From Paenimyroides aestuarii (GTDB taxonomy: Bacteria; Bacteroidota; Bacteroidia; Flavobacteriales; Flavobacteriaceae), in contig NZ_CP102382.1 in NCBI RefSeq assembly GCF_024628805.1, positions 1,178,001 to 1,242,000 on the forward strand: a stretch of 64,000 bases of DNA. The letters run 5' to 3'. Position numbers and translations under genes: made by a program. A model generated the notes under the pieces. That model worked only from the letters and a program-made list of their open reading frames with translations, had not been told where the DNA came from and searched no databases. The first letter of the stretch is position 1, and every line of letters starts with the position of its first letter. Shown here one piece after another: positions 1 through 64,000 of this stretch.

Positions 1-35
1 TCTCCTTTAGGAATAGATTTTAAAAAAGTAAAAAA

Positions 36-68
36 ACCGTTTCAAAATCTATTTTTTAAAACGGTTTA
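36..68 (-). terminator. Rho-independent terminator of the redox cluster
   Basis: The arms AAACCGTTT and AAAACGGTTT form an inverted repeat just downstream of the DUF3570 stop. On the minus strand the stem is followed by a T-rich run, so it should end transcription of the Trx-ApbE-DUF4266-DUF3570 cluster. Confidence 0.7.
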
Positions 69-72
69 AAAA

Positions 73-1281
73 TTACTTAAACTTTACTGCTAATGTGATA
101 ATATGCGAATTTAGCCCATTGCTTCGACTGTAATATCCATAACGAACCTCTAAACTATTGATTTGTTTAACATGAAACAAACCATTATTGGAATCTACTA
201 TTTTATATCCTAAACCTATCATGTGGCTTGAGAAAGCAGACAAATCATAATCACTTGTAAAATATTCATCACCTAACTGATGCTGATAAATTGGTTGGAA
301 ATAATCGGCAGCGGTTTGAGTGTAAAATCTGTATGGAATAGAAAGCGATGAAAACGCAGTTAGTTTCAGGGTTGGTTCAATACTTACAGTGTGCGACTGA
401 ATATTCCAATTGTCCCAATAATATCGATAAAAACTACGTAGCACGAACTGATCACCCATAAAATAATTGGCGCGAAGACCCAGAGGAATTTTAAACCGGG
501 TGTTGGGCAAGTTTTCTGATTTGACAGTTGCACCAGGATCGTTAAAATATACCCGGTTAAATTTCGTAGCCAGCAAACCTTCTTGATAACCTAAATCTAA
601 CAGAAAAGCCATCTGAAAGTTTCGGTTCACTACTTGCGAAAGTGTAAATCCTAAATTATATGAAGTACGTGGTTTTTGATCACCGTTTTTAAATTCAGGG
701 TCTGGATTATCCCGAAGTTCAATTGGTAAAATTACTTTCCATGTATCAAAAAACGCCATTGCTTTCACATTAAATTCTGTGTTTTTGTTTGAAGAATATT
801 TGGTATAACCCACATTGGCACCTAACGAAAAATAATCATATTCGGTAGAAGCTGAAATACCAGTCGCAATAATTTGACGTTTTTGTTCGTTTTCAGAACT
901 GAAATTCAAAGACGGATATACGCGTACGTCTTGGTAGGAAGCTGATGACACTGTATTGGGATCAATTTTATCAGACGATGCCGATGTATAACTATCTACC
1001 CCCAATTCAAAACCGATAAGTTGCTTACGGTTTTTGCGATCTGTTCTCGAGACTTTTACGTCAATTGTAGTGGCAATATCGGTTAATTTTTCAGTACCCA
1101 ATCCTCCGGTTACTGCAGAATTATTGCCATTTTGTGAATAATAACTCGAAATAAAATTTACCTCTTCTATTTTAAGTTTTGTTTTTTTATACACCGTACT
1201 ATCGGATGTTTGCTCTTGTGCTTTAGTAGTGGTTCCCGATACTAAAGTTACAAAAGCAGCTGCTATTAATCGTTTTTTCAT
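73..1281 (-). CDS. DUF3570 family secreted protein
   Basis: A 402-residue protein with an N-terminal signal peptide (about residues 1-21, cut before a Gln-Glu). The rest is a run of alternating polar/aromatic beta strands ending in a strand that finishes with Phe-Lys, the look of an outer-membrane beta barrel. I recognise it as DUF3570, which I know next to DUF4266, ApbE and thioredoxin genes, as it is here. It is the last gene of the four-gene minus-strand cluster, 18 bp after the DUF4266 gene. Function is unknown; from context I infer a role with an exported redox or flavin-carrying partner. The family call is fairly secure, the role is inference. Confidence 0.8.
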   Translation of the reverse strand: MKKRLIAAAFVTLVSGTTTKAQEQTSDSTVYKKTKLKIEEVNFISSYYSQNGNNSAVTGGLGTEKLTDIATTIDVKVSRTDRKNRKQLIGFELGVDSYTSASSDKIDPNTVSSASYQDVRVYPSLNFSSENEQKRQIIATGISASTEYDYFSLGANVGYTKYSSNKNTEFNVKAMAFFDTWKVILPIELRDNPDPEFKNGDQKPRTSYNLGFTLSQVVNRNFQMAFLLDLGYQEGLLATKFNRVYFNDPGATVKSENLPNTRFKIPLGLRANYFMGDQFVLRSFYRYYWDNWNIQSHTVSIEPTLKLTAFSSLSIPYRFYTQTAADYFQPIYQHQLGDEYFTSDYDLSAFSSHMIGLGYKIVDSNNGLFHVKQINSLEVRYGYYSRSNGLNSHIITLAVKFK

Positions 1282-1299
1282 TTTGTAGGCAAATTACTA

Positions 1300-1506
1300 T
1301 TAATTACAGCCACAACCGCCGCCTGTTTTTCCTCCGTTTGCTCCCGAACTGCCTTCGCGATAGAGCATAAAGGTATTCTCAAATTTTTCAGATTTTTTAG
1401 AAGCCAATTCCATATCTGAATCATTTATTTTTTCCTTTTGGTATTCTTTTACTTCGGCACATCCGGCAAAAGCAATTAAAGTACATACCACTATTATTTT
1501 TTTCAT
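1300..1506 (-). CDS. DUF4266 small lipoprotein
   Basis: A 68-residue protein with a lipobox (AFAGC, Cys16) and a Gly/Cys-rich tail ending GGGCGCN, the hallmark of DUF4266. It lies 2 bp after the ApbE stop, so the two are surely cotranscribed. Residues 51-57 read EGSSGAN, close to the D-G-x-S/T-G-A-S/T motif that ApbE enzymes flavinylate on Thr or Ser. That makes this lipoprotein a candidate ApbE substrate, which is inference only: the leading Asp is Glu and the last position is Asn. The protein should sit in a membrane facing the periplasm. Confidence 0.8.
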   Translation of the reverse strand: MKKIIVVCTLIAFAGCAEVKEYQKEKINDSDMELASKKSEKFENTFMLYREGSSGANGGKTGGGCGCN

Positions 1507-1508
1507 TG

Positions 1509-2429
1509 TTAAGAAAGATTAATATTGTTTGAATGATAAATTTGGTTAAAATCATCGATAATAATACAGCCAATATTCGGTAGTTGATTGATAAAATCCA
1601 ATCCAATTTCAATTCCTAAAACCGTAACCGGTGTAGCAAGTGCATCAGCAATCTCGGCGTTTTCAGCTATAATTGTTACGCTTTTAATGCCCGAAACCGG
1701 AAAACCTGTTTTAGGATTTATGGTATGCGAATATCTTTTACCGGCAATGACTACATATTTTTCATAATTACCCGAAGTTGCCACAGACGTGTTTGTAATT
1801 TTAAAAGATGAAAAAAGCGCTTCTTTTTTATTAGGGTCGGCAATGCCAATAGTCCAGGGCTCGCCATTTTCCTGAAATCCCCAAGTGGTTAAGTCGCCAG
1901 CAGCGTTTACAATACCACTTTTAATTCCTGCTTTTATGAGTACTTTTTTTGCTTGTTCTGCCGCATACCCTTTTCCAATTCCGCCAAAACCAATTCGCAT
2001 TCCTTTTTGCTTTAAAAAAACGGTTTTATCAGCCGGATTCAGCAAAATGTTTTGGTAATTAATTAGTGATACCGCTTTTTTTGCATCATTTGCATTGGGC
2101 AGTTCCGTCATTTTTAAGTCGAAATTCCAAAAACGTTTATCAATTCCACCATAACTAATATCGAAAGCACCTTGAGTAATTTTTGAAATCGTTTGGCAAC
2201 GGCTGATTAAATCAAATACCTCTTGCGGCACTTTTACCGGTTTTATGCCTGCATTTTCATTAATTTCGAAAGTAACACTCTCGTTAGAAAAAGTGGTGAG
2301 TAGTTTTTCAATACGCTGAATTTCACTTACAGCCAAATCTATTTGGTGGTCGGCCATTTTTTCGTCGTGACCAATCACCGAAATCTCAAATCGATTTCCC
2401 ATCAACTTCAGATTCTTTTTGTAAAGCAT
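1509..2429 (-). CDS. apbE: FAD:protein FMN transferase (ApbE family)
   Basis: A 306-residue ApbE-family protein. ApbE enzymes move FMN from FAD onto a Thr/Ser of exported redox proteins, using Mg2+. Family signatures are visible: GFGGIGKGYAAE, NAAGDLTTWG, and the C-terminal TSGNYEKY followed by YSHTINPKTGFPV. The start overlaps the thioredoxin stop by one base (TAATG), so translation is probably coupled. The protein begins directly at the ApbE core with no obvious signal peptide or lipobox, unlike many family members. It may act inside the cell or have a missed upstream start, although the overlap argues for this one. Confidence 0.88.
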   Translation of the reverse strand: MLYKKNLKLMGNRFEISVIGHDEKMADHQIDLAVSEIQRIEKLLTTFSNESVTFEINENAGIKPVKVPQEVFDLISRCQTISKITQGAFDISYGGIDKRFWNFDLKMTELPNANDAKKAVSLINYQNILLNPADKTVFLKQKGMRIGFGGIGKGYAAEQAKKVLIKAGIKSGIVNAAGDLTTWGFQENGEPWTIGIADPNKKEALFSSFKITNTSVATSGNYEKYVVIAGKRYSHTINPKTGFPVSGIKSVTIIAENAEIADALATPVTVLGIEIGLDFINQLPNIGCIIIDDFNQIYHSNNINLS

Positions 2430-2848
2430 TAATTCTTTAGGTTTTCAATAAATTTTGTAAGGGATTCTTTAGGATAGCCTTCCCATTTTTTTACAACATT
2501 ACCATTTGCATCTAACAATAAAATCAAAGGAAATAATCCCTTAGGATTGTATTTTTCTGCCAATGCATTATTTTCATTTTCCACATCCTTTGCTAATTTA
2601 TTTTTAGATTGTCTCGGAAAATCAGCATTGTAAAGTATCAGGTTTTTCGTGGCAAAAGCTTGAAATTCATCGGTATTTACCATAAATTTTTTAAACTTTA
2701 CACAAGGAGCACACCAATCAGAACCAGAGAAATAGAGCAATATTTCTTTATGTTCGGCTTTGGCTTTTTCTAATTTTTGATTGAAAACTTTCGTTTGTGC
2801 CCATCCCAAATTAGAGATTAAGAATAATAGGGCAATTAGTTTTTTCAT
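2429..2848 (-). CDS. Secreted thioredoxin-family protein
   Basis: A 139-residue protein with a signal peptide (about residues 1-17, ending GWAQ) and a thioredoxin fold with the redox pair Cys46-Ala-Pro-Cys49. The later GLFPLILLLD segment carries the cis-Pro loop. It is the first gene of the cluster with apbE, DUF4266 and DUF3570, and should act in the periplasm, perhaps keeping the Cys residues of the DUF4266 lipoprotein reduced or inserting a disulfide (inference). A perfect 18-bp palindrome lies about 45 bp upstream and is a likely operator. Confidence 0.85.
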   Translation of the reverse strand: MKKLIALLFLISNLGWAQTKVFNQKLEKAKAEHKEILLYFSGSDWCAPCVKFKKFMVNTDEFQAFATKNLILYNADFPRQSKNKLAKDVENENNALAEKYNPKGLFPLILLLDANGNVVKKWEGYPKESLTKFIENLKN

Positions 2849-2892
2849 TTGTTGATATTTTTAGTAAAATAAACGAAAATTATGAAACGATA

Positions 2893-2910
2893 TTGTAACA
2901 ATTGTTACAA
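2893..2910. promoter_or_regulatory. Perfect 18-bp palindrome, candidate operator
   Basis: TTGTAACAATTGTTACAA is a perfect palindrome 45 bp upstream of the thioredoxin start. A TAATTTTC element (a near match to the TAnnTTTG -7 box on the minus strand) lies about a dozen bases closer to the gene, so the palindrome covers the expected -33 region. The form resembles sites of Crp/Fnr-type dimers. That a regulator binds here is inference. Confidence 0.55.
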
Positions 2911-2969
2911 AAAATCATAGTTTGAATTTAATCTAATTTAAATAATTTGCTTTTGATAAAAATAGTGCC

Positions 2970-3461
2970 CTAAACAATTATCTGAAAAGCATCTCTTGGA
3001 GAACCATCTGCCACATAAATAACGCCGCAATACACAAAACCATATTTTTTTAAGAAATTTTGCATCGGTAGGTTATTGTTGTTGGTGTCAACTCGAATGT
3101 TGTTAATCTGCGCTAAGCAATAATCAAAACAAGCTTTGGCAACTCCTTTAGCCACTCCGTTTGATGCCAATCTGTGAATCACCCCATAAGGTTCATTATT
3201 CAGCCATTTTCCGTTGTCGATAACGTTGTAAGTCGGTTCCGGATTATCGCCCTTTAAAAAAGAAAAATAACCCACCATTTTGGTGTCGTTTACACAAATG
3301 TATCCTATATTTTGGTTGATATCATTCAGAATAACTGCCGCTGACGGATATCCATTGATCCATTGGGTATGGTTTCCGTTGGCGCGCATATTTTTCCGGG
3401 CATCATCAATCACTTGCATAATGCTGCTTAAATCTTTGGGTTGTGCAAGCTGTATGGTCAT
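2970..3461 (-). CDS. GNAT-family N-acetyltransferase
   Basis: A 163-residue protein with the GNAT layout: an N-terminal helix (residues 7-30), a central beta sheet containing GYICVNDTKMVGYFSF, and an acetyl-CoA-binding region near residues 95-120 (RLASNGVAKGVAKACFDYC) followed by RVDTNNNNLPMQNFLKKYGF, typical of the last core motif. It would transfer an acetyl group from acetyl-CoA to an amine; the substrate is not predictable. It is a single gene lying 121 bp upstream of the redox cluster, with the palindrome between them, so probably a separate unit. Confidence 0.82.
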   Translation of the reverse strand: MTIQLAQPKDLSSIMQVIDDARKNMRANGNHTQWINGYPSAAVILNDINQNIGYICVNDTKMVGYFSFLKGDNPEPTYNVIDNGKWLNNEPYGVIHRLASNGVAKGVAKACFDYCLAQINNIRVDTNNNNLPMQNFLKKYGFVYCGVIYVADGSPRDAFQIIV

Positions 3462-3518
3462 TTTCTTTATGTATGTGTTGTGGTAAAGCTATGAAAAATT
3501 GTGGATGAAATAAAAAAA

Positions 3519-3548
3519 AACACCTTCTGAATTTAGAAGGCGTTTTAA
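3519..3548 (-). terminator. Rho-independent terminator
   Basis: On the minus strand the stem AACGCCTTCT / AGAAGGTGTT is followed by nine T residues. It lies just downstream of the DUF5689 gene stop and ends the TonB-receptor operon. Confidence 0.75.
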
Positions 3549-3566
3549 AAAAATTGAATAGATTTC

Positions 3567-4922
3567 TTATTGAAACAAAATATTATCTATTTGAATAGTA
3601 GATGTTACCGATGTGTTACCTGAATATTCAAACACTATGAAACCATTACCTGTTACAGAACTTGGGAATTGGTAGCTGCCACTTGGCGTGAAATTCGCTG
3701 CATAGCCATTTGTTGTTCCACTTGAATAGGTGAACTGCGTGGTAATGTTTGTGAAGTTTGTTGTGTTTATATAGTCGCCATACGTATAGTTTGCTGCCGG
3801 TACATAATATACATTTAAAACATTTCCATTATAGTAACCATCTTTGGTATCAAACGATAAACTATTATTGCCATTGAATTGTACAGGCACAATGAAATAA
3901 CTTTTTGTTGTGGAAGCGTTGTTTCCAAAAGCGGTTAACTGGATGTATTTATTATTTTGGAATGATTTCACCGCCCAATATCTTCCGCCTAAAGCATAAT
4001 CATTACCATATTGCGGGAATGTGCTGGCAGTTGCAGCTACTTCAAAACTTTCAAAGGTTTCGTTAACCGTTGGTGTAAATACCATGCTGGTACCGCCAAT
4101 TGCTGTTACAGGTCGTACACGTGGATTATTTAACTGAATATCATTAAATGTGCGTGCCATAAATTGATAATCGCTATTGAATTTTGTAAGCACTCCACGA
4201 ATTTTTCCATTGTTTTCAGGAACAACTTTGCTTGCAAATTTTGCGAACTCGCTGGTTCTAAAAATCATTGATCCAGAAGCGTCCTCAATCAAATGATTTG
4301 TTGCACCACCCAACACATTGCTTGGGTCGTAAAATGTTGTTCCAATAGCATCGTCGCTAAACTGTACTTGATCAATTTCTACTAAGGTATTGATATAGTT
4401 ATCGCTTTTAAGATCTGCCAATGTAATGCTTTTTAACAAATCTTCTTCGGCAACCACTTCTGCAGAAGGAAATACTTTTTTGTAGAAATCTTGTGGGCGC
4501 ATTCTGCCTACGCTTGTTTCTTCATACAAATCGCCTAAAACTAATGATCCGTGTACAATTGAAAAATACATACCTTCTAAATAGATATATACTTTACGTC
4601 CAGGAGCCATATCGTTGCTAATGTTGTACATATCCACCGAAATTGAAAATCCTTTGGTGCCTTCCAAATTTTGTAATGATACCGATTTGTAGAATGTTCC
4701 GCCTTCATCGCTTGATGATACGTAGGCTTCTAATACATCTTTTTCGGTATATTGTTGCACAGTTGTGTTTGCTTTAGCATACAATTCTTCTAAAGTAATT
4801 GTTGGCGTAGCTTGGTGGTATTTTATTTCCGGAGCCGAAACATCGTCGCTGTGCGCGCATCCGGCTGTTGTTAATAATGCAGCAACTGTAAGAGCTGCAA
4901 AGGTATATTTAATTGCTTTCAT
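3567..4922 (-). CDS. DUF5689 surface lipoprotein
   Basis: A 451-residue lipoprotein (lipobox TTAGC, Cys22). Residues about 40-270 match DUF5689, an OB-like domain often seen in lipoproteins encoded with TonB-dependent receptors. The C-terminal part (about 290-451), with NETFESFE near its start and IQIDNILF at the end, resembles a choice-of-anchor J beta-sandwich. It is the third gene of a three-gene operon after a receptor and a shorter lipoprotein, so I infer a cell-surface binding protein that hands ligand to the receptor. The ligand is not visible from sequence. Confidence 0.78.
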   Translation of the reverse strand: MKAIKYTFAALTVAALLTTAGCAHSDDVSAPEIKYHQATPTITLEELYAKANTTVQQYTEKDVLEAYVSSSDEGGTFYKSVSLQNLEGTKGFSISVDMYNISNDMAPGRKVYIYLEGMYFSIVHGSLVLGDLYEETSVGRMRPQDFYKKVFPSAEVVAEEDLLKSITLADLKSDNYINTLVEIDQVQFSDDAIGTTFYDPSNVLGGATNHLIEDASGSMIFRTSEFAKFASKVVPENNGKIRGVLTKFNSDYQFMARTFNDIQLNNPRVRPVTAIGGTSMVFTPTVNETFESFEVAATASTFPQYGNDYALGGRYWAVKSFQNNKYIQLTAFGNNASTTKSYFIVPVQFNGNNSLSFDTKDGYYNGNVLNVYYVPAANYTYGDYINTTNFTNITTQFTYSSGTTNGYAANFTPSGSYQFPSSVTGNGFIVFEYSGNTSVTSTIQIDNILFQ

Positions 4923-4934
4923 CTTTTTTTAAAA

Positions 4935-5549
4935 TTAAAAAACTTTAATGTTATCTACTTCATAAGTACCATCTGCGTTTGTATCGGTTCCGCTTCCAGT
5001 AACTCTAAATGCAATTTTAATAGGACCTTTAAAAGAGGAAAGACTTATGTTTCCAGAATTTACCCATTTAAAGTTGCCTTGATTAAGAACTGGTTTGTTA
5101 AACTTAAGCATTACGGTGTCTGCACTCGTTTCGCTTATGTTATGTATGGCATAAAGTTCTAATTTATTATTGGTGCTGTCTGTCACAAAACCTTGCGTTG
5201 ATATAAACGTAAGTCGCTTCACATTGGCATTATCAATATTAATGTCTTTTGATACAATCCAGCTGTCGTTTGCGGTTTCTTTCGGAGATTCGAAAGCCGA
5301 AAAGAATAAATAGGAATCGTTGTTTCTAGTTTCAAATTTCCAAGGTTTTGTTCCTTTTACAACATTGGTGGTCCATGTGTTTTGGTCTAAATTTCCTTGA
5401 GTAAACCATTCGAAATCTTCAAAATATATAGCTTTGTTTAGCTTGGGTAATTCCTGTTCGTCTTCTGGGGAACAAGCTGCAAAAACACTTACCAAGGCAA
5501 TTACAGCTACTGGGAATAAAAATTTTATTTTTTTCATATCACTTTTCAT
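4935..5549 (-). CDS. Choice-of-anchor J-like lipoprotein
   Basis: A 204-residue lipoprotein with a lipobox ending VFAAC (Cys26). The body, from YFEDFEWFTQG to a terminal YEVDNIKVF, has the jelly-roll pattern of the choice-of-anchor J (cleaved-adhesin) domain. The start codon overlaps the receptor stop by one base (TAATG); a second Met four codons later (MKKIKF) is an equally good start. It sits between the receptor and the DUF5689 lipoprotein and is likely a surface-exposed component of the same uptake complex. Confidence 0.75.
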   Translation of the reverse strand: MKSDMKKIKFLFPVAVIALVSVFAACSPEDEQELPKLNKAIYFEDFEWFTQGNLDQNTWTTNVVKGTKPWKFETRNNDSYLFFSAFESPKETANDSWIVSKDINIDNANVKRLTFISTQGFVTDSTNNKLELYAIHNISETSADTVMLKFNKPVLNQGNFKWVNSGNISLSSFKGPIKIAFRVTGSGTDTNADGTYEVDNIKVF

Positions 5550-8335
5550 TAAAAGTTCATGTATAAATTTAAGAAATAAGTTCTGCCGAAACCATAAAAA
5601 TATTTAGGTCCAAATGTGCGTGTTCCGCTTGCGTGGTCCATTAATAATTCGCGGTAGTTGGCATTACGTGCTTGTTCAAAACCACCTGTTTTGTATTCTA
5701 AACCTAACACGTTGTTGATGGTTGCAAAGAAACCAATTGTTTTACCACCGATTCTCCATGATTTTCCTCCTTGAAGGTTTACCAAGAAAACATCGTCTAA
5801 TTTTTCTTGTTTTAACAAACGTTTTGCTACGTTGGTATCTACATCATTAAAAGCAGCACCGCCTTGACCGGGCTCGCTAAAAAAGTTGTTTGTGCGTAGC
5901 AAAGGCGAAATATCTAAATAAATATCCGTTAGGAAGTTTGCGTTGGCACCAATCCACCAATATTTTGGATCGCGGTACTCAATTCCCAATGAATAAGCTT
6001 GCTGTGGCGTACCTGCAACGCGGTAGTTTTTAATATAACTTGTACCGTAGTTCACAATTGGACTTAAACCGTTTTCACGACGACCATCTACATTTAGGTA
6101 AACGTTTGCATTGTCTGAATAGATTGATTGGCTAAAGTTTGCAGCTGCTAATACTTTAATGGTTTTTGTAGCTTGGTATTCTGCTCCCAATTCCATACCC
6201 ATACTTTGTCTATCAATGCCACGCGTGATTTCTGCAACGAAATCGCTACTTGTTTCATCGTCTAGTTCTAAATCGATACCATCTGCATAAAAGAATGAAG
6301 TTCTTGTTGCATCTTTAATTTCGTTGAAATATGCTCCAACACGTCCTTTTAATTTTGGTGTACGGATAATATAGTTAATATCCGATCCAAATACTTTTTC
6401 ATTGGTTAATCCGTTTACAGTTGCATCGCTGATACGAATATTTGAATAGCTGTTGCGAATTGACGGAGCTTGTGTGTAATAACTAGCGTTGATATTAAAA
6501 ATATGCTGACCGGTTAATTTATACGTTGCTCCCCCTTTGAAACCATAGTTTTCAAATGAAATTTTTTGACCTTTTCCAAATGATGAATCTGCATATAAAC
6601 CGTTTCTGTACAATCCTTCGCGTTGGTATTCTGTGTACGATGCGTTTTGACTTAGATAAAAACCTAATTTACCATAGTTGAATCTAAATTGTGTGAATAA
6701 ATCAACCACATTTGCATGCATGATAAAGTTGTAACCGTATTTATCGCCTTCGTAAACTTTGCGGTTTGGATTGTTTAAATCAGAAGCCGAAAATTCTTCT
6801 TTTAGAAACAAATCGTTATCAATTAAATAAGCACCACCTAGCAAATCAAGCATTTCTTGGTATCCTTCTGAACGCAAGTTACGGTATGTTAAACCAGCGT
6901 TGAACCCTATTGCATTTGAAATTTGTGTGTTGAACAAGGTGTTTGCTGTAAATTGGTTGTCTTGCATCACATCGGCATACAAAGCATTTACTGCGTATCC
7001 TTTTGAAGCATTTTGAAGGTATAAACGATCCCAGTTTATTTGTGAATTGTTTAAGAAATCAATTCTGTTGCGTTCTGCATTTGCAAAATCGGGTGTCCAG
7101 ATTGGGCTGCTTCCATCGGTATTGTGAAAGTTTAAATAATAACTTGGTAAGTTTTTGTAATATGTAGGATCTGGATTGTTTGCCCCATTATTTTCTAATC
7201 GGCTGTTTGAAATCTTTCCAAATTGATACGACACATTGGTGTTTAAACTTGTTTTTTCGTTGATGTCCCAGTAATGGCTTAAAATAAAAATAGGCTCTTC
7301 CACATCTTTATCGCGTGAGTTGCGTTTTTTCCCGTTTTGCCATCCCCAATAAGAATTGTATTGGAATCCTTTTAAATCAACCACCTCTTGTGTGTTAGGC
7401 CCGTTTTTACCACGGCTGTTTTGTGCATAAATAGCCGATAAATTTAAACTATGGTTGCTGTTAATTTTCTTTTCAATGGCTAAGAAAAATGATTTTGCAT
7501 CATAATCTGTTCCTTCAAAAAAGCCTTCTTTAGCCATACGGTAAGATGCCGATGCTGCATAAGCCCAGCCATTTCTATTCATTCCTGAACCATAGGTAAT
7601 CATTCCGCGGCCGCTATAGTTGGTATTGGCACCGGAAATAGATACACGCGCTCCTGGACGCATAAAAGACGCACGGGTATTGATTGCTTGTACACCCAAA
7701 ATTCCTCCGAAAGTGTAATCATTTGGCATTGATCCATTGATAAACTCTTGGTTACGAGTAGCGTCATTCAATCCGCCCCAGTTAGAAAATTGCGGACGGC
7801 CATCAAAAAGCTTGTTCATGGTAATACCATTGATAAAGATATTACCGTATTCATTGTCTAAACCTCTGATTCTGAAACGTGCTTGCCCCCAGTTAAAAGC
7901 GGCTGCTTGTTGAAATGGATCGCGCGAAGCTTGCAAAAGACCCGATGTGGTTTCTGAACCTGAGTTGTCATCGCCCAAATCATTTTCTGTAAGGGTAATT
8001 AAACTTAATTGTTGTTCAGAAGTTACATCTTCTTCTAAATAAATGGTACCTAAATCAATGTCTGATTCGTTTGTTATATCCAAAATAAATCGCTTTTGAA
8101 CATAACCAGTAAATTCAATGTAGAGCACCTGATTGCCCGGAGTTGGGTTGGCAATTACAAATTCACCTTGCTCATTGGTTGTGGCAGATAAATTGGTGTT
8201 GAATAAACTTGCTGTTACTTTGAATAAAGGTTGCTGTGTTTTTGCATCAACCACCACCCCGCGTAACGCTGTACTTTGTGCCCAAGTTGTTAGGGTAATT
8301 AACACTAAAAAAGTGCTAAAGAGTAATTTTTTCAT
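5549..8335 (-). CDS. TonB-dependent receptor with carboxypeptidase-like N-domain
   Basis: A 928-residue outer-membrane receptor. It has a signal peptide (residues 1-19), a carboxypeptidase-D-regulatory-like domain (about 23-105, starting ALRGVVVDAKTQQPLF), a plug domain (about 130-230, with RFRIRGLDNEYGNIFINGI) and a long beta barrel ending in the C-terminal signature LNLYMNF. TonB/ExbBD would power uptake of a ligand too large for porins. It is the first gene of an operon with two lipoproteins and is divergent from a secreted endonuclease/exonuclease/phosphatase, hinting at scavenging of nucleic acid or phosphate compounds (inference). Confidence 0.9.
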   Translation of the reverse strand: MKKLLFSTFLVLITLTTWAQSTALRGVVVDAKTQQPLFKVTASLFNTNLSATTNEQGEFVIANPTPGNQVLYIEFTGYVQKRFILDITNESDIDLGTIYLEEDVTSEQQLSLITLTENDLGDDNSGSETTSGLLQASRDPFQQAAAFNWGQARFRIRGLDNEYGNIFINGITMNKLFDGRPQFSNWGGLNDATRNQEFINGSMPNDYTFGGILGVQAINTRASFMRPGARVSISGANTNYSGRGMITYGSGMNRNGWAYAASASYRMAKEGFFEGTDYDAKSFFLAIEKKINSNHSLNLSAIYAQNSRGKNGPNTQEVVDLKGFQYNSYWGWQNGKKRNSRDKDVEEPIFILSHYWDINEKTSLNTNVSYQFGKISNSRLENNGANNPDPTYYKNLPSYYLNFHNTDGSSPIWTPDFANAERNRIDFLNNSQINWDRLYLQNASKGYAVNALYADVMQDNQFTANTLFNTQISNAIGFNAGLTYRNLRSEGYQEMLDLLGGAYLIDNDLFLKEEFSASDLNNPNRKVYEGDKYGYNFIMHANVVDLFTQFRFNYGKLGFYLSQNASYTEYQREGLYRNGLYADSSFGKGQKISFENYGFKGGATYKLTGQHIFNINASYYTQAPSIRNSYSNIRISDATVNGLTNEKVFGSDINYIIRTPKLKGRVGAYFNEIKDATRTSFFYADGIDLELDDETSSDFVAEITRGIDRQSMGMELGAEYQATKTIKVLAAANFSQSIYSDNANVYLNVDGRRENGLSPIVNYGTSYIKNYRVAGTPQQAYSLGIEYRDPKYWWIGANANFLTDIYLDISPLLRTNNFFSEPGQGGAAFNDVDTNVAKRLLKQEKLDDVFLVNLQGGKSWRIGGKTIGFFATINNVLGLEYKTGGFEQARNANYRELLMDHASGTRTFGPKYFYGFGRTYFLNLYMNF

Positions 8336-8395
8336 AAAAAAACTAAAAATAAACTATTTAAAAAATTGTAAGTTTAAACTAAACTTAACACGCTG

Positions 8396-8403
8396 CAAAT
8401 GTA
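8396..8403 (-). promoter_or_regulatory. Promoter -7 box (TACATTTG) for the receptor operon
   Basis: TACATTTG on the minus strand matches the Bacteroidota -7 consensus TAnnTTTG and lies about 60 bp upstream of the receptor start. No clear -33 TTG was found at the usual distance. Confidence 0.5.
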
Positions 8404-8423
8404 GTTATTTTATAAATATTAAC

Positions 8424-8431
8424 TAATTTTG
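8424..8431 (+). promoter_or_regulatory. Promoter -7 box (TAATTTTG) for the secreted nuclease
   Basis: TAATTTTG fits TAnnTTTG. Transcription from it would begin near 8436, which rules out an in-frame TTG at 8429 and supports the ATG at 8468 as the start of the nuclease gene. Confidence 0.55.
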
Positions 8432-8467
8432 CATGCACGTTTGTTGAAAACTTTATATAAACTTAAT

Positions 8468-9541
8468 ATGGGCACTACATTTAGATTTTTACTTTTATTA
8501 ACATTGCTGGGAACTTCAAGCTTTATTCATGCTCAGCAAAAATCATACATGGTACATACGGTAGCTTTCTACAATTTAGAAAACTTGTTTGATACTATAC
8601 GCGATGAAAAAATTTATGACGAAGAATGGACACCAACCGGTACACGCAATTGGGGTTCTAAAAAATACCAAGAAAAACTGGAAAACCTAAGCAGGGCTAT
8701 TTCTGAAATCGGGACTGATGAAAACCCAAATATGCCTACCATTTTGGGTGTAAGTGAGTTAGAAAACCGCAAGGTTTTAGAAGATTTGGTAAACATGCCA
8801 AAACTAAAGAGTGCTTCGTATGGCATTATTCATTACGATTCACCAGATCGCCGAGGTATTGATGTGGCACTTCTGTATCAAACCAAACATTTTAAACCCA
8901 CAAGCTCTAAAAATATACCATTATATATTTATGACAGCACCGATTCTAAATACAAAGACAGCAACAATGGCAAAGGGAAGCGTATATACACGCGCGATCA
9001 ATTGTTGGTTTCGGGCTTGTTTGATGGCGAAGAAATGCACTTTATCGTAAACCACTGGCCATCGCGTTCAGGAGGTGAAAAGAAAAGCAGCCCTAATCGC
9101 GAAGCTGCGGCTGCATTGAACAAAAAAATCATCGACTCGTTATACAAAATCAATCCAAATGCAAAAGTGTTTACAATGGGCGATTTAAACGACGGACCTT
9201 ATAACAAATCGGTAAAAGAGGTTTTAGATGCAAAAGGAAAGAAAGAAGATGTGAAAAAAGGCGAGGTTTTTAACCCTATGTATCAAATGTATAAAGATGG
9301 GCAGGGAACGATTGCTTATCGCGATGCATGGGATATTTTTGACCAAATTATATTTACCGAACCATTATTAAGAAAAGATTATACAACCTATCAATATTGG
9401 AAAGCAGGAATTTTTAACAAGCCTTTTCTCGTACAAAAATCGGGGCAGTATAAAGGTTATCCATTGCGAAACCAACTAAGTGGAGAACCAGGTTTTAGCG
9501 ATCACTTTCCGGTATATGTTTATATTATAAAAGAAATGTAG
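8468..9541 (+). CDS. Secreted endonuclease/exonuclease/phosphatase family protein
   Basis: A 357-residue protein starting at ATG 8468, which gives a clean signal peptide (MGTTFRFLLLLTLLGTSSF, then IHAQ). The endonuclease/exonuclease/phosphatase fold shows in order: VAFYNLENLFDT (metal-binding Asn/Glu), VSELENRKVLEDL (Glu), VNHWPSRSGG (His), MGDLNDGPYN (Asp-x-Asn), and SDHFPVYV (final Asp-His). Such enzymes cut phosphodiester bonds with Mg2+. Being exported and divergent from a TonB receptor operon, it may degrade extracellular nucleic acid for uptake (inference). Confidence 0.88.
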   Translation: MGTTFRFLLLLTLLGTSSFIHAQQKSYMVHTVAFYNLENLFDTIRDEKIYDEEWTPTGTRNWGSKKYQEKLENLSRAISEIGTDENPNMPTILGVSELENRKVLEDLVNMPKLKSASYGIIHYDSPDRRGIDVALLYQTKHFKPTSSKNIPLYIYDSTDSKYKDSNNGKGKRIYTRDQLLVSGLFDGEEMHFIVNHWPSRSGGEKKSSPNREAAAALNKKIIDSLYKINPNAKVFTMGDLNDGPYNKSVKEVLDAKGKKEDVKKGEVFNPMYQMYKDGQGTIAYRDAWDIFDQIIFTEPLLRKDYTTYQYWKAGIFNKPFLVQKSGQYKGYPLRNQLSGEPGFSDHFPVYVYIIKEM

Positions 9542-9549
9542 CAAACAAA

Positions 9550-9581
9550 TAGGCTGTCTTTTTTAAGGCAGCTTTTTTTAT
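9550..9581 (+). terminator. Rho-independent terminator
   Basis: A short stem GGCTGTC / GGCAGCT with a T-rich loop followed by TTTTTTT, directly after the nuclease stop. Confidence 0.6.
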
Positions 9582-9730
9582 TCTGTATGCATTCGTCATC
9601 ACATTTTTTTTATATCTTAGATTGCTGTTTCGTTTATAAAACGTTAAGAGTATATAATACACAGCGAAAATTAGTATCTTTACACAAATTTTTATTAATT
9701 AAAATCAGCAACAAAAGTTGCTCAATATAT

Positions 9731-11239
9731 ATGGCATGTACAAATTGTTCTACTAAAACAAACGATTCAGGCATTCCAAAAGGTTGTGGTAGTAATGGTT
9801 CTTGTGGAACCGATAGTTGTAATAAACTAAGCGTGTTCGATTGGTTGTCGAATATGCATTACCCGTCAGGTTTTGAACCTTTTGATGTAGTAGAAGTCCG
9901 TTTTAAAAATGGTAGAAAAGATTTTTATAAAAACACGGATAAATTACCCTTACAAATTGGCGATATTGTAGCAACAGAAGCCAGCCCAGGACACGATATC
10001 GGTGTGGTAACTTTAACAGGTGAACTAGTTAAGGTGCAAATGAAAAAGAAAAAAGTAGATCCCTATGGAGATACTTTAAAAATATACCGCAAAGCCAGTC
10101 AAAAAGACATTGATATTTGGAGCGATGCTCGCAAACGCGAAGAACCTATGAAAGTTCGTGCACGCGAAATAGCGATTGAACTAAAATTAGAAATGAAAAT
10201 TTCTGATATCGAATTTCAAGGCGATGCTTCAAAAGCTACTTTTTATTACACAGCAAATGACCGGGTTGATTTTCGTCAGCTCATCAAAGAATTTGCGCGC
10301 GAATTCAGTATTCGAATCGAAATGAAGCAAGTTGGTTTCCGCCAAGAAGCTGCTCGTTTAGGAGGAATTGGTTCTTGTGGGCGCGAATTGTGTTGTTCCA
10401 CGTGGCTAACCGATTTTAGAAGTGTAAACACAGCAGCAGCACGTTACCAACAACTTTCGCTTAACCCGCAAAAGTTGGCCGGACAATGTGGTAAACTAAA
10501 ATGTTGTTTAAATTATGAATTAGACACTTATTTAGATGCTTTAAAAGGGATGCCCGATGCTGAAACTCGTCTTCAAACTAAGACCGGTGAACTTATTTGT
10601 CAAAAAATTGATATTTTTAAGGAAGTCATGTGGTTTGCATACCCATCAAACAGTGCCAATTGGTACAAAATTGAAGTAGAGCAAGTAAAAGAAATCATTG
10701 CCTTAAACAAGCAAGGAAAAACGGTTGAAAGCATCGAAGAATATGTGTTTGAAGAAGCCGTTACAGCATCTTTACAAAGTGTTGTTGCAGAAGATAGTTT
10801 ATCACGATTCGACGAGCCAAAACGCAAAAAAAGACCGCAGCGAAACAAGAAGAAAACAGATAACAAAGTTGCTTCAAACGCGCCTCAAAAAAGACCAACT
10901 CGTAGCAATAGCAATAACAATAGCAATAGCAATAACAATAACAATAACAATAGCAATAATAATAACAATAACAATAACAATAGCAATAGCAATAGCAATA
11001 ACAATAATAATAGAAATAGAAATAGCAATAACAAAAACAATAGCAACGCGAATGGTTCAAAAGCACCAAACCGATCGTCACAAAACAATCAGACTGAAAA
11101 AACTAAAAACGATCAGCAACCAGCTCATCAAACAAGCGTAAAAAATAATCAAAATCAGCCGAGGAAAAAAAATTATAGAAAACCCAATAAAAACAATGCG
11201 CCTAAACAAAACCGAAATTCCAATGATAATAAACAATAA
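9731..11239 (+). CDS. ricT: PSP1/RicT-family protein with Asn/Ser-repeat tail
   Basis: A 502-residue protein starting at ATG 9731; longer in-frame readings run into promoter-like sequence. The Cys-rich N-terminus (MACTNCSTKT, GCGSNGSCGTDSC) and the PSP1 domain with RLGGIGSCGRELCCSTW and KLAGQCGKLKCCLNYE are characteristic of the RicT/YaaT family. Bacillus RicT is part of an Fe-S-containing complex that affects RNA processing. Residues about 391-439 are almost pure Asn/Ser, encoded by a degenerate AAC/AAT/AGC repeat, and the rest of the tail is Lys/Arg/Gln-rich and likely disordered, possibly RNA-binding. The gene overlaps gldH by 17 bases. The symbol follows the family and is not proof of function here. 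Confidence 0.85.
   Translation: MACTNCSTKTNDSGIPKGCGSNGSCGTDSCNKLSVFDWLSNMHYPSGFEPFDVVEVRFKNGRKDFYKNTDKLPLQIGDIVATEASPGHDIGVVTLTGELVKVQMKKKKVDPYGDTLKIYRKASQKDIDIWSDARKREEPMKVRAREIAIELKLEMKISDIEFQGDASKATFYYTANDRVDFRQLIKEFAREFSIRIEMKQVGFRQEAARLGGIGSCGRELCCSTWLTDFRSVNTAAARYQQLSLNPQKLAGQCGKLKCCLNYELDTYLDALKGMPDAETRLQTKTGELICQKIDIFKEVMWFAYPSNSANWYKIEVEQVKEIIALNKQGKTVESIEEYVFEEAVTASLQSVVAEDSLSRFDEPKRKKRPQRNKKKTDNKVASNAPQKRPTRSNSNNNSNSNNNNNNNSNNNNNNNNNSNSNSNNNNNRNRNSNNKNNSNANGSKAPNRSSQNNQTEKTKNDQQPAHQTSVKNNQNQPRKKNYRKPNKNNAPKQNRNSNDNKQ
10903..11047 (+). repeat. Trinucleotide repeat tract (AAC/AAT/AGC)
   Basis: About 145 bases of near-perfect AAY/AGC triplets inside the ricT reading frame, encoding Asn and Ser with a few Arg/Lys near the end. 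Units such as AATAGC and AACAAT recur many times. It is in frame, so slippage would change tail length without a frameshift. Confidence 0.9.
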
Positions 11240-11714
11240 AAGAAACCTCTTTAAATTTGTTGCTTTATCAGCTGTTTTGGCGGTGACAAGTTGCAATAAT
11301 GCCGATTTTTTTAACGAATATAGATCGTTGCCAAATGGTTGGGAAAAAAGTGAGCCGGTGGTATTTAGTTTTGAATCATTAGATACAGTTGCTAAGAGAA
11401 ATGCGTATATTAATGTTCGCACCACCAGCGAATATCCATACAGCAATTTGTATGTGATTATAAAAACCACACCTCCCGAAGGCGATGCAATTGTTGATAC
11501 CTTGCAATACCAAATGGCAAATGCAGATGGCAGCATGCTAGGAAGTGGTTTTACCGATGTGAAAGAACATCGTTTAATTTGGCGCGAAAAAACATCGTTT
11601 AAAAAACAAGGCGTGTATAAAGTGGAAATTCAACACGCAATTAGAAAAGTAAATGAAGTGAAAGGAGATGCTGTGTTAAACGGAATCACCGATATTGGTT
11701 TACAATTACAATAA
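11223..11714 (+). CDS. gldH: Gliding motility lipoprotein GldH
   Basis: A 163-residue lipoprotein with lipobox LAVTSC followed by the GldH-like segment DFFNEYRSLPNGWEK and a beta-rich core containing NVRTTSEYPYSNLYVIIKTT. GldH is required for gliding and linked type IX secretion in Flavobacterium. The start at 11223 (MIINNKRN) gives a proper signal peptide; an in-frame ATG at 11196 would add nine polar residues. It overlaps the end of ricT and is followed 15 bp later by PBP1A, the usual Flavobacteriaceae gene order. Confidence 0.88.
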   Translation: MIINNKRNLFKFVALSAVLAVTSCNNADFFNEYRSLPNGWEKSEPVVFSFESLDTVAKRNAYINVRTTSEYPYSNLYVIIKTTPPEGDAIVDTLQYQMANADGSMLGSGFTDVKEHRLIWREKTSFKKQGVYKVEIQHAIRKVNEVKGDAVLNGITDIGLQLQ

Positions 11715-11729
11715 TTTGCATAAGATATT

Positions 11730-14072
11730 ATGGAAAAAATAGATGACCCTAAAAAGAAAGAAATATCAACCAATAAAAGATACTTTCGATTATTTTGGAA
11801 ATTATTTGGAGCAGGAATTGCCTTTATTGTGCTAATTTTTGCTTTTGCAAATTGGGGGATTTTTGGGGCAATGCCTAGTTTCGATGAGTTAGAAAATCCG
11901 GAATCAAGCGTTGCAACCGAAATTATTTCTGCAGATGGAAAAACCTTAGGTAAGTTCTACTTAGAAAACCGTGTGCCTGTAAAATACGAAGAATTACCCG
12001 AACATTTGGTAGATGCATTAATTTCAACCGAAGACGAGCGTTTTCGGTCCCACTCGGGTATAGATGCCAAAGGAACCATGCGTGCTGTTTTCACTGCAGG
12101 ATCAAGCGGTGGAGCAAGTACCATTACTCAGCAGCTTGCAAAAAACTTGTTTCATGGCAGCTCTGGATCAAGCAATAAACTTTTTCGTGTCATTCAAAAG
12201 GTAAAAGAATGGATAATTGCCGTGAAATTAGAACGTCAATACACCAAAAACGAAATCATCGCCTATTATCTAAATACCGTAGATTTTGTAAGTAATGCTT
12301 ATGGAATTCGATCTGCGGCAAACATTTATTTCAACAAAGAACCTAAAAACCTAACAGTTGAAGAAGCTGCGGTTTTAGTAGGTATGCTTCAAGCGCCTTC
12401 TCGATACAACCCTCGTTTTAATCCAGAACGTGCAGAAAAACGTAGAAATATTGTTTTGGCACAAATGGCAAAAAATGGTAAATTAACCGAAGCCGAAAAG
12501 CAAAAATATCAAGCAAAGCCTTTAAAAATTAAATACACACCTGAAACCCATACAAAAGGTTATGCTACCTATTTCAGAGAATATTTGCGGGATTATATGC
12601 GTAAATGGGTGAAAGAAAACCCTAAAAAAGACGGTTCCACCTACGATATTTACCGTGATGGTTTGCGAATCTATACAACTATCGATTCCCGTATGCAAGA
12701 ATATGCTGAAGAGGCGGTGGAAATGCATCTTTCAAATCTTCAAAAAGAATTCTTTAAACAACAAAAGGGTAACAAAAACGCTCCGTTTATCCAAATTAAT
12801 CAATCAGAAACCAAAAGAATTATAGACCGTGCCATGCGCAATTCTGAGCGTTGGAGACAAATGAGCGCACAAGGGAAAGATGAAGCCGATATCATTAAAT
12901 CGTTTGACGTGAAAACCAAAATGGCCATCTTTACTTGGAAAGGAGAAAAGGACACGCTCATGACACCTCGTGATTCGATTGTTTATTATAAACATTTTCT
13001 ACAATCTGGAATGATGTCAATGGATCCAATCACCGGAAACGTAAAAGCATGGGTGGGCGGAATTGATTATAAGCATTTTCAATATGACCACGTGGCACAA
13101 GGAGCCCGCCAAGTAGGTTCCACTTTTAAGCCGTTTGTATATGCAACAGCTATTGACCAGCTGGGAATGAGCCCTTGTGATTACATTTACGACGGTCCTT
13201 TCACAATGGCAAAAGGTCGTTATGGAATTCAGCGTCCGTGGTCGCCTAAAAATTCAGGCGGCAAATACTACGGTTCAGTGACTATGAAATATGCTTTAGC
13301 ACAATCGCTAAATACAGTAACAGCTCGATTAATGGATCGCGTGGGTCCGAAAGCGGTCATTGATTTATGCCGAGATTTAGGTGTAAAATCAGATATTCCT
13401 GCCTCTCCGGCAATTGCTTTGGGTGCGGTAGAAATTACAGTGAGCGATATGGTAGCTGCATACAGCACATTTGCCAACCAAGGTGTGTATGTGAAACCGC
13501 GATTTGTGAATAAAATTACCGATAAAAACGGCGTTGTTTTGTTCGAGTCAAAAGCAGAAACCCGCGATGTAATGAACAAAGACATCGCTTATGCCATCAT
13601 AAAATTATTAGAAGGCGTAACAGAAGGTGGTTCGGGTGGTAGATTGCGTTATACAGGATCAGGAGGTGCCGGATACCACACCATGACTGGATATCCGTAT
13701 GCATTTAAAAATCCAATTGCTGGAAAAACAGGTACCACACAAAACAATTCTGACGGATGGTTTATTGGTATGGTGCCCAACTTAGTTACAGGTGTATGGG
13801 TGGGCAATGAAGACCGTGCTGCACATTTTAAATCTACAGTTTACGGGCAAGGTGCCACCATGGCGTTGCCAATTTGGGGTATTTTTATGAAGAAATGCTA
13901 TGCCGATAAAGATCTTTATGTTTCAGATGAAGAGTTTGAACGACCAGCAAACATAAGTGTGTTGGTTGATTGCTGGAAACGCGCTGCTACCGACTCTGTT
14001 ATTGGCGGAAGCAGTAAACGAGACAGCCTTGCACCACCAACGCAAAGTGTTCCTGAAGAATTTGACTTTTAA
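11730..14072 (+). CDS. mrcA: Penicillin-binding protein 1A (bifunctional glycosyltransferase/transpeptidase)
   Basis: A 780-residue class A PBP. A cytoplasmic N-tail is followed by one membrane helix (about residues 25-46), the glycosyltransferase domain (STEDERFRSHSGID, then GASTITQQLAKNLF) and the transpeptidase domain with the SxxK motif STFK near residue 466, SLN (QSLNTV) and KTG (KTGTTQNN). It polymerises and crosslinks peptidoglycan in the periplasm. It lies 15 bp after gldH in an apparent ricT-gldH-PBP operon closed by a terminator. Confidence 0.93.
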   Translation: MEKIDDPKKKEISTNKRYFRLFWKLFGAGIAFIVLIFAFANWGIFGAMPSFDELENPESSVATEIISADGKTLGKFYLENRVPVKYEELPEHLVDALISTEDERFRSHSGIDAKGTMRAVFTAGSSGGASTITQQLAKNLFHGSSGSSNKLFRVIQKVKEWIIAVKLERQYTKNEIIAYYLNTVDFVSNAYGIRSAANIYFNKEPKNLTVEEAAVLVGMLQAPSRYNPRFNPERAEKRRNIVLAQMAKNGKLTEAEKQKYQAKPLKIKYTPETHTKGYATYFREYLRDYMRKWVKENPKKDGSTYDIYRDGLRIYTTIDSRMQEYAEEAVEMHLSNLQKEFFKQQKGNKNAPFIQINQSETKRIIDRAMRNSERWRQMSAQGKDEADIIKSFDVKTKMAIFTWKGEKDTLMTPRDSIVYYKHFLQSGMMSMDPITGNVKAWVGGIDYKHFQYDHVAQGARQVGSTFKPFVYATAIDQLGMSPCDYIYDGPFTMAKGRYGIQRPWSPKNSGGKYYGSVTMKYALAQSLNTVTARLMDRVGPKAVIDLCRDLGVKSDIPASPAIALGAVEITVSDMVAAYSTFANQGVYVKPRFVNKITDKNGVVLFESKAETRDVMNKDIAYAIIKLLEGVTEGGSGGRLRYTGSGGAGYHTMTGYPYAFKNPIAGKTGTTQNNSDGWFIGMVPNLVTGVWVGNEDRAAHFKSTVYGQGATMALPIWGIFMKKCYADKDLYVSDEEFERPANISVLVDCWKRAATDSVIGGSSKRDSLAPPTQSVPEEFDF

Positions 14073-14077
14073 TAATT

Positions 14078-14112
14078 AAAACGACTTCCTTATTTTGAAG
14101 TCGTTTTTTTTT
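14078..14112 (+). terminator. Rho-independent terminator after PBP1A
   Basis: The stem AAAACGACTTC / GAAGTCGTTTT around an eight-base loop is followed by a T run, right after the PBP1A stop. Confidence 0.8.
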
Positions 14113-14481
14113 AAATTTTATACGCTACCTGTACATTTTTTTAATAGTATCCTTTTATCAGTAGCAAAATATCTGCCATATTTTTTTTGCTTATTATTGA
14201 ACATTTTAACGTATTTGTAGATTAATCATGGTTTGTAAATAAATATATTTAGTTAGAAACAGATATTGATCTTATAGTAAAAAAAATAATAATAGTGTAT
14301 TCAAAATGTTTTAAAAAACAAGTTTTTTTAGGATAACTTTTTGTTTTTTAGAATATTAATAGAAACCGGTTTCTTTTTGGAGTACAAATTGTTGAAGGAT
14401 TGCGTGCTCTATTTAATATATAAAGTGTAACCATTTTTTTTTCGTACATAAAAGTTTAATTTTACACAAAATAGTTGAACT
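14113..14481. other. AT-rich intergenic region, nothing recognised
   Basis: About 370 bases without a credible reading frame between the PBP1A terminator and the sugar-nucleotide gene. It is strongly AT-rich with many A and T runs. I see no repeat, RNA gene or convincing TAnnTTTG box, though it must hold the promoter of the downstream gene. Confidence 0.5.
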
Positions 14482-15465
14482 ATGAAAAGGGTATTAATTA
14501 CAGGAGCCGCGGGTTTTTTGGGTTCGCATTTGTGCGATCGTTTTTTAAATGAAGGCATGCATGTTATTGCGATGGATAACTTAATTACTGGCGATTTAAA
14601 AAACATTGCGCATTTGTTTAAAGAGGAACATTTTGAGTTTTATCATCACGATGTAACAAAATTTGTGCATGTACCCGGAAGTTTAGACTATATTCTGCAT
14701 TTTGCATCGCCTGCCAGTCCAATTGATTATTTAAAAATTCCAATTCAAACACTAAAAGTAGGCTCGTTAGGCACACACAACTTATTAGGCCTTGCAAAAG
14801 CCAAAAACGCCCGTATATTAATCGCATCTACTTCTGAAGTGTATGGCGACCCATTGATTCATCCGCAAACCGAAGATTATTATGGAAATGTTAATACAAT
14901 TGGCCCGCGTGGCGTGTATGACGAAGCTAAGAGGTTTCAAGAATCGCTCACCATGGCATACCATAACTTTCATGGTTTAGAAACCCGAATCGTGCGTATT
15001 TTTAACACCTATGGACCCCGAATGCGTTTGAACGATGGTAGAGTGATACCTGCTTTTATGGGGCAAGCATTGCGCGGAGAAGATTTAACTATTTTTGGGG
15101 ATGGCAACCAAACCCGTTCATTTTGTTATGTAGATGATCAAATTGAAGGAATTTATCGCTTGTTGCTCAGCGATTACCATTTGCCCGTAAATATTGGAAA
15201 CCCCCATGAGATAACTATCAATGAATTTGCACAGGAAATCATACAATTAACAGGTACACAGCAGCAAATTTCCTATAAGCCGCTGCCGGAGAATGATCCG
15301 TTACAGCGCCAACCCGATATCTCATTAGCCAAAAAAATATTAAATTGGCAACCAAAAATAGACCGAAAAACAGGATTACAAAGAACTTTTGATTATTTTA
15401 GAACGCTTTCGGCAGAAGAATTAAAAAAAGAAGAACATAAAGATTTTTCTAAATACATTTATTAG
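14482..15465 (+). CDS. uxs: UDP-glucuronate decarboxylase (SDR family)
   Basis: A 327-residue short-chain dehydrogenase with the NAD-binding motif [11 protein letters not shown] at residues 7-17, the catalytic STSEVYGDP and GVYDEAKR (Tyr-x-x-x-Lys) segments, and the decarboxylase-type [10 protein letters not shown] and [21 protein letters not shown] blocks. The enzyme turns UDP-glucuronate into UDP-xylose. It overlaps by one base (TAGTG) the sugar-phosphate transferase that follows, so the two probably start a surface polysaccharide pathway. A related NDP-sugar epimerase remains possible, but motif spacing favours the decarboxylase. Confidence 0.82.
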
Positions 15466-16808
15466 TGCAACGAAAAATAGGTAGATATTCTAAGTATTTA
15501 AGACCCATTACCATCACATTCGATTTGTTTGTTTTGGTTGCATTGGCATTGCTACTGTTGCCGATCTCTTTCCAAACGGTATTTTTCTATTTATACCTTT
15601 CTTTTTCTTGGATTGTAACTGCTGTTATCACTAAATTCTATCAAGTTTATCGCTTTACAAAACTTATACAAATCGCGCAGAAGATAATTAAACAATATTT
15701 TTTATTTGCGCTCAACGTATTCGCACTCAACGGTTTGTTTACTTTAACAGAAACTTACAGCGTTTTAGGCTACTATTTGCTTTTTTCGGGCTTTATTATT
15801 GTTGCGACAAAATACTTGGTTTTTTGGTTGTTAAAATTATTTCGAAAATATTATAAAGGAAATCTCCGTAAAATTGTAATTGTTGGTCATGATGATTTAA
15901 CAAGCAATTTTGTAAAATTTGTTACCACAAATCCCGATTACGGATATGCCTTAAGCAGCCAATTTTCACTGATTCAGTCGCATCCATCAGAAATAATAAA
16001 TTACTGCGAAGAAAATAAAATAGACGAAATTTATTTAAGTTTAGAAAAAACAACAACCAAACAAGTGGGTTATTTTATTGATTACGTGGATAATAATTTA
16101 AAACTTTTAAAGTTCTTGCCTTCAAAAAAGGACTTGCTATCAGCCAATTTAAAAGTAGATTATTACGGTGTAATTCCGGTGATGCCTTCACGAACCACTC
16201 CGCTAAATGATCCGTTGAATTATTTTATAAAACGTGGTTTTGATATTGTTTTTTCTTCATTAGTAATAATAGGAATCATGTCGTGGTTAACGCCATTAGT
16301 CGCTATTTTAATACGATTAGAATCCAAAGGGCCTATTTTCTTCAAGCAAAAAAGACACGGTTTAGATTATGAAGAATTTAATTGTTATAAATTTAGATCG
16401 ATGTTTGTAAACGATCATGCCGATATTGCAGAAGCTATAAAAAACGACCCCAGAATTACAAAAGTTGGAGCATTTCTTCGCCGTACGAGTTTAGACGAAA
16501 TGCCTCAGTTTTTTAATGTGTTTATTGGGAATATGTCGGTAGTAGGACCACGTCCGCACATGTTAAACTTTACTGAAAAATATGCTGTAAAAGTAAATAA
16601 ATTCAAGGCACGCCATTTTATCAAACCAGGAATAACAGGCATGGCACAGACTCATGGCTACCGAGGTGAAATTGAAAACGATACCGATATCATCAACCGT
16701 ATTAAATATGATATTTTTTATATGGAAAGTTGGTCGTTGCTTTTGGACCTGAAAATAATTTATCTCACCATTAAAAATGCATTGAAAGGCGAGAAAAAGG
16801 CATATTAG
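15465..16808 (+). CDS. Polyprenyl glycosylphosphotransferase (WcaJ-like)
   Basis: A 447-residue membrane protein using GTG as start, overlapping the previous stop by one base. The N-terminal half has about four membrane helices and a Rossmann-like region. The C-terminal half (from about residue 254, KRGFDIVFSSLVIIGI) is the bacterial sugar transferase domain with the KRHGLDYEEFNCYKFRSM, RRTSLDEMPQ and SVVGPRPH motifs. It transfers a sugar-1-phosphate to undecaprenyl phosphate, the first membrane step of exopolysaccharide or O-unit synthesis. Confidence 0.9.
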   Translation: MQRKIGRYSKYLRPITITFDLFVLVALALLLLPISFQTVFFYLYLSFSWIVTAVITKFYQVYRFTKLIQIAQKIIKQYFLFALNVFALNGLFTLTETYSVLGYYLLFSGFIIVATKYLVFWLLKLFRKYYKGNLRKIVIVGHDDLTSNFVKFVTTNPDYGYALSSQFSLIQSHPSEIINYCEENKIDEIYLSLEKTTTKQVGYFIDYVDNNLKLLKFLPSKKDLLSANLKVDYYGVIPVMPSRTTPLNDPLNYFIKRGFDIVFSSLVIIGIMSWLTPLVAILIRLESKGPIFFKQKRHGLDYEEFNCYKFRSMFVNDHADIAEAIKNDPRITKVGAFLRRTSLDEMPQFFNVFIGNMSVVGPRPHMLNFTEKYAVKVNKFKARHFIKPGITGMAQTHGYRGEIENDTDIINRIKYDIFYMESWSLLLDLKIIYLTIKNALKGEKKAY

Positions 16809-16823
16809 TTCTATTTTAAATCT

Positions 16824-16831
16824 TATTTTTG
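16824..16831 (+). promoter_or_regulatory. Promoter -7 box (TATTTTTG) for purD
   Basis: A match to TAnnTTTG 30 bp before the purD start codon, inside the 53-bp gap after the transferase gene. Confidence 0.45.
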
Positions 16832-16861
16832 TAATTCAAAAAACAAAACATCTTTATTATT

Positions 16862-18133
16862 ATGAATATCTTACTATTAGGGTCGGGCGGTAGAGAACAT
16901 GCTTTGGCTTGGAAAATAACTCAAAGTGCAAAATGCAGTAAACTATTTGTGGCACCTGGAAACGCTGGAATTGGTAAAATTGCAACAAACGCAGCAATAA
17001 ACCCCACAGATTTTAATGCGGTTAAGCAATTTGTTTTGTCAAATACTATTGAAATGGTAGTTGTTGGGCCTGAAGATCCGTTGGTAAAAGGTATTTATGA
17101 TTATTTCAAAAACGATTCGGATTTAGCAAATATCCCTGTAATTGGTCCATCACAACAGGGCGCACAATTAGAAGGAAGTAAAGAGTTTGCAAAACAATTT
17201 TTGGTAAAGAACAATATTCCCACAGCCAGATACCAGTCTTTTACAAAAGATACGGTTAATGCGGGTCATGACTTTTTAACTACATTAAAACCACCTTATG
17301 TGTTGAAGGCCGATGGTTTAGCTGCCGGAAAAGGTGTTTTAATAATAAACGATTTAACCGAAGCTCAACAAGAATTAAGCAATATGTTGGTAGATGCCAA
17401 GTTTGGTGACGCATCATCGAAAGTGGTTATTGAAGAATTTTTAGACGGAATAGAACTCTCTTGCTTTGTATTAACCGATGGAAAGTCGTACAAAATATTG
17501 CCCACAGCAAAAGATTATAAACGAATAGGCGAGGGTGATACTGGCTTAAACACAGGTGGAATGGGTGCTGTTTCTCCGGTTCCATTTGCAGATGATGCTT
17601 TTATGCAGAAGGTAGAAGAACGCATTGTAAAACCAACAATTAGCGGTTTAAAAACCGATGAGATTGCATACAAAGGTTTTGTTTTTATTGGCTTGATAAA
17701 AGTAGGCAATGATCCTTTTGTAATTGAATACAATGTGCGTATGGGCGATCCAGAAACGGAAGTGGTAATCCCCCGAATAAAATCTGATTTGGTGGAATTA
17801 TTTGAGGCTGTAGCCTCTCAAACTTTAGACCAGGCTGTTTTGGAAATCGATGAGCGCACGGCAACAACCGTAATGATGGTTTCGGGCGGATATCCTGAAG
17901 ATTATGAAAAAGGAAAACTAATTACAGGTTTGGATCAGGTAGAAAATTCAATTGTATTTCATGCCGGTACGGCTGAAAAAGATGGAAATATAGTTACAAA
18001 CGGCGGACGTGTGCTTGCTATCACTTCTTACGGAAATAATTTTAAAGAAGCTTTGGCACAATCATACCAAAATGTTGAAAAAATAAACTTTGATAAAAAA
18101 TACTATCGAACCGATTTAGGTTTTGATTTGTAG
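16862..18133 (+). CDS. purD: Phosphoribosylamine-glycine ligase
   Basis: A 423-residue ATP-grasp enzyme of normal PurD length. It starts [18 protein letters not shown] and carries [28 protein letters not shown] and the late ATP-grasp block [12 protein letters not shown]. It joins 5-phosphoribosylamine and glycine with ATP in purine synthesis. It has its own likely promoter. Confidence 0.96.
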
Positions 18134-18155
18134 AGCCTAACATAGTTAATTTTAG

Positions 18156-18359
18156 ATGAACGTTCTTGAAGAATTATTGTTTGATAAGTTTTTCAACTTC
18201 CTATGTAAAATTATTAAAATTATAGAGTCGTTTATAAGATTTCCGTTTGTTAGCAGGTACTATAATTTAGAACAATTATCAAAGCAAAACTTAAGTGGAT
18301 TTATTGGCTTGACTGTATTAACAACATCAGCAACATTTGTTTATTTATTAGTTAGGTGA
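18156..18359 (+). CDS. Small hypothetical membrane protein
   Basis: A 67-residue reading frame 22 bp after purD, ending just before a terminator. The sequence is rich in Phe, Ile and Leu. Residues about 48-65 (SGFIGLTVLTTSATFVYLLV) form one likely membrane helix and residues 10-30 may be a second amphipathic one. I do not recognise the family. Its place between purD and the terminator suggests it is cotranscribed with purD. Confidence 0.55.
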   Translation: MNVLEELLFDKFFNFLCKIIKIIESFIRFPFVSRYYNLEQLSKQNLSGFIGLTVLTTSATFVYLLVR

Positions 18360-18368
18360 AATTTTAAT

Positions 18369-18399
18369 AAAAAAGCAGGATTAAAAAATCCTGCTTTTG
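18369..18399. terminator. Bidirectional terminator
   Basis: AAAAGCAGGATT / AATCCTGCTTTT flanked by A and T runs, between the convergent small purD-linked gene and the reductase gene. Confidence 0.8.
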
Positions 18400-18421
18400 G
18401 TTTATCTAATTGAAATATGTT

Positions 18422-19468
18422 TTAAACATCGTCAAAATCAACATAAATTTCGTCTGAAGTTACATAAGCCTGGCAAGCTAAAAGCAAACCTTCTTCCACC
18501 TCATCATCCATTAAAATATGGTTGGTCTTCATCTCTGCCGATCCTTTCACTGTGCGACACATACATGAACTGCAAATTCCGCCTTGGCACGAATAAGGAG
18601 CGTCGATTCCGTGTTTGAGAGCAGCGTTTAAAATATTTTCGGTGCGTGGCATGTTGAATGTTGTTTCAACATCGTCAACCAAAACAGTGACTTTTACCAT
18701 ACCTTCACCCGAAACAGGTATTTCGCCATTTGTGGAGCTGGTTGTAAATAATTCGTAGTGAATTTGCTCATCGCGCGCGCCGTTTTCGGTTAGCACACTT
18801 GTTACCTTTTGGATCATGTCTTCAGGACCACACAAAAAATATTCATCAATATGCTTTTCATTGTGCTTATTTTTAAAAACAAAATTAATGGTAGATCGTT
18901 CAATTCTTCCAAATAAAGCACCTTCTGGATGCGTTTTTGTAAAGGTGTAATGTACAAAGAATCGTCCTAAATAGTGGTTCTTTAAAGCTTCGATTTCGTT
19001 GTAATAGATGGTGTCTTCTACTGTTTTGTTGCCATAAACCAATATAAAAGTAGTATCGGCAGCATTTTCTAATACATCTTTGGCCAACGAAATAATTGGT
19101 GTGATACCGCTTCCGGCAGCAATCCCTGCAATTATTTTAGCATTTGGGTTTTCTAATATAAACTTGCCTTCTGGTTGCGCCACCTCTAAAACAGCGCCCA
19201 CTTGCAATTGGGTGGTAACAAAGGTAGAAAAAACACCGTTTGCTACCGCTTTCACCACTACTCGCAATTCGTTGCTTTTTGGCGATGAACTAATAGAGTA
19301 TGACCTGCGAACTTCTTCACCGTTTATAAGGGTTTTGATGTTTACATATTGTCCCGATTTGAATGTGTAATCTGCTTTTAAATGATCGGGAACATCAAAA
19401 ACAATCGAAACAGCCAATGGTGTTTCTCTTCGTATTTCTTTAACCTTTAAAGGATTGAATTTTGACAT
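18422..19468 (-). CDS. PaaE-like ferredoxin/FAD-dependent oxidoreductase
   Basis: A 348-residue protein with three parts: an FAD-binding barrel (about 1-105, with RRSYSISSSP), an NAD(P)-binding domain (about 108-230, IAGIAAGSGITPIISL and YFLCGPEDMI), and a C-terminal plant-type 2Fe-2S ferredoxin domain with YSCQGGICSSCMC and a final LACQAY. This is the layout of PaaE and related reductases that feed electrons from NAD(P)H to a mono- or di-oxygenase. No paa genes are nearby, so the partner is unknown. MSKFNPLKV at 19468 is preferred over an in-frame upstream ATG because it begins the conserved domain. Confidence 0.85.
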   Translation of the reverse strand: MSKFNPLKVKEIRRETPLAVSIVFDVPDHLKADYTFKSGQYVNIKTLINGEEVRRSYSISSSPKSNELRVVVKAVANGVFSTFVTTQLQVGAVLEVAQPEGKFILENPNAKIIAGIAAGSGITPIISLAKDVLENAADTTFILVYGNKTVEDTIYYNEIEALKNHYLGRFFVHYTFTKTHPEGALFGRIERSTINFVFKNKHNEKHIDEYFLCGPEDMIQKVTSVLTENGARDEQIHYELFTTSSTNGEIPVSGEGMVKVTVLVDDVETTFNMPRTENILNAALKHGIDAPYSCQGGICSSCMCRTVKGSAEMKTNHILMDDEVEEGLLLACQAYVTSDEIYVDFDDV

Positions 19469-19540
19469 TTTGATTGAATTTCTGCAAAAATACAAAATTA
19501 CAATGGCTTACTAATGATATTTATCATTTTCAAAATAAAA

Positions 19541-19593
19541 TTATACCTAATATTTGGATGCATAAAAAAATGATGTATATTTGTTATACCTAA
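19541..19593. promoter_or_regulatory. Paired direct repeats TTATACCTAA flanking the padR promoter
   Basis: TTATACCTAA occurs at 19541-19550 and again at 19584-19593, 43 bp apart (about four helical turns). A -33-like TTTG (19553-19556) and a -7 box TATATTTG (19576-19583) lie between and beside them, with the padR start at 19607. The arrangement suits autoregulation by PadR; that is inference. Confidence 0.45.
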
Positions 19594-19606
19594 AATTCAT
19601 AAGTAT

Positions 19607-19954
19607 ATGAAAAAGCAACAACAATTGTACAAAGGAAGTTTAAACACCATTATTATGAAACTTCTAGAGCAAAATGGAAAGATGTATGGTTACGAAATCA
19701 CTCAAAAGGTGAAAGAAATCACCCAAGGTGAAATGAATATCACCGAGGGCGCTTTATATCCGGCATTGCACAAGATGGAGGCAGATGGTTTTTTAGATGT
19801 AGAAATGGATCGTGTAGATGGTCGGGTTCGTAAATACTATAAGCTTACCGAAAATGGGGTAAAAGAAACCGTTTCGCGTATGGAAGAGTTAGAGAATTTT
19901 ATTCGAAACATGCAAAATATTGTAACAAGTCCCCATTTAAAATTAGATTATTAA
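19607..19954 (+). CDS. PadR-family transcriptional regulator
   Basis: A 115-residue winged-helix protein matching PadR: LLEQNGKMYGYEITQKV (helix-turn-helix start), the GALYPALHKMEADGFL recognition segment and GRVRKYYKLTENG wing, then a short dimerisation helix. It is followed directly by a terminator, so no target gene shares its transcript. PadR proteins usually repress neighbouring genes and themselves. The neighbours here are a reductase on the other strand and a redoxin gene. Confidence 0.9.
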   Translation: MKKQQQLYKGSLNTIIMKLLEQNGKMYGYEITQKVKEITQGEMNITEGALYPALHKMEADGFLDVEMDRVDGRVRKYYKLTENGVKETVSRMEELENFIRNMQNIVTSPHLKLDY

Positions 19955-19995
19955 TGAAGTTGTAAACTTTTAGTTTATAGGTCTTATATAATAGA

Positions 19996-20028
19996 AAAAC
20001 GCTTTCGGATTTGAAAGCGCTTTTTTTG
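19996..20028. terminator. Rho-independent terminator
   Basis: AACGCTTTC / GAAAGCGCTT with a six-base loop and a T7 run after the padR stop. The symmetrical sequence may also serve the convergent redoxin gene. Confidence 0.75.
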
Positions 20029-20883
20029 TTACATTTTTGTTAACTCTTTTTCAATAATATTAGGTAAATAATTTTGAGTGAACCTAGTGAAATTGGGATA
20101 GCCAAAATAAACAACTTCATTTTTAGCATTCATAATTAATAGCGTAGGCGCTACATTAAAATTTAGCTTTTTATAAATTTGTTTATCAGTATATAATTTA
20201 TTCAAATATATTGTTGAATCTATTTTATTGAATCTATCTTGATTGTGACGTTGTCCTAAATTGATATTTACTACTTTAAAATCAATATTTTTGTTTGATT
20301 TATACTGATTTGCCAAATTCTGAAAGTTTGCAATACTGCCAGGGCATTGAGCACATGAAGTAGTCCAAAATTCCAATAAAGTTAATTTCCCTTGAAAAGA
20401 ATTTAATGGAACTTCATTCCCTTTTTCGTCTAAAAAAGTAACCCTTTTTAATTGTGAAGTTTCAATTTTACTTTTTTCGTTTTCTGTCCTTGAATAATAT
20501 ACATAAGCTGTTAAAACTAGACAGAAAGGTATAAAAAAAGCAATTATTTTAGTTTTAGAAATCTTATAAACATTATTTACATACACCAAAACCGCAACCA
20601 ATAAATAATTCCAAAAAAATGGCTTTCCAGTAAAACCTTCGTCATAAAACAAGTCATAAATATACATACCTGTAAATAGCAATAATATAGGTAGAAAAAT
20701 AATTATTGAGGTTGTTTTTTTTGAAAAAGGCGATTTAGTAAATAAAAAAAACGATGATAACAAGAAAAATATACTTGTTAAAAACAACCTATACAATGTA
20801 TTTAAAAAAGGCCCTGAACCAATCATTACAATTAGTACAACAATACTTAATAGTATAAATTGAGGTTTTGAAAATTGTTTCAT
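20029..20883 (-). CDS. Membrane-anchored redoxin (TlpA-like)
   Basis: A 284-residue protein with about four membrane helices in residues 8-130 and a thioredoxin/TlpA domain from about residue 145, with the redox pair Cys177-Ala-Gln-Cys180 after LLEFWTTS and a cis-Pro loop near FNVAPTLLI. The helical part resembles MauE/DoxX-type redox membrane proteins, so this may be a fused disulfide system (inference). Its ATG overlaps the TGA of an upstream DUF1573-like frame by four bases (ATGA), so the two were cotranscribed. It probably acts on Cys-rich exported partners such as the fulvocin-like product upstream. Confidence 0.75.
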   Translation of the reverse strand: MKQFSKPQFILLSIVVLIVMIGSGPFLNTLYRLFLTSIFFLLSSFFLFTKSPFSKKTTSIIIFLPILLLFTGMYIYDLFYDEGFTGKPFFWNYLLVAVLVYVNNVYKISKTKIIAFFIPFCLVLTAYVYYSRTENEKSKIETSQLKRVTFLDEKGNEVPLNSFQGKLTLLEFWTTSCAQCPGSIANFQNLANQYKSNKNIDFKVVNINLGQRHNQDRFNKIDSTIYLNKLYTDKQIYKKLNFNVAPTLLIMNAKNEVVYFGYPNFTRFTQNYLPNIIEKELTKM

Positions 20884-21094
20884 TCTACATTAGCTTTAAT
20901 AATAATTTCATGGAAAGGTTCCGCCGTATTGGTTTCTACTACAATTGCTTGTGACACATTCCCTTTTCTATTTAAACCTGGAATAAATTTCATTTTTAAC
21001 TGTGTTTTATTATTTAGTTTAATTATGCTATCTTTAATATTCATTAAAGTACAACCGCAATTTGATGATGTTTTTTTATAATTAAATCTTCATT
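20880..21094 (-). pseudogene. DUF1573-like C-terminal fragment, frameshifted
   Basis: In the frame ending at TGA 20880-20882 the minus strand reads KKTSSNCGCTLMNIKDS, then KFIPGLNRKGNVSQAIVVET and a final IIIKANVE. The Asn-Cys-Gly-Cys-Thr motif, the PG turn and the closing beta strands are those of DUF1573. The frame has no start codon before the motif. Upstream coding sense continues in the neighbouring frame through an A7 run near 21079-21085, as if one A were lost. It leads straight into the redoxin gene through an ATGA overlap. Confidence 0.55.
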
Positions 21095-21114
21095 CATAGG
21101 GTTAACTATTGATC

Positions 21115-21603
21115 CTAGATTACATGTACAATAGTTTCCATCATTAGTATCCCCAAGAGAAAAACTAAACTATCATAAAAACTTGCTGCACCTCGTGCAG
21201 ATATTGATGACCATTCTCCATTATCTGCCATACTAGCTAATGTTACAAAATAGTAATAGCCCGGTATAGGTTGAAAAATTTCTAATTTACTATTATCATA
21301 TTTACTTTTAAATGAAATATTATCTGTTGAGTTATGTAAAAAGACATTACTGCTTAGATCAACTTTCAATTCATTCATAAAACCAGTTTGTTCTGTTGTT
21401 AAATGTTCATTCGTTATAACATAATCATCCTTTTCATTCCAAATAAAATACTTTTCTTCTGGGGTTAATAATCGATAAGCAGCTTTTGTAACTCCACTGT
21501 TTTTTGACTGCGTTACAAACGCTACTTTTGCTTGGTCAACACTTGTTGTTTGTTCTTCATTGGAACAAGAAATAAAGAAATTAGACAGTAATAAACTGCA
21601 CAT
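21115..21603 (-). CDS. Bacteriocin fulvocin C-like lipoprotein, probably frameshifted
   Basis: A 162-residue frame with a lipobox-like FFISC near residue 13 and the block LLTPEEKYFIWNEK, then LTTEQTGFMNELK, which I associate with bacteriocin fulvocin C-related proteins of Bacteroidota. Those normally end in a Cys-rich tail. Here the frame ends MMETIVHVI, while the next frame reads GDTNDGNYCTCNLGS across the same bases. A single lost G in a G4 run near 21168 would restore that Cys-bearing tail. The gene then runs, after a second shift, into a DUF1573-like end. It is either a decayed or fused gene or a sequencing artefact. Confidence 0.5.
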   Translation of the reverse strand: MCSLLLSNFFISCSNEEQTTSVDQAKVAFVTQSKNSGVTKAAYRLLTPEEKYFIWNEKDDYVITNEHLTTEQTGFMNELKVDLSSNVFLHNSTDNISFKSKYDNSKLEIFQPIPGYYYFVTLASMADNGEWSSISARGAASFYDSLVFLLGILMMETIVHVI

Positions 21604-21683
21604 AATTAAAAATATTTTTTATATTTTTGATTATTGAATTAATTTTTAACAAGTATAATATTATATAATACGATATCCAAATA

Positions 21684-21712
21684 AAAAACGCATCAATTGC
21701 TTGATGCGTTTT
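21684..21712 (-). terminator. Terminator of yceI
   Basis: AAAACGCATCAA / TTGATGCGTTTT. On the minus strand the stem is followed by a T-rich run, 46 bp after the yceI stop. Confidence 0.8.
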
Positions 21713-21757
21713 CTGGTTGTTTGTTGTTTACTTATTTATTTACTTACTATGAAAAAA

Positions 21758-22330
21758 TTATTTTGCTTTTGTGAATTCTAAATGAACAATGAATTTTACT
21801 TCTTTTGCAATACCCATACCAGTAGGGTCATAGTTGATGTTAAATGTCGTTCTGTCTATAGTTGTGGTTGCTTGAAAACCTACTTTTTGATTTCCTTGGC
21901 CGTCATCTTTCAATAAACCGCCGTAAACCAAATCGAAAGTAACGGGCTTTGTAACATCTTTAATGGTTAAGTTTCCGTGTAATTTGTAGTTTTTACCATC
22001 TTTTTTAACCGATGTTGATACAAATTTAATATCGTTATATTTTGCGGTATTGAAGAAATCTGCCGAACGTAAATGATTGTCGCGAGCATCAACACCTGTG
22101 TTTACTGAGCTTGCATCGATTGTGAAATTGAATTTTGCAGAAGTAATATCTTCATTCTTCATTTCTAAAGAACCTTGGTATTTATCCATTTTGCCATCTA
22201 CAAACGAAATTCCTAAATGACCAACCGAAAAATTCAAGAACGAATGGTATGCATCAACATTATATTTTGTTTGTGCAAATGATGCTGCCGAAAATAGAGT
22301 TGCAACAAAAAATAGGGCTATCTTTTTCAT
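21758..22330 (-). CDS. yceI: YceI-family periplasmic protein
   Basis: A 190-residue protein with signal peptide MKKIALFFVATLFSAASFAQ followed by the YceI lipocalin-like barrel: YNVDAYHSFLNFSVGHLGIS, SVNTGVDARDNHLRSADFF, LTIKDVTKPVTFDL and a final FIVHLEFTKA. Family members bind long polyisoprenoid or amide ligands. The start at 22330 is fixed by the signal peptide and by a promoter box at 22356-22363; the longer upstream reading overlaps the neighbouring membrane gene. Confidence 0.9.
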   Translation of the reverse strand: MKKIALFFVATLFSAASFAQTKYNVDAYHSFLNFSVGHLGISFVDGKMDKYQGSLEMKNEDITSAKFNFTIDASSVNTGVDARDNHLRSADFFNTAKYNDIKFVSTSVKKDGKNYKLHGNLTIKDVTKPVTFDLVYGGLLKDDGQGNQKVGFQATTTIDRTTFNINYDPTGMGIAKEVKFIVHLEFTKAK

Positions 22331-22355
22331 TATCTGCTTTTTAATTTTGTTTAAA

Positions 22356-22363
22356 CAAATGTA
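22356..22363 (-). promoter_or_regulatory. Promoter -7 box (TACATTTG) for yceI
   Basis: TACATTTG on the minus strand, 25 bp before the yceI start codon. Confidence 0.55.
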
Positions 22364-22403
22364 GATGAATAGATATAGAGAACCGTTAATGTAGATTAAG
22401 AAA

Positions 22404-23423
22404 TTATTTTTTAGACTTCCAGATAAATCCATCTAAAACATAATGGGTTAATTGTGGTAACGTTAAAAGGGGGATCCATATAACATGCAAATGGTCTGAT
22501 AAGTAAAATTCTGGAAAGTGAAAATGTTCTTCCCAAACGGTTAGTTCCCAGATTAATTCTTCTAAAAATGCCAATCCTAATAAAATCAATAGAAATACAA
22601 TTAGTAAATATTTTGTTTGAAAAGTTGGCAGGTAAAAACTTCCTTTTTTATGGTGTTTGATTTCTCTAAAATATACCAGCGCCATATAGGGTATGCCGTG
22701 CGAAACCACGTTAAAGGCAGTAAAAATAAGTTCATTGTTGTAATGCACAATTCCTAAATACCAAGAAATATAAGTGCCTAGAATAAGTAGGTTTTTAGGA
22801 ACATTCAATTGTTTTGTTTTAGCGAAACCGTATATCACCGAAACCAAATAAGCGGTAAAAATAATCACAAAACAGATAAAAAGCACTTTTGTTAGTTGCG
22901 GTTGATTGCTTTGCAAAAATTCATTACTTACAAACCAATTAAAATTTCGATCGGGATTTAAAAACCAAAACAGCATAGGAAAAACGGTTGCATTGTAAAT
23001 TACAATTTTATCAAACAATACTTTCAGCCTATTTTTAGGTTCGTTTCTACTGTACAATCGCATAAAACCGTATTGCTGCCTTATAAAATGAAATACGGCG
23101 ATATATGCCAAAATGCTCCAGAAAAATTCTCTACTAACCATAAAAGCAGCTATGCTTAACACGAGGCAAATAAACGGAACAACTATAAAAAGCTTTTTGT
23201 GTTTGGACACTTCGGTTTTGTTGAGATACGTTTTAAAAAGCGATGCGTAAACGTGCGCAACATCTATAAAAACAATAAATATTAACCATGTTACAAACGA
23301 ATAATTATCTTGAATCACTGTCAATTTTTCATTAAAAAGCAACACCATTAGTGCTATGAAAAAAGGCGGGAGTAAAATAAAAACAATGTCGGTTTGTTTT
23401 TTATGTATCCATGGTTGCATCAT
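22404..23423 (-). CDS. Polytopic membrane protein of the polyamine-type operon
   Basis: A 339-residue protein with about eight membrane helices. Conserved-looking polar residues lie in or near helices: DVAHVYASLF (about 54-63), VFHFIRQQYGFMRLYSR (about 109-125), NVVSHGIPYMALVYFREIKHH and the final LPQLTHYVLDGFIWK. The pattern of buried His residues suggests a metal-binding membrane enzyme, but I do not recognise the family with confidence. Its start overlaps the flavoprotein end by 23 bases, so it is the last gene of the six-gene operon. Confidence 0.6.
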   Translation of the reverse strand: MMQPWIHKKQTDIVFILLPPFFIALMVLLFNEKLTVIQDNYSFVTWLIFIVFIDVAHVYASLFKTYLNKTEVSKHKKLFIVVPFICLVLSIAAFMVSREFFWSILAYIAVFHFIRQQYGFMRLYSRNEPKNRLKVLFDKIVIYNATVFPMLFWFLNPDRNFNWFVSNEFLQSNQPQLTKVLFICFVIIFTAYLVSVIYGFAKTKQLNVPKNLLILGTYISWYLGIVHYNNELIFTAFNVVSHGIPYMALVYFREIKHHKKGSFYLPTFQTKYLLIVFLLILLGLAFLEELIWELTVWEEHFHFPEFYLSDHLHVIWIPLLTLPQLTHYVLDGFIWKSKK

Positions 23424-25017
23424 TAATTAATTCTTTTGCGGCTTTAATGCCTTGGTAAAAAGCTTCTTCAAAAATAGATATTCCACTTAAATCAGAATGG
23501 GCAAAATAGATTTTGTTTTCAATGGGTTGTGCTGCCTGTTTTATTTCTTCGGAAAAAATAAAATTTGGAAACGGACTAATCATTCCGTGCCCTTTTTTAT
23601 GCAATTCCAAAGAAATTACTTCGGCAGATATATTGTAATGTGCTTTTTCCAAATCGTTTAAAACAACTTTTTTCCAGTAATCATCGGTGTTTGTGAGTAA
23701 TTTTTTTCGTTCGGTTTTTAAATCATCAGCACACAAAGCAGCATAATAAGTAATTGAAAAAGGCGTTTGATATTGGTTAAGCATTTGATGCTGGTTGTAA
23801 ATATAGCCCAATCCAAAACCGTTGTGTATTACGTTGTCCCACGAAAGTGGTGCGCCTTCTCCAATGGGAAATTTCTTTAGGGCCAATGTTGCGGTGATCC
23901 ATGCGGCGTATTCAAACTTTTTAGAAATTCCGGTTCTGTTTTCTAAAATATATTTGTTTACAAACTGCGGCGTTGCCAAAATAACTTTGTTTGCAATGAT
24001 TTTGGTCGATGTTTTTGCTTCACCGTCATAAACAAGCAATTCTACTTTGTTTTCAGCGCTTTTTACAGAATATACCAACACATTTTTGTGCGTTTTGCTT
24101 TTTGTGTAAGGTAGAAACTTTTTTGCAATGAAATAGTTGCCTTCTGGCCAGGTTAATACTTCGTTTTGTGCGTTTTTTCGTGAACAAAAATAATGGATTC
24201 CTGCCCAAGCCGAAACTTTGTCAATACCAATTCCGTAATCGTCTTTGCAACAATAGTTCAAATAAGTAAAAAGTTCCGCATTGTTTAAATGGTTCGCCAG
24301 CAACCAATCTTTAAATGTTAATTGATCTAATTTGGTAAATTCTTCGTCTTTTGAAGATAAATGCAGCGGAATATCAAACGCAAATGCCTCATCTTTTCCT
24401 TTTGCAGCCTTATAAAACTGCATTTTTTTATCGAACATTTCAAAAGCACGCTGATCTTTTTCAGAAAGTCCGTAATTTGGAATAATGCCTTCTTGCCAAT
24501 AATTATGAATAAACAAACGATCGTGCGGAGTAAAACACAATTGCGATTCATCGTAAACGGGAATTCCATCTTTTGAAAAACCAGTAATGATGTTGCTTTC
24601 ATACAAGAAATCGATCAAATTTTTGTTGGAATGATTTGGTAATGGAAGATAATGTGCCGCAATTGGATATTTGCTGTATTGATTTTGTTTTCCTAATGAA
24701 TTTCCGCCTAATTCGGTTTCCATTTCAATAAGTTTAAAATCGGTAATATTGTTTTTAGAAAGCCAACGTGCAGCAGATAATCCAGAGATTCCACCGCCAA
24801 CAATCACAATATTTTCAGTGATTGTTTTGGATGGTTTTGGAAAATCTCCCGTTCGTAAACGATGCCCTAGAATATGATTGGTTCCTGTTATTTTAAAAAT
24901 GAGCTTTTCAATCGATTTTTTACACGATTGTACCAATGGAATGGCAACCAATGCCAATAAGCCAGCCTTTAAAAAATGGCGACGCGTCCAATTAAATTTT
25001 GCTCCACTCTTCATCAA
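23401..25017 (-). CDS. Tat-exported FAD-dependent amine oxidase-like protein
   Basis: A 538-residue flavoprotein. The N-terminus has a twin-arginine signal (TRRHFLKAG, Arg12-Arg13) and a Cys at residue 32 after PLVQS, so it is probably a Tat-dependent lipoprotein facing the periplasm. The dinucleotide-binding motif IVIVGGGISGLSAARW starts near residue 67, followed by ELGGNSLG as in flavin amine oxidases. A C-terminal YFAHSDLSGISIFEEAFYQG block completes the FAD site. It lies between the SpeE-like gene (26-base overlap) and the membrane protein gene. In this context oxidation of a polyamine or a polyamine-modified product is a reasonable guess, not shown. Confidence 0.78.
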   Translation of the reverse strand: MMKSGAKFNWTRRHFLKAGLLALVAIPLVQSCKKSIEKLIFKITGTNHILGHRLRTGDFPKPSKTITENIVIVGGGISGLSAARWLSKNNITDFKLIEMETELGGNSLGKQNQYSKYPIAAHYLPLPNHSNKNLIDFLYESNIITGFSKDGIPVYDESQLCFTPHDRLFIHNYWQEGIIPNYGLSEKDQRAFEMFDKKMQFYKAAKGKDEAFAFDIPLHLSSKDEEFTKLDQLTFKDWLLANHLNNAELFTYLNYCCKDDYGIGIDKVSAWAGIHYFCSRKNAQNEVLTWPEGNYFIAKKFLPYTKSKTHKNVLVYSVKSAENKVELLVYDGEAKTSTKIIANKVILATPQFVNKYILENRTGISKKFEYAAWITATLALKKFPIGEGAPLSWDNVIHNGFGLGYIYNQHQMLNQYQTPFSITYYAALCADDLKTERKKLLTNTDDYWKKVVLNDLEKAHYNISAEVISLELHKKGHGMISPFPNFIFSEEIKQAAQPIENKIYFAHSDLSGISIFEEAFYQGIKAAKELINDATMDT

Positions 25018-26506
25018 AATATCGAACTAAAGATTGGTTGTCTAAACGGTTGATTTCAATATTATCTGCCTTCATATCCTCAGAAAACTTACTAAACTCG
25101 TCAAGATTATAATTGTAAAACTTTAAATGGTCTAACTTTCGGTAAACCTTGTTCAATCGAACTAAATTATTAGGAGAAAAAATTGCAAAACCCCATTCAC
25201 CAAAAGAAGGTACATAGGTGTGATAAGCACTGATATTTGGATACACAGAACCAATTGTTTCGTGCACACACCAATACGATTTTGGTGCATAGTATGGTGA
25301 AGTGGTTTGAACGGTTACCACGCTGTTTGGTGTCATGCTTTTGTGTAATGTTTTGTAGAAATAGGTGGTGTACAATTTGCCTAAGCTATAATTAGAAGGA
25401 TCTGGGAAATCGATAATCACCACATCGTATTTCTCGGTGTTTTGCTGCAACCAGATAAAAGCATCGGCATTATAGACGGTAACTTTTGGGTTGTTTAGCG
25501 AATTGTGGTTGTGTTTGCGCAATATTTCGTTGGTTTTAAACAAATTGGTCATTCCTTCGTCTAAATCAATCAGCGTTATTTTTTTTACGTTTTTGTATTT
25601 TAAAATTTCGCGAACAGCCAACCCATCGCCACCGCCCAACACCAAAACGTTTGATATTGCCGGAGCTGCAGCCATTGCCGGATGCACCAACACTTCGTGA
25701 TACCGGTATTCATCTTTGGTGTTAAACTGCAAATTGTTGTTTAAAAACAGCTGATATTCGCCTGAACTTTCGGTTAAAATAATTCGTTGGTACGGCGTGC
25801 TTTGTTTATAGATAATATTGTTTTGATACAAATTGTTTTCGGTATATTTCAATAAATCGTTGGAATAAGCAAAAGCAGTAACCAATAAAGCTAAACTAAA
25901 AAAAGCCTTAATTTGCAGGCTTCGCAGATTAAAAATTTCTTTTCTTAGAAAGATACAAAGCGATATTCCTACCAAGATATTCACAATTCCAAAAACCAAT
26001 GATGTTCCCATAACACCCAGATAAGGAATTAATAAAGTGGGGAATAGAACCGAAGCAATCAGTGCACCAATATAATCAAACGTAAAAACATCTGAAACCA
26101 ATTCGCGAAAGGTTACACGGTTTTTTAGAATGTTCATTAAAATGGGGATTTCCATTCCGGACAAACATCCGGTTAAAAACACACTGAAATACAGTATAAA
26201 CTGAAAATGTGATATTCTTTGGAAAAGCACAAACAATACAACCGAACTTAACCCGCCGATGATGCCAATTAAAAGTTCAATTTCTATAAAACGATCAATT
26301 AAATTTCGTTTGATGTATTTTGCCAAAAAAGATCCAACACCCATTGAAAATAAATAGGTGCCAATAATAAAAGAAAATTGTTTTACCGAATCGCCCAATA
26401 AATAGCTGGCTAAGGCGCCTGCTACTAATTCATATACCAAACCGCAGGTTGATACAATAAAAACCGCGACCAGCAGAAAAAGTTGAAAACGTTTGTTTTT
26501 ATCCAT
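24992..26506 (-). CDS. speE: Membrane-linked spermidine synthase-like protein
   Basis: A 504-residue protein with about seven membrane helices (residues 1-215) and a C-terminal spermidine synthase domain (about 225-504). The methyltransferase-like core shows VLVLGGGDGLAVREI near residue 285, ITLIDLDEGM, the acidic YNADAF and VVIIDFPDPSNY, the region holding the catalytic Asp of aminopropyltransferases. The fold would take decarboxylated S-adenosylmethionine, made by the SpeD-like protein encoded at the operon's start, and aminopropylate an amine acceptor near the membrane. The acceptor is not known. It overlaps DUF350 by 8 bases and the flavoprotein gene by 26. Confidence 0.82.
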   Translation of the reverse strand: MDKNKRFQLFLLVAVFIVSTCGLVYELVAGALASYLLGDSVKQFSFIIGTYLFSMGVGSFLAKYIKRNLIDRFIEIELLIGIIGGLSSVVLFVLFQRISHFQFILYFSVFLTGCLSGMEIPILMNILKNRVTFRELVSDVFTFDYIGALIASVLFPTLLIPYLGVMGTSLVFGIVNILVGISLCIFLRKEIFNLRSLQIKAFFSLALLVTAFAYSNDLLKYTENNLYQNNIIYKQSTPYQRIILTESSGEYQLFLNNNLQFNTKDEYRYHEVLVHPAMAAAPAISNVLVLGGGDGLAVREILKYKNVKKITLIDLDEGMTNLFKTNEILRKHNHNSLNNPKVTVYNADAFIWLQQNTEKYDVVIIDFPDPSNYSLGKLYTTYFYKTLHKSMTPNSVVTVQTTSPYYAPKSYWCVHETIGSVYPNISAYHTYVPSFGEWGFAIFSPNNLVRLNKVYRKLDHLKFYNYNLDEFSKFSEDMKADNIEINRLDNQSLVRYFDEEWSKI

Positions 26507-26711
26507 GTAAGGCTGCGCTAATGATCATAGCCATTCCAATGATAAATCCTGCAAAAACAATAGCAAGCGCAATGTTTTTATTTTCTACTATTTCTTTCCA
26601 CGAATTTTCTGGAGTTATTTTTTCAACAATTAAATAAGCAATTAATAAAATCACTATCCCTAATATAGAGTAGATTGCCGAATTGGTTATTCCGTTTAAA
26701 ATTTGTTGCAT
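26499..26711 (-). CDS. DUF350 small membrane protein
   Basis: A 70-residue protein with two membrane helices (about 13-30 and 48-67) and the family sequence NIALAIVFAGFIIGMAMII. DUF350 (E. coli YjfL type) is repeatedly found with PspA-like, DUF4178 and polyamine or glutathionylspermidine enzymes. Its job is unknown. It overlaps the SpeE-like gene by eight bases and lies 6 bp from DUF4178. Confidence 0.85.
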   Translation of the reverse strand: MQQILNGITNSAIYSILGIVILLIAYLIVEKITPENSWKEIVENKNIALAIVFAGFIIGMAMIISAALHG

Positions 26712-26717
26712 AATCGT

Positions 26718-28121
26718 TTATTTGTGGGAAGCTCCCGATGATGAATAGGTTCTTGCTATATAATGTACTCTGTTGCCTGTGTAATTGGCGTTTTCTAATT
26801 CGGTGTTTACTTTTGATGAATTACAAGTTAAGTTTGATATGAACATATAATTTCCAAAAATGTATAATCCTAAAATTATTCCGGCATATTTTAAAACTTC
26901 GTAGTTTTTATATTTGTGAACATTGTTGAAATTTTGCAATTCGTTCGCATGGTTTCTGTTGATCACAGTGTAATAGTAAGCAAATGCCAATGCGAAAGTA
27001 ATTATAACAGAAATATACAACCAAACCTGACTAACACCGCCAATCGTTATTTTATAGTCAATATCGTAAGAGTTTTCTGTTTTATACTTATAAAAATTAT
27101 AATGAAATGCCAAATGATACGAACCATTATCTATACCACAAAAAGTAACTTCGTTACCCGATGCATGGTTTTGTGAATTATTAAAGTGTTTAAATGTCTC
27201 GGTTAAATGCGTGGCATTTGTTTTTTCGTTAACCAATGAAACATTTAACGTAATATCAGGATCGGTAACTTCTGATATAAATGAAAGCTTTACCTTTTTG
27301 TCATCTCCTTTCACCTCAAATGGCGGACTTATAAATTGGCTGCTTGTGGAATTTGTCTTAACAATACTATTGATGTATGAAATTGAATTTATATTGTTAT
27401 AATTTAAAACATAATGCAAGCCACCAATAACCAACGCAATCAATGCAGCAAACAAAACCAAATTTTTTAAAACATTATTATTTTTGTAGATGCTTTCGCG
27501 TTCTTTTACAAAAAGTTTTCTAAAACTTATTTTGTTTAAATATTCACCAAAGAAAATTTCAGTGACATCGCCATATTTTTCAACCGATAAAAATTGGCTT
27601 TGATTATAACTGTGCTGAAATGTTCTATTGTATGATTCTTCTAAAATATTATTGAAGAAAACACCATGTGCAGCAACAGGTACAGCATATTGCGCAAAAT
27701 CAAAATCGAATGATGAACCTTTGTATTTCAGAGTTCCGCCTAATTTTGCCTGCTCTTCCATTTCTTTGGTAAGTGGCACTTCTGTTAAATACGAATTGAA
27801 ATCGCTTCCGTGCGATAAAAATATCAAATCACCGTTTTTATCAGCCAAAATATATTCATTCCACGAAACATAACTTCCTTTTTCTTGTTTGGTTGATATA
27901 CCCACGATGTGATATGTTCGTCCGTTGTAGGTCACAATTTCGTTTAGTGACGCATATACATCTTTAAAAGAACCCGTTATTTTTCCGGCATATTCCGTTG
28001 TGGTTTGGTTGATCTGTGATATTGAAGAACAAACCGGGCATGCAAAAGTTTGCGGCTTTAATTTAGTGTACGCAATTTCGGTAACACTGTGGCAGTTCGC
28101 ACATTGATATTTTGCATTCAT
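26718..28121 (-). CDS. DUF4178 membrane protein with zinc ribbon
   Basis: A 467-residue protein. An N-terminal zinc ribbon (Cys7, Cys10, Cys28, Cys31) is followed by one DUF4178 domain (about 50-190, GRTYHIVGISTKQEKGSYVSWNEYIL), a membrane helix near 218-238, an extracytoplasmic beta domain (about 240-360) and two further helices (about 365-385 and 410-430). Start and stop both abut neighbours: the ATG overlaps the SpeD-like stop by one base. DUF4178 has no defined activity. The domain pairing with AdoMet decarboxylase and DUF350 is a known genomic association. Confidence 0.82.
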   Translation of the reverse strand: MNAKYQCANCHSVTEIAYTKLKPQTFACPVCSSISQINQTTTEYAGKITGSFKDVYASLNEIVTYNGRTYHIVGISTKQEKGSYVSWNEYILADKNGDLIFLSHGSDFNSYLTEVPLTKEMEEQAKLGGTLKYKGSSFDFDFAQYAVPVAAHGVFFNNILEESYNRTFQHSYNQSQFLSVEKYGDVTEIFFGEYLNKISFRKLFVKERESIYKNNNVLKNLVLFAALIALVIGGLHYVLNYNNINSISYINSIVKTNSTSSQFISPPFEVKGDDKKVKLSFISEVTDPDITLNVSLVNEKTNATHLTETFKHFNNSQNHASGNEVTFCGIDNGSYHLAFHYNFYKYKTENSYDIDYKITIGGVSQVWLYISVIITFALAFAYYYTVINRNHANELQNFNNVHKYKNYEVLKYAGIILGLYIFGNYMFISNLTCNSSKVNTELENANYTGNRVHYIARTYSSSGASHK

Positions 28122-28492
28122 TAGCGGTACACATTTGTTTCGTTTAACACTTTGGCATCAAAAAATTTTTTGTAGGCAGTGCTTAATGCTTCTACTTTCT
28201 GGGTGTTGTCTTTTAAATAATTACACAGATAGATATCAAGCGTTAATTGTTCAAATTCTGGCCAAGTATGAATGCATATGTGCGATTCTTTCAAGCAAAA
28301 AGCCATGGTGAAACCACTTGAATCAAAGGAATGATGCGATATCCCTACGATTTCCAGATTAAAATCTTTAATAAGATTTGTTGAAAATTCCTGAAAGTTT
28401 TCCAATGAAGTTAAAAGCGTTTGGTTTTTAACCTGCAAAGTAAGCAGTTTGTGTAATCCGGGATTGTATAAGCTTTTTTCTGATTGATTCAT
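28121..28492 (-). CDS. speD: S-adenosylmethionine decarboxylase-like proenzyme
   Basis: A 123-residue protein of the short prokaryotic AdoMet decarboxylase class. The self-cleavage site is present: Glu69-Ser70-His71, where Ser70 would become the pyruvoyl group. His75 (in CIHTWPE) and Cys90 match, by spacing, the processing and proton-donor residues of the Thermotoga enzyme. The product, decarboxylated AdoMet, is the aminopropyl donor for the SpeE-like protein in the same operon. It is the first gene and has a good promoter 20 bp upstream. Confidence 0.85.
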   Translation of the reverse strand: MNQSEKSLYNPGLHKLLTLQVKNQTLLTSLENFQEFSTNLIKDFNLEIVGISHHSFDSSGFTMAFCLKESHICIHTWPEFEQLTLDIYLCNYLKDNTQKVEALSTAYKKFFDAKVLNETNVYR

Positions 28493-28511
28493 TTTCTTTC
28501 AAAAGTGTGAA

Positions 28512-28541
28512 CAAATATATAAAAAGAACCCTAAAAAACAA
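28512..28541 (-). promoter_or_regulatory. Promoter of the six-gene polyamine-type operon
   Basis: A -7 box TATATTTG (28512-28519, minus strand) is preceded after 19 bases by TTG (28539-28541), a full match to the Bacteroidota pattern TTG-N19-TAnnTTTG. The SpeD-like start is 20 bp downstream. Confidence 0.65.
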
Positions 28542-28572
28542 AAGCCCAACAGTTGTTGAGCTTTATTTAATA
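28541..28572 (-). terminator. Terminator of pckA
   Basis: On the minus strand AAAGCTCAACA / TTGGGCTTT forms a stem followed by a T-rich stretch, just after the pckA stop. It overlaps the -33 element of the next operon. Confidence 0.7.
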
Positions 28573-28584
28573 TTTTAATGAAGT

Positions 28585-30198
28585 TTATAATTGTGGACCC
28601 GCCGCAACTAATGATTTTCCTTCTTCGTTATCTGTGTAGTTTTCGAAGTTTGATACGAACAATTTCGCTAAATCGGTAGCTTTTGTTTCCCATTCAGAAG
28701 CTTCTGCATACGTGTTTCGAGGGTCTAAAATGTTGGTATCAACCCCTTCTAAACCTGTTGGAACTGCTAAATTAAAGATTGGAACAACGGTAGTTTCTGC
28801 CTTTTCGATAGATCCATCTAAAATACGATCGATAATAGCACGAGTATCTTTAATAGAAATACGTTTTCCGGTACCGTTCCAACCAGTGTTTACCATATAA
28901 GCGGTAGCGTTGTGCTCTTCCATTTTCTTTACTAATTCTTCACCGTATTTTGTTGGGTGCAAGCTTAAGAATGCTTTACCGAAACAAGCCGAAAAAGTAG
29001 GTTCTGGCTGTGTAACACCGCGCTCTGTTCCTGCTAATTTTGCTGTAAACCCTGATAAGAAATAGTATTTTGTTTGTTCGGGAGTTAATTTTGAAACCGG
29101 AGGCATCACTCCAAAAGCATCTGCTGTTAAGAAGATTACTTTTTTAGCATGACCTGCTTTAGAAACCGGTTTTACAATATTTTCGATATGATCTATTGGG
29201 TATGAAACACGCGTGTTTTGTGTTACAGATCCGTCTTTAAAATCAATTTTTCCTTCTGCATCAAGTGTTACATTTTCTAATAATGCATCACGTTTTATTG
29301 CTGCAAATATTTCAGGCTCGTGTTCTTTGCTTAAATCGATTGTTTTGGCATAACATCCGCCTTCAAAGTTAAAAACACCGTCATTATCCCATCCGTGCTC
29401 GTCATCACCAATCAATTCACGCTTTGGATCTGTTGATAAAGTAGTTTTTCCTGTTCCTGATAAACCAAAGAAAACTGCCACATCTCCCTCTTTTCCTTTG
29501 TTTGCAGAGCAGTGCATGGAAGCAATTCCTTGTAATGGCAAGTAGTAGTTCATCATAGAGAACATACCTTTTTTCATTTCACCACCGTACCAAGTACCAC
29601 CAATTAATTGCATTTTTTCGGTTAAGTTGAACGCAATATATACATCTGAATTAAGGTTGTGTGCTTTGTAATCTTTAAACGAAGTTTTAGATGCATTGAT
29701 TACCACGAAATCGGGCTCGCCAAAGTTTTCTAATTCAGCTTCTGTTGGGCGAATAAACATATTTTTAACAAAATGTGCTTGCCAAGCCACTTCCATAATG
29801 AAACGTACTTTTAAACGAGTGTCTTCGTTGGCACCGCAAAAAGCATCAACCACATATAGTTTTTTACCTGATAACTCAGTCACAGCATTTTGTTTTAATG
29901 CTTCCCAAGTATCTTGCGAAATAGGTTTGTTGTCGTTTTTAGCATTGTCAGAAGTCCACCAAATAGTGTTTTCTGTCACCGCATCTTTTACAATATATTT
30001 ATCTTTAGGAGAACGACCTGTAAAATCACCAGTCATTACGTTTACAGCGCCAAGTTCCGATACCTGCCCGCGTTCAAAACCTTTTAAATTGGGGTTTGTT
30101 TCTGCTTTAAATAATTCGTCATACGAAGGGTTGTAAATTATTTCTGCTACATTTTGTATTCCGTACTTATCTAAATCGATTGATTTTGAAACCTTCAT
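28585..30198 (-). CDS. pckA: Phosphoenolpyruvate carboxykinase (ATP)
   Basis: A 537-residue enzyme that converts oxaloacetate and ATP to phosphoenolpyruvate in gluconeogenesis. Visible signatures are the P-loop [11 protein letters not shown], the metal-binding IGDDEHGW, the substrate loop [14 protein letters not shown] and the family motif HCSANKG. An in-frame ATG at 30228 sits one base from a -7 promoter box, so the first mRNA base should lie beyond it. I therefore place the start at 30198 (MKVSKSIDL). Confidence 0.95.
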
Positions 30199-30229
30199 GT
30201 TTAAATCTTGTGTTGTTTTAATTTGCATA

Positions 30230-30237
30230 CAAACTTA
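30230..30237 (-). promoter_or_regulatory. Promoter -7 box (TAAGTTTG) for pckA
   Basis: TAAGTTTG on the minus strand, 31 bp before the chosen pckA start. It excludes the upstream ATG at 30228. Confidence 0.55.
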
Positions 30238-30261
30238 CTAATAAATTTATAATTTTTTTTA

Positions 30262-30651
30262 TTAATTGCTTTTTTGTTTCATTGAATAAAAAGCAGTAAG
30301 AAACCAACTTACAATTAAAAATAAACCACCAACGGGAGTGATAGGACCTAAAAAGCTAAAATTAATACCCGATAACTGCTGTGTGGCAAGTAAAAATATC
30401 GACCCTGAAAACAAAAAAATGCCAATGGTGGTAAAAATGCCAATGGTGCGTTTGTTTTTTTCGGTTAGCACGTTTAATTGTGCAATAAGTAGCAAAAATA
30501 AAGCGTGATACATTTGGTAGCGCACACCAGTTTCAAAACTTACCAACTGTTCTGCCGATAAAACTTTTTTTAAACCATGAGCGCCAAAAGCTCCTAATAT
30601 TATCGCTACAAATCCAAAAAAAGCAGCTAAGGTTACTAATTTTTTAGTCAT
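30262..30651 (-). CDS. DUF423 family membrane protein
   Basis: A 129-residue protein with four membrane helices and the DUF423 (YgdD) signature GAFGAHGLKKVL followed by RYQMYHALFLLLIA and FLGPITPVGGLFLIVSW. The function of this widespread family is not established. A promoter box TACATTTG at 30666-30673 supports the start at 30651 over a longer frame. Confidence 0.88.
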   Translation of the reverse strand: MTKKLVTLAAFFGFVAIILGAFGAHGLKKVLSAEQLVSFETGVRYQMYHALFLLLIAQLNVLTEKNKRTIGIFTTIGIFLFSGSIFLLATQQLSGINFSFLGPITPVGGLFLIVSWFLTAFYSMKQKSN

Positions 30652-30665
30652 TTTAGTATTTTTTT

Positions 30666-30673
30666 CAAATGTA
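30666..30673 (-). promoter_or_regulatory. Promoter -7 box (TACATTTG) for the DUF423 gene
   Basis: A match to TAnnTTTG on the minus strand, 14 bp before the start codon. Confidence 0.5.
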
Positions 30674-30780
30674 CAAAACTTTATCAAAAACAATCTCTAA
30701 AGTGACAATTTAAACCTTAATGTTAAAATTAATCTTATTTTAACATAAATTGATTGAATAGCATTACGTTTTTTTTTTTT

Positions 30781-30788
30781 TAATTTTG
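30781..30788 (+). promoter_or_regulatory. Promoter -7 box (TAATTTTG) for the frameshifted lipoprotein
   Basis: A match to TAnnTTTG 35 bp before ATG 30824, after a long T run. A second similar sequence lies a few bases further on. Confidence 0.45.
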
Positions 30789-30823
30789 TACAAATTTTGT
30801 TTAACTAATTAAATTTCAAGAAA

Positions 30824-31419
30824 ATGAAAAAAAATAATTTAAAAAATTTTGGGAAATTTTCTGTAGCTTTTTTAGGAACAATAATTTTAGCTACAGTATT
30901 TACAGCTTGTGAGGCTGAAAATGAACTATTGCTAGAGCATGATACAAACACAATGCTACAAGCTAAAAGTAGTAGTAGTACAGAAAGTGAAATTACTGAA
31001 ATTATAAACAATAATTGCGGTACAATTGATTATAATCAAGCAGGTACACCTGAAGCAGAGTATCATTTCAGTTCTTTGGATGAATTTGAACAAACGATTT
31101 CCGGAATTTGCGAATCTTCAGCAACACCAATAAATCTCGAAAAAGCCACATCTTCTACACCTTGTGGAGATGGAATGTATACAGCTTCTATTTCAATTGG
31201 GGCCAACTTATAGTTTAAATTTTTGGATAACAGTCAAAGACGGTGCCGTAACAGGTGTAAGTAGTGGACTATCGGGCTGGCATTTAGGTGTTTCATGGGG
31301 GCAAGGTGGTTGGTCTCAAAGAGGTAGTAATGTTTTTTGTCAGCGGAACTTTTACTGCCGGACTTGGTTTTGGTGTATGGTCTCAAGCAACTACCTATAA
31401 ACTTATATTACCTTGTTAA
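30824..31419 (+). pseudogene. Lipoprotein gene with two apparent +1 frameshifts
   Basis: Frame one (30824-31213) gives a lipoprotein start with lipobox VFTAC and ends SISIGANL. Sense continues in the next frame (SLNFWITVKDGAVTGVSSGL, then SGWHLGVSWGQGG) and then in the third (VSGTFTAGLGFGVWSQATTY, ending LILPC with TAA at 31417-31419). Each switch fits one extra base, at a G4 run near 31198 and a T6 run near 31333. The repaired product would be about 198 residues: an exported lipoprotein with a Gly-rich beta domain. I do not recognise the family. It may be a real pseudogene or two homopolymer sequencing errors. Confidence 0.65.
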
Positions 31420-31436
31420 TTAAAAACTTTATAATT

Positions 31437-31535
31437 ATGGAATTTATTTTATCAATATGGCCTATAATTCAAATGATTTTATGGATTATCTTGTTCTATT
31501 TCGTTTATAAAATTTATAAAAAAATAATGAATTAA
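31437..31535 (+). CDS. Very small single-helix membrane protein
   Basis: A 32-residue frame, ATG 31437 to TAA 31533-31535, 17 bp after the lipoprotein. It starts MEFILSIWPIIQMILWIILF and continues YFVYKIYKKIMN: one membrane helix and a basic tail. It is followed 15 bp later by a strong terminator. The composition and placement favour a real small gene in the same transcript, but coding status is unproven. Confidence 0.5.
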   Translation: MEFILSIWPIIQMILWIILFYFVYKIYKKIMN

Positions 31536-31550
31536 AATAGTCATTTATAA

Positions 31551-31581
31551 GAAAAACGTGAGACTTAAATCTCACGTTTTT
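31551..31581 (+). terminator. Rho-independent terminator
   Basis: AAAAACGTGAGA / TCTCACGTTTTT with a six-base loop: a strong stem that closes the lipoprotein and small-membrane-protein unit. Confidence 0.85.
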
Positions 31582-31643
31582 GTTGTTTTAATAAATCTAC
31601 TCCAATATTTTTAGTACTTTTAGCACGATAAAAATCATAATAA

Positions 31644-33002
31644 ATGAAAAATGTACTGTTATTTGGTTCGGGTAGATCCACATCTTCCTTAATTAAATAT
31701 TTATTAGAACGCACAGAAACCCATCAATTTAAACTTTATATTGCCGACCAAAGCATTGTATCGATCCAAGCAAAAATTGCAGACAACCCCAATGCATTTG
31801 CCGTTTCTTTAGATCTTAATAACGATACAGAACGTACCAAATTAATCGAAAAAGCCGACGTGGTTATTTCTATGATGCCTGCTTTTTTGCACCCAATCAT
31901 CGCAGCCGATTGCTTAACTTACGGGAAGCATTTGGTAACGGCTTCTTATATTTCAAATGAATTAAAGGAAATGGATGCCGAGGTGAAAGCAAAAGGGTTG
32001 ATTTTTATGAACGAATGTGGATTAGATCCCGGGATTGATCACATGAGTGCTATGAAAGTTTTAGACGAGATTCGTGAAAAAGGCGGCAACCCGGTACATT
32101 TTGAAAGTTTCTGCGGCGGTTTGGTTGCTCCAGAATCGGATGATAATGTATGGAAATACAAATTTTCGTGGAACCCTCGTAATGTGGTGGTTGCCGGACA
32201 AGGTGGTGCTGCAAAGTTTTTGCAACAAGGCACTTATAAATATATACCCTATCAACGTATTTTTAAACGTACCGAATTTTTAGAAATCGAAGGTTTTGGC
32301 CGATTTGAAGCCTATGCAAACCGTGACTCTTTAGGTTATCGCGAAGCTTATGGTTTAGAAAAAGCACATACCATTTATAGAGGAACCATGCGCAGGGTTG
32401 GTTTTTCGCGTGCGTGGAATATGTTGGTGCAGTTGGGCGTGACAGATGATACCTACACGATTGAAGATTCAGAAAACATGTCGTATCGCGAGTTTATCAA
32501 TTCATTTTTGTACTATCATCCTACCGATTCGGTTGAAGTGAAATTTCGTTTAACGTTAAATGTGGAACAAGACGATACGGTTTGGGACAAGTTTGTAGCA
32601 TTGGATTTGTTTAATAATGATAAGAAGGTAGGTTTGAAAAATGCCACTCCGGCGCAGGTTATGGAAAAAATTCTTGCAGAAAAATGGACCTTGCAACCCG
32701 ATGATAAAGACATGATTGTGATGTATCACAAGTTTGGCTATACCATGCCTAATGTTGCCGAAACGCTTCAAATAGATGCTACCATGGTATGTTTGGGCGA
32801 AGATGCGGTATTAACAGGAATGGCAAAAACAGTAGGTTTGCCCGTTGGAATCATAACATTAAAAATATTGAACGGCGAAATCACCACACCGGGTGTGCAA
32901 ATGCCTATTACAAAAGAAGTTTACGAACCTGTTTTAAAAGAATTAGAAACCTTTGGAATTATTTTTCAAGAAAAAGAAGTTCCTTATGACGGCGGAATGT
33001 AA
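31644..33002 (+). CDS. Saccharopine dehydrogenase family protein
   Basis: A 452-residue protein with an N-terminal Rossmann domain (VLLFGSGRSTSSLIKYL) and the saccharopine dehydrogenase catalytic/C-terminal domain (FMNECGLDPGIDHMSAMK, ESFCGGLVAPESDDNVWKYKFSWNPRN in parts). Such enzymes make or split saccharopine in lysine metabolism. No lysine pathway gene is adjacent, so direction and role stay open. Confidence 0.88.
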   Translation: MKNVLLFGSGRSTSSLIKYLLERTETHQFKLYIADQSIVSIQAKIADNPNAFAVSLDLNNDTERTKLIEKADVVISMMPAFLHPIIAADCLTYGKHLVTASYISNELKEMDAEVKAKGLIFMNECGLDPGIDHMSAMKVLDEIREKGGNPVHFESFCGGLVAPESDDNVWKYKFSWNPRNVVVAGQGGAAKFLQQGTYKYIPYQRIFKRTEFLEIEGFGRFEAYANRDSLGYREAYGLEKAHTIYRGTMRRVGFSRAWNMLVQLGVTDDTYTIEDSENMSYREFINSFLYYHPTDSVEVKFRLTLNVEQDDTVWDKFVALDLFNNDKKVGLKNATPAQVMEKILAEKWTLQPDDKDMIVMYHKFGYTMPNVAETLQIDATMVCLGEDAVLTGMAKTVGLPVGIITLKILNGEITTPGVQMPITKEVYEPVLKELETFGIIFQEKEVPYDGGM

Positions 33003-33012
33003 GCAAACGGTA

Positions 33013-33054
33013 TAAAAAAAGCCTTGAAATTTTATTTTTCGAGGCTTTTTTTAT
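33013..33054. terminator. Bidirectional terminator
   Basis: AAAAAAGCCTTGAAA / TTTCGAGGCTTTTTTT between the convergent saccharopine dehydrogenase and DUF4136 genes. Confidence 0.8.
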
Positions 33055-33061
33055 ATGGGTT

Positions 33062-33592
33062 TTATCTCGGAAACGTTTCTAAAACTTTTGACACAAATTC
33101 TTTGATGCGCTCTTCTTTTTTGCTTTGTTTATGGGTTAGATAACCAGTTCCTTTTCCTTGCCAAACCAATTCTTTATTGTCAGCTTTTAAAACATCGATA
33201 TATAAAATTCCTTGGGTTGATGTAGATACCGATTGAAAACCAGGACCCATCATCCATGGGTTCCAACCCCACCAAGGGTTGTTCCAGCCCCAACCACCAT
33301 TAAAAGTGTTTACATTTACAATTTCTTTTGCATCAGTAAACAAATTAATCAGCAAATCGGGATTTTCACTTTTGGTGAATCCTTTGGTGGTCATTTCTTC
33401 ATCAATTGCTTTCAAGATACGCTTCTTGTCTAAATCGGAAATATTCATTTTAGCAACACCGTCTTTCATAAAAGCATACGTTTTAAACTGACTGAAATTT
33501 ACCGTATTGTCGTAATCAGTAGCAACGTGCACCGAACTGCACGATGCCACAACAAACAGCAATAATAAAGGTATTAGTTTAAATAGTTTCAT
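33062..33592 (-). CDS. DUF4136 lipoprotein
   Basis: A 176-residue lipoprotein (lipobox FVVASC) with the DUF4136 pattern: ATDYDNTVNFSQFKTYAF near the start and ILYIDVLKADNKELVWQGKG near the end. A Trp/Gly/Asn/Pro-rich stretch (GGWGWNNPWWGWNPW, residues about 99-113) interrupts the domain. Function unknown. It lies six bases downstream of the urocanate hydratase stop and may be read from the same transcript. Confidence 0.85.
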   Translation of the reverse strand: MKLFKLIPLLLLFVVASCSSVHVATDYDNTVNFSQFKTYAFMKDGVAKMNISDLDKKRILKAIDEEMTTKGFTKSENPDLLINLFTDAKEIVNVNTFNGGWGWNNPWWGWNPWMMGPGFQSVSTSTQGILYIDVLKADNKELVWQGKGTGYLTHKQSKKEERIKEFVSKVLETFPR

Positions 33593-33598
33593 AATATC

Positions 33599-35764
33599 TT
33601 AATTTAATAGGTTGTCATCAACTAAATTGGGCAATGTAACTTTTAATAACGGTTCCGCTTCCATTGCACGTTTAATTGCAAAAACAGCACCTTCGTTGCG
33701 TGCCCAGCTTCTGCGAGATATTCCGTTGTTTACATCCCAGAAAAGCATCGATTTTAGGCGTTGTTCTGCTTCTAAAGTACCATCAAGAAGCATACCAAAA
33801 CCTCCGTTGATTACTTCGCCCCAGCCAACACCGCCACCGTTGTGGATAGAAACCCAAGTTGCCCCACGGAAACTGTCGCCAATTACGTTGTGAATTGCCA
33901 TATCGGCGGTAAATCGAGAACCATCGTAAATGTTTGATGTTTCGCGATAAGGCGAATCGGTTCCTGATACATCATGATGATCGCGACCCAGCACAACCGG
34001 ACCTATTTTTCCTGCTGCAATGGCATCGTTAAACGCTTTGGCAATGTTGGCACGTCCTTCGGCATCGGCATATAAAATACGTGCTTGCGAACCCACCACC
34101 AATTTGTTTTCTTGCGCACCGCGAATCCATTGAATATTGTCTTTCATTTGCTGTTGGATTTCAGCAGGCGAGGTTTTAATCATTTCTTCTAAAACTTCAC
34201 AAGCAATATCGTCGGTTTTTTTCAAATCTTCGGGATTGTTGCTTGCACACACCCAACGAAATGGGCCAAAACCATAATCAAAACACATGGGACCCATGAT
34301 ATCTTGTACATACGATGGATATTTAAACTCACGACCCAAAGTTGCGTTCGGATTCATCACATCGGCTCCGGCACGCGAAGCTTCCAGTAAAAAGGCATTT
34401 CCGTAATCGAAAAAGTAGGTGCCTTTTGCTGTGTGTTTGTTGATGGCTGCTGCGTGTCGGCGCAAAGTTTCTTGTACTTTTCCTTTGAATAAATCAGGTT
34501 CTTCGGCCATCATTTTATTGGCTTCTTCAAACGAAACTCCCACGGGATAATAGCCACCCGCCCAAGGATTATGCAATGAAGTTTGATCCGATCCCAAATC
34601 GATATGTATGTTTTCTTGATCAAATTTTTCCCAGATATCCACCACATTTCCTAAATATGCGATAGAAACAACTTCTTTAGCCGCTTGTGCTTTGCGAACA
34701 CGATCGACTAATTGATCTAAATCTTCGATAATTTCATGAATCCAACCTTGACTGTGGCGAATTTTCGTGATTTTTGGGTTTACTTCGGCACAAACCGTGA
34801 TACAGCCGGCAATAGTTCCCGCTTTTGGCTGTGCACCGCTCATTCCGCCCAATCCAGATGTTACAAACAAGTTGCCTTTTGGTTCTTTACCAATTTTTCT
34901 GAAACCGTTCAAAACCGTAATTGTAGTTCCGTGTACAATTCCTTGAGGACCAATGTACATGTACGATCCAGCAGTCATTTGTCCGTATTGTGTTACACCC
35001 AAAGCGTTGAATTTTTCCCAATCGTCTGGTTTGGAATAATTCGGAATCATCATACCATTTGTTACAACAACCCTTGGCGCATTTTTGTGCGACGGAAACA
35101 AGCCCATTGGATGCCCAGAATACATCACTAAGGTTTGCTCATCAGTCATTTCAGCTAAATATTTCATGGTTAACAGGTATTGTGCCCAATTGCTGAAAAC
35201 ACCTCCGTTGCCGCCATAAGTAATCAATTCGTGCGGATGTTGTGCCACGGCATAATCCAGATTGTTCTGAATCATCATTTGTATGGCTTTTGCCTGCAAC
35301 GATTTTCCGGGATATTCGTTGATATCGCGCGCATACATGCGGTATTTCGGACGAAAACGGTACATGTAAATGCGGCCGTAATTTTCTAATTCTTCCTTAA
35401 ATTCGGGTATCAGCGTCTCGTGGTGTTGCGGCTCAAAATAACGCAACGCATTGCGCAACGCTAATGTTTTTTCTTCTGCTGTTAATATTTCTTTACGCTT
35501 TGGTGCGTGATTAATGGTAGCGTCGTATAATGCTTTTGGTGGCAAGGTTGCCGGAATTCCCTGAAGTATTTCTTCTTGAAACGTCATAGTTCTTGGTTTT
35601 GTTTTTTTCTTTATTTGATCGATTAATTTGCTGAATCCATAAGGGCAATGCTTGCATCCGCTCATGCAACAAAAACCTCGGTCTAAGAGATATTTTGCTG
35701 TGAACACGCGAAACCCTTGTGGGGAAAGATAATAATCTTCACCTTCAATTAACTCTTTCTTCAT
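33599..35764 (-). CDS. hutU: Urocanate hydratase with in-frame N-terminal DUF5522 domain
   Basis: A 721-residue frame. Residues 1-59 are a DUF5522 domain (GEDYYLSPQGFRVFTAKYLL and the Cys cluster CCMSGCKHCPYGF), usually a separate small protein. From residue 60 (MTFQEEILQ, ATG 35587) it is a normal-length 662-residue urocanate hydratase, with YGGNGGVFSNWAQY, SGLGGMSGAQ and GRDHHDVSGTDSPYRET. It hydrates urocanate to imidazolonepropionate in histidine breakdown using NAD+. Removing one A from an A7 run (plus-strand T7 at 35602-35608) would end DUF5522 at a TGA overlapping the hydratase ATG as ATGA. The fusion may therefore be recent or artefactual. No other hut genes are in the window. Confidence 0.85.
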   Translation of the reverse strand: MKKELIEGEDYYLSPQGFRVFTAKYLLDRGFCCMSGCKHCPYGFSKLIDQIKKKTKPRTMTFQEEILQGIPATLPPKALYDATINHAPKRKEILTAEEKTLALRNALRYFEPQHHETLIPEFKEELENYGRIYMYRFRPKYRMYARDINEYPGKSLQAKAIQMMIQNNLDYAVAQHPHELITYGGNGGVFSNWAQYLLTMKYLAEMTDEQTLVMYSGHPMGLFPSHKNAPRVVVTNGMMIPNYSKPDDWEKFNALGVTQYGQMTAGSYMYIGPQGIVHGTTITVLNGFRKIGKEPKGNLFVTSGLGGMSGAQPKAGTIAGCITVCAEVNPKITKIRHSQGWIHEIIEDLDQLVDRVRKAQAAKEVVSIAYLGNVVDIWEKFDQENIHIDLGSDQTSLHNPWAGGYYPVGVSFEEANKMMAEEPDLFKGKVQETLRRHAAAINKHTAKGTYFFDYGNAFLLEASRAGADVMNPNATLGREFKYPSYVQDIMGPMCFDYGFGPFRWVCASNNPEDLKKTDDIACEVLEEMIKTSPAEIQQQMKDNIQWIRGAQENKLVVGSQARILYADAEGRANIAKAFNDAIAAGKIGPVVLGRDHHDVSGTDSPYRETSNIYDGSRFTADMAIHNVIGDSFRGATWVSIHNGGGVGWGEVINGGFGMLLDGTLEAEQRLKSMLFWDVNNGISRRSWARNEGAVFAIKRAMEAEPLLKVTLPNLVDDNLLN

Positions 35765-35769
35765 GATTA

Positions 35770-35777
35770 CAAAATTA
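35770..35777 (-). promoter_or_regulatory. Promoter -7 box (TAATTTTG) for the DUF5522-hutU gene
   Basis: TAATTTTG on the minus strand ends five bases before the ATG at 35764, so the transcript would be almost leaderless. Confidence 0.4.
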
Positions 35778-35925
35778 GTGAATTTTTTTGTTTTTCGTGT
35801 TTGATACTGGATGTTTGGTGATTGATAAATTAGTCTGGTTGTTGAGAAGTAAAGCGGTTTTCAATTGAAACTAAAACAACTATGTTTGTCAATTCATCAA
35901 ACATGCATCATCTCATAAAAAATGA

Positions 35926-35933
35926 TAAATTTG
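35926..35933 (+). promoter_or_regulatory. Promoter -7 box (TAAATTTG), near-leaderless gene
   Basis: TAAATTTG ends four bases before ATG 35938, so transcription would begin at or within a base or two of the start codon. Confidence 0.45.
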
Positions 35934-35937
35934 CTCC

Positions 35938-36264
35938 ATGCGATTAATCATTTCTAAATTTTGGGTACCAAAGGGTTTTTCAGGGATCACTGTTTATCCG
36001 TTTATTTTTGCGCGCGAAAAATATCTTCGTACACATAAAACCTTTGTAAATCACGAAAAGATACATTTGCGCCAGCAGATAGAATTATTGATTCTTCCTT
36101 TTTTTATCTGGTATGGATTTGAATTTTTTATCAGATTGATTCAATATAAAAATCGAAAAAAAGCCTATAGAAATATTTCTTTTGAACGCGAGGCTTATGC
36201 TAATGAACAACAATTGAACTACCTCAACAAACGAAGTTTTTTTGCTTTTTTACGATACCTATGA
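35938..36264 (+). CDS. Small HExxH-containing membrane protein
   Basis: A 108-residue protein with FVNHEKIHLRQQIELL at residues about 37-52, an HExxH zinc-protease motif (HEKIH), followed by one membrane helix (ILPFFIWYGFEFFIRL) and FEREAYANEQ near residue 80, whose Glu could be the third zinc ligand. The layout resembles a minimal gluzincin-type peptidase, but the protein is much smaller than known membrane proteases. Function is unproven. It stands alone. Confidence 0.6.
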   Translation: MRLIISKFWVPKGFSGITVYPFIFAREKYLRTHKTFVNHEKIHLRQQIELLILPFFIWYGFEFFIRLIQYKNRKKAYRNISFEREAYANEQQLNYLNKRSFFAFLRYL

Positions 36265-36297
36265 ATATAATTTGTTCGACTATTAAGTTTTAATCAG

Positions 36298-36325
36298 ACC
36301 TACAAGGTTTGAAAACCTTACAGGA
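36298..36325. repeat. Hairpin repeat (REP-like)
   Basis: ACCTACAAGGTTT / AAACCTTACAGG is an imperfect palindrome in the gap before the PLP-enzyme gene. Similar short palindromes are scattered through Bacteroidota genomes. It has no T run, so it is not a clear terminator. Confidence 0.5.
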
Positions 36326-36348
36326 ACTTAATTAATTCAAATTTATTG

Positions 36349-36356
36349 TACTTTTG
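36349..36356 (+). promoter_or_regulatory. Promoter -7 box (TACTTTTG) for the PLP-enzyme operon
   Basis: TACTTTTG 20 bp before ATG 36376. It excludes an in-frame ATG at 36346. Confidence 0.55.
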
Positions 36357-36375
36357 TTGTAATCAACGCAACCCT

Positions 36376-37260
36376 ATGATTACACCACAACAAGCATCTT
36401 TCAACCAAAAAATAATTGTTCCGAATAGTTATGGCATCGAAGTATATGTGAAAAGAGAAGATGTATTGCACACTGAAATATCGGGCAATAAATTCCGCAA
36501 GCTGAAATATAATTTGGAAGAAGCAAAACGTTTGGGATATACCAAATTATTGACTTTTGGCGGCGCGTATTCTAACCATATTGCGGCAGTTGCTGCGGCT
36601 GGGCGTGATTTTGGATTTGAAACCATTGGCGTGATTCGAGGTGAAGAATTGCAGGAAAAATACCTGGAAAATCCCACCTTGAAAAAGGCATCAACAAATG
36701 GCATGCAGTTTCAATTTGTAACCCGAACACAATATCGCGATAAAAATAACGAGCCTTTTTTGGCAGATTTGAAGCAAAAATATGGAGATTTTTACTTGAT
36801 TCCCGAAGGCGGAACCAATGATTTGGCGGTAAAAGGCTGCGAAGAAATTTTAACTTCAGAAGATAAAATGTTCGATATTATTTGTTGTGCCGTGGGAACA
36901 GGCGGCACCATTTCGGGCATCATCAACAGTTTACAACCGCATCAAAAAGCCATTGGTTTTCCGGCTTTAAAAGGTGATTTTTTACAAGAAGATATAAAAA
37001 AACACGCCAAAAACAGCCAGTGGAATTTGGTAACTGATTATCATTTTGGAGGTTACGCAAAGATAAATGATGAATTGAAACAGTTTATGAAACAATTTTT
37101 TAAAAAATATTTAATATCTTTGGATCCTGTTTATACATCGAAAGTGTTTTTTGGTGTAATCGATTTAATATCAAAAGGTTATTTTAAATCTGATTCAAAA
37201 ATATTAATAATTCATACGGGAGGTTTGCAAGGACTTCAATCTAATATCGCTGAAATATGA
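36376..37260 (+). CDS. PLP-dependent ACC deaminase/D-cysteine desulfhydrase family protein
   Basis: A 294-residue fold-type II PLP enzyme. Signatures: VKREDVLHTEISGNKFRKLKY (PLP lysine in the NKxRK segment), FGGAYSNHIAAVAAAG and the phosphate-binding AVGTGGTISG. The group includes 1-aminocyclopropane-1-carboxylate deaminase and D-cysteine desulfhydrase; sequence alone does not decide the substrate. It overlaps the next gene by four bases (ATGA). Confidence 0.85.
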   Translation: MITPQQASFNQKIIVPNSYGIEVYVKREDVLHTEISGNKFRKLKYNLEEAKRLGYTKLLTFGGAYSNHIAAVAAAGRDFGFETIGVIRGEELQEKYLENPTLKKASTNGMQFQFVTRTQYRDKNNEPFLADLKQKYGDFYLIPEGGTNDLAVKGCEEILTSEDKMFDIICCAVGTGGTISGIINSLQPHQKAIGFPALKGDFLQEDIKKHAKNSQWNLVTDYHFGGYAKINDELKQFMKQFFKKYLISLDPVYTSKVFFGVIDLISKGYFKSDSKILIIHTGGLQGLQSNIAEI

Positions 37261-38174
37261 AGAAAGTTTTATCTGTACTATTTACAGGATTGATTTTAAT
37301 GAGTTGCAACGCAGCACATTCAACCAAAGTAAGAGAAAAGATTGCCAAAGAATACGGAAATGGTGATGATAAAAAGAAAAAGGTGGTGGTGAAAACCCGA
37401 TCAGAGGTTAAAAAAGAACAAGCACCCATAGCAGAAACCAAACCTGCAAAACCTGCAAAACCATTACTTGAGAAACAGCAAAACGAAACATTAGTTGCCA
37501 CTTCTAAGACCCATGTTTCAAAAAATACCATCGAAGATTATATTAATTTGTATGCCGATGCGGCTATGCAAAGTATGAAAATTTACGGAATTCCTGCAAG
37601 TATAAAACTGGCACAAGGTATTTTAGAATCGGGTTCAGGAAATGGAACATTGTGCCGAACTGCCAATAACCATTTTGGAATTAAGTGCAAAGAAGAATGG
37701 ACAGGCGAAACCGTTTCACACTCTGACGATAAGGCCAATGAATGTTTTAGAAAATATGCCTCGGCAATGGATTCGTACAACGACCATTCAGAATTTTTAG
37801 CCAATAGAGTGTACTACAAAAATTTGTTCACATTAGATAAAAGCGACTATCATGCATGGGCAAATGGTTTGAAAAAAGCCGGATACGCAACCGATCCTCG
37901 TTATCCACAAAAATTAATAGATATTATTGAACGCTACAAATTGTATGAGTTTGATCAAAAAGTTTTAGGCGTAAACCACGCGTTTGCTGTAAAAAAAGCA
38001 GAGGAAATTGTAGCAACAAATTTCGGAGGTCAGGCACAAACTTACACTGTGCAAGCAGGCGATACGTTGTTTGCAATTTGCCAAAAGTTCAACTCGTCTG
38101 TAGATGAAATAAAACGTATCAATAATTTGTCAAGCAATGCTCTGTCTATTGGACAGATTTTGAAAGTGAATTAA
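37257..38174 (+). CDS. Glucosaminidase-LysM lipoprotein
   Basis: A 305-residue lipoprotein (lipobox ILMSC, Cys17). A Lys/Glu/Pro/Ala-rich linker (about 20-90) is followed by a mannosyl-glycoprotein endo-beta-N-acetylglucosaminidase-like domain (about 95-235, GIPASIKLAQGILESGSGNG with the catalytic Glu, HFGIKC, ECFRKYAS) and one LysM domain at the C-terminus (YTVQAGDTLFAICQKFN). It should bind and cleave peptidoglycan. Translation is coupled to the PLP enzyme by an ATGA overlap, a frequent pairing in flavobacteria. Confidence 0.9.
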   Translation: MKKVLSVLFTGLILMSCNAAHSTKVREKIAKEYGNGDDKKKKVVVKTRSEVKKEQAPIAETKPAKPAKPLLEKQQNETLVATSKTHVSKNTIEDYINLYADAAMQSMKIYGIPASIKLAQGILESGSGNGTLCRTANNHFGIKCKEEWTGETVSHSDDKANECFRKYASAMDSYNDHSEFLANRVYYKNLFTLDKSDYHAWANGLKKAGYATDPRYPQKLIDIIERYKLYEFDQKVLGVNHAFAVKKAEEIVATNFGGQAQTYTVQAGDTLFAICQKFNSSVDEIKRINNLSSNALSIGQILKVN

Positions 38175-38186
38175 TCGGCTTTTGAG

Positions 38187-38606
38187 ATGAAAAAATTCTT
38201 TACAATATTAATGATTGTTTTTTCTGTAATGATTTATGGACAGACAAACAATATTCATCAAATTGATAAAGAATTAAAAGATTGTTTTGATTTAGAGGAA
38301 AATTACACAACTAAAGGAATGGTAGATTGTATAAATTCTGCAACTACAAAATGGGATGCTGAATTGAACATGAAATATAAAAAATTATTGAGCATTTTGA
38401 CAGTTCAACAAAAAGAAAAATTAAAAATTTCTCAAAGAGAATGGATTGAATACAGAGATAAGGAAATTGAATTTTCAATCCAGATTTATTCTGATATGCA
38501 AGGAACAATGTGGATTCCTATTTCAGCTCAAAAAAAGCTTGATTTAATTAGACAAAGAACTATTGACCTTGAAAACTACTTAGCTGATTTGACTATTGGT
38601 AAATAA
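38187..38606 (+). CDS. LprI-like (DUF1311) secreted protein
   Basis: A 139-residue protein with a signal peptide (about 1-18, VFSVMIYG) and the LprI core: [22 protein letters not shown] followed by [16 protein letters not shown], where Cys and Trp are conserved. Mycobacterial LprI inhibits lysozyme; for this family in general the role is unclear. It lies 12 bp after the glucosaminidase gene, so an effect on muramidase activity would fit the context (inference). Confidence 0.8.
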
Positions 38607-38626
38607 AAAACTTGAAACAAAATATA

Positions 38627-39907
38627 ATGAATTATCAAAGAAGCAGCGAATTGTTCGTTGAAGCAATAAAATATATACCGGGAGGAGTTAATTCTCCCGT
38701 TCGTGCGTTTAAATCGGTAGGAGGAACACCTCTTTTCATTAAAAAAGCCATTGGCGCGTATCTTTTTGATGAAGACGATAAACGCTATATAGATTACATC
38801 AACTCGTGGGGGCCAATGATTTTGGGTCATGCATACCAACCAGTTGTTGATGCAGTGATTGAAAAAACCAAGTTGGGCACATCGTTTGGAACGCCTACCG
38901 CCATTGAAACCGAAATTGCAAAACTGGCTGTTTCGATGGTGCCGAATATCGATAAAATTCGATTTGTAAACTCGGGAACCGAAGCGTGTATGAGTGCGGT
39001 TCGCTTGGCACGAGGCTATACCAAACGAGAAAAAATCATCAAATTTCGCGGTTGTTACCACGGACATTCCGATTCGTTTTTAATAGCGGCAGGCAGTGGT
39101 TTATCAACATTTGGCGTGCCTTCTAGCCCTGGAGTTACCAAAGGAACTGCACAAGACACTTTGTTGGCAAATTTCAACGATTTGAATTCTGTAAAGGAAT
39201 TGTTTGAAGCCAATAAAGAGGAAATCGCAGCGATTATCATTGAACCGGTTGCAGGAAATATGGGCTGTGTGCCGCCTGTGAATAATTTTCTTCAAGAATT
39301 AAGAGCGATTTGCGATAAAAACGGAACGTTGTTGATTTTTGATGAAGTAATGACGGGTTTTCGCTTGGCAAAAGGTGGTGCACAAGAGTTGTTTAAGGTA
39401 CAAGCAGATATTGTTTGCTTTGGAAAAGTAATTGGTGGCGGTTTGCCTGTTGGTGCATTTGCTGCCCGCGCAGAAATTATGGATTATTTGGCACCTGTTG
39501 GGCCGGTTTATCAAGCAGGAACATTATCGGGAAATCCGTTGGCAATGGCGGCTGGTTTAGCGATGTTGCAGGCAATTAATAACGATGCCGAATTATTCAA
39601 CAGATTAGAAGCAAAAACAGCGTATTTAGAAGCGGGTATTCGCAAAGTTTTAACTGCCAACAAAAAAACGTTCACTATAAATAGGGTAGGGTCAATGATT
39701 TCGGTTTTCTTTTGTGAAAACAATGTTGAAAATTACGAAGACGCTTCAAAAGCCGATACACCTGAGTTTAAAAAATTCTTTCACGATTTGCTAGAGCGCG
39801 GTATTTATATTGCACCATCAAGCTATGAAACTTGGTTTATTACCGATGCGTTATCGTATGAAGATTTAGACGAAACCATACAAGCAATCAACGAAGCCAC
39901 AATATAA
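38627..39907 (+). CDS. hemL: Glutamate-1-semialdehyde 2,1-aminomutase
   Basis: A 426-residue class III aminotransferase-like enzyme starting at ATG 38627 ([10 protein letters not shown]); an in-frame TTG 15 bases earlier is less likely. Signatures are [29 protein letters not shown], the PLP site FDEVMTGFR and the lysine region [15 protein letters not shown]. It converts glutamate-1-semialdehyde to 5-aminolevulinate for haem synthesis. Confidence 0.95.
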
Positions 39908-39909
39908 AA

Positions 39910-39950
39910 AAAGCCCCAAAAAGTAAGTTACTCTTTGGGGCTTTTTCAAT
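39910..39950. terminator. Bidirectional terminator
   Basis: AAAAGCCCCAAAGA-type stem: GCCCCAAA / TTTGGGGC around a short loop, flanked by A and T runs, between hemL and the convergent receptor gene. Confidence 0.85.
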
Positions 39951-39959
39951 TTTGCTTTA

Positions 39960-42734
39960 TCACTCTTCAATCATGAAGTGGTTGCTTTTCTTTTTTCCTG
40001 CAAATCGTTCCAATTTATAGGTTAAAGAAAACATTACATATTGTCTTAAAATGGTGTCTTGCGTGTCTGAAATAGTTGTTGGTGAAACAATTCTTCGAAT
40101 GCTTTGGTTTTGATTTAAAATATCATATACTTTTACTTTCGCCAAAAAACGTTCGTTAAAAAAGTTGTAACCTAAACTGGCATTCCAAAGCAAGAAATCT
40201 TTTCTGAAAGCGCTGGAAAGGTTAGAGTTGTATTGGTACATTACATCGCTTCCAAAAACAACATTTTTAGGCATGTATGACGTAATCATTAAACCTGCTT
40301 TGTGCCTGAAAAAATTGGCTTGATCAATGGTGAAATTCTTATAATTGGTTTTGTCAATGCTATAGGTATAGCTGGGTTGAATGGTTAATTTCTTATCAAA
40401 ATCTAAAGTAACATTCACTCTTGGACCAAAGCTGGTTCTATTTGCTGTATAAGCCACTTCGTTTAAAGATCCTTTGTTCAAATCGCCATCTACATTGAAC
40501 CCCGCACTTATAGACAATTTGTTTTTATCGGTTAAATTATAACTTTTGTTATAACTAATTCCCGACCAATAATTATAGGTGTCATATACATTTATGAAGC
40601 TTGATCTCGCCACGAAGTTTTCATCAAACGATTGCGTAGTTCCCGTTGAGCGTGGGTTAAAGGAACCTCCGGCATATGCATAATAACCCGATCTGGATTG
40701 CCAATCATAGTTGTTGAAATTAAGATAGATACTGTGTTCTTGGGAAGTTTGCAAATCTTTGTTTCCTTTTGATATAAATAACGGATTGGATAAATCTTCG
40801 TATTCTAACAATTGATTTAAAAAAGGGCTGCTTTCGTTGTAAGAATAATTGGCATAAACTCGTTTTGATTTTCCAACTTCGATACTGGTACTTGCATTGA
40901 TTTTTGGCAAAATATCAAATCTGTTGTTTAAATAATGAACGTTGTTATAAAAGGAAGATACATCGTAGTTGTTAAAAGTAGTTCCTGCCGATAAATTAAA
41001 CCACACTTTATCCATATTGATTTGATAGCCCACACTTGGAGCTACTCGTGTGCCTTTTAAGCTATTCGAAAACGAAAGTAAATCGTTAAAAACAGAAAAA
41101 TCATTGCTCATATTATTAAAATCAAAAGTACCTCTGCCTTGGTATTCGTTTGTCCAAGTTGATGTATATCTGAATATTAAGGATTGAGTGTTGTTAATAG
41201 GCTCTCGGTAAACGGCGTTAATGGTATATTCATCGGTATGTTTTGTGGACTGTATTTCTTGGTTTCGAATATCATCTTCAGCTTGTGATTGAAAGAAAAG
41301 AGCCGCTGAATTCTTTAACTGATAGGTTTCGTTGTTCGTGTTTCTGTTTTCTAAACCTAAACTAATGCTTCTTCCTTTTCTTTTAAATCGGCGTGCAATT
41401 AGCAATTCGTTTTCAAAACTGTAAGTATCCACGTTTAAAAAATCTTTGCTATTTGATTGGTTTAAAAGGGTACCCAATTCATTTCTAGTTTCGCTTGCGC
41501 TATTGGTTCGGGTGGTGCTGATGCCTCTTTTTAAAATAGGAACAATGGTAAGTGTTGTTAGAGAATCCAATTCCATTTCAATATCGTAATTGAAGGTGTG
41601 GTTGGCCGATTTCGATTTAAGGTCGGATGCAGATTCGGTAACAAATTTATTATTAGGAAGCAGATTTTCAATGCGTGATTTGTTTTCGTTGTTGTTTTCT
41701 ACCTCGTTAAAAAGATAGTTCATGCTCACTTTATTTTTTTTGCCCCAATTATCGCTGTAGTTCACCCCAATCATATCGGTTTGGCTGATTCCTCTCTGAC
41801 CACCAAAATCGAAACCGTTGATAGAAAACGATCCATCGTCGCTCCATGTAGAGTAACTGTTTCTGCCACCCGACATATTATCCATGATTTCGTTGGTTGA
41901 AAAACCTTGAGAATTGATATTGTTCGACGAACCCAAAACGCTTATCTTAAAATCATTTTTAAAATAATTGAATAAGAGCGATGATTCGTACCGGTCATCT
42001 GTTCCATATCCGGCAATAAATCTACCAAAAAGACCTTTGTTTTTGTCTTCATCGATGGTAAGATTAATGGTTTTGGAGTCGCTTGTGGCTTTAGAGCCTG
42101 TAATTTTTTCTTCTTTGGTTTTGGTATCGGTAATTTGTACTTTATTAATGATGTCTTTCGGTAAATTTTCAATAGCTACTTTTCCATCGGCACCAAAAAA
42201 TGGTTTTCCGTTTACTAGAACATTGTTCACTTCCTTGCCGTTTACCTTTATTTTACCGTCCACATCTACCTCCACACCAGGTAACTGCTCCAAAAGCTCT
42301 TTTACAGTAGCATCTGGTCGCACTTTGAATGAAGCAGCATTGAACTCTAAGGTGTCTTTTTTTACCCGAATGGGTGCGGCATCGGTTGTAATTACCAATT
42401 CATCTAACACATCGCTGGCGGTTTGCAACGAAATGGTTCCTAAATTCAAAGATTCTTTTAAATCTTCTAATTTTTTAGCATAATCTTCGTAGCCCAAATA
42501 GGAAACCGTTAAGAAAAGAGGTTCGTTTGTTTTTTTTATCGGAATCGAAAAATCGCCCGAAATATCGGTAATGGTATAATCAATTAAAGTGGAATCTTTT
42601 ACGGTGGATAGGTAAACCGTTGCTGCTTCAATGGGTTTTTTTTCGCTGGTGGTGATTTTTCCTTTTACTTCTATTTTTTGTGCATATAAAAACGTACTGC
42701 ACAAGAGGGCGCAAATGGCTAAAAGATGTTTCAT
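39960..42734 (-). CDS. Outer-membrane beta-barrel receptor (CarboxypepD-reg, OMP_b-brl_3 type), copy 1
   Basis: A 924-residue protein with signal peptide (1-18), a carboxypeptidase-like regulatory domain (about 20-105, IEVKGKITTSEKKPIEAATV), a plug-like domain (about 130-225, FKVRPDATVKELLEQLPGVE and VNNVLVNGKPFFGADGK) and a large barrel. It lacks the usual TonB-receptor end, closing with a charged tail after SLTYKLERFAGKKK. It is a close paralogue of the next gene upstream in order, domain layout and motifs. Substrate unknown. Confidence 0.88.
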   Translation of the reverse strand: MKHLLAICALLCSTFLYAQKIEVKGKITTSEKKPIEAATVYLSTVKDSTLIDYTITDISGDFSIPIKKTNEPLFLTVSYLGYEDYAKKLEDLKESLNLGTISLQTASDVLDELVITTDAAPIRVKKDTLEFNAASFKVRPDATVKELLEQLPGVEVDVDGKIKVNGKEVNNVLVNGKPFFGADGKVAIENLPKDIINKVQITDTKTKEEKITGSKATSDSKTINLTIDEDKNKGLFGRFIAGYGTDDRYESSLLFNYFKNDFKISVLGSSNNINSQGFSTNEIMDNMSGGRNSYSTWSDDGSFSINGFDFGGQRGISQTDMIGVNYSDNWGKKNKVSMNYLFNEVENNNENKSRIENLLPNNKFVTESASDLKSKSANHTFNYDIEMELDSLTTLTIVPILKRGISTTRTNSASETRNELGTLLNQSNSKDFLNVDTYSFENELLIARRFKRKGRSISLGLENRNTNNETYQLKNSAALFFQSQAEDDIRNQEIQSTKHTDEYTINAVYREPINNTQSLIFRYTSTWTNEYQGRGTFDFNNMSNDFSVFNDLLSFSNSLKGTRVAPSVGYQINMDKVWFNLSAGTTFNNYDVSSFYNNVHYLNNRFDILPKINASTSIEVGKSKRVYANYSYNESSPFLNQLLEYEDLSNPLFISKGNKDLQTSQEHSIYLNFNNYDWQSRSGYYAYAGGSFNPRSTGTTQSFDENFVARSSFINVYDTYNYWSGISYNKSYNLTDKNKLSISAGFNVDGDLNKGSLNEVAYTANRTSFGPRVNVTLDFDKKLTIQPSYTYSIDKTNYKNFTIDQANFFRHKAGLMITSYMPKNVVFGSDVMYQYNSNLSSAFRKDFLLWNASLGYNFFNERFLAKVKVYDILNQNQSIRRIVSPTTISDTQDTILRQYVMFSLTYKLERFAGKKKSNHFMIEE

Positions 42735-42788
42735 AAATGTTTCAATTAAATGTAGAGTTAACGCAAAAGTGTTAAAAAAAGTATGTAA

Positions 42789-42823
42789 AAAAAAGTGTGC
42801 AAAATATTTTCACACACTTTTAA
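42789..42823 (-). terminator. Terminator of receptor copy 2
   Basis: On the minus strand AAAAGTGTGTGAAAATATTT opens a stem closed by GCACACTTTT, with T-rich sequence after it. It lies just downstream of the second receptor gene. Confidence 0.7.
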
Positions 42824-42846
42824 CATTTTTAAAGATACGGATTGTT

Positions 42847-45654
42847 TTACAATTCCCGCATTCTGCCTGGCATTATATGCGAACTTCCTCTGTTTTTATT
42901 GTTTCGAGAATTAGCAAATTTATTAAACTTCCATGTTACTGAAAACATCACATAGCGCTCTAAAACCGTATTTTCTTGGTCGATAATTGCTGTGGGGCTA
43001 ATAGTGCGGGAAGTTCCAATGTTTTGATTCAACACATCATATACTTTTACTTTGGCTGTTAACGCTTTGTTTAAGAAGGCATATGAAATGGCGGTGTTCC
43101 ACAAAAAGAAATCTCTTTGAAAACCTGGTGCAATATTGCTGTTGTAGGTGTAGCTGAAATCATTTCCCCAAGTGAAATTTTCAGGCCAATAGGTCGTTGT
43201 TTGCAACATTAAATTGTGGCGCACAAAACTTGTTTCTTGCAGTTGAAAATTGGTGTATTTGGTGTTGTTAAACGATACATTGTAAGAAGGAGCTAGGGTG
43301 AACAGTTCGCCATAGTCCCAAGAACCATAAATGTTTGGCGTAAACGTGAAACCATTTGCATCATACAACACGCCGTTTGCAAATCCCTTTTGTTTGTCTA
43401 ACGAAAGTCGCGTGCCTGTTCCGTAGCGAATGGTGTGTTCATTGAATTTGTGCGATTTGTTCCAATGAAAAAACAAATTGGCGTTAAAAGCACCCGCAAC
43501 GTTTTCATAAGTAGTGGTACGCTTGCGGTTTTCATCGAAAAGCGTAAACGAAACAATTTGTGAGTCGTAATAACTTCCGTTTAGAAAAACACTCCATCCC
43601 GAGCGCAATTGAAAATTGTAATTTCTAAAACCTAAACGCAACGAGTGGTAGCGCACCTGATCTAAATTTTCATTTCCAATAAAGGTTTGCAAAGGATCGT
43701 TTAAGCGTTCGTAAGGCAATATTTGGGTTGCATTGGGGTTGTTTACATTGTAGTTGTATCCCACATTAAAATTTTTGCTTTTGTCTAATTTGTATCTAAA
43801 ATTACTGCGAATGTAAGGTGCTACAAATTTTCTATCTACCGAATAATTGTTGTTCATATAAAAAGCAGACGCGTTGAAATTGGCGATATTCACTCCAGAA
43901 TTCACAAACCAATCTATTTTGTCTGAATTAAAGTTCATGCCCACATAAGGTGTATTGGTTACAATATTGGTGTTGGTTTCATTAGACAATCGGTCGTTAA
44001 AATCGGTAAAAGTATTGGTGCTTTCGTTAAAATTAAAAGTGTTCAGGCGGTCTGTTTGGTTGTTGTGTTCAAAAGTGTAACCAAAATCAATAAACGCTTT
44101 TTCGCTAATAGGTTGGGAATATTCTGTGGTGATAGTATATATATCATCGGTGCTTCTAGATTGTTCTTCTTGGTTACGAATATCATTTGGGCGTTCGTCT
44201 TGATAAAACAGCGTTGCAGAGTTGGTATTGCCCAAGCCGGTTGTTTTAGAATGGTCGTTTTCGAGCGTTACGCTGAGGTTTTTTCCTTTGTCATTAAACT
44301 TTTTGTTGAATTCTATTGCGTTTTTAAAAGTGAAACTATCGGTTGTTGAAAACGATTTTTCGGTGTTTTCATTCAATAAATTTCCTTCTCCGTCGGTAGA
44401 TGCTGAGGTGCTGTTTGATGCCAATTCATTGGTGTTTGCCGTGATAACTGGGCTCACAAATATTTTAGTACTAGGGTTTAGTTTATATTCTAACCGAAGA
44501 TCTGCATTGTGGTTGGTGTTGTTGTTTAAACGTTGTGATACCGATTCGGTGATAAAATCGCCATCGGGCAACAAATTGATAACGCGTGAGCGGTTGTTGT
44601 TTTTGTTTTGGGTATCTTTAAAATAATAACTGGCATTGGTTTCCAAATCTTCAAAAAATTGATCTGAATAGTTAAAACCAGCCATGTGGGTTCGTGTAAT
44701 TCCGGTGCCGCTTCCAAAGCCAAATGGACCGCCTGAGCGACTTCCGAAACTTAAAAACTGACTGCGACCGCCGCCCATATTATCAAACAATTCATCCATA
44801 GAAAAACCTTCAGAATTGATGTTGTTGCTCGATGCTAAAACCGAAATTTTCCGATTTCCTTGAAAATAATTAATCAAACCGCTGCTTTCGTATCGGTTGC
44901 TGTCATCAATAATGCTTCCTATACCTGCACTTAATTTCGCCATTAAACCTTTGTTTTTATCATCGTCTATGGTAAGGTTAATGCTGGCGTTGTCGCTTTT
45001 TGCTTTTCTGCCCGAAAATTCTTCACTTTTGGTTTTAAAGTCGGTAACTTGAACTTTTTTAATTAAATCGGCAGGTAAATTTTGCAAGGCAATGCTTCCG
45101 TCGGTATTAAAAAATGGTTTGCCGTTTACCAAAATTTGGCTTACTTCTTTTCCGTTTACCGTTATTTTTTTGTTGGCATCAATTTCTACTCCGGGTAATT
45201 CTTTCAGCAATGCTTCCACATTGGCATCCGGGCGTACTTTAAACGATGAAGCGTTGAATTCCAATGTATCGTTTTTCACCCGAATCGGAGCATCGGTCAC
45301 AATCACAATTTCCGAAAGCAAATCCGAATCGGTTGTCATTACGATTTCTCCTAAATCTTTTGATTGATTTAATTGGTCAAATTTTTCGATTTTATCCTTA
45401 AAACCAATGATTGAAAAAGTGAGGAAAGAGGGTTCTTCCACCGCTTTTAAATCCATAGCAAAACTGCCCAAAGCATCGGTAGTGGCATATTGGATTAATG
45501 TAGAATCTTTTACTTTGGATAGATACACCGTTAAATCGGTAATTGGTTCTTTTTTTTCGTTGGTAACCTTTCCTTTCAATTGAATGTTTTGTGCAAAACT
45601 GTGGATTGATAACAGCAAAAAGACCAAAAAAAGTATAGATTGTATTTTTTTCAT
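42847..45654 (-). CDS. Outer-membrane beta-barrel receptor, copy 2
   Basis: A 935-residue paralogue of the neighbouring receptor, with the same order: signal peptide (1-21), regulatory domain (IQLKGKVTNEKKEPITDLTV), plug (FKVRPDANVEALLKELPGVE and VSQILVNGKPFFNTDGS) and barrel, ending in a basic/polar tail. A terminator lies between the two copies, so they can be transcribed separately. A -7 box is 20 bp upstream. The pair probably arose by tandem duplication. Confidence 0.88.
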   Translation of the reverse strand: MKKIQSILFLVFLLLSIHSFAQNIQLKGKVTNEKKEPITDLTVYLSKVKDSTLIQYATTDALGSFAMDLKAVEEPSFLTFSIIGFKDKIEKFDQLNQSKDLGEIVMTTDSDLLSEIVIVTDAPIRVKNDTLEFNASSFKVRPDANVEALLKELPGVEIDANKKITVNGKEVSQILVNGKPFFNTDGSIALQNLPADLIKKVQVTDFKTKSEEFSGRKAKSDNASINLTIDDDKNKGLMAKLSAGIGSIIDDSNRYESSGLINYFQGNRKISVLASSNNINSEGFSMDELFDNMGGGRSQFLSFGSRSGGPFGFGSGTGITRTHMAGFNYSDQFFEDLETNASYYFKDTQNKNNNRSRVINLLPDGDFITESVSQRLNNNTNHNADLRLEYKLNPSTKIFVSPVITANTNELASNSTSASTDGEGNLLNENTEKSFSTTDSFTFKNAIEFNKKFNDKGKNLSVTLENDHSKTTGLGNTNSATLFYQDERPNDIRNQEEQSRSTDDIYTITTEYSQPISEKAFIDFGYTFEHNNQTDRLNTFNFNESTNTFTDFNDRLSNETNTNIVTNTPYVGMNFNSDKIDWFVNSGVNIANFNASAFYMNNNYSVDRKFVAPYIRSNFRYKLDKSKNFNVGYNYNVNNPNATQILPYERLNDPLQTFIGNENLDQVRYHSLRLGFRNYNFQLRSGWSVFLNGSYYDSQIVSFTLFDENRKRTTTYENVAGAFNANLFFHWNKSHKFNEHTIRYGTGTRLSLDKQKGFANGVLYDANGFTFTPNIYGSWDYGELFTLAPSYNVSFNNTKYTNFQLQETSFVRHNLMLQTTTYWPENFTWGNDFSYTYNSNIAPGFQRDFFLWNTAISYAFLNKALTAKVKVYDVLNQNIGTSRTISPTAIIDQENTVLERYVMFSVTWKFNKFANSRNNKNRGSSHIMPGRMREL

Positions 45655-45673
45655 AGCTCAAAAAATTGAACTA

Positions 45674-45681
45674 CAAAAATA
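45674..45681 (-). promoter_or_regulatory. Promoter -7 box (TATTTTTG) for receptor copy 2
   Basis: A TAnnTTTG match on the minus strand, 20 bp before the start codon at 45654. Confidence 0.5.
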
Positions 45682-45718
45682 AAGCGATTCTTCACATAAC
45701 AATGAAAAAATCGCTTTA
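45681..45718 (-). terminator. Terminator of the siderophore receptor-PepSY operon
   Basis: AAAGCGATT / AATCGCTTT with a loop of about 20 bases, followed on the minus strand by ATTTTTG. It abuts the next promoter box. Confidence 0.55.
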
Positions 45719-45738
45719 AATGATTAATTAGGGTTTGG

Positions 45739-46965
45739 TTAGATGGTTTTGTTGTGCACTTTTTTAGTGTTGTTTTTCTTTTTATTGCGGCCATACCAAA
45801 TCATAAACCCCGTAACAGGCAAGCTGGCACAAAGCAAACTCACAATAAAAGCAATGATTTTTGTGGGCCAACCAAAGATTGATCCTACGTGAATATCATA
45901 ATTGGCATTTACCATTTTTTCGCCAAAATCTTTGTCTTCGGGGTTGCGGGTGTGTAGCAATTCGCCCGAGTTTTCATCGAAAATTAAATTACTGTTTTTG
46001 TGGTAGGAATAGGACAAGTGGCGCACAAACACTTCAAAGTTGGGATGTTCGTGATCGTCCATGTGCTCATGACCTAAATCTAAAGCAAACATATACGCAT
46101 CGGGGTATAGTTCTTCTACCTTTTGGGCGATTTTATCTAAAGTGGTATCGGTTCTCAATGATGCAGGTGCTGTGGTGGTAATGTGCGAAAAATCGGGATA
46201 TTGTGTTTTTCCGCCCGAAAAAACCACATAAATCATTGCTTGAATGAAAAAGAACGCGTAAAACAAGCCGGTAATAGAAAAGATAAGCGCAAAAAACGAA
46301 GTATAAAAACCAATAATATTGTGCAGGTCATAGTTTTTTCGTTTCCAGCTTTTCACGTTTTTCCATTTGAACCAGAAGCGTTGTTTACGAGCCGATTTGT
46401 TTTTTGGCCACCATAGAATGATGCCCGAAATCAGCATAAAAACAAAAATCAATACAGGAATTCCCGTTACCCATTTTCCCCAATCAGAATTCAACAGAAA
46501 ACTCCAATGCAACATTTTCACAATGTTGAAAAAACTGTTTTTTTCATCGTACACCTGCAAAACTTTTCCGTTGTATGGATTTACATACGCCACTTTGTAA
46601 ACAGGATATTCATCGAAATAGTTCCAAGCGTGCTCGTTTCGTTCAAAATAATAAAATTGATACGACAGCGCACGATCTATCGGAATATTTACCCAGTGAA
46701 TTGGGTATTGTTCCTGCACTTGTTGTTGCACCAAGTTTTCTAATTGCTTTAGTGGAAGTTTTTCTTTATTTTCATGGTTGGGTTCATGATGCTGTACATA
46801 TTCTTTGCGTTGTAAGCCTTCGATTTCATCTTTAAAAACATATAATGCACCAGTGATAGAAATAAAAAATACAATAGCACCAATAAGCAAGCCGAACCAA
46901 AGGTGCAACTTGCCTATTAATTTCTTGAATTTGCTTTTGGGCTTTTTGTCTTTCTTTTTAGTCAT
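45739..46965 (-). CDS. PepSY-associated membrane protein (iron reductase-like)
   Basis: A 408-residue protein with four membrane helices (about 24-44, 160-182, 215-240, 375-396) and PepSY-type extracytoplasmic domains between them (HWVNIPIDRALSYQFYYF, AYVNPYNGKVLQVYDEK). The PepSY_TM family is coded with siderophore receptors and is thought to reduce or release iron from ferric siderophores. Here its ATG overlaps the stop of a TonB siderophore receptor by one base (TAATG), matching that role. Confidence 0.88.
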   Translation of the reverse strand: MTKKKDKKPKSKFKKLIGKLHLWFGLLIGAIVFFISITGALYVFKDEIEGLQRKEYVQHHEPNHENKEKLPLKQLENLVQQQVQEQYPIHWVNIPIDRALSYQFYYFERNEHAWNYFDEYPVYKVAYVNPYNGKVLQVYDEKNSFFNIVKMLHWSFLLNSDWGKWVTGIPVLIFVFMLISGIILWWPKNKSARKQRFWFKWKNVKSWKRKNYDLHNIIGFYTSFFALIFSITGLFYAFFFIQAMIYVVFSGGKTQYPDFSHITTTAPASLRTDTTLDKIAQKVEELYPDAYMFALDLGHEHMDDHEHPNFEVFVRHLSYSYHKNSNLIFDENSGELLHTRNPEDKDFGEKMVNANYDIHVGSIFGWPTKIIAFIVSLLCASLPVTGFMIWYGRNKKKNNTKKVHNKTI

Positions 46966-49133
46966 TAGAATTTATAGTTTAAACCTAACGAAATAGAACG
47001 TGCCAATTGTGGGTTGATTGTTGACCAACCTATAAAATATTTTTCATTGGTAAGATTGTCCACTTTTAAAACAGCGCTGTATTTTTCAGTGTTGTATGAT
47101 AAAGCAGCATTGAAAACCGTATAGCCCGGCAAAGCAAATGTGCCAATGTTTGTGCGATTAAGCGTTAATAATTCACTTGCAGAATTAGCACCAAAACCTA
47201 ATCCAAAATGCTGTAAGGCACCTTGCTGAATGGTATAGTTTGCCCAAAAGTTAAATAAATTTTCAGGACCTGCTTCTTCGGTTCTTAAACCTAAATAACC
47301 CGAATCTTCCGCATCTTTAATCACTTCGTTATTGTTGTGGCTGTAACCAGCAATGATGTTTAAACCATCAATCGGGCTTCCCAATACGCTTACTTCAAAA
47401 CCTTTGCTTTGCACTTCGCCTGCTTGGGTGGCATCAATACCATTGCCCATTAATTTGTTTTTTACTTTAATGTCGTAGTAACTTGCTGTAACCGATAAAC
47501 GGTCTTTTATTAAGCTTGCTTTTGCCCCAATTTCCCATTGATTGGCTTGTTCTGGGTCAAAAAAGCGTACTTCTCTTCCGGTTACATTTCCTTCATTATC
47601 TGTGATATCAACCGCAGCAGCATCTAAGTATTGAAAACCGTTCATATAGTTTCCAAATACCGATAATTGGTCTTTAATAGGTTGGTAAACAATTCCTAAT
47701 TTGGGTGATAAGGTGGTTTTTCCTTCGATTTCATCTGTGGAATAAGCAGTTGGTTTTCCTGTAAAATGATCCACACGTAAACTCAACATTGCCGATAAAT
47801 TTGGTAAAAATTCAATGACGTTGGACGCGTAGGCACTGTAAATTTTTGTTTCTGCAGATTGTAGTGCTGCCGATGTTCCTACTAAAGCAGCATCAACATG
47901 CGGTGTAGTCAACATGGTTTGTTGCGCATTATCGTTGGCATCAATCATTGTATCTGTTTGATTTACCAAAGAAACCGTTCCAAACGAAGCCCAACCAGTA
48001 CCGCCTACAGAGAATTTTCGTTGAAAATAATCTAAACCGGCAACCAATTTGTTTTTAACCGAACCAATAGTATAAGTTCCCACAAAATTTTGTTGAATAC
48101 CGGTAGTGTTGGTTTGCGCTTCCCCTTTTGTTATGAAACGAGTGAATTCGTCTCCGTTGGCAGCATCCCACAAATATTGGTAGTAACCGCTGGTTTTAGC
48201 ATTATTTTTAGAAAAAATGGTAGTCGATGTCCAGTTTTCAGCCAATTGATACACCGCGTATGCTTGAAAATTAAACGTAGGGTTTTTAATGGTCAAATCG
48301 TTGCTGGTGTAGGAATTTTTATAGTTTTGTTCGAATAAATCGATCGATTGAAACGACAACGGACTGTATCGGCTTAAAAAAATCATGGGTGCATTGGCAG
48401 CTTCTGAACTTTTAATTTCGGTATTCACAAAGAAAGTTAAACGGTCATTTGCCACAAATTTCAACGATGGAGCAAAGAACAGCGATTTGCTAAAACCGGC
48501 ATCTTGAAACGAGTTGCGGTATTGGTACGCAGTGTTTAAACGCAAGAAAGTTTGTTTGTTCAAAGGCGTGTTAATATCAGCAGTCACGCGGTTTAATCCG
48601 TAGGAGCCATTGATATACCCCATTTCGCCGCCAAAAGTTTCGTAAGGCTTTTTAGTAGTGATATTGATCAATCCACCATACGATACAATATTGCCACCAT
48701 ACATGGTTCCCGATGGACCTTTGATTACTTCGATGCTCTCCACATTTGCGGGGTCTAAACTTCCATTGGTAAAACTCGGCATACCGTTTAGCAAGCGGGG
48801 CTGCGTAGAAAAACCACGCATGGTGTAAAACTCTGCACCATCTGTACCACGACCGGTAGATTCCCAAAGGCGCGAAACACCCGTAGCATTTTTCAAAGCA
48901 TCGCTAAAAGTAGTAGCCGCTTGTTGTTTTAAAATATTTTTGTTGATTACATTATAAACCTGTGGATTTTCAATGTCTTTCAAAGGCATTTTGTTTGCCG
49001 AATGAACATTTTTTTGAATATATGCCTCAATGATTAATTCCTCTAAGTTGTCAGATTTGATAGAGTCGGTTTGTTGTGCATTCCCGTCAAAAGCCACTGT
49101 AACTGCAGGAATAAGGAGTAGTAATCTTTTCAT
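46965..49133 (-). CDS. TonB-dependent siderophore receptor
   Basis: A 722-residue receptor with a signal peptide (MKRLLLLIPAVTVAFDGNAQ), a TonB-box/plug region (about 25-160, TFSDALKNATGVSRLWESTG, YTMRGFSTQPRLLNGMP and VESIEVIKGPSGTMYGG) and a 22-strand-type barrel ending SLGLNYKF. It lacks the carboxypeptidase-like domain of the other receptors, as is usual for siderophore receptors. A longer reading from GTG 49253 is rejected because a promoter box lies inside it. It forms an operon with the PepSY protein and is probably iron-controlled, although no Fur box was identified. Confidence 0.9.
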   Translation of the reverse strand: MKRLLLLIPAVTVAFDGNAQQTDSIKSDNLEELIIEAYIQKNVHSANKMPLKDIENPQVYNVINKNILKQQAATTFSDALKNATGVSRLWESTGRGTDGAEFYTMRGFSTQPRLLNGMPSFTNGSLDPANVESIEVIKGPSGTMYGGNIVSYGGLINITTKKPYETFGGEMGYINGSYGLNRVTADINTPLNKQTFLRLNTAYQYRNSFQDAGFSKSLFFAPSLKFVANDRLTFFVNTEIKSSEAANAPMIFLSRYSPLSFQSIDLFEQNYKNSYTSNDLTIKNPTFNFQAYAVYQLAENWTSTTIFSKNNAKTSGYYQYLWDAANGDEFTRFITKGEAQTNTTGIQQNFVGTYTIGSVKNKLVAGLDYFQRKFSVGGTGWASFGTVSLVNQTDTMIDANDNAQQTMLTTPHVDAALVGTSAALQSAETKIYSAYASNVIEFLPNLSAMLSLRVDHFTGKPTAYSTDEIEGKTTLSPKLGIVYQPIKDQLSVFGNYMNGFQYLDAAAVDITDNEGNVTGREVRFFDPEQANQWEIGAKASLIKDRLSVTASYYDIKVKNKLMGNGIDATQAGEVQSKGFEVSVLGSPIDGLNIIAGYSHNNNEVIKDAEDSGYLGLRTEEAGPENLFNFWANYTIQQGALQHFGLGFGANSASELLTLNRTNIGTFALPGYTVFNAALSYNTEKYSAVLKVDNLTNEKYFIGWSTINPQLARSISLGLNYKF

Positions 49134-49150
49134 CTTTAAAAAATTTGATG

Positions 49151-49158
49151 CAAAAGTA
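49151..49158 (-). promoter_or_regulatory. Promoter -7 box (TACTTTTG) for the siderophore receptor
   Basis: A TAnnTTTG match on the minus strand about 18 bp before the start codon. It rules out the upstream GTG start. Confidence 0.5.
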
Positions 49159-49330
49159 CCATTGTTTTTATTTAAAACAAATAAAAATAATCTTTTTTTG
49201 AAAGGAAATTTTTGTTTTGTTTTTCCAAGAAAATAGTATGATTTCTGCACCACAAAAAGGGGAGGAGTGTGGTGTATAAATTAAAGCATTGATTGCGAGC
49301 AGCATCACAGGTTTAAAGCTAATTTTCATA

Positions 49331-49369
49331 AAAAAAGAAAATCCCGGTGAGAGGGATTTTCTTTTGGTT
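49331..49369. terminator. Hairpin terminator
   Basis: GAAAATCCC / GGGATTTTC with a seven-base loop and flanking A and T runs. It lies in the gap between ssb and the receptor and would stop readthrough from the ssb side. Confidence 0.7.
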
Positions 49370-49586
49370 TTTACCCGTAGGGTATGACCTAAATAACTTT
49401 TAACACGATGATATGCAGTGATTTGATTTTACCACAGATATACTGATCTAGTTTTACAAATGAATGTTACTATCAATGAAACTTTCACAGATTTTGAATA
49501 CGATGTATTCTATAAGATGCATCGCTTTATAAGTTGCGCTCATTTATTCGTAATCATCTGTGCATCTTTGGAAATGCTATAAGGCG
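49370..49586. other. Non-coding gap with a degenerate CACAGAT-type inverted repeat
   Basis: No reading frame is supported. ACCACAGATATACTGAT near 49431 and AATCATCTGTGCATCT near 49550 are partly complementary. They look like a worn copy of the dispersed CACAGATT-type palindromes seen in flavobacteria. Nothing else was recognised. Confidence 0.35.
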
Positions 49587-49925
49587 CTACGGATTTTGAT
49601 TTAAAAAAAACAGCACTTCGCTGATTACAATTTCGGTAATGCTGCGCTTGATGCCCTCTTTATCCTCGTAGGTGCGATAAGTAAGTTTACCCTCCACGGC
49701 AATTTCTTTACCTTTTTCAACATATTTTTGAATCAGTTCAGCGGTTTTGCCCCATGCAACGATGTTGTGCCATTGGGTGGTTTCCACTTTTTCTTTTTTA
49801 TCGTTGTAATAATAATCACTGGTTGCAAGCGATAAGGTTACTTTTGTACCATTGTCAAAAGTTTTGGTTTCTGGTGTGTTGCCTACTCTCCCGATTAAGC
49901 GAACGTTGTTACGTAATGTACTCAT
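49587..49925 (-). CDS. ssb: Short single-stranded DNA-binding protein
   Basis: A 112-residue OB-fold SSB: NNVRLIGRVGNTPETKTFDN, WHNIVAWGKTAELIQKYVEKG and YRTYEDKEGIKRSITEIVI are typical. It stops at LFFLNQNP and lacks the acidic, Phe-ended C-terminal tail that housekeeping SSBs use to recruit partners. It is therefore probably the accessory short SSB seen in many flavobacteria. It faces away from the cassette array that begins about 190 bp upstream of it. SSB is known to affect attC folding, but the neighbourhood could be chance. Confidence 0.88.
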   Translation of the reverse strand: MSTLRNNVRLIGRVGNTPETKTFDNGTKVTLSLATSDYYYNDKKEKVETTQWHNIVAWGKTAELIQKYVEKGKEIAVEGKLTYRTYEDKEGIKRSITEIVISEVLFFLNQNP

Positions 49926-50079
49926 GGCGTATAAAATTTATGATTAAATAATGATTTGGTACAAAGTTGCGACAGCTTGCAAATTTTATTCGGTTGTTAA
50001 ACATTTGTAGTCGATTGTAAATGTTTGTTGTCGATTATATGGTTTATTAACAGCTATTTGTGGGTTCATATTTTATTTT

Positions 50080-50121
50080 TTGTTAATTAAGAAACTTTCG
50101 TATATATTTGTGTTGTGTGCC
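50080..50121 (+). promoter_or_regulatory. Array promoter and first recombination core (attI-like)
   Basis: TTG (50080-50082) and TATATTTG (50103-50110), 20 bases apart, form a Bacteroidota promoter pointing into the array. Two bases later is GTTGTGTGCC (50112-50121), the exact reverse complement of GGCACACAAC that opens the first attC-like site at 50588. It is thus the leading end of the first cassette, with a promoter directly before it, as in the Pc-attI layout of integrons. Which bases would form the attI site itself is not clear. Confidence 0.6.
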
Positions 50122-50145
50122 ATTTAAGAAAAACTGAACGCTGAA

Positions 50146-50607
50146 TTGAAAAATATCAAATTTTTAATAACCAAATATTACTTTTTCGGACTGATTTTTC
50201 TTTTCGTTTTTTATGCTATTATTGGAGAAATCCCAAGTTGGTACACAATTGAAAGAGATTGGATTGAATGGATTACGACAATAATTTCGATACCATTAAT
50301 CGGAATATTAGCTTTTAAATATTTGACCAAATATGTTGGAAAAGAAAAACAAAAATATTTCGGAATATCATTTTTTGCTCTTTTTGTTTCGTGGATTTTA
50401 ATATTGTACTTTAAAGCATTAGTTATCGGAATAATAAGTTCGTTTGAATTTGAGCGAATACGAATATTGGAATCGCTTGCTGGATATTCGATTTATCAAC
50501 TTTGGATTTATGGAATATTTGGAATAATTCACGGAATAGTTGGCGGATATTTTTTATCAAAAGAATTGAAAAATAATGAAAAAAAAACGGCACACAACAA
50601 TGTATAA
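50146..50607 (+). CDS. Cassette 1: hypothetical four-helix membrane protein
   Basis: A 153-residue protein with four likely membrane helices (about 10-28, 43-60, 72-95, 116-138). It uses TTG as start (gaaTTGaaaaa), as does the first gene of cassette 5. I do not recognise a family. It is the first gene of the array, 24 bases after the leading core, and its last codons (KKTAHNNV) run into the attC-like repeat. Confidence 0.6.
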   Translation: MKNIKFLITKYYFFGLIFLFVFYAIIGEIPSWYTIERDWIEWITTIISIPLIGILAFKYLTKYVGKEKQKYFGISFFALFVSWILILYFKALVIGIISSFEFERIRILESLAGYSIYQLWIYGIFGIIHGIVGGYFLSKELKNNEKKTAHNNV

Positions 50608-50727
50608 CCGCAATTACTGCGGATTCGACTACGTCCGAATCCACTCGGAATTGCTAAAGTTTGTGCCTCGTTTGAAATTTTTCACTAAATTTGGCCGTAA
50701 CTGCGGTTATACGAAACCGTTAGCGGT
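50588..50727 (+). repeat. attC-like site 1
   Basis: Opens with GGCACACAAC and closes with ACCGTTAGCGGT. The arms GTATAACCGCAATTACTGCGG-like (50601 on) and CCGTAACTGCGGTTATACG (about 50695-50713) are nearly perfectly complementary. The opening bases are the exact reverse complement of the cassette's own start (50112-50121). A TAAATTTG promoter-like box lies in the central loop (50686-50693). Confidence 0.8.
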
Positions 50728-50777
50728 CAGGCTAAAACGACCCTACAACAAACAAATTACAGACAATTAACAAAAAC

Positions 50778-53700
50778 GTGAAACACAATCCAAGATACAT
50801 TTTAAAACACCTTTCAATTCGTGTGCCTTGGCACGACAATGCGTGGAATGGTTCTGTTTGCAATAATCCGAAAGCCAATGGTGCTTGTCTTATTTTAAAA
50901 AACTGTGCGTTAAACAGAAATGACGAGTTGGAAGACAGCACAAAAGGAAAATTCCTAAAAGACTTAGACGAAGAGCAATATCCTGTTTGTGTTGGCGAAC
51001 GAGCAACATTTATGTCGTCATTCGCTTTTTACAAAACCTTGCGACATCCATACGCAGAAAGTTCGCCAACAACACACGGACATTTAAAGCCGACAAAAAT
51101 TCAATTCCCAGCTTTTTCAGCAGCAGCAGTTCCCTATCATTGGATGCTAAAAGAAAATGCAAAAGAGAAAACAAGTTTATATGACTTGAATTTTGACGAA
51201 AGCCGAGAACCACAACTTGATTGGGCAACAAGCGGAAATGACCATTGGGTTCAAGAACTAAATAATCAGAAAGCATTACTAAATGCTTTTTTTGAACATT
51301 TATCGCCAAAGCATTCTCTTGTTTTTTTCTACGCTAAACAAACTCCGTTTGTAGAAGAATCGGGAAGAGTTTTAGTAGGCGTTGGAAAAATTAACAATAT
51401 CATTCCTTCCGATGCATATGAAGGAAGCAACAAAAATTTTTCTGCGGCATATTGGGAACATATGATTTTGCATTCCATTAGAAATGACGGTAAAAATGGT
51501 TTCCTTCTGCCTTATCACGAAGCGATTTCATATCAAGAAGAAAATATTGACTTTGATATTGCAGAAATAGCGGTTATTGTCCCAAACGACAAACGTTTTG
51601 AATTTTCGTATGCAGCCGAACACGTAAGTAATGATAGTGCAATTAGAGTCTTATTAGAGTGTGTAAAATCATTAGAAAAAGCGGAAGAATTAGGAATTGG
51701 GGACAACAACACTTTAAAAATTCAATGGATTCACAACGAAATTGCCGAGTTGGAAAAATTGAGAGGTGCTTATCCCGGAATGGGTTCAGCACTTTGTGCT
51801 TTTGGAATTGAAAAAGGTCATTTTGTTGCTGCGGAAATCATTAACCAACTGAAAGACGATAAGGAAAATCCTTGGCTTCTTTTTGAAAAAGCATTGGACA
51901 ATGCAAAAGGTATTTTATCAGATGCGGTTGCTGCATTAATTCCATTTAACAGCAAAAAACTGTATCAACAATTAAAAACCAGAGCAACGCCAACTCGTAT
52001 TCAGTTTCTACACTTACTAAGTCGTTTTGACTTGAATATTGAGCAAGCGAAATTTCTTTTTGTTCACGAAGAAAGAGAAGAATTAGGAATTGGCAGAAAA
52101 GACGAAGAATATATCAATAATCCATATTTGATTTACGAGGATTTGCGATTAACGGCTACACCAATAGCATTAGGAACAATTGATTTAGGATTATACTTAA
52201 AAAAGGGAACTGATAATTTGTTACCAAACGACATTTTGTATTCAGACCCTTTTGAAAATAATCGCATAAGAGCATTAACGATACAACAATTAGAATTTGC
52301 ATCTATACTTGGACACACTTTATTGCCACGTAAAGAAATAATCAAACAAATTCGAAGTTTATCTATTTCGCCAGCTTGTGATATTAATAGCGATTATTTT
52401 GATTTAGCCGAAACTGTATTCGCGGACACAATTACATTGGAAGAAATGAAAAACGGAGAAAGGGCGTATCAATTAAAACGTTTTTCAGAAACAAGGGAAA
52501 TCATCAACCAAAAAATCACTCAACGAGTAAGTGCAAAACGACTTGAATTAAATGCAGATTGGAGTTCTTTATTAGATAATGCTTTAAAAGCATTTACCAA
52601 AGGTAAACCCGATGAGCAAGAATTAAAGGCAAGAAAAGAGAAAGCCGCTGCATTGAAAGAAATTGCAGAAAGTAGATTTTCTGTATTGATTGGTCCCGCT
52701 GGAACAGGAAAAACAACGTTGCTTACCATTTTAGCAGGACAAAAAGAAGTGGAAGACAACGGAGTTCTTTTGCTTGCCCCAACAGGTAAAGCAAGAGTGC
52801 GAATGGAAGAAGTTGCTAAAGACATAAATGTTACCGCAAAAACATTGGCACAATTTCTTTCTGGCTACGGAAGATACAACGGAGAAGTGCAACGATATGT
52901 TTTTTCAAATGAACATTGCGACCAATATGCAACAGTTATTCTTGATGAGGCATCAATGCTTACAGAAGAAATGTTAGCCACTACCTTAGATTGTTTACAA
53001 GGAGTAAAACGTTTCATTTTAGTTGGTGACCATAGACAATTACCGCCAATAGGTGCAGGTCGTCCATTTCTTGACATAATTCACTATTTGAAACCTGAAG
53101 GAATTGAAACTTCGTTTCCAAGAATTGGTAAAGGTTATGCAGAGCTTACTATAAAACGCAGACAAGGCGGAACAAAAAGAGAAGATTTACAACTTGCAGA
53201 ATGGTTTAGCGGAGAATCTTTAGAACCTGGAGCGGACAGTATCATAAACCACATAATTACAACACCTAATTCAAATTATCTACGAATAGAATATTGGGAA
53301 AACGAAACGGAATTTGAAAAGAAATTTGAAGAAGTTTTAGTTTCAGAATTAGGAATGTCGTCCATTGAAGACGTTGAAACTTTTAATAAAACTTTAGGTT
53401 CTTCTGATGGTAGATATTTTAACTTCAGAGAAGCCGCTAATTCAGCAGAACATTGGCAGATTTTATCGCCTGTTAGAGAAAAAGTTTTTGGCGTTAGAGC
53501 ATTAAATAGAAAAATACATAAGCAATTCAGAAAAGACAAAGTTGAATATGCCCGTAACAAATACGGTAAAATCCCTGCACCAATTGGGTTAGAAGAAATT
53601 GTATATGGCGACAAAATCATCAATTTGTTTAATAGTCGTAGAAATGAAGTATGGCCAGACGGTTCATTGAATTACGTTGCAAATGGCGAAATCGGGATGG

Positions 53701-54518
53701 TAATTGGACAATTCAAAACGTCCAAAATGACTTTTAAAGGAAGACCCAAAAACACAGAGATAGAATTTACTTCTCAGAAAGGCTACAAATACACTTTTAA
53801 AGGTTGGGAGTTTTCCGAAGAAGCAAATAATCCTCTTGAATTGGCTTATGCGTTGACAGTTCACAAAGCACAAGGAAGTGAATTTGGTAAAGTTTTTATT
53901 GTAATTCCTAATCCTTGTTTCTTGTTGTCAAGAGAAATGCTTTACACAGCGCTAACACGACAAAAGGACAAAGTAATTTTGCTCATTCAAGGGAATGCAT
54001 TTGACATAAAGGGATTTGCTTCGCCAGCAAAATCAGACGCACTAAAAAGAATAACTAATTTATTCAACAATCCCGAACTAATTGACATAGAAGGTCAATA
54101 TTTAGAGAAGAATTTAATTCACCAAGCAAGTGACGGAAAAATGTTACGCTCTAAAAGTGAATTATTGATTTATCAGCGTTTAATCGACAAGAAACTAAAT
54201 CCGCTTTACGAGAAAAAACTTTTCATTAAAGAAGTAGAGAAACTTCCCGACTTTACTATTGAAAACGATGATACAGGCGAAGTTTATTATTGGGAACATT
54301 GCGGAATGTTACACGACAAAGAATACAAACAACGTTGGGAAGAAAAATATACTTGGTATAAAGAAAACGGAATACTTCCTTTTGACGAAGGTGGTGGAAA
54401 AAATGGAACACTTATAGTAACGGAAGACAAACAAACCGTAGTTGAAGACGGTAGCATACGGGGTGCAATATCAGTTAAAGAAATTGACGAAATAATTGAA
54501 AAAGTATTTAAAATATAA
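50778..54518 (+). CDS. Cassette 2: RecD-like helicase with nuclease-like C-terminus
   Basis: A 1246-residue protein. The N-terminal 300 residues (HLSIRVPWHDNAWNGSVC onward) form a domain I cannot name. A superfamily 1B helicase follows: Walker A LIGPAGTGKTTLL near residue 636, Walker B VILDEASMLTEE near 716, GDHRQLPPIGAGRP near 750 and a UvrD/RecD-type C-terminal motif ALTVHKAQGSEFGKV near 1025. Residues about 1125-1200 (LRSKSELLIYQRL, LPDFTIEND, YYWEHCGM, RWEEKYTWY) have the E-x(n)-D-x(n)-E/H-K spacing of a PD-(D/E)xK-like nuclease. It is very large for a gene cassette. I infer a stand-alone DNA-targeting defence enzyme; DNA repair is the alternative. Confidence 0.82.
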   Translation: MKHNPRYILKHLSIRVPWHDNAWNGSVCNNPKANGACLILKNCALNRNDELEDSTKGKFLKDLDEEQYPVCVGERATFMSSFAFYKTLRHPYAESSPTTHGHLKPTKIQFPAFSAAAVPYHWMLKENAKEKTSLYDLNFDESREPQLDWATSGNDHWVQELNNQKALLNAFFEHLSPKHSLVFFYAKQTPFVEESGRVLVGVGKINNIIPSDAYEGSNKNFSAAYWEHMILHSIRNDGKNGFLLPYHEAISYQEENIDFDIAEIAVIVPNDKRFEFSYAAEHVSNDSAIRVLLECVKSLEKAEELGIGDNNTLKIQWIHNEIAELEKLRGAYPGMGSALCAFGIEKGHFVAAEIINQLKDDKENPWLLFEKALDNAKGILSDAVAALIPFNSKKLYQQLKTRATPTRIQFLHLLSRFDLNIEQAKFLFVHEEREELGIGRKDEEYINNPYLIYEDLRLTATPIALGTIDLGLYLKKGTDNLLPNDILYSDPFENNRIRALTIQQLEFASILGHTLLPRKEIIKQIRSLSISPACDINSDYFDLAETVFADTITLEEMKNGERAYQLKRFSETREIINQKITQRVSAKRLELNADWSSLLDNALKAFTKGKPDEQELKARKEKAAALKEIAESRFSVLIGPAGTGKTTLLTILAGQKEVEDNGVLLLAPTGKARVRMEEVAKDINVTAKTLAQFLSGYGRYNGEVQRYVFSNEHCDQYATVILDEASMLTEEMLATTLDCLQGVKRFILVGDHRQLPPIGAGRPFLDIIHYLKPEGIETSFPRIGKGYAELTIKRRQGGTKREDLQLAEWFSGESLEPGADSIINHIITTPNSNYLRIEYWENETEFEKKFEEVLVSELGMSSIEDVETFNKTLGSSDGRYFNFREAANSAEHWQILSPVREKVFGVRALNRKIHKQFRKDKVEYARNKYGKIPAPIGLEEIVYGDKIINLFNSRRNEVWPDGSLNYVANGEIGMVIGQFKTSKMTFKGRPKNTEIEFTSQKGYKYTFKGWEFSEEANNPLELAYALTVHKAQGSEFGKVFIVIPNPCFLLSREMLYTALTRQKDKVILLIQGNAFDIKGFASPAKSDALKRITNLFNNPELIDIEGQYLEKNLIHQASDGKMLRSKSELLIYQRLIDKKLNPLYEKKLFIKEVEKLPDFTIENDDTGEVYYWEHCGMLHDKEYKQRWEEKYTWYKENGILPFDEGGGKNGTLIVTEDKQTVVEDGSIRGAISVKEIDEIIEKVFKI

Positions 54519-54532
54519 CAACAAAAGCCCGA

Positions 54533-54669
54533 ACCGCTAACAAGGTATTGCCAAAAGCGGGGCTGAAGTGCGTATTTAGAAATTTTTGCATATATTTGGC
54601 TTGAGGTATTTCTATTGACCTTGGGTGCAAAAATCCCCGCCTTCGGCAATACCCAAACCGTTGTACGTA
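54533..54669 (+). repeat. attC-like site 2
   Basis: Opens with ACCGCTAAC, the exact reverse complement of the start of cassette 2 (GTTAGCGGT, 50719-50727), and closes with GTTGTACGTA. Long complementary arms GGTATTGCCAAAAGCGGGG and CCCCGCCTTCGGCAATACC flank a loop with TATATTTG (54591-54598). Its left arm (25 bases from 54543) is identical to that of site 6. Confidence 0.85.
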
Positions 54670-54686
54670 ATGTTAAAACAAATCTC

Positions 54687-55331
54687 GTGAAAATTATACT
54701 CGTAATATTATTGTCTGTTTTTAGTTTTGCTAAGGTATTTGCAACTGCACAATATCCTGACAGAATCGTATTTAATAACAAAGAATATTCTTTACTCACA
54801 AATCCACTTGAAAAATATTTTGAAAAGAATGAAGATAAACGACCTAAAGGTGGTGTAATGTCAACAGCTTTATGGAGAGGCTATGTTGCAACATTCGAAA
54901 TAATTGAAAATCAACTTTACGTAAAAGACATAAAAATTCAAATTTGGAATGAAAAATCCGATGATACAGAATGGAAAAGTGTGATAAATGAAGTCTTTCC
55001 GAAAACTGAAGATCGGAAAATTGATTGGTTCAATGGTCTACTTACTTTACCATATGGAGAATTAATTAATTATGTTCATATGGGATATGGTTCAACTTAT
55101 GAAAATTATATAATAATTGAAATTGAAAAAGGTAAATATATAAAGTCCAAAGATTTAAACTTCAAGGAGTATGAGAATCTTAAAGAAAAACAATTTGAAG
55201 CTTACATAAAGTCTAACGAATATCTTGAACGTAAAAAAGAACTAAAAAAAGATGGTTGGAAACAAAAAGATATAGATGGATTTTTAAGAAGTTTCGTTAC
55301 TGAATACACCGAAAAATTACTAATTGAATAA
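54687..55331 (+). CDS. Cassette 3: secreted hypothetical protein
   Basis: A 214-residue protein taking GTG 54687 as start, which gives the signal peptide (V/M)KIILVILLSVFSFAKVFA. Longer readings begin inside attC site 2 and are rejected. The mature part starts with TAQYPDRIVFNNKEYSLLTN and includes STALWRGYVATFEI and a charged helical C-terminus (about 160-214). I do not recognise a named family. It is the only gene of its cassette. Confidence 0.65.
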   Translation: MKIILVILLSVFSFAKVFATAQYPDRIVFNNKEYSLLTNPLEKYFEKNEDKRPKGGVMSTALWRGYVATFEIIENQLYVKDIKIQIWNEKSDDTEWKSVINEVFPKTEDRKIDWFNGLLTLPYGELINYVHMGYGSTYENYIIIEIEKGKYIKSKDLNFKEYENLKEKQFEAYIKSNEYLERKKELKKDGWKQKDIDGFLRSFVTEYTEKLLIE

Positions 55332-55337
55332 AAACAC

Positions 55338-55474
55338 TACGTACAACATCGGTTTGGCGAAATGGCGGGTGCAGTGCAAAATTCAACGGCAGTTTTTCAA
55401 TTGAACTTTAGTAATAAATTGAAGCTTTGTTCTCCGAAACCCGCCCGAACGCAAAGCCCGAACCGTTAGCAAAC
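55338..55474 (+). repeat. attC-like site 3
   Basis: Opens with TACGTACAAC, the exact reverse complement of the start of cassette 3 (GTTGTACGTA, 54660-54669), and closes with GTTAGCAAAC. The arms (CGGTTTGGCG...GGCGGG and CCCGCC...CCGAACCG) are complementary with bulges. Confidence 0.75.
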
Positions 55475-55479
55475 ATTGA

Positions 55480-56661
55480 ATGAAACACTCCATAATAGCA
55501 ATTTTTTCTCTGTTACTTTTATTTAATTGTAAAAACAAAAGTTTAATTGAAAATAAAGTAGCAGAAATTGAAATAAGTCAACCTATTCAAGACACAATTG
55601 GTTTAGACTCTATAAGTGTTGTTAGAAAAACACAAGCAAATATTCCATATCATCTAACTGGCATTGATAATGATATAGCACTACCATTTAACTATTCCAT
55701 TGATTACAGTAATGGTACATATGTTTTTAAGTGGCATTTGTGTGATTTGGTTATCGATAGTGATTCGTTAAACTATTCTCATTATAACTTTGAAAATAAT
55801 ATTCCATACAAAGGGTATATCGGTTTTGAAGGTAAGTTACATATTGTTAAAACGACGGACTCCTCTAGTGTAACAACCAAAAAATTTATACAACAACATA
55901 CAGAACTTTACCGTAAAATATATTTTTCTGATAAAGAAAGTATTATATTCAAATCTAATAGAGGAGCCATATGTACACTATATTTTAAGTATTCCAATAA
56001 AAGTAGTACCTTTTCTATATTCTATAAGGAAAATGAGACACTTGGTTTTGATGCGTCAGAACAAGAGTTGTTAGATTTAGCTATTTCTCAATTAAGGGTT
56101 GCTAAAAACCTATATAATACTAGTTTTAATAAGAACTTATTAGATTGGAATCATTACAAAAACGGGTTATCTATACTGGATAAAAAAGTTTATAAAAATA
56201 TACATAAAGGCATTATAAATTCTTTAGACACAATAAGTATGGATGAAGTTTACACGCCAAAAATTGATGGGAATTGGGATTTGGTTTCGATAATAAAAAT
56301 TGGAAATGAAGCAGAAAAACTCTGGAACGCAATAAATAATATTGATAAAAATAAAAAAGTAGATTTTCAAAAAAAATATGATACGCAACTATCTGAGCAA
56401 ATTGCTTTTTTACGCTCTGCTGAAAACTTCGTACAGCTAGAGTATAAAGATGAAAATACACTAATTATTAAGAAAGTCTATGATTATTCAAACAAAATAG
56501 ATTATGTGGTTTTTAGGAAGGAAATCATCAAAAATAAAGAGATATTGATGTTTACAGGTGGGCGGCAAAACTATGGACAAATTAATTCTAAAGAAATGGC
56601 TTATTTTTATCTCAAACTATTTGAAAACTATAAAACGTTTGCTAACAATGGCTATAAGTAA
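55480..56661 (+). CDS. Cassette 4: hypothetical lipoprotein
   Basis: A 393-residue lipoprotein (lipobox LLFNC near residue 17). The body is a mix of beta strands (about 50-180) and a helical region (about 195-330) with no motif I know. The last eight codons (TFANNGYK and the stop) are part of attC site 4, which begins at 56637. The start is six bases after the cassette core, so the mRNA must come from an upstream promoter. Confidence 0.65.
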   Translation: MKHSIIAIFSLLLLFNCKNKSLIENKVAEIEISQPIQDTIGLDSISVVRKTQANIPYHLTGIDNDIALPFNYSIDYSNGTYVFKWHLCDLVIDSDSLNYSHYNFENNIPYKGYIGFEGKLHIVKTTDSSSVTTKKFIQQHTELYRKIYFSDKESIIFKSNRGAICTLYFKYSNKSSTFSIFYKENETLGFDASEQELLDLAISQLRVAKNLYNTSFNKNLLDWNHYKNGLSILDKKVYKNIHKGIINSLDTISMDEVYTPKIDGNWDLVSIIKIGNEAEKLWNAINNIDKNKKVDFQKKYDTQLSEQIAFLRSAENFVQLEYKDENTLIIKKVYDYSNKIDYVVFRKEIIKNKEILMFTGGRQNYGQINSKEMAYFYLKLFENYKTFANNGYK

Positions 56662-56772
56662 TTGGGGCTTAAGTGATAAAACGAAAGTATAAACATAAAA
56701 CAAAGGTCGGTGCTAAACCGAAAAGTTAGGGCGTAAAATCCCCAACTGTTCATAGTCCAACCGTTGTAGCAC
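56637..56772 (+). repeat. attC-like site 4
   Basis: Opens with GTTTGCTAAC, the exact reverse complement of the start of cassette 4 (GTTAGCAAAC, 55465-55474), and closes with GTTGTAGCAC. Arms CTATAAGTAATTGGGG and CCCCAACTGTTCATAG pair with one small bulge. The left arm shares CTATAAGTAATTG with site 7. The site overlaps the end of the lipoprotein gene. Confidence 0.82.
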
Positions 56773-56794
56773 ATTTGAAAAAACTATTCCCGAA

Positions 56795-57046
56795 TTGAAA
56801 AGAAAAATAGGAATTACAATATTCACAATAGGAATTTTAATCGTCTCAAAATTTTGGGTTGGAATCTATACTCACGATGAATTTGGAGGAAAAAATGTTT
56901 TTATTAAACATAGACCGATTTGGAAAACGTTTTTTTATTCACCAAGAGGAATGAGTGATTTAAAACTATCTGAAATGTCAACTGAAAAACAAACTGAACA
57001 AATACTATTCGATGAATTTGTTTTAAAACATCAAACAATCGAATAA
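56795..57046 (+). CDS. Cassette 5a: small membrane-anchored hypothetical protein
   Basis: An 83-residue protein from a TTG start (gaaTTGaaaag), with one N-terminal membrane helix (about 5-24) and a polar tail (HDEFGGKNVFIKHRPIWKTF). Family not recognised. It lies in the same cassette as, and two bases before, the zinc-ribbon gene, with no attC between them. Confidence 0.55.
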   Translation: MKRKIGITIFTIGILIVSKFWVGIYTHDEFGGKNVFIKHRPIWKTFFYSPRGMSDLKLSEMSTEKQTEQILFDEFVLKHQTIE

Positions 57047-57047
57047 A

Positions 57048-57353
57048 ATGGAAATTAAATATTGCTGGAGATGCAAAATGGAAATTCCAATGTTGGACAA
57101 AGAAGAATTTGCTATCGCTTCTAAATTATACTCAAAAGGATTTAAAATAGCAAAAGTGGATAGAAAGGAGAGATTTAAAGAATTATTGGAATACTATAAT
57201 AAGTTGACTGGATTTGGAGAAACTGAACCGAATGCGATTATGCATCACTCACTTGAACAAGTCGGACCTGATTGTGAAAATTGCGGAAAACCATATAGAA
57301 CACCAAAAGCAAAAATGTGTGCGAATTGTGGAAATAAAAGAAAAGTTGAATAA
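57048..57353 (+). CDS. Cassette 5b: zinc-ribbon protein
   Basis: A 101-residue protein with two pairs of Cys pairs: CWRC near residue 6-9, and CENC and CANC near residues 77-80 and 92-95. The middle is helical (DKEEFAIASKLYSKG to LEYYNKLTGFGE). A zinc-binding structural or nucleic-acid-binding role is likely; the family is not known to me. It starts two bases after the stop of the preceding small gene, so the pair is probably translated together. Confidence 0.65.
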   Translation: MEIKYCWRCKMEIPMLDKEEFAIASKLYSKGFKIAKVDRKERFKELLEYYNKLTGFGETEPNAIMHHSLEQVGPDCENCGKPYRTPKAKMCANCGNKRKVE

Positions 57354-57360
57354 TAAAAAC

Positions 57361-57495
57361 GTGCTACAACACCGTGTATAGCTCATTGCGGCTGAATTCC
57401 TAATCGGAATTCATTGCAATTTGCTATCTTTCGGTTACGGCGGAAAATCCTCGCAGATCTCCCGCAACGAGCCATACACAAAACCGTTAGGCGAT
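57361..57495 (+). repeat. attC-like site 5
   Basis: Opens with GTGCTACAAC, the exact reverse complement of the start of cassette 5 (GTTGTAGCAC, 56763-56772), and closes with GTTAGGCGAT, a canonical GTTRRRY core. Arms CGTGTATAGCTCATTGCGG and CCCGCAACGAGCCATACACA are almost fully complementary. Confidence 0.85.
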
Positions 57496-57540
57496 ATGCT
57501 AAACCAACACTTTGCACAAACCGAAACGACATATAAACAG

Positions 57541-57960
57541 ATGAAAAACCAACTTTTGAAAACATTTCTTCGTATTAATATATTCAGCATTTTCACAACA
57601 TTTTTACTTGCTTTTATTTTGGTTTTTAGCTGGCAAAATTCAAAATTCTCTGAAATAGAAATGCGCAATTGTTATATGCCGTTTTTTACTGAAATCTTAG
57701 CGGTTGTATCTGCACTTTTCATTTCGCTTTCGACTCTTGGTATTTTCTTAAACTTAAACTGGAAATTCCGCCAATCAAAAACAAGAATTACTTTATCCTT
57801 TTTAGTACTTCCAATTGTGATGAGCAGTTTTTTTTGGTTAACTATATTCCAAAACGACATAGCCTACACTGAAACCATTCTAATAGCAATAGCAACATAT
57901 TTTCCTGTTTGGCTTTTCATCATCAGAGAATATTTAAAATTTTCAAAAACACTAAAATGA
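57541..57960 (+). CDS. Cassette 6a: hypothetical four-helix membrane protein
   Basis: A 139-residue protein if read from ATG 57541 (MKNQLLKTFLRIN). An in-frame ATG at 57496, directly after the cassette core, would add 15 residues and cannot be excluded. There are four likely membrane helices (FSIFTTFLLAFILVF, ILAVVSALFISLSTLGIF, ITLSFLVLPIVMSSFFW, ILIAIATYFPVWLFI). Family unknown. Its stop overlaps the next start (ATGA). Confidence 0.6.
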   Translation: MKNQLLKTFLRINIFSIFTTFLLAFILVFSWQNSKFSEIEMRNCYMPFFTEILAVVSALFISLSTLGIFLNLNWKFRQSKTRITLSFLVLPIVMSSFFWLTIFQNDIAYTETILIAIATYFPVWLFIIREYLKFSKTLK

Positions 57961-58247
57961 GAAATTTTCCACAAAAACTAACTATATATTACGTCTTTGG
58001 AATTGTATTGACTATTATCGGTATTATCGGATTGATTTTATTTGTGTCAAGTTCTGGTATGAACGACCAAATGACGGGAATGTATGCCTCAATGCTATTG
58101 ATTCCTGCATTGATAATTATTGTTATTGACCGAATTTGTGTACAGAAATTCGGAACTAAAAAAGTGAACAAATCCTCGCTCTACATTTTAGCAGGACTTT
58201 TTCTACTATATATTTTAAACACAATTAGGTTGGTGTTAGTAGGTTAA
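57957..58247 (+). CDS. Cassette 6b: small hypothetical membrane protein
   Basis: A 96-residue protein with three membrane helices (about 10-30, 43-60, 75-94). Its ATG overlaps the previous TGA by four bases, so the two membrane proteins are translationally coupled and may form a complex. Family not recognised. Confidence 0.6.
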   Translation: MRNFPQKLTIYYVFGIVLTIIGIIGLILFVSSSGMNDQMTGMYASMLLIPALIIIVIDRICVQKFGTKKVNKSSLYILAGLFLLYILNTIRLVLVG

Positions 58248-58288
58248 AAATACCACATCTAAACTTCCATATCAAACATAATATTTTG

Positions 58289-58296
58289 TAAATTTG
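58289..58296 (+). promoter_or_regulatory. Promoter -7 box (TAAATTTG) for the zeta-toxin-like gene
   Basis: TAAATTTG ends five bases before ATG 58302, inside cassette 6. It gives the toxin-like gene its own, almost leaderless, transcript. Confidence 0.45.
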
Positions 58297-58301
58297 CGAT
58301 T

Positions 58302-58886
58302 ATGACTGACAAAAAACTTTACATAATCGCAGGTTGCAACGGAGCAGGAAAAACGACTGCCTCATTTACGATTTTACCTGAGATTTTAGATTGTAAAGAA
58401 TTTGTGAATGCAGACGAAATTGCAAAAGGACTTTCCCCTTTTCAACCTGAAAAAGTTTCGTTTGAAGCAGGTAGAATAATGCTAAACAGAATCAACGAAC
58501 TACTTTCTAACAACGAAAATTTCGCATTTGAAACGACTTTATCAACCAAAAGTTATAAGAACAAAATCATCGAAGCAAAAGATAAAGGTTATCGAGTAAC
58601 ATTGTTATTCTTTTGGCTTCAAAACATTGAACTAGCTAAAGAACGTGTGAAAATTAGGGTTTCGGAAGGTGGACATAACATCGAGCCAGAAGTTATCGAA
58701 AGAAGATATATCAGAGGAATTAAAAATTTGTTCGACATCTATCTTCCAATCGTTGACGGAGCATTTATTTTTGATAACTCGGAAGTGAAACACGAACTTT
58801 TAGCGGATAAACAATTTGATACTTCACTTAATATTGTAAACATAGACAAGTTTAATCTTTTAAAAAAATACTATGACAACAACTGA
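58302..58886 (+). CDS. Cassette 6c: zeta-toxin-like P-loop kinase
   Basis: A 194-residue protein with Walker A GCNGAGKTT at residues 11-19, the switch region FVNADEIAKGLSPF, the ETTLS segment and an Arg-rich lid (RVKIRVSEGGHNIEPEVIERRYIRG). This matches the zeta-toxin-like AAA group. True zeta toxins phosphorylate UDP-GlcNAc; many relatives are of unknown function. A 50-residue gene overlaps its end by 14 bases and is a candidate antitoxin. Toxin-antitoxin pairs are frequent cargo in chromosomal integrons. Confidence 0.82.
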   Translation: MTDKKLYIIAGCNGAGKTTASFTILPEILDCKEFVNADEIAKGLSPFQPEKVSFEAGRIMLNRINELLSNNENFAFETTLSTKSYKNKIIEAKDKGYRVTLLFFWLQNIELAKERVKIRVSEGGHNIEPEVIERRYIRGIKNLFDIYLPIVDGAFIFDNSEVKHELLADKQFDTSLNIVNIDKFNLLKKYYDNN

Positions 58887-59025
58887 AAAACATATAGACG
58901 AAAAAAATAAAATACTAAAAGGACTTGAAAAAGTATATGAAAAACTTTTAGAATTTAAGAAAATGAAAAACAGCGAACTGGTTATTTTGCGTGACAACAA
59001 AATTGTTAAAATAAAACCTGAATAA
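58873..59025 (+). CDS. Cassette 6d: small candidate antitoxin
   Basis: A 50-residue frame (ATG 58873, stop TAA 59023-59025) overlapping the zeta-like gene by 14 bases. Its parts are a Lys/Glu-rich helix (NKILKGLEKVYEKLLEFKK) and a short strand-rich end (SELVILRDNKIVKIKP). This charged helix plus hydrophobic tail is usual for small partners of such kinases. That it is the antitoxin is inference from size and overlap. Confidence 0.6.
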   Translation: MTTTEKHIDEKNKILKGLEKVYEKLLEFKKMKNSELVILRDNKIVKIKPE

Positions 59026-59032
59026 TAGCACA

Positions 59033-59251
59033 ATCGCCTAACACGGTATTGCCAAAAGCGGGGCTGAAGGAATTCTAATGAAATTTTTGCTATATTTGAA
59101 CTTTTGGTAATTCTATATCGCCTTCGCCATTTGTATTTGCTTTTTATATATATTAGCAAATAAAAAATGGCTTCGGCTACTTTGGGTGATAAGTTGAAAG
59201 TTTGGTTCTTCGATTTCCCCACCATCGCAAAACCACAATCCGTCGTAAGAC
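59033..59251 (+). repeat. attC-like site 6 (unusually long)
   Basis: Opens with ATCGCCTAAC, the exact reverse complement of the start of cassette 6 (GTTAGGCGAT, 57486-57495), and ends with GTCGTAAGAC. At about 219 bases it is some 80 longer than the others. The first 70 bases copy site 2, including TATATTTG (59091-59098), but the right arm does not match that left arm well. It may be a composite of two sites or the scar of a lost cassette. Confidence 0.65.
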
Positions 59252-59266
59252 ATTCTGAGAAAACGA

Positions 59267-60001
59267 ATGACAAAACAAATAACAATTATAATTCTGACCT
59301 TTTTACTTTTTTCTTGTAAAGGAAAAAACGGAAATGAAAATCAGGGTATGGATGTGAATTCTCAATTGAAAGAAGTAACCAATTATCAAGAATTAAATGA
59401 CTTTCAAAGTGCAAATAAGCTATTGAATACCTTAATAAACGAAAATCCAAATAATGCAGAATTATATTTTCGTTTAGCTCACTCCAAAACCATTTCTAAT
59501 CCAAATCTTTTTGAAATAATGAATCTTCTTGAAGAATGCTTAAAAAGAGATTCACTAAACTTTAAAGCTCTCTATTTAAAATCTCAAGGTCTTATGTTTA
59601 TGGGAGACTTTAAAGGAGCTTTAGAAACCGAAAAAAGAATTTTAGAGAATTATCCTGATTCATTTATTTTAAAAGCTGATATTGCTTCAACATTGTTGTT
59701 TAATGGAGATTTTGAGAAAGCTATTGAATTCTCTGAATCAATATTACCAGAAAGTCCGAACATTTACGAAAACGAAAGACTAATTAGAGTACAAATATAT
59801 GCTAACTATTTTTTAGACAATATTGAGGATGTCAAAATAGGAAAAGACAAATTACAACAGCTAGGCTTCGAAACTGATTATTTACAGAAACTTATTGATA
59901 GTAAGGAACTGAAATTTGAAAACTTTGCTGTTGGAAAAAATGTTGGAAATAAACCCTGTTCACTTAATGAATTGAACATTATGTTTCCAGAAAAGAGTTA
60001 A
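59267..60001 (+). CDS. Cassette 7: TPR-type lipoprotein
   Basis: A 244-residue lipoprotein (lipobox LLFSC near residue 17). Residues about 40-200 contain several helical repeats of TPR type (NPNNAELYFRLAHSKTI, DSLNFKALYLKSQGLMFMGD and a third near 125-155 with NGDFEKAIEFSE). TPR arrays mediate protein contacts; partner unknown. Its start matches the end of attC site 6. Confidence 0.72.
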   Translation: MTKQITIIILTFLLFSCKGKNGNENQGMDVNSQLKEVTNYQELNDFQSANKLLNTLINENPNNAELYFRLAHSKTISNPNLFEIMNLLEECLKRDSLNFKALYLKSQGLMFMGDFKGALETEKRILENYPDSFILKADIASTLLFNGDFEKAIEFSESILPESPNIYENERLIRVQIYANYFLDNIEDVKIGKDKLQQLGFETDYLQKLIDSKELKFENFAVGKNVGNKPCSLNELNIMFPEKS

Positions 60002-60011
60002 AAAAAACGAT

Positions 60012-60147
60012 AACCCAACAATCGCTATAAGTAATTGCTACTTGTCGCCTACTTCTGAAAATCCGCGAGGATTTTCAGTTTGGTGTGTACTTGCAAAGTT
60101 ACGTGCTAAACCACGCAACTACACATACATGCAAAACGTTACTGCCA
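60012..60147 (+). repeat. attC-like site 7
   Basis: Opens with AACCCAAC (canonical RYYYAAC) and ends with GTTACTGCCA. The left arm CGCTATAAGTAATTG is shared with site 4 and pairs partly with the right side. The opening does not match the start of its own cassette, unlike sites 1-6, so cassette 7 may be rearranged. Confidence 0.65.
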
Positions 60148-60167
60148 TTTTAAAGCAACACACATCT

Positions 60168-60740
60168 ATGAAAAAACTTCCGAATTTTGACATAAAACCA
60201 CACGGGGAAATCTCAAGAGCATTTTTAAGACAAAATATCTTAACATTTCACCGAGCCACTGAATATATTCAAAATTTGAGTTACGGAAGAAATTCAAACA
60301 AAGAGGATTTAAAAAGCATTTTCATAGAGAAAAAAGGAACTTGTAGCACCAAACACGCTGTATTAAAACAGTTAGCCAATGAAAATGATTTTAAAAACAT
60401 TCAACTGATACTCGGAATTTTCAAGATGAATCCTCACAATACGCCAAAAGTTCAAAAGACTTTATTAGAAAATAATCTGAAGTATATACCGGAAGCACAC
60501 AACTATTTGAAGTACGAAAATGAAATTTTCGATTATACTAAACAAAATTCTTCGTCAGCAGGCTTCGTAAATGACTTACTTTTTGAAACAGAAATCCAGC
60601 CAAATGAGATTAACAATTTCAAAATTCAAATACATAAAGATTATTTAATAAATTGGCTCAATGAAAATAACAACATAAATTACTCTCTTGATGAGCTTTG
60701 GAAAATCAGAGAGCAATGTATTGAAGATTTATCAAAATGA
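60168..60740 (+). CDS. Cassette 8a: transglutaminase-like protein
   Basis: A 190-residue protein starting at ATG 60168 (MKKLPNFDIK); longer readings lie within attC site 7. A possible Cys-His-Asp triad is visible: Cys in KKGTCSTKHAVL near residue 61, His in YIPEAHNYLKY and Asp in EIFDYTKQNSS, in the order and rough spacing of transglutaminase/cysteine-peptidase folds. No signal peptide, so it acts in the cytoplasm. It overlaps the next gene by four bases (ATGA), so the two products may work together. Confidence 0.6.
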   Translation: MKKLPNFDIKPHGEISRAFLRQNILTFHRATEYIQNLSYGRNSNKEDLKSIFIEKKGTCSTKHAVLKQLANENDFKNIQLILGIFKMNPHNTPKVQKTLLENNLKYIPEAHNYLKYENEIFDYTKQNSSSAGFVNDLLFETEIQPNEINNFKIQIHKDYLINWLNENNNINYSLDELWKIREQCIEDLSK

Positions 60741-61177
60741 ACAAAAATAAATTACATACAGATAAAATAGTAAAAGGAAATCGAACCTACTTTTTTGACA
60801 TAAAAAAGAGTGAACAAGGAGATTTGTATCTAACTATTTCAGAGAAGAAAAAAACTGACAATACTTCGGAACATCATAGAGTTATGATTTTTGAAGAAGA
60901 TTTAAAGGATTTTGTGGATACGTTTAGAAATGCACTATTGAAGTTTAAAGAACTTCAACAACCAAAGACTGAAGAAAAAAAATATTCAATAGAAAAAATT
61001 AGAGCAACACACCAAAATGCCTATCAACCTTGGACAGAAGAAGATGATGAAAAACTTGAATTGTTATTTTGTGAAGGTAAAAAAGTAAAAGAACTTGCTC
61101 ATATTTTCGAAAGAAAAGAAGGAGCAATAACCTCTCGAATTAAAAAACTCGAACTAAAGGAAAAATATGGGCGATAA
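60737..61177 (+). CDS. Cassette 8b: PUR-like (DUF3276) and Myb/SANT-like nucleic-acid-binding protein
   Basis: A 146-residue protein with two parts. Residues about 12-75 (GNRTYFFDIKKSEQGDLYLTISEKKK, then VMIFEEDLKDFVDTFRNAL) match the Pur-alpha-like DUF3276 domain, which binds single-stranded DNA or RNA. Residues about 97-142 (PWTEEDDEKLELLFCEGKKV, ELAHIF, GAITSRIKKL) are a Myb/SANT-like helix-turn-helix. It is translationally coupled to the transglutaminase-like gene. DNA or RNA binding is likely; the target is unknown. Confidence 0.72.
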   Translation: MNKNKLHTDKIVKGNRTYFFDIKKSEQGDLYLTISEKKKTDNTSEHHRVMIFEEDLKDFVDTFRNALLKFKELQQPKTEEKKYSIEKIRATHQNAYQPWTEEDDEKLELLFCEGKKVKELAHIFERKEGAITSRIKKLELKEKYGR

Positions 61178-61200
61178 AACAACTACACGCTGAAAAATAC

Positions 61201-61485
61201 CGCCCACAACGGCAAACCTTGCACAACTCTCATTTTTCAGAAAACAAATAGAATATCCAACCTCGTTTAAGCTTTTTTAAGCGAGGTTTATTTTTTGAAA
61301 AGTATTTTGAAAGGGAATTTTTTTCGTACTTGTATAAAGCAAGATTCCATTTTTTTTCTATTTTTGAGTGATGAAACAGATGCATGCGGTTTTGTAAAAT
61401 AGTGCTAAATTTAAGCATTTGAATTCTATTGGGTATTTGCATTTTGAATTTCCCAACATCGCAAAGCCGAAAGCAGTTAGCCACC
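61201..61485 (+). repeat. Weak attC-like region 8
   Basis: Begins CGCCCACAAC and ends GTTAGCCACC, with AAC and GTT cores in the right places, but at 285 bases it is too long for a normal site and its arms pair poorly. A terminator hairpin lies inside (61259-61297). Probably a decayed site. Confidence 0.4.
61259..61297 (+). terminator. Rho-independent terminator inside the array
   Basis: CCTCGTTTAA / TTAAGCGAGG with a short loop and TTTATTTTTT after it. It would separate transcription of cassettes 1-8 from those further right. Confidence 0.7.
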
Positions 61486-61500
61486 ATTTAAAAGAACAAA

Positions 61501-62496
61501 ATGACAAGAATAAAAACTATTGTTTTGACAATTCTAACAGTCTTTGTACTTCAAAGCTGTAATGTTGGAACTACAGGAACTTGGAAAGACGAGAACATTG
61601 AACAAAGTCTAAAAAATGAAATTGAAACGTTGGACATAAAAGTTTTGGAGGCCGTTACTACAAATAATATTGAACTTTTGAAATCAATAATGTCAGATAA
61701 GCTATTAGAAAAAAGTGGTGATAACATTGGTCAATTGCTTGAACAAGCAAGTAGTGTGATTACTACTACTGACTATAAAGTTTTAAATCAATTTCATACA
61801 AAGAATTCAACAACAGGTATTGGAAATACTATTGTGTCAGGAGTTAGCGGACTGAATGACTATACTGTAAATTATCAAGCCTTGAACGAAGAAATGTTCA
61901 TTTCCCTTTTAATTTCCAAAAGCGGTCTTGACGAATTTATTGTTACCAACATTTATGGAAATTATCCAGATGGTTGGAAGCTCAATATCCTTCATTTCGG
62001 ACAATACAAAGTCAATGACAAAACTGCCCCTGAATTGTACTCTGAAGCCAAAGTGGAACATGAAAATGGATATTTGATTAATGCTGCGAACAATATGTTT
62101 CTAAGCTCAAGAGTGGCAAATCCCGTCAATAATTTTTGGCAATATCAAAAAGAAGAGGAAATGAAAGGGTTTTATGAAAAAGTAATGAAAGAAATAAACT
62201 CTAAATATAAATTTCCAATGACACTTGAAGCAATTGACTCAAAACCACAAATCTTGTCAATTTATCCAAAAGGAACTGAAGAAGGATATTTCCCGATGAT
62301 TGAGTATGTGACCAACTTAGACTTAAAAGATACGGTGAAAACCAACGCAGAGTATGAAAAAGTTCATTCAGAGATTATCAAAGCTTTTAATGGAATTGAA
62401 AAGAACAAGGACTATGTTATTTACAAGGCATTTAGTGAAATTCCAAACGGAAAAACGCCTGTTCCAACTTATGGATTTGTAAAAAAATTAAAGTAA
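61501..62496 (+). CDS. Cassette 9: hypothetical lipoprotein
   Basis: A 331-residue lipoprotein (lipobox VLQSC, Cys20). It starts with a helical segment (IEQSLKNEIETLDIKVLEAV) followed by a region like SnoaL/NTF2-type folds (about 40-160) and a C-terminal domain with a repeat-like NFWQYQKEEEMKGFYEKV. No motif identifies a function. It follows the decayed region 8. Confidence 0.65.
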   Translation: MTRIKTIVLTILTVFVLQSCNVGTTGTWKDENIEQSLKNEIETLDIKVLEAVTTNNIELLKSIMSDKLLEKSGDNIGQLLEQASSVITTTDYKVLNQFHTKNSTTGIGNTIVSGVSGLNDYTVNYQALNEEMFISLLISKSGLDEFIVTNIYGNYPDGWKLNILHFGQYKVNDKTAPELYSEAKVEHENGYLINAANNMFLSSRVANPVNNFWQYQKEEEMKGFYEKVMKEINSKYKFPMTLEAIDSKPQILSIYPKGTEEGYFPMIEYVTNLDLKDTVKTNAEYEKVHSEIIKAFNGIEKNKDYVIYKAFSEIPNGKTPVPTYGFVKKLK

Positions 62497-62500
62497 AAAA

Positions 62501-62638
62501 GCTTGCTAACAAAGCCTACTCAAAAGTGGTGACTCAGTGGTTAAATGAAATTTTGTGCTTCATATAGTTTAGTACAGATTTACAGTTTCGTGCTAGTTAG
62601 CCGCCCGAAAGCAAAGCCCGAAAAGCGTAGCGGTCAGC
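62501..62638 (+). repeat. attC-like site 9 (decayed)
   Basis: Opens with GCTTGCTAAC and ends with GCGTAGCGGTCAGC. The end looks like the GTTAGCGGTCAG of site 1 with one T missing. Arms pair only in part, and the opening agrees with the start of cassette 9 at the first six bases only (GTTAGC). Confidence 0.5.
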
Positions 62639-62659
62639 TTAAACAAAGATCCCAAAAAA

Positions 62660-62860
62660 ATGACAGAAGAACTGAAAATAGCTATTGAAAACCTATACAC
62701 TACTTTTTCGATTTACCCTTTTAAATCGACAATTGAAGGTTGTCCTTGCTGTGTTTCTGAATCTGACAAAGAAAAAATTCGTTCCAAACAATTACGAGAT
62801 TTTTATTGGCTTGGTGAACAGACGTTGTTAAACAAAAAAAATATTTTGACAAAAATTTAA
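62660..62860 (+). CDS. Cassette 10: truncated Cys-containing hypothetical protein
   Basis: A 66-residue frame. Residues 1-46 (IAIENLYTTFSIYPFKSTIE, then GCPCCVSESDKEKI) look like the N-terminus of a longer bacterial family that I recall continuing well past this point. After LRD the sequence turns to an unrelated FYWLGEQTLLNKKNILTKI. No further homologous frame is visible downstream and no attC follows, so this is probably a truncated gene. Confidence 0.45.
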   Translation: MTEELKIAIENLYTTFSIYPFKSTIEGCPCCVSESDKEKIRSKQLRDFYWLGEQTLLNKKNILTKI

Positions 62861-62957
62861 AAAAATTGATACTCGAATATGAAAATCATTGATGCTAGTT
62901 GCCTCACTGCTAATTATCTACAAAACCATCATTTAAACTATTTTTAAAAATCTACCA

Positions 62958-63497
62958 ATGAATAACCAACAACAAATTGAAATTCCGCTTAGCAAAACCA
63001 AAATGACACGCACATTTATTGGTTCCATAATTTTTGTAATCCTTGGTGTTTGGTTTTTAGTAAACCCACCAGAGCTGAACAATCCAATCTTAGGAAATTC
63101 AGTAGTAATTTATGTTATTGGATTGTTATCTATAGTGTTTTTTGGTTTTATAGGAATAATGATTTTTCGCAAATTGTTTGACAAAAAAGCTGGACTTATC
63201 ATTAATCAAGACGGAATTATTGACAATACAAGTGGCTTGTCAATTGGGTTCATTCCATGGAGTGAAATTCAAGAAATTTCGAGCACTCAGGTCATGAATC
63301 AAAAGTTTATATCGATTGTCCTTAAAAATCCTGAAGCGTTTATGGAAAAGATTTCAAATCCAATCCAAAAAAATGCAATGAAAATGAATTATAAAACCTC
63401 GGATTCGCCCATTAGTATTTCCTCAAACGCCTTAAAAACAGATTTTAACAAACTATTCAACTTACTCAAAGAAAAAATGAACGAATACAAATCATAG
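62958..63497 (+). CDS. STM3941-family membrane protein
   Basis: A 179-residue protein with two membrane helices (about 19-37 and 49-71) followed by a PH-like beta domain (GLIINQDGIIDNTSGLSIGF, then IPWSEIQEI). This matches the STM3941 family, small two-helix proteins common in mobile or cassette regions. Function unknown. No clear attC core precedes it. Confidence 0.75.
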   Translation: MNNQQQIEIPLSKTKMTRTFIGSIIFVILGVWFLVNPPELNNPILGNSVVIYVIGLLSIVFFGFIGIMIFRKLFDKKAGLIINQDGIIDNTSGLSIGFIPWSEIQEISSTQVMNQKFISIVLKNPEAFMEKISNPIQKNAMKMNYKTSDSPISISSNALKTDFNKLFNLLKEKMNEYKS

Positions 63498-63642
63498 CTG
63501 AAATCCATAACGACAAATGGGTTACTTTGGTTTAAATTTAAGGGTAAAAAATTTTCGTTATATTTAACTTTTTAATTGTTACTGCCCTTTTTTTAGAAAT
63601 AACAGATTTTTGTAATTAAGTTTAAGTTAAAAAAAATACCTC

Positions 63643-64000
63643 ATGAAAACGCAATTGTATTTACTACTGTTTTTGGCTACTCAATTTGTTTTTGCTCAAG
63701 AAACAGAGAATAAAATTCAAGAATTGCCCACCGAATATGGTGCATACACCATTCCATTGTGGACTAAATTAACGCTTGAATTAAAGGAAACTTCTAAAAA
63801 TAAATTTGAATATAGAATCATAAGTAGTGAACCTTATGAAGAGATGTATTCCTTTGACAAACATGACAAAGTTTTTTCTGAAAATCCTAAAAAAAATACA
63901 GTGGATATTCTGTTTGTTGGAGCATATTATAATAATGGAAAAGAAGATAGTGATTACAAAACACTTCTCAAGATAAGAAATAACCTAGATATTCCATTAA
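63643..64000 (+). CDS. Secreted hypothetical protein, cut by the window edge
   Basis: The frame is open from ATG 63643 to the end of the window (119 codons). It starts with a signal peptide (MKTQLYLLLFLATQFVFAQ) followed by ETENKIQELPTEYGAYTIPL and a lysine-rich beta region. No family recognised. The 145 bases before it hold no clear attC site, so it may mark the end of the array or a decayed unit. Confidence 0.6.
   Translation, partial: MKTQLYLLLFLATQFVFAQETENKIQELPTEYGAYTIPLWTKLTLELKETSKNKFEYRIISSEPYEEMYSFDKHDKVFSENPKKNTVDILFVGAYYNNGKEDSDYKTLLKIRNNLDIPL

Follow-up and report, generated by a model that had tools for sequence, protein, structure and literature searches.

What assembles genes into a chain in which all point the same way and each is followed by a long inverted repeat, when nothing resembling an integron integrase lies alongside? 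The question is raised by the last part of a 64,000-nt stretch of the Paenimyroides aestuarii chromosome (the window), which an earlier note had read as an integron-type cassette array with no visible integrase. Our analysis identifies the locus as one of five gene-cassette chains on this chromosome, and we consider it very probable that together they form an integron-like system of the Bacteroidota, with insertion points at GTT and a recombinase, encoded beside the largest array, that would act in trans.

The inverted repeats of about 135 bp described in the note are present (133-138 nt), although they number eight, not nine. A covariance model, R1, recovered six clear sites in the window (E 2.7e-20 to 4.1e-11) and two degenerate ones (Table 1); two more, with E of 1.9 and 2.7, are what chance would give and were not counted. 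Because four of the window sites (50590, 54533, 56638 and 57362) belong to the 44 on which R1 was trained, only the remaining ones are independent matches. Over the whole chromosome R1 found 43 sites, 40 of them at E<=0.001 and 13 of the 43 drawn from the training set. As to cargo, the ORF of cassette 1 has a weak PADLOC match to PDC-M18B (E 7e-5), that of cassette 2 matches PDC-S68, a candidate anti-phage protein, at 1520.6 bits, and ORF 58302-58886 in cassette 6 matches the Zeta_toxin-family NTPases (PF06414, 42 bits); a Pfam search with the 393-aa ORF of cassette 4 returned no family. ORFs 60042-60740, 60737-61177 and 61501-62496 precede site 8. A search against Rfam gave no match near a gathering score, and one of two sub-threshold matches (19.8 bits, gathering score 103.4) overlaps site 7.

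Table 1. The array and its head, in window coordinates (position 1 is the first letter of the window).
Feature	Position	Strand	Remarks
ssb-like gene	49587..49925	-	PF00436, Pfam 104 bits; divergent from array head
attI-like head	50077..50114	+	TTTTTGTTAATTAAGAAACTTTCGTATATATTTGTGTT; TTG and TATATTTG boxes directed into array; core common to the other three integrase-less heads
Cassette 1	50112..50718	+	ORF 50146-50607, 153 aa; start/R'' complementarity 10 bases
attC-like site 1	50590..50727	+	R1 87.9 bits; in training set
Cassette 2	50719..54659	+	ORF 50778-54518, 1246 aa, RecD-like helicase; complementarity 9 bases
attC-like site 2	54533..54668	+	R1 85.3 bits; in training set
Cassette 3	54660..55464	+	ORF within 54615-55331; complementarity 10 bases; copy in integrase-linked array
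attC-like site 3	55339..55473	+	R1 68.8 bits
Cassette 4	55465..56762	+	ORF 55480-56661, 393 aa, stop codon inside site 4; complementarity 10 bases
attC-like site 4	56638..56771	+	R1 103.4 bits; in training set
Cassette 5	56763..57485	+	ORFs 56795-57046 and 57048-57353; complementarity 10 bases
attC-like site 5	57362..57494	+	R1 91.3 bits; in training set
Cassette 6	57486..59242	+	ORFs to 57960, 57909-58247 and 58302-58886; complementarity 10 bases
attC-like site 6, degenerate	59034..59250	+	Long, GTC replaces GTT; R1 25.1 bits, E 0.0014
attC-like site 7	60011..60146	+	Closes cassette 7 (ORF 59267-60001, TPR protein); R1 60.4 bits
attC-like site 8, degenerate	62502..62635	+	Last recognisable end of array; R1 16.2 bits, E 0.11

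All six cassettes from 50112 onwards begin with 9-10 bases that are the exact reverse complement of the bases opening the repeat at their own end, as the earlier note had observed. When the six R'' boxes were compared with 1507 plus-strand GTTs, 9-base matches occurred in 7 of 9042 comparisons, and six of the seven are the window cassettes themselves. The first cassettes at all five array heads obey the same rule over 9-10 bases. Among 55 consecutive site pairs from the 24 stretches scanned (site score 11.5, distance 110-125 or 160-190), 29 agree throughout positions 4-10, whereas 10,000 re-pairings gave 0.8 on average and never more than 6; some of the 26 misses span an undetected or interrupted site, and some look decayed.

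Judged by their sequence, the sites are imperfect palindromes that could fold in single-stranded form. Early detectors that scored only the duplex energy or the stem were insufficiently selective and gave way to a fixed-geometry detector and then to the covariance model. The site search yielded 182 distinct sites, versus 1 match in 1.5 Mb of triplet-shuffled loci. Set A1 contains 44 of the 51 candidates in the shorter class of sites. Across 44 sites, 89.1% of stem cells are paired versus 70.2% after shuffling, and the covariation score is 0.441 versus 0.139 (0 of 500 shuffles reach either value) and versus 0.150 at the best slid register. Three of five covariation measures lie beyond all 500 shuffles; the two unexceptional ones are pairs changed on both sides (15 versus 13.0, reached by 24 of 500) and further pair types (35 versus 32.8, reached by 118 of 500). 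Two G.T pairs on the bottom strand, where the top strand has A.C, are kept in 43 of the 44 rows. For the 182 sites and for the counts of wobble and polarity, a score of 12 and a distance of 100-135 or 155-200 were required, together with A following AAC and C preceding GTT. Wobble mismatches at L-arm positions 7-13 number 276 on the bottom strand versus 5 on the top, whereas at positions 1-5, beside the spacer, they number 82 on the top versus 4 on the bottom. Since the two parts of the arm point opposite ways, wobble alone leaves the strand unsettled, and we dropped it as sole proof of the folded strand. That the recombinase uses a hairpin folded from the bottom strand is, in our estimation, likely.

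With one exception, the 43 chromosomal sites fall in five arrays (42 of 43), each facing one way. The largest, with 21 sites, is divergent from a gene at 2.1995 Mb that encodes a 355-aa tyrosine recombinase, about 960 kb from the window array; the remaining four, the window's among them, have no integrase alongside. Their four heads share CTTTCG-N11-GTT containing TATATTTG (TATATTTA in one), a box TATATTT(G/A), and head-to-head sequence matches stop at window position 50114-50116. The box, which from the consensus we take to be of the Bacteroidetes -7 type, is predicted to be part of a promoter-like sequence reading into the arrays. In the integrase array, too, the first cassette begins at GTT, with TATATTTG in front of it, and shows start/end complementarity across 10 bases, which points to an attI-like site beside the integrase with insertion at GTT; TATATTTG-NNN-GTT lies upstream of the recombinase in 7 of the 22 loci of the divergent set and was not seen in 15. 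A promoter in every site was considered and dropped: TAnnTTTG occurs in only a minority of loops, 30 of 182 on the top strand (10.5 expected, maximum 21 in 200 samples) and 14 on the bottom. At three of the four integrase-less heads an ssb-like gene is divergent from the array, and the stretch at the window head recurs as 96% identical DNA at 679491 (+) and 1741228 (-). We dropped ssb as a required part: in two relatives (G605 and G681) an 85-87% identical ssb stretch is kept, its match ends before the head core, and the R1 sites are on other contigs. With the origin placed by dnaA (chromosome 127-1521), a terminus lying at 1.24-1.73 Mb would make all five arrays co-directional with replication; this is no more than suggestive. 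Replichores were not visible in the GC skew of the chromosome stretches examined.

One cassette is shared between the window and the integrase array. The copy of cassette 3 is 99.86% identical over 715 nt (window 54656-55370); its left limit is at GTT apart from the four consensus bases AACC, and its right limit falls within the site, not at the next GTT. The link between the recombinase and the remote arrays consists of the site type and this shared cassette, and it is likely that the one recombinase feeds all five arrays.

Comparison with a close relative (G746) bears on whether the array changes. Its left flank is 95.9% identical over 3015 nt, yet different cassettes stand behind the head, so that the constancy of gene content which the earlier note had named as grounds for rejecting a mobile array is not what this relative displays. 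The only match of at least 120 nt between the window array and about 16 kb of the orthologous array is a site-like piece of 128 nt. Three heads within the relative share, without a difference, the 174 nt that lead up to GTT and diverge 4-7 nt after its first base; the core GTT reads GAT there, and the GTT at which the heads diverge lies about 155 nt further on. Sites also have a fixed polarity relative to the recombinase. A scan for its relatives covered at least 595 stretches and at least 550 relatives, the best 80 of which were kept as named loci; around these best 80, 23 sites lie upstream on the minus strand and 102 downstream on the plus strand, with none in either of the other two combinations of side and strand (125 sites in total). 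Among 20 recombinase regions, eight (L065, L069-L072 and L075-L077) are without a credible site, some of them at contig ends. In some of the other 12, weaker mirror matches of the same palindromes are seen on the opposite strand.

These observations bear on the possibility that the repeats are a passive hairpin family, such as REP-like elements or terminators, and that homologous recombination between them altered the gene content. Because sites of one sequence family recur both within a genome and in different genomes, homologous exchange is possible, and one shared cassette does end inside a site. Passive repeats would not, however, predict cassette start/end complementarity, a break in homology at GTT between heads, a fixed polarity relative to a recombinase or a common promoter-like head, and we regard this explanation as very improbable.

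The identity of the recombinase speaks against another reading. TIGR02249 gave six matches at three loci in the whole genome, none of them in the window and none above the IntI cut-off; the note was thus right that the window has no integrase, but a likely one lies elsewhere on the chromosome. The 355-aa protein scores 200 bits against a cut-off of 265, carries PF13495 and PF00589 domains and has the residues R, K, H, R, H and Y in what we read as the invariant columns. Its structural model is mediocre (pTM 0.48), and the best PDB fold match is the integron integrase 2a3v, narrowly above XerA. It lacks the IntI-specific insert (I2) regarded as essential in known integron enzymes: the distance from KG..DR to HxLRH is 58-61 residues in 89 relatives with both motifs versus 100 in 12 IntI (11 loci and IntI1; L162, with a misassigned reading frame, was left out). 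Most family members also have an N-terminal extension of about 80 residues. In a quick tree of 74 rows (94 long enough once 12 named rows were left out, thinned by 20), IntI (7 rows) form a separate clade with support of 99 and the recombinase falls outside it, two outgroup branches being long.

A standard integron or CALIN would have ordinary attC sites and a classical IntI, now lost or elsewhere. The hairpin sites, AAC/GTT core, oriented cassettes, head integrase and promoter-like box are all integron traits, and in other parts of the phylum an IntI that passes the curated cut-off is often present (105 of 395 genomes). However, of the 108 phylum genomes with TIGR02249 at E<=1e-50, one (G233) is in the class of Paenimyroides aestuarii and none is in its order, family or genus, and the short loci around 12 IntI matches (about 1.5 kb per side) contain no R1 site. 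The attC R-box consensus is GTTRRRY / RYYYAAC; the box occurs in 13 of 182 sites, with 17 expected from column composition, so that the sites depart from this consensus. Together with the absence of the insert and the position outside the IntI clade, this makes an array of the known type very improbable. Also very improbable is that host XerC/XerD move the cassettes, as for CTXphi, with the linked recombinase a hitchhiker: the genome does encode two more Xer-like recombinases and many genomes have sites with no detected linked recombinase, but a hitchhiker leaves unexplained the presence of the recombinase at array heads, in two layouts, across many genera.

We therefore favor a system that would work like an integron with a trans-acting integrase, on account of the site arrays, the shared heads, the change of cassettes in the relative, the polarity and the family-wide sites described below. 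Recombination at the GTT core, by which the earlier note supposed the array to have been built, is supported by all signs, and we infer it from these features. The array start, a GTT behind a promoter-like box, would be the insertion site. A cassette circle would carry a single site of the form R''(NNNNNNNAAC)-about 3 nt-L''...L'-about 6 nt-R'(GTTNNNNNNN), and the bottom strand of this site would fold into a hairpin. The recombinase would join this site at AAC/GTT to the head (an L-like arm, 6 nt and GTT), so that the cassette keeps its own R' at the start and its own R'' at the end and has its gene placed under the predicted head promoter. Resolution is predicted to be replicative, as in integrons, and the enzyme probably both inserts and excises cassettes at all five arrays.

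The arrangement resembles class 1 integrons and the Vibrio superintegron (IntI/attI/attC) in that a tyrosine recombinase heads a one-way cassette array, a promoter-like box marks the insertion point, the site is an imperfect palindrome with an AAC...GTT core, and each cassette opens with its own R' and closes with its own R''. Besides the recombinase itself, it differs in the R box, here 10-12 bp, in spacers of about 3 and 6 nt, in the presence of several integrase-less heads per genome, and in the integrase, which is often co-directional with the cassettes (in 32 of the 41 site-bearing loci among the best 80). Like CALIN elements, defined by at least two attC without an adjacent integrase, it includes site clusters that stand alone, but here such arrays have their own conserved promoter-like head, repeated round the chromosome and in three of four cases with the ssb-like gene, and a plausible trans-acting recombinase is present. 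Single-strand integration of CTXphi by XerCD likewise uses a folded site and Xer-type enzymes without an I2-like domain (PMC4792948, in the text available); folding here is predicted, no phage is involved, the recombinase is dedicated and the sites form cassette arrays. The recombinases may belong to the 'Integron-like subgroup' of tyrosine recombinases (Smyshlyaev et al. 2021, PMC8138268), the accessible part of which describes no such arrays, sites or Bacteroidota system.

The note considered a sizeable array unusual in Flavobacteriaceae, an impression that the distribution of sites overturns. Of 199 Flavobacteriaceae genomes, 174 contain R1 matches, as do 173 of the 198 genera sampled, with at most 16 candidates scored per genome; setting aside the 11 genomes that had supplied training sites leaves 163 of 188. 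This suggests a common, largely overlooked integron-like route of gene trading. Against the overall reading, sites also stand in 46-51 of the 66 genomes of the family that gave no recombinase match at E<=1e-30. As far as its available text goes, a survey of complete genomes lists for the Bacteroidetes proper one complete integron, in Salinibacter (PMC9024848). Integron surveys identify integrases by the IntI-specific domain (PMC9668308, again from a part of the text) and would for that reason pass over the present system, which may be why it was missed.

We lean towards a second, phylum-wide integron lineage of the Bacteroidota that would combine folded-strand capture, an I2-less recombinase and dispersed attI platforms served by one enzyme. 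The I2 domain 'has not been identified elsewhere', and its origin has been called a chicken-egg paradox with attC sites (PMC4792948, available portion); an integron-like system without I2 makes that paradox testable and, if our reading is right, would be the I2-less state that it seeks, whether as ancestral condition or by independent origin. The system would be a reservoir of variable genes in the genomes of a large phylum, examples being the PDC-S68 candidate and a CBASS-like pair among the cassettes of the integrase array. It could also supply cassettes to other bacteria, among them defence systems and possibly genes such as tet(X3): on two plasmids, tet(X3) and blaVEB-3 lie shortly downstream of a fragment of the recombinase family.

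Starting at position 50112, the window carries an array of cassettes that all point the same way, with an imperfect inverted repeat of 133-138 nt between each and the next. Searching the window with R1, a covariance model of such attC-like sites built from 44 examples, returned eight sites, six strong (four of them part of the training set) and two degenerate. The earlier note had described cassettes 1-6 as starting with the reverse complement of the opening of their own end repeat, and this holds over the first 9-10 bases in 6/6 window cassettes. When starts and ends were compared across 55 pairs of consecutive sites, matches occurred at each of positions 4-10 in 37-47 pairs and at position 12 in 45, and at position 11 in 0/55. 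The R box is therefore longer than 7 bp, the length of the R box of classical sites, and one of its pairs is consistently mismatched, reading A.C on the top strand and G.T on the bottom strand.

On the top strand, sites are laid out as NNNNNNNAAC, about 3 nt, the L'' arm, a loop, the L' arm, about 6 nt (often NAAACC) and GTTNNNNNNN. The distance from AAC to GTT is 115-120 nt in 135 of 182 sites, and 25 sites form a second class at 178-188 nt. The stem is kept in the 44 model sites with many two-sided changes, paired cells reaching 89.1% vs 70.2% in shuffles (0/500 shuffles reach the former). Covariation scored 0.441, against 0.139 in shuffles (0/500 reach) and at most 0.150 with a slid register, a comparison that favours the unslid value, the structure having been drawn from the same 44-site alignment; two of five covariation measures were not exceptional. 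At column pairs 10-138 and 29-124, 43/44 rows have G.T on the bottom strand and a mismatched A.C on the top. In the 182 sites, mismatches of this kind outnumber the opposite kind by 276 to 5 at stem positions 7-13, and the bias is reversed at positions 1-5 (4 vs 82). The mismatch pattern shows that the two strands of a site are not equivalent, as is likewise the case for attC; which of them folds we infer from sequence.

The window array is one of five on the chromosome, a single contig of 2.96 Mb in which R1, with 13 of its 44 training sites taken from this same genome, finds 43 sites at E<=0.1 and 40 at 0.001. Within any one cluster the listed sites occupy a single strand throughout. The largest array, hereafter the integrase array, adjoins a tyrosine recombinase; a whole-genome profile search for an integrase match alongside the other four arrays found none.

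Arrays and associated features (C1, whole chromosome)
Feature	Position	Remarks
Array	C1, 681-695 kb	5 R1 sites
Array (window)	C1, 1228.6-1238.1 kb	6 R1 sites at E<=0.1 in chromosome search
Array	C1, 1734-1740 kb	5 R1 sites
Array	C1, 2068-2078 kb	5 R1 sites
Integrase array	C1, 2174-2198 kb	21 R1 sites
Lone site-like match outside the five arrays	C1:1556645-1556748	R1 E 0.001
Tyrosine recombinase, 355 aa	C1:2199491-2200558	adjoins 21-site array, divergent from it
ssb-like gene at head	window 49587-49925	
ssb-like gene at head	C1:679491	
ssb-like gene at head	C1:1741228	

The four integrase-less arrays open at a common core, TTTTTGTTAATTAAGAAACTTTCGTATATTTGGGT-GTT or a close variant. At three of these attI-like heads, the window's among them, an ssb-like gene stands divergently, within DNA that is 96% identical between the heads; the fourth head matches over 42 nt, the core only. 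Counting the integrase array, the first cassette follows the start/end complementarity over 9-10 bases at 5/5 heads. In the heads TATATTTG, which agrees with the Bacteroidetes -7 box, lies 1-3 nt ahead of GTT, with TATATTTA in its place in one head. The presence of an ssb-like gene next to a system that may act on folded single strands is suggestive; in two relatives the gene occurs with no head. Given dnaA at position 127, a terminus anywhere between 1.24 and 1.73 Mb would mean that all five arrays (0.68, 1.23, 1.73, 2.07 and 2.17-2.20 Mb) are oriented with replication.

The earlier note had suggested comparing related strains for cassette gain and loss at the window locus, and such a difference is seen in G746, a relative of the same genus. 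Its recombinase is 66% identical, and sites lie on the divergent side of it; the genome has two ssb heads, each with an array, and 31 sites in all. Over 3015 nt, the left flank of the window array (46567-49580) and the flank of one G746 ssb head are 95.9% identical, and the array content differs: among matches of at least 120 nt in the roughly 16 kb compared, beyond which lie three further R1 sites, the common sequence is one 128-nt site-like piece. The flank of the 680-kb array is 95-96% identical to that of the other G746 ssb head, and these two arrays have no common match of at least 120 nt. Head-to-head matches stop at window 50114-50116, i.e. at the GTT of 50112-50114, for which G746 has GAT. 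From TTTCG to another GTT, 174 nt, the three G746 heads are identical, and they diverge 4-7 nt after the first base of that GTT; between the promoter-like core and this parting GTT, all three (L240, L241, L247) contain the same stretch of about 155 nt with a hairpin, GATGTAGCGAAA...TTTCGCTACATC, a motif also present within arrays. Within the window's own genome, the integrase array holds a second copy of window cassette 3 (99.86% identity over 715 nt). The sequences before its GTT are unrelated between the copies, AACC excepted, and on the right the match ends within the site, beyond the L'' arm, an end point that simple cassette transfer would not predict.

Judged by its anatomy, the system would work like an integron; two defining integron features, the IntI additional domain and the GTTRRRY R box, are lacking. 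IntI enzymes are recognised by this domain, according to excerpts of PMC9668308 and PMC2426708, and the region that holds it spans 58-61 residues in the recombinase family vs 100 in IntI. The IntI profile TIGR02249 scores 200 bits against the recombinase, in two stretches (cut-off 265), and GTTRRRY is present in only 13/182 sites. In a quick tree with long outgroup branches and a small sample of other recombinases, IntI forms a separate clade (support 99). In a fold search with a predicted model of modest quality, the top match was the integron integrase 2a3v (E 3e-15), followed by XerA (1e-14). Classical IntI above cut-off is common outside the class of P. aestuarii (105/395 phylum genomes); matches at E<=1e-50 occur in one genome of the class, whose share of the 395 is unstated, and in none of the same order, family or genus. 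A complementary distribution of classical IntI and the I2-less system is possible, though some genomes with IntI (e.g. G234, G249) likewise contain R1 sites.

Among 199 Flavobacteriaceae genomes from 198 genera, 133 encode a recombinase relative at E<=1e-30; in ten, P. aestuarii among them, identity is >=61%. Sites at E<=1e-4 are found in 174 of the 199 (163/188 once the 11 sources of training sites are removed). Since 5 of the 20 listed among the 25 site-less genomes have the recombinase, sites are present in 123-128 of the 133 genomes with a recombinase match and in 46-51 of the 66 without one. In a phylum sample, 110/198 genomes have sites. The best 80 loci of at least 550 relatives are mostly from Bacteroidota (Flavobacterium, Maribacter, Kriegella, Kaistella, Pedobacter, Parapedobacter, Runella, Spirosoma, Algoriphagus and others), with a few from MAGs labelled Ignavibacteria, Cloacimonadota, Neomarinimicrobiota or Rhodobacteraceae. 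Sites were detected in 41 of the 80, by a detector that gave 1 match in 1.5 Mb of triplet-shuffled loci; 23 of the 39 others end <=700 nt downstream of the recombinase gene. Relative to that gene, 102 of 125 sites (32 loci) lie downstream on the same strand and 23 (ten loci) upstream on the opposite strand, one locus having both layouts; the other two combinations of side and strand hold 0 of 125. In the quick tree, the rows given the label divergent group as a single clade (support 97) nested within the remaining rows; 11 of these 16 rows have sites on the divergent side, L082, L090 and L098 are so labelled by head motif only, and L086 and L088 by identity alone.

Titles and abstract openings of the best matches in the open-access literature, a scope outside which fall subscription papers and preprints, describe no such system. 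Recombinases of the present kind may have been seen before, since excerpts of PMC8138268 speak of an 'integron-like' subgroup with an insert 'not fully conserved'; these excerpts make no mention of such arrays. Some relatives are annotated 'site-specific tyrosine recombinase/integron integrase', the name of model NF040815, which scores 211.5 bits against the 355-aa recombinase, just below its cut-off of 220.

Of ten window proteins scanned with PADLOC, that of cassette 2 matches the candidate defence family PDC-S68 (1520.6 bits), one other has a weak match and the remaining eight have none. One cassette of the integrase array holds a SMODS synthetase with a SLATT_4 protein, and the 680-kb array encodes an AlbA_2 protein. 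Recombinase-family fragments (45-49% identity, 59-66% of the query) also occur on an Acinetobacter plasmid (L176, NZ_CP104735.1) and a Klebsiella plasmid (L177, NZ_CP084417.1), where they lie directly upstream of tet(X3) and blaVEB-3, respectively, and in line with these genes. On these plasmids the site detector found no right-shaped site, and the sole R1 match, beside tet(X3), is non-significant (E 0.71); a GTT stretch resembling a cassette start lies ahead of both resistance genes, and sequence resembling the left half of a site follows tet(X3). At L007, L028 and L030, three copies of an IS110-family element occupy three sites at the same position, after CGCAAAG in the L' arm. These insertions recall the IS1111-attC group, which targets integron attC sites.
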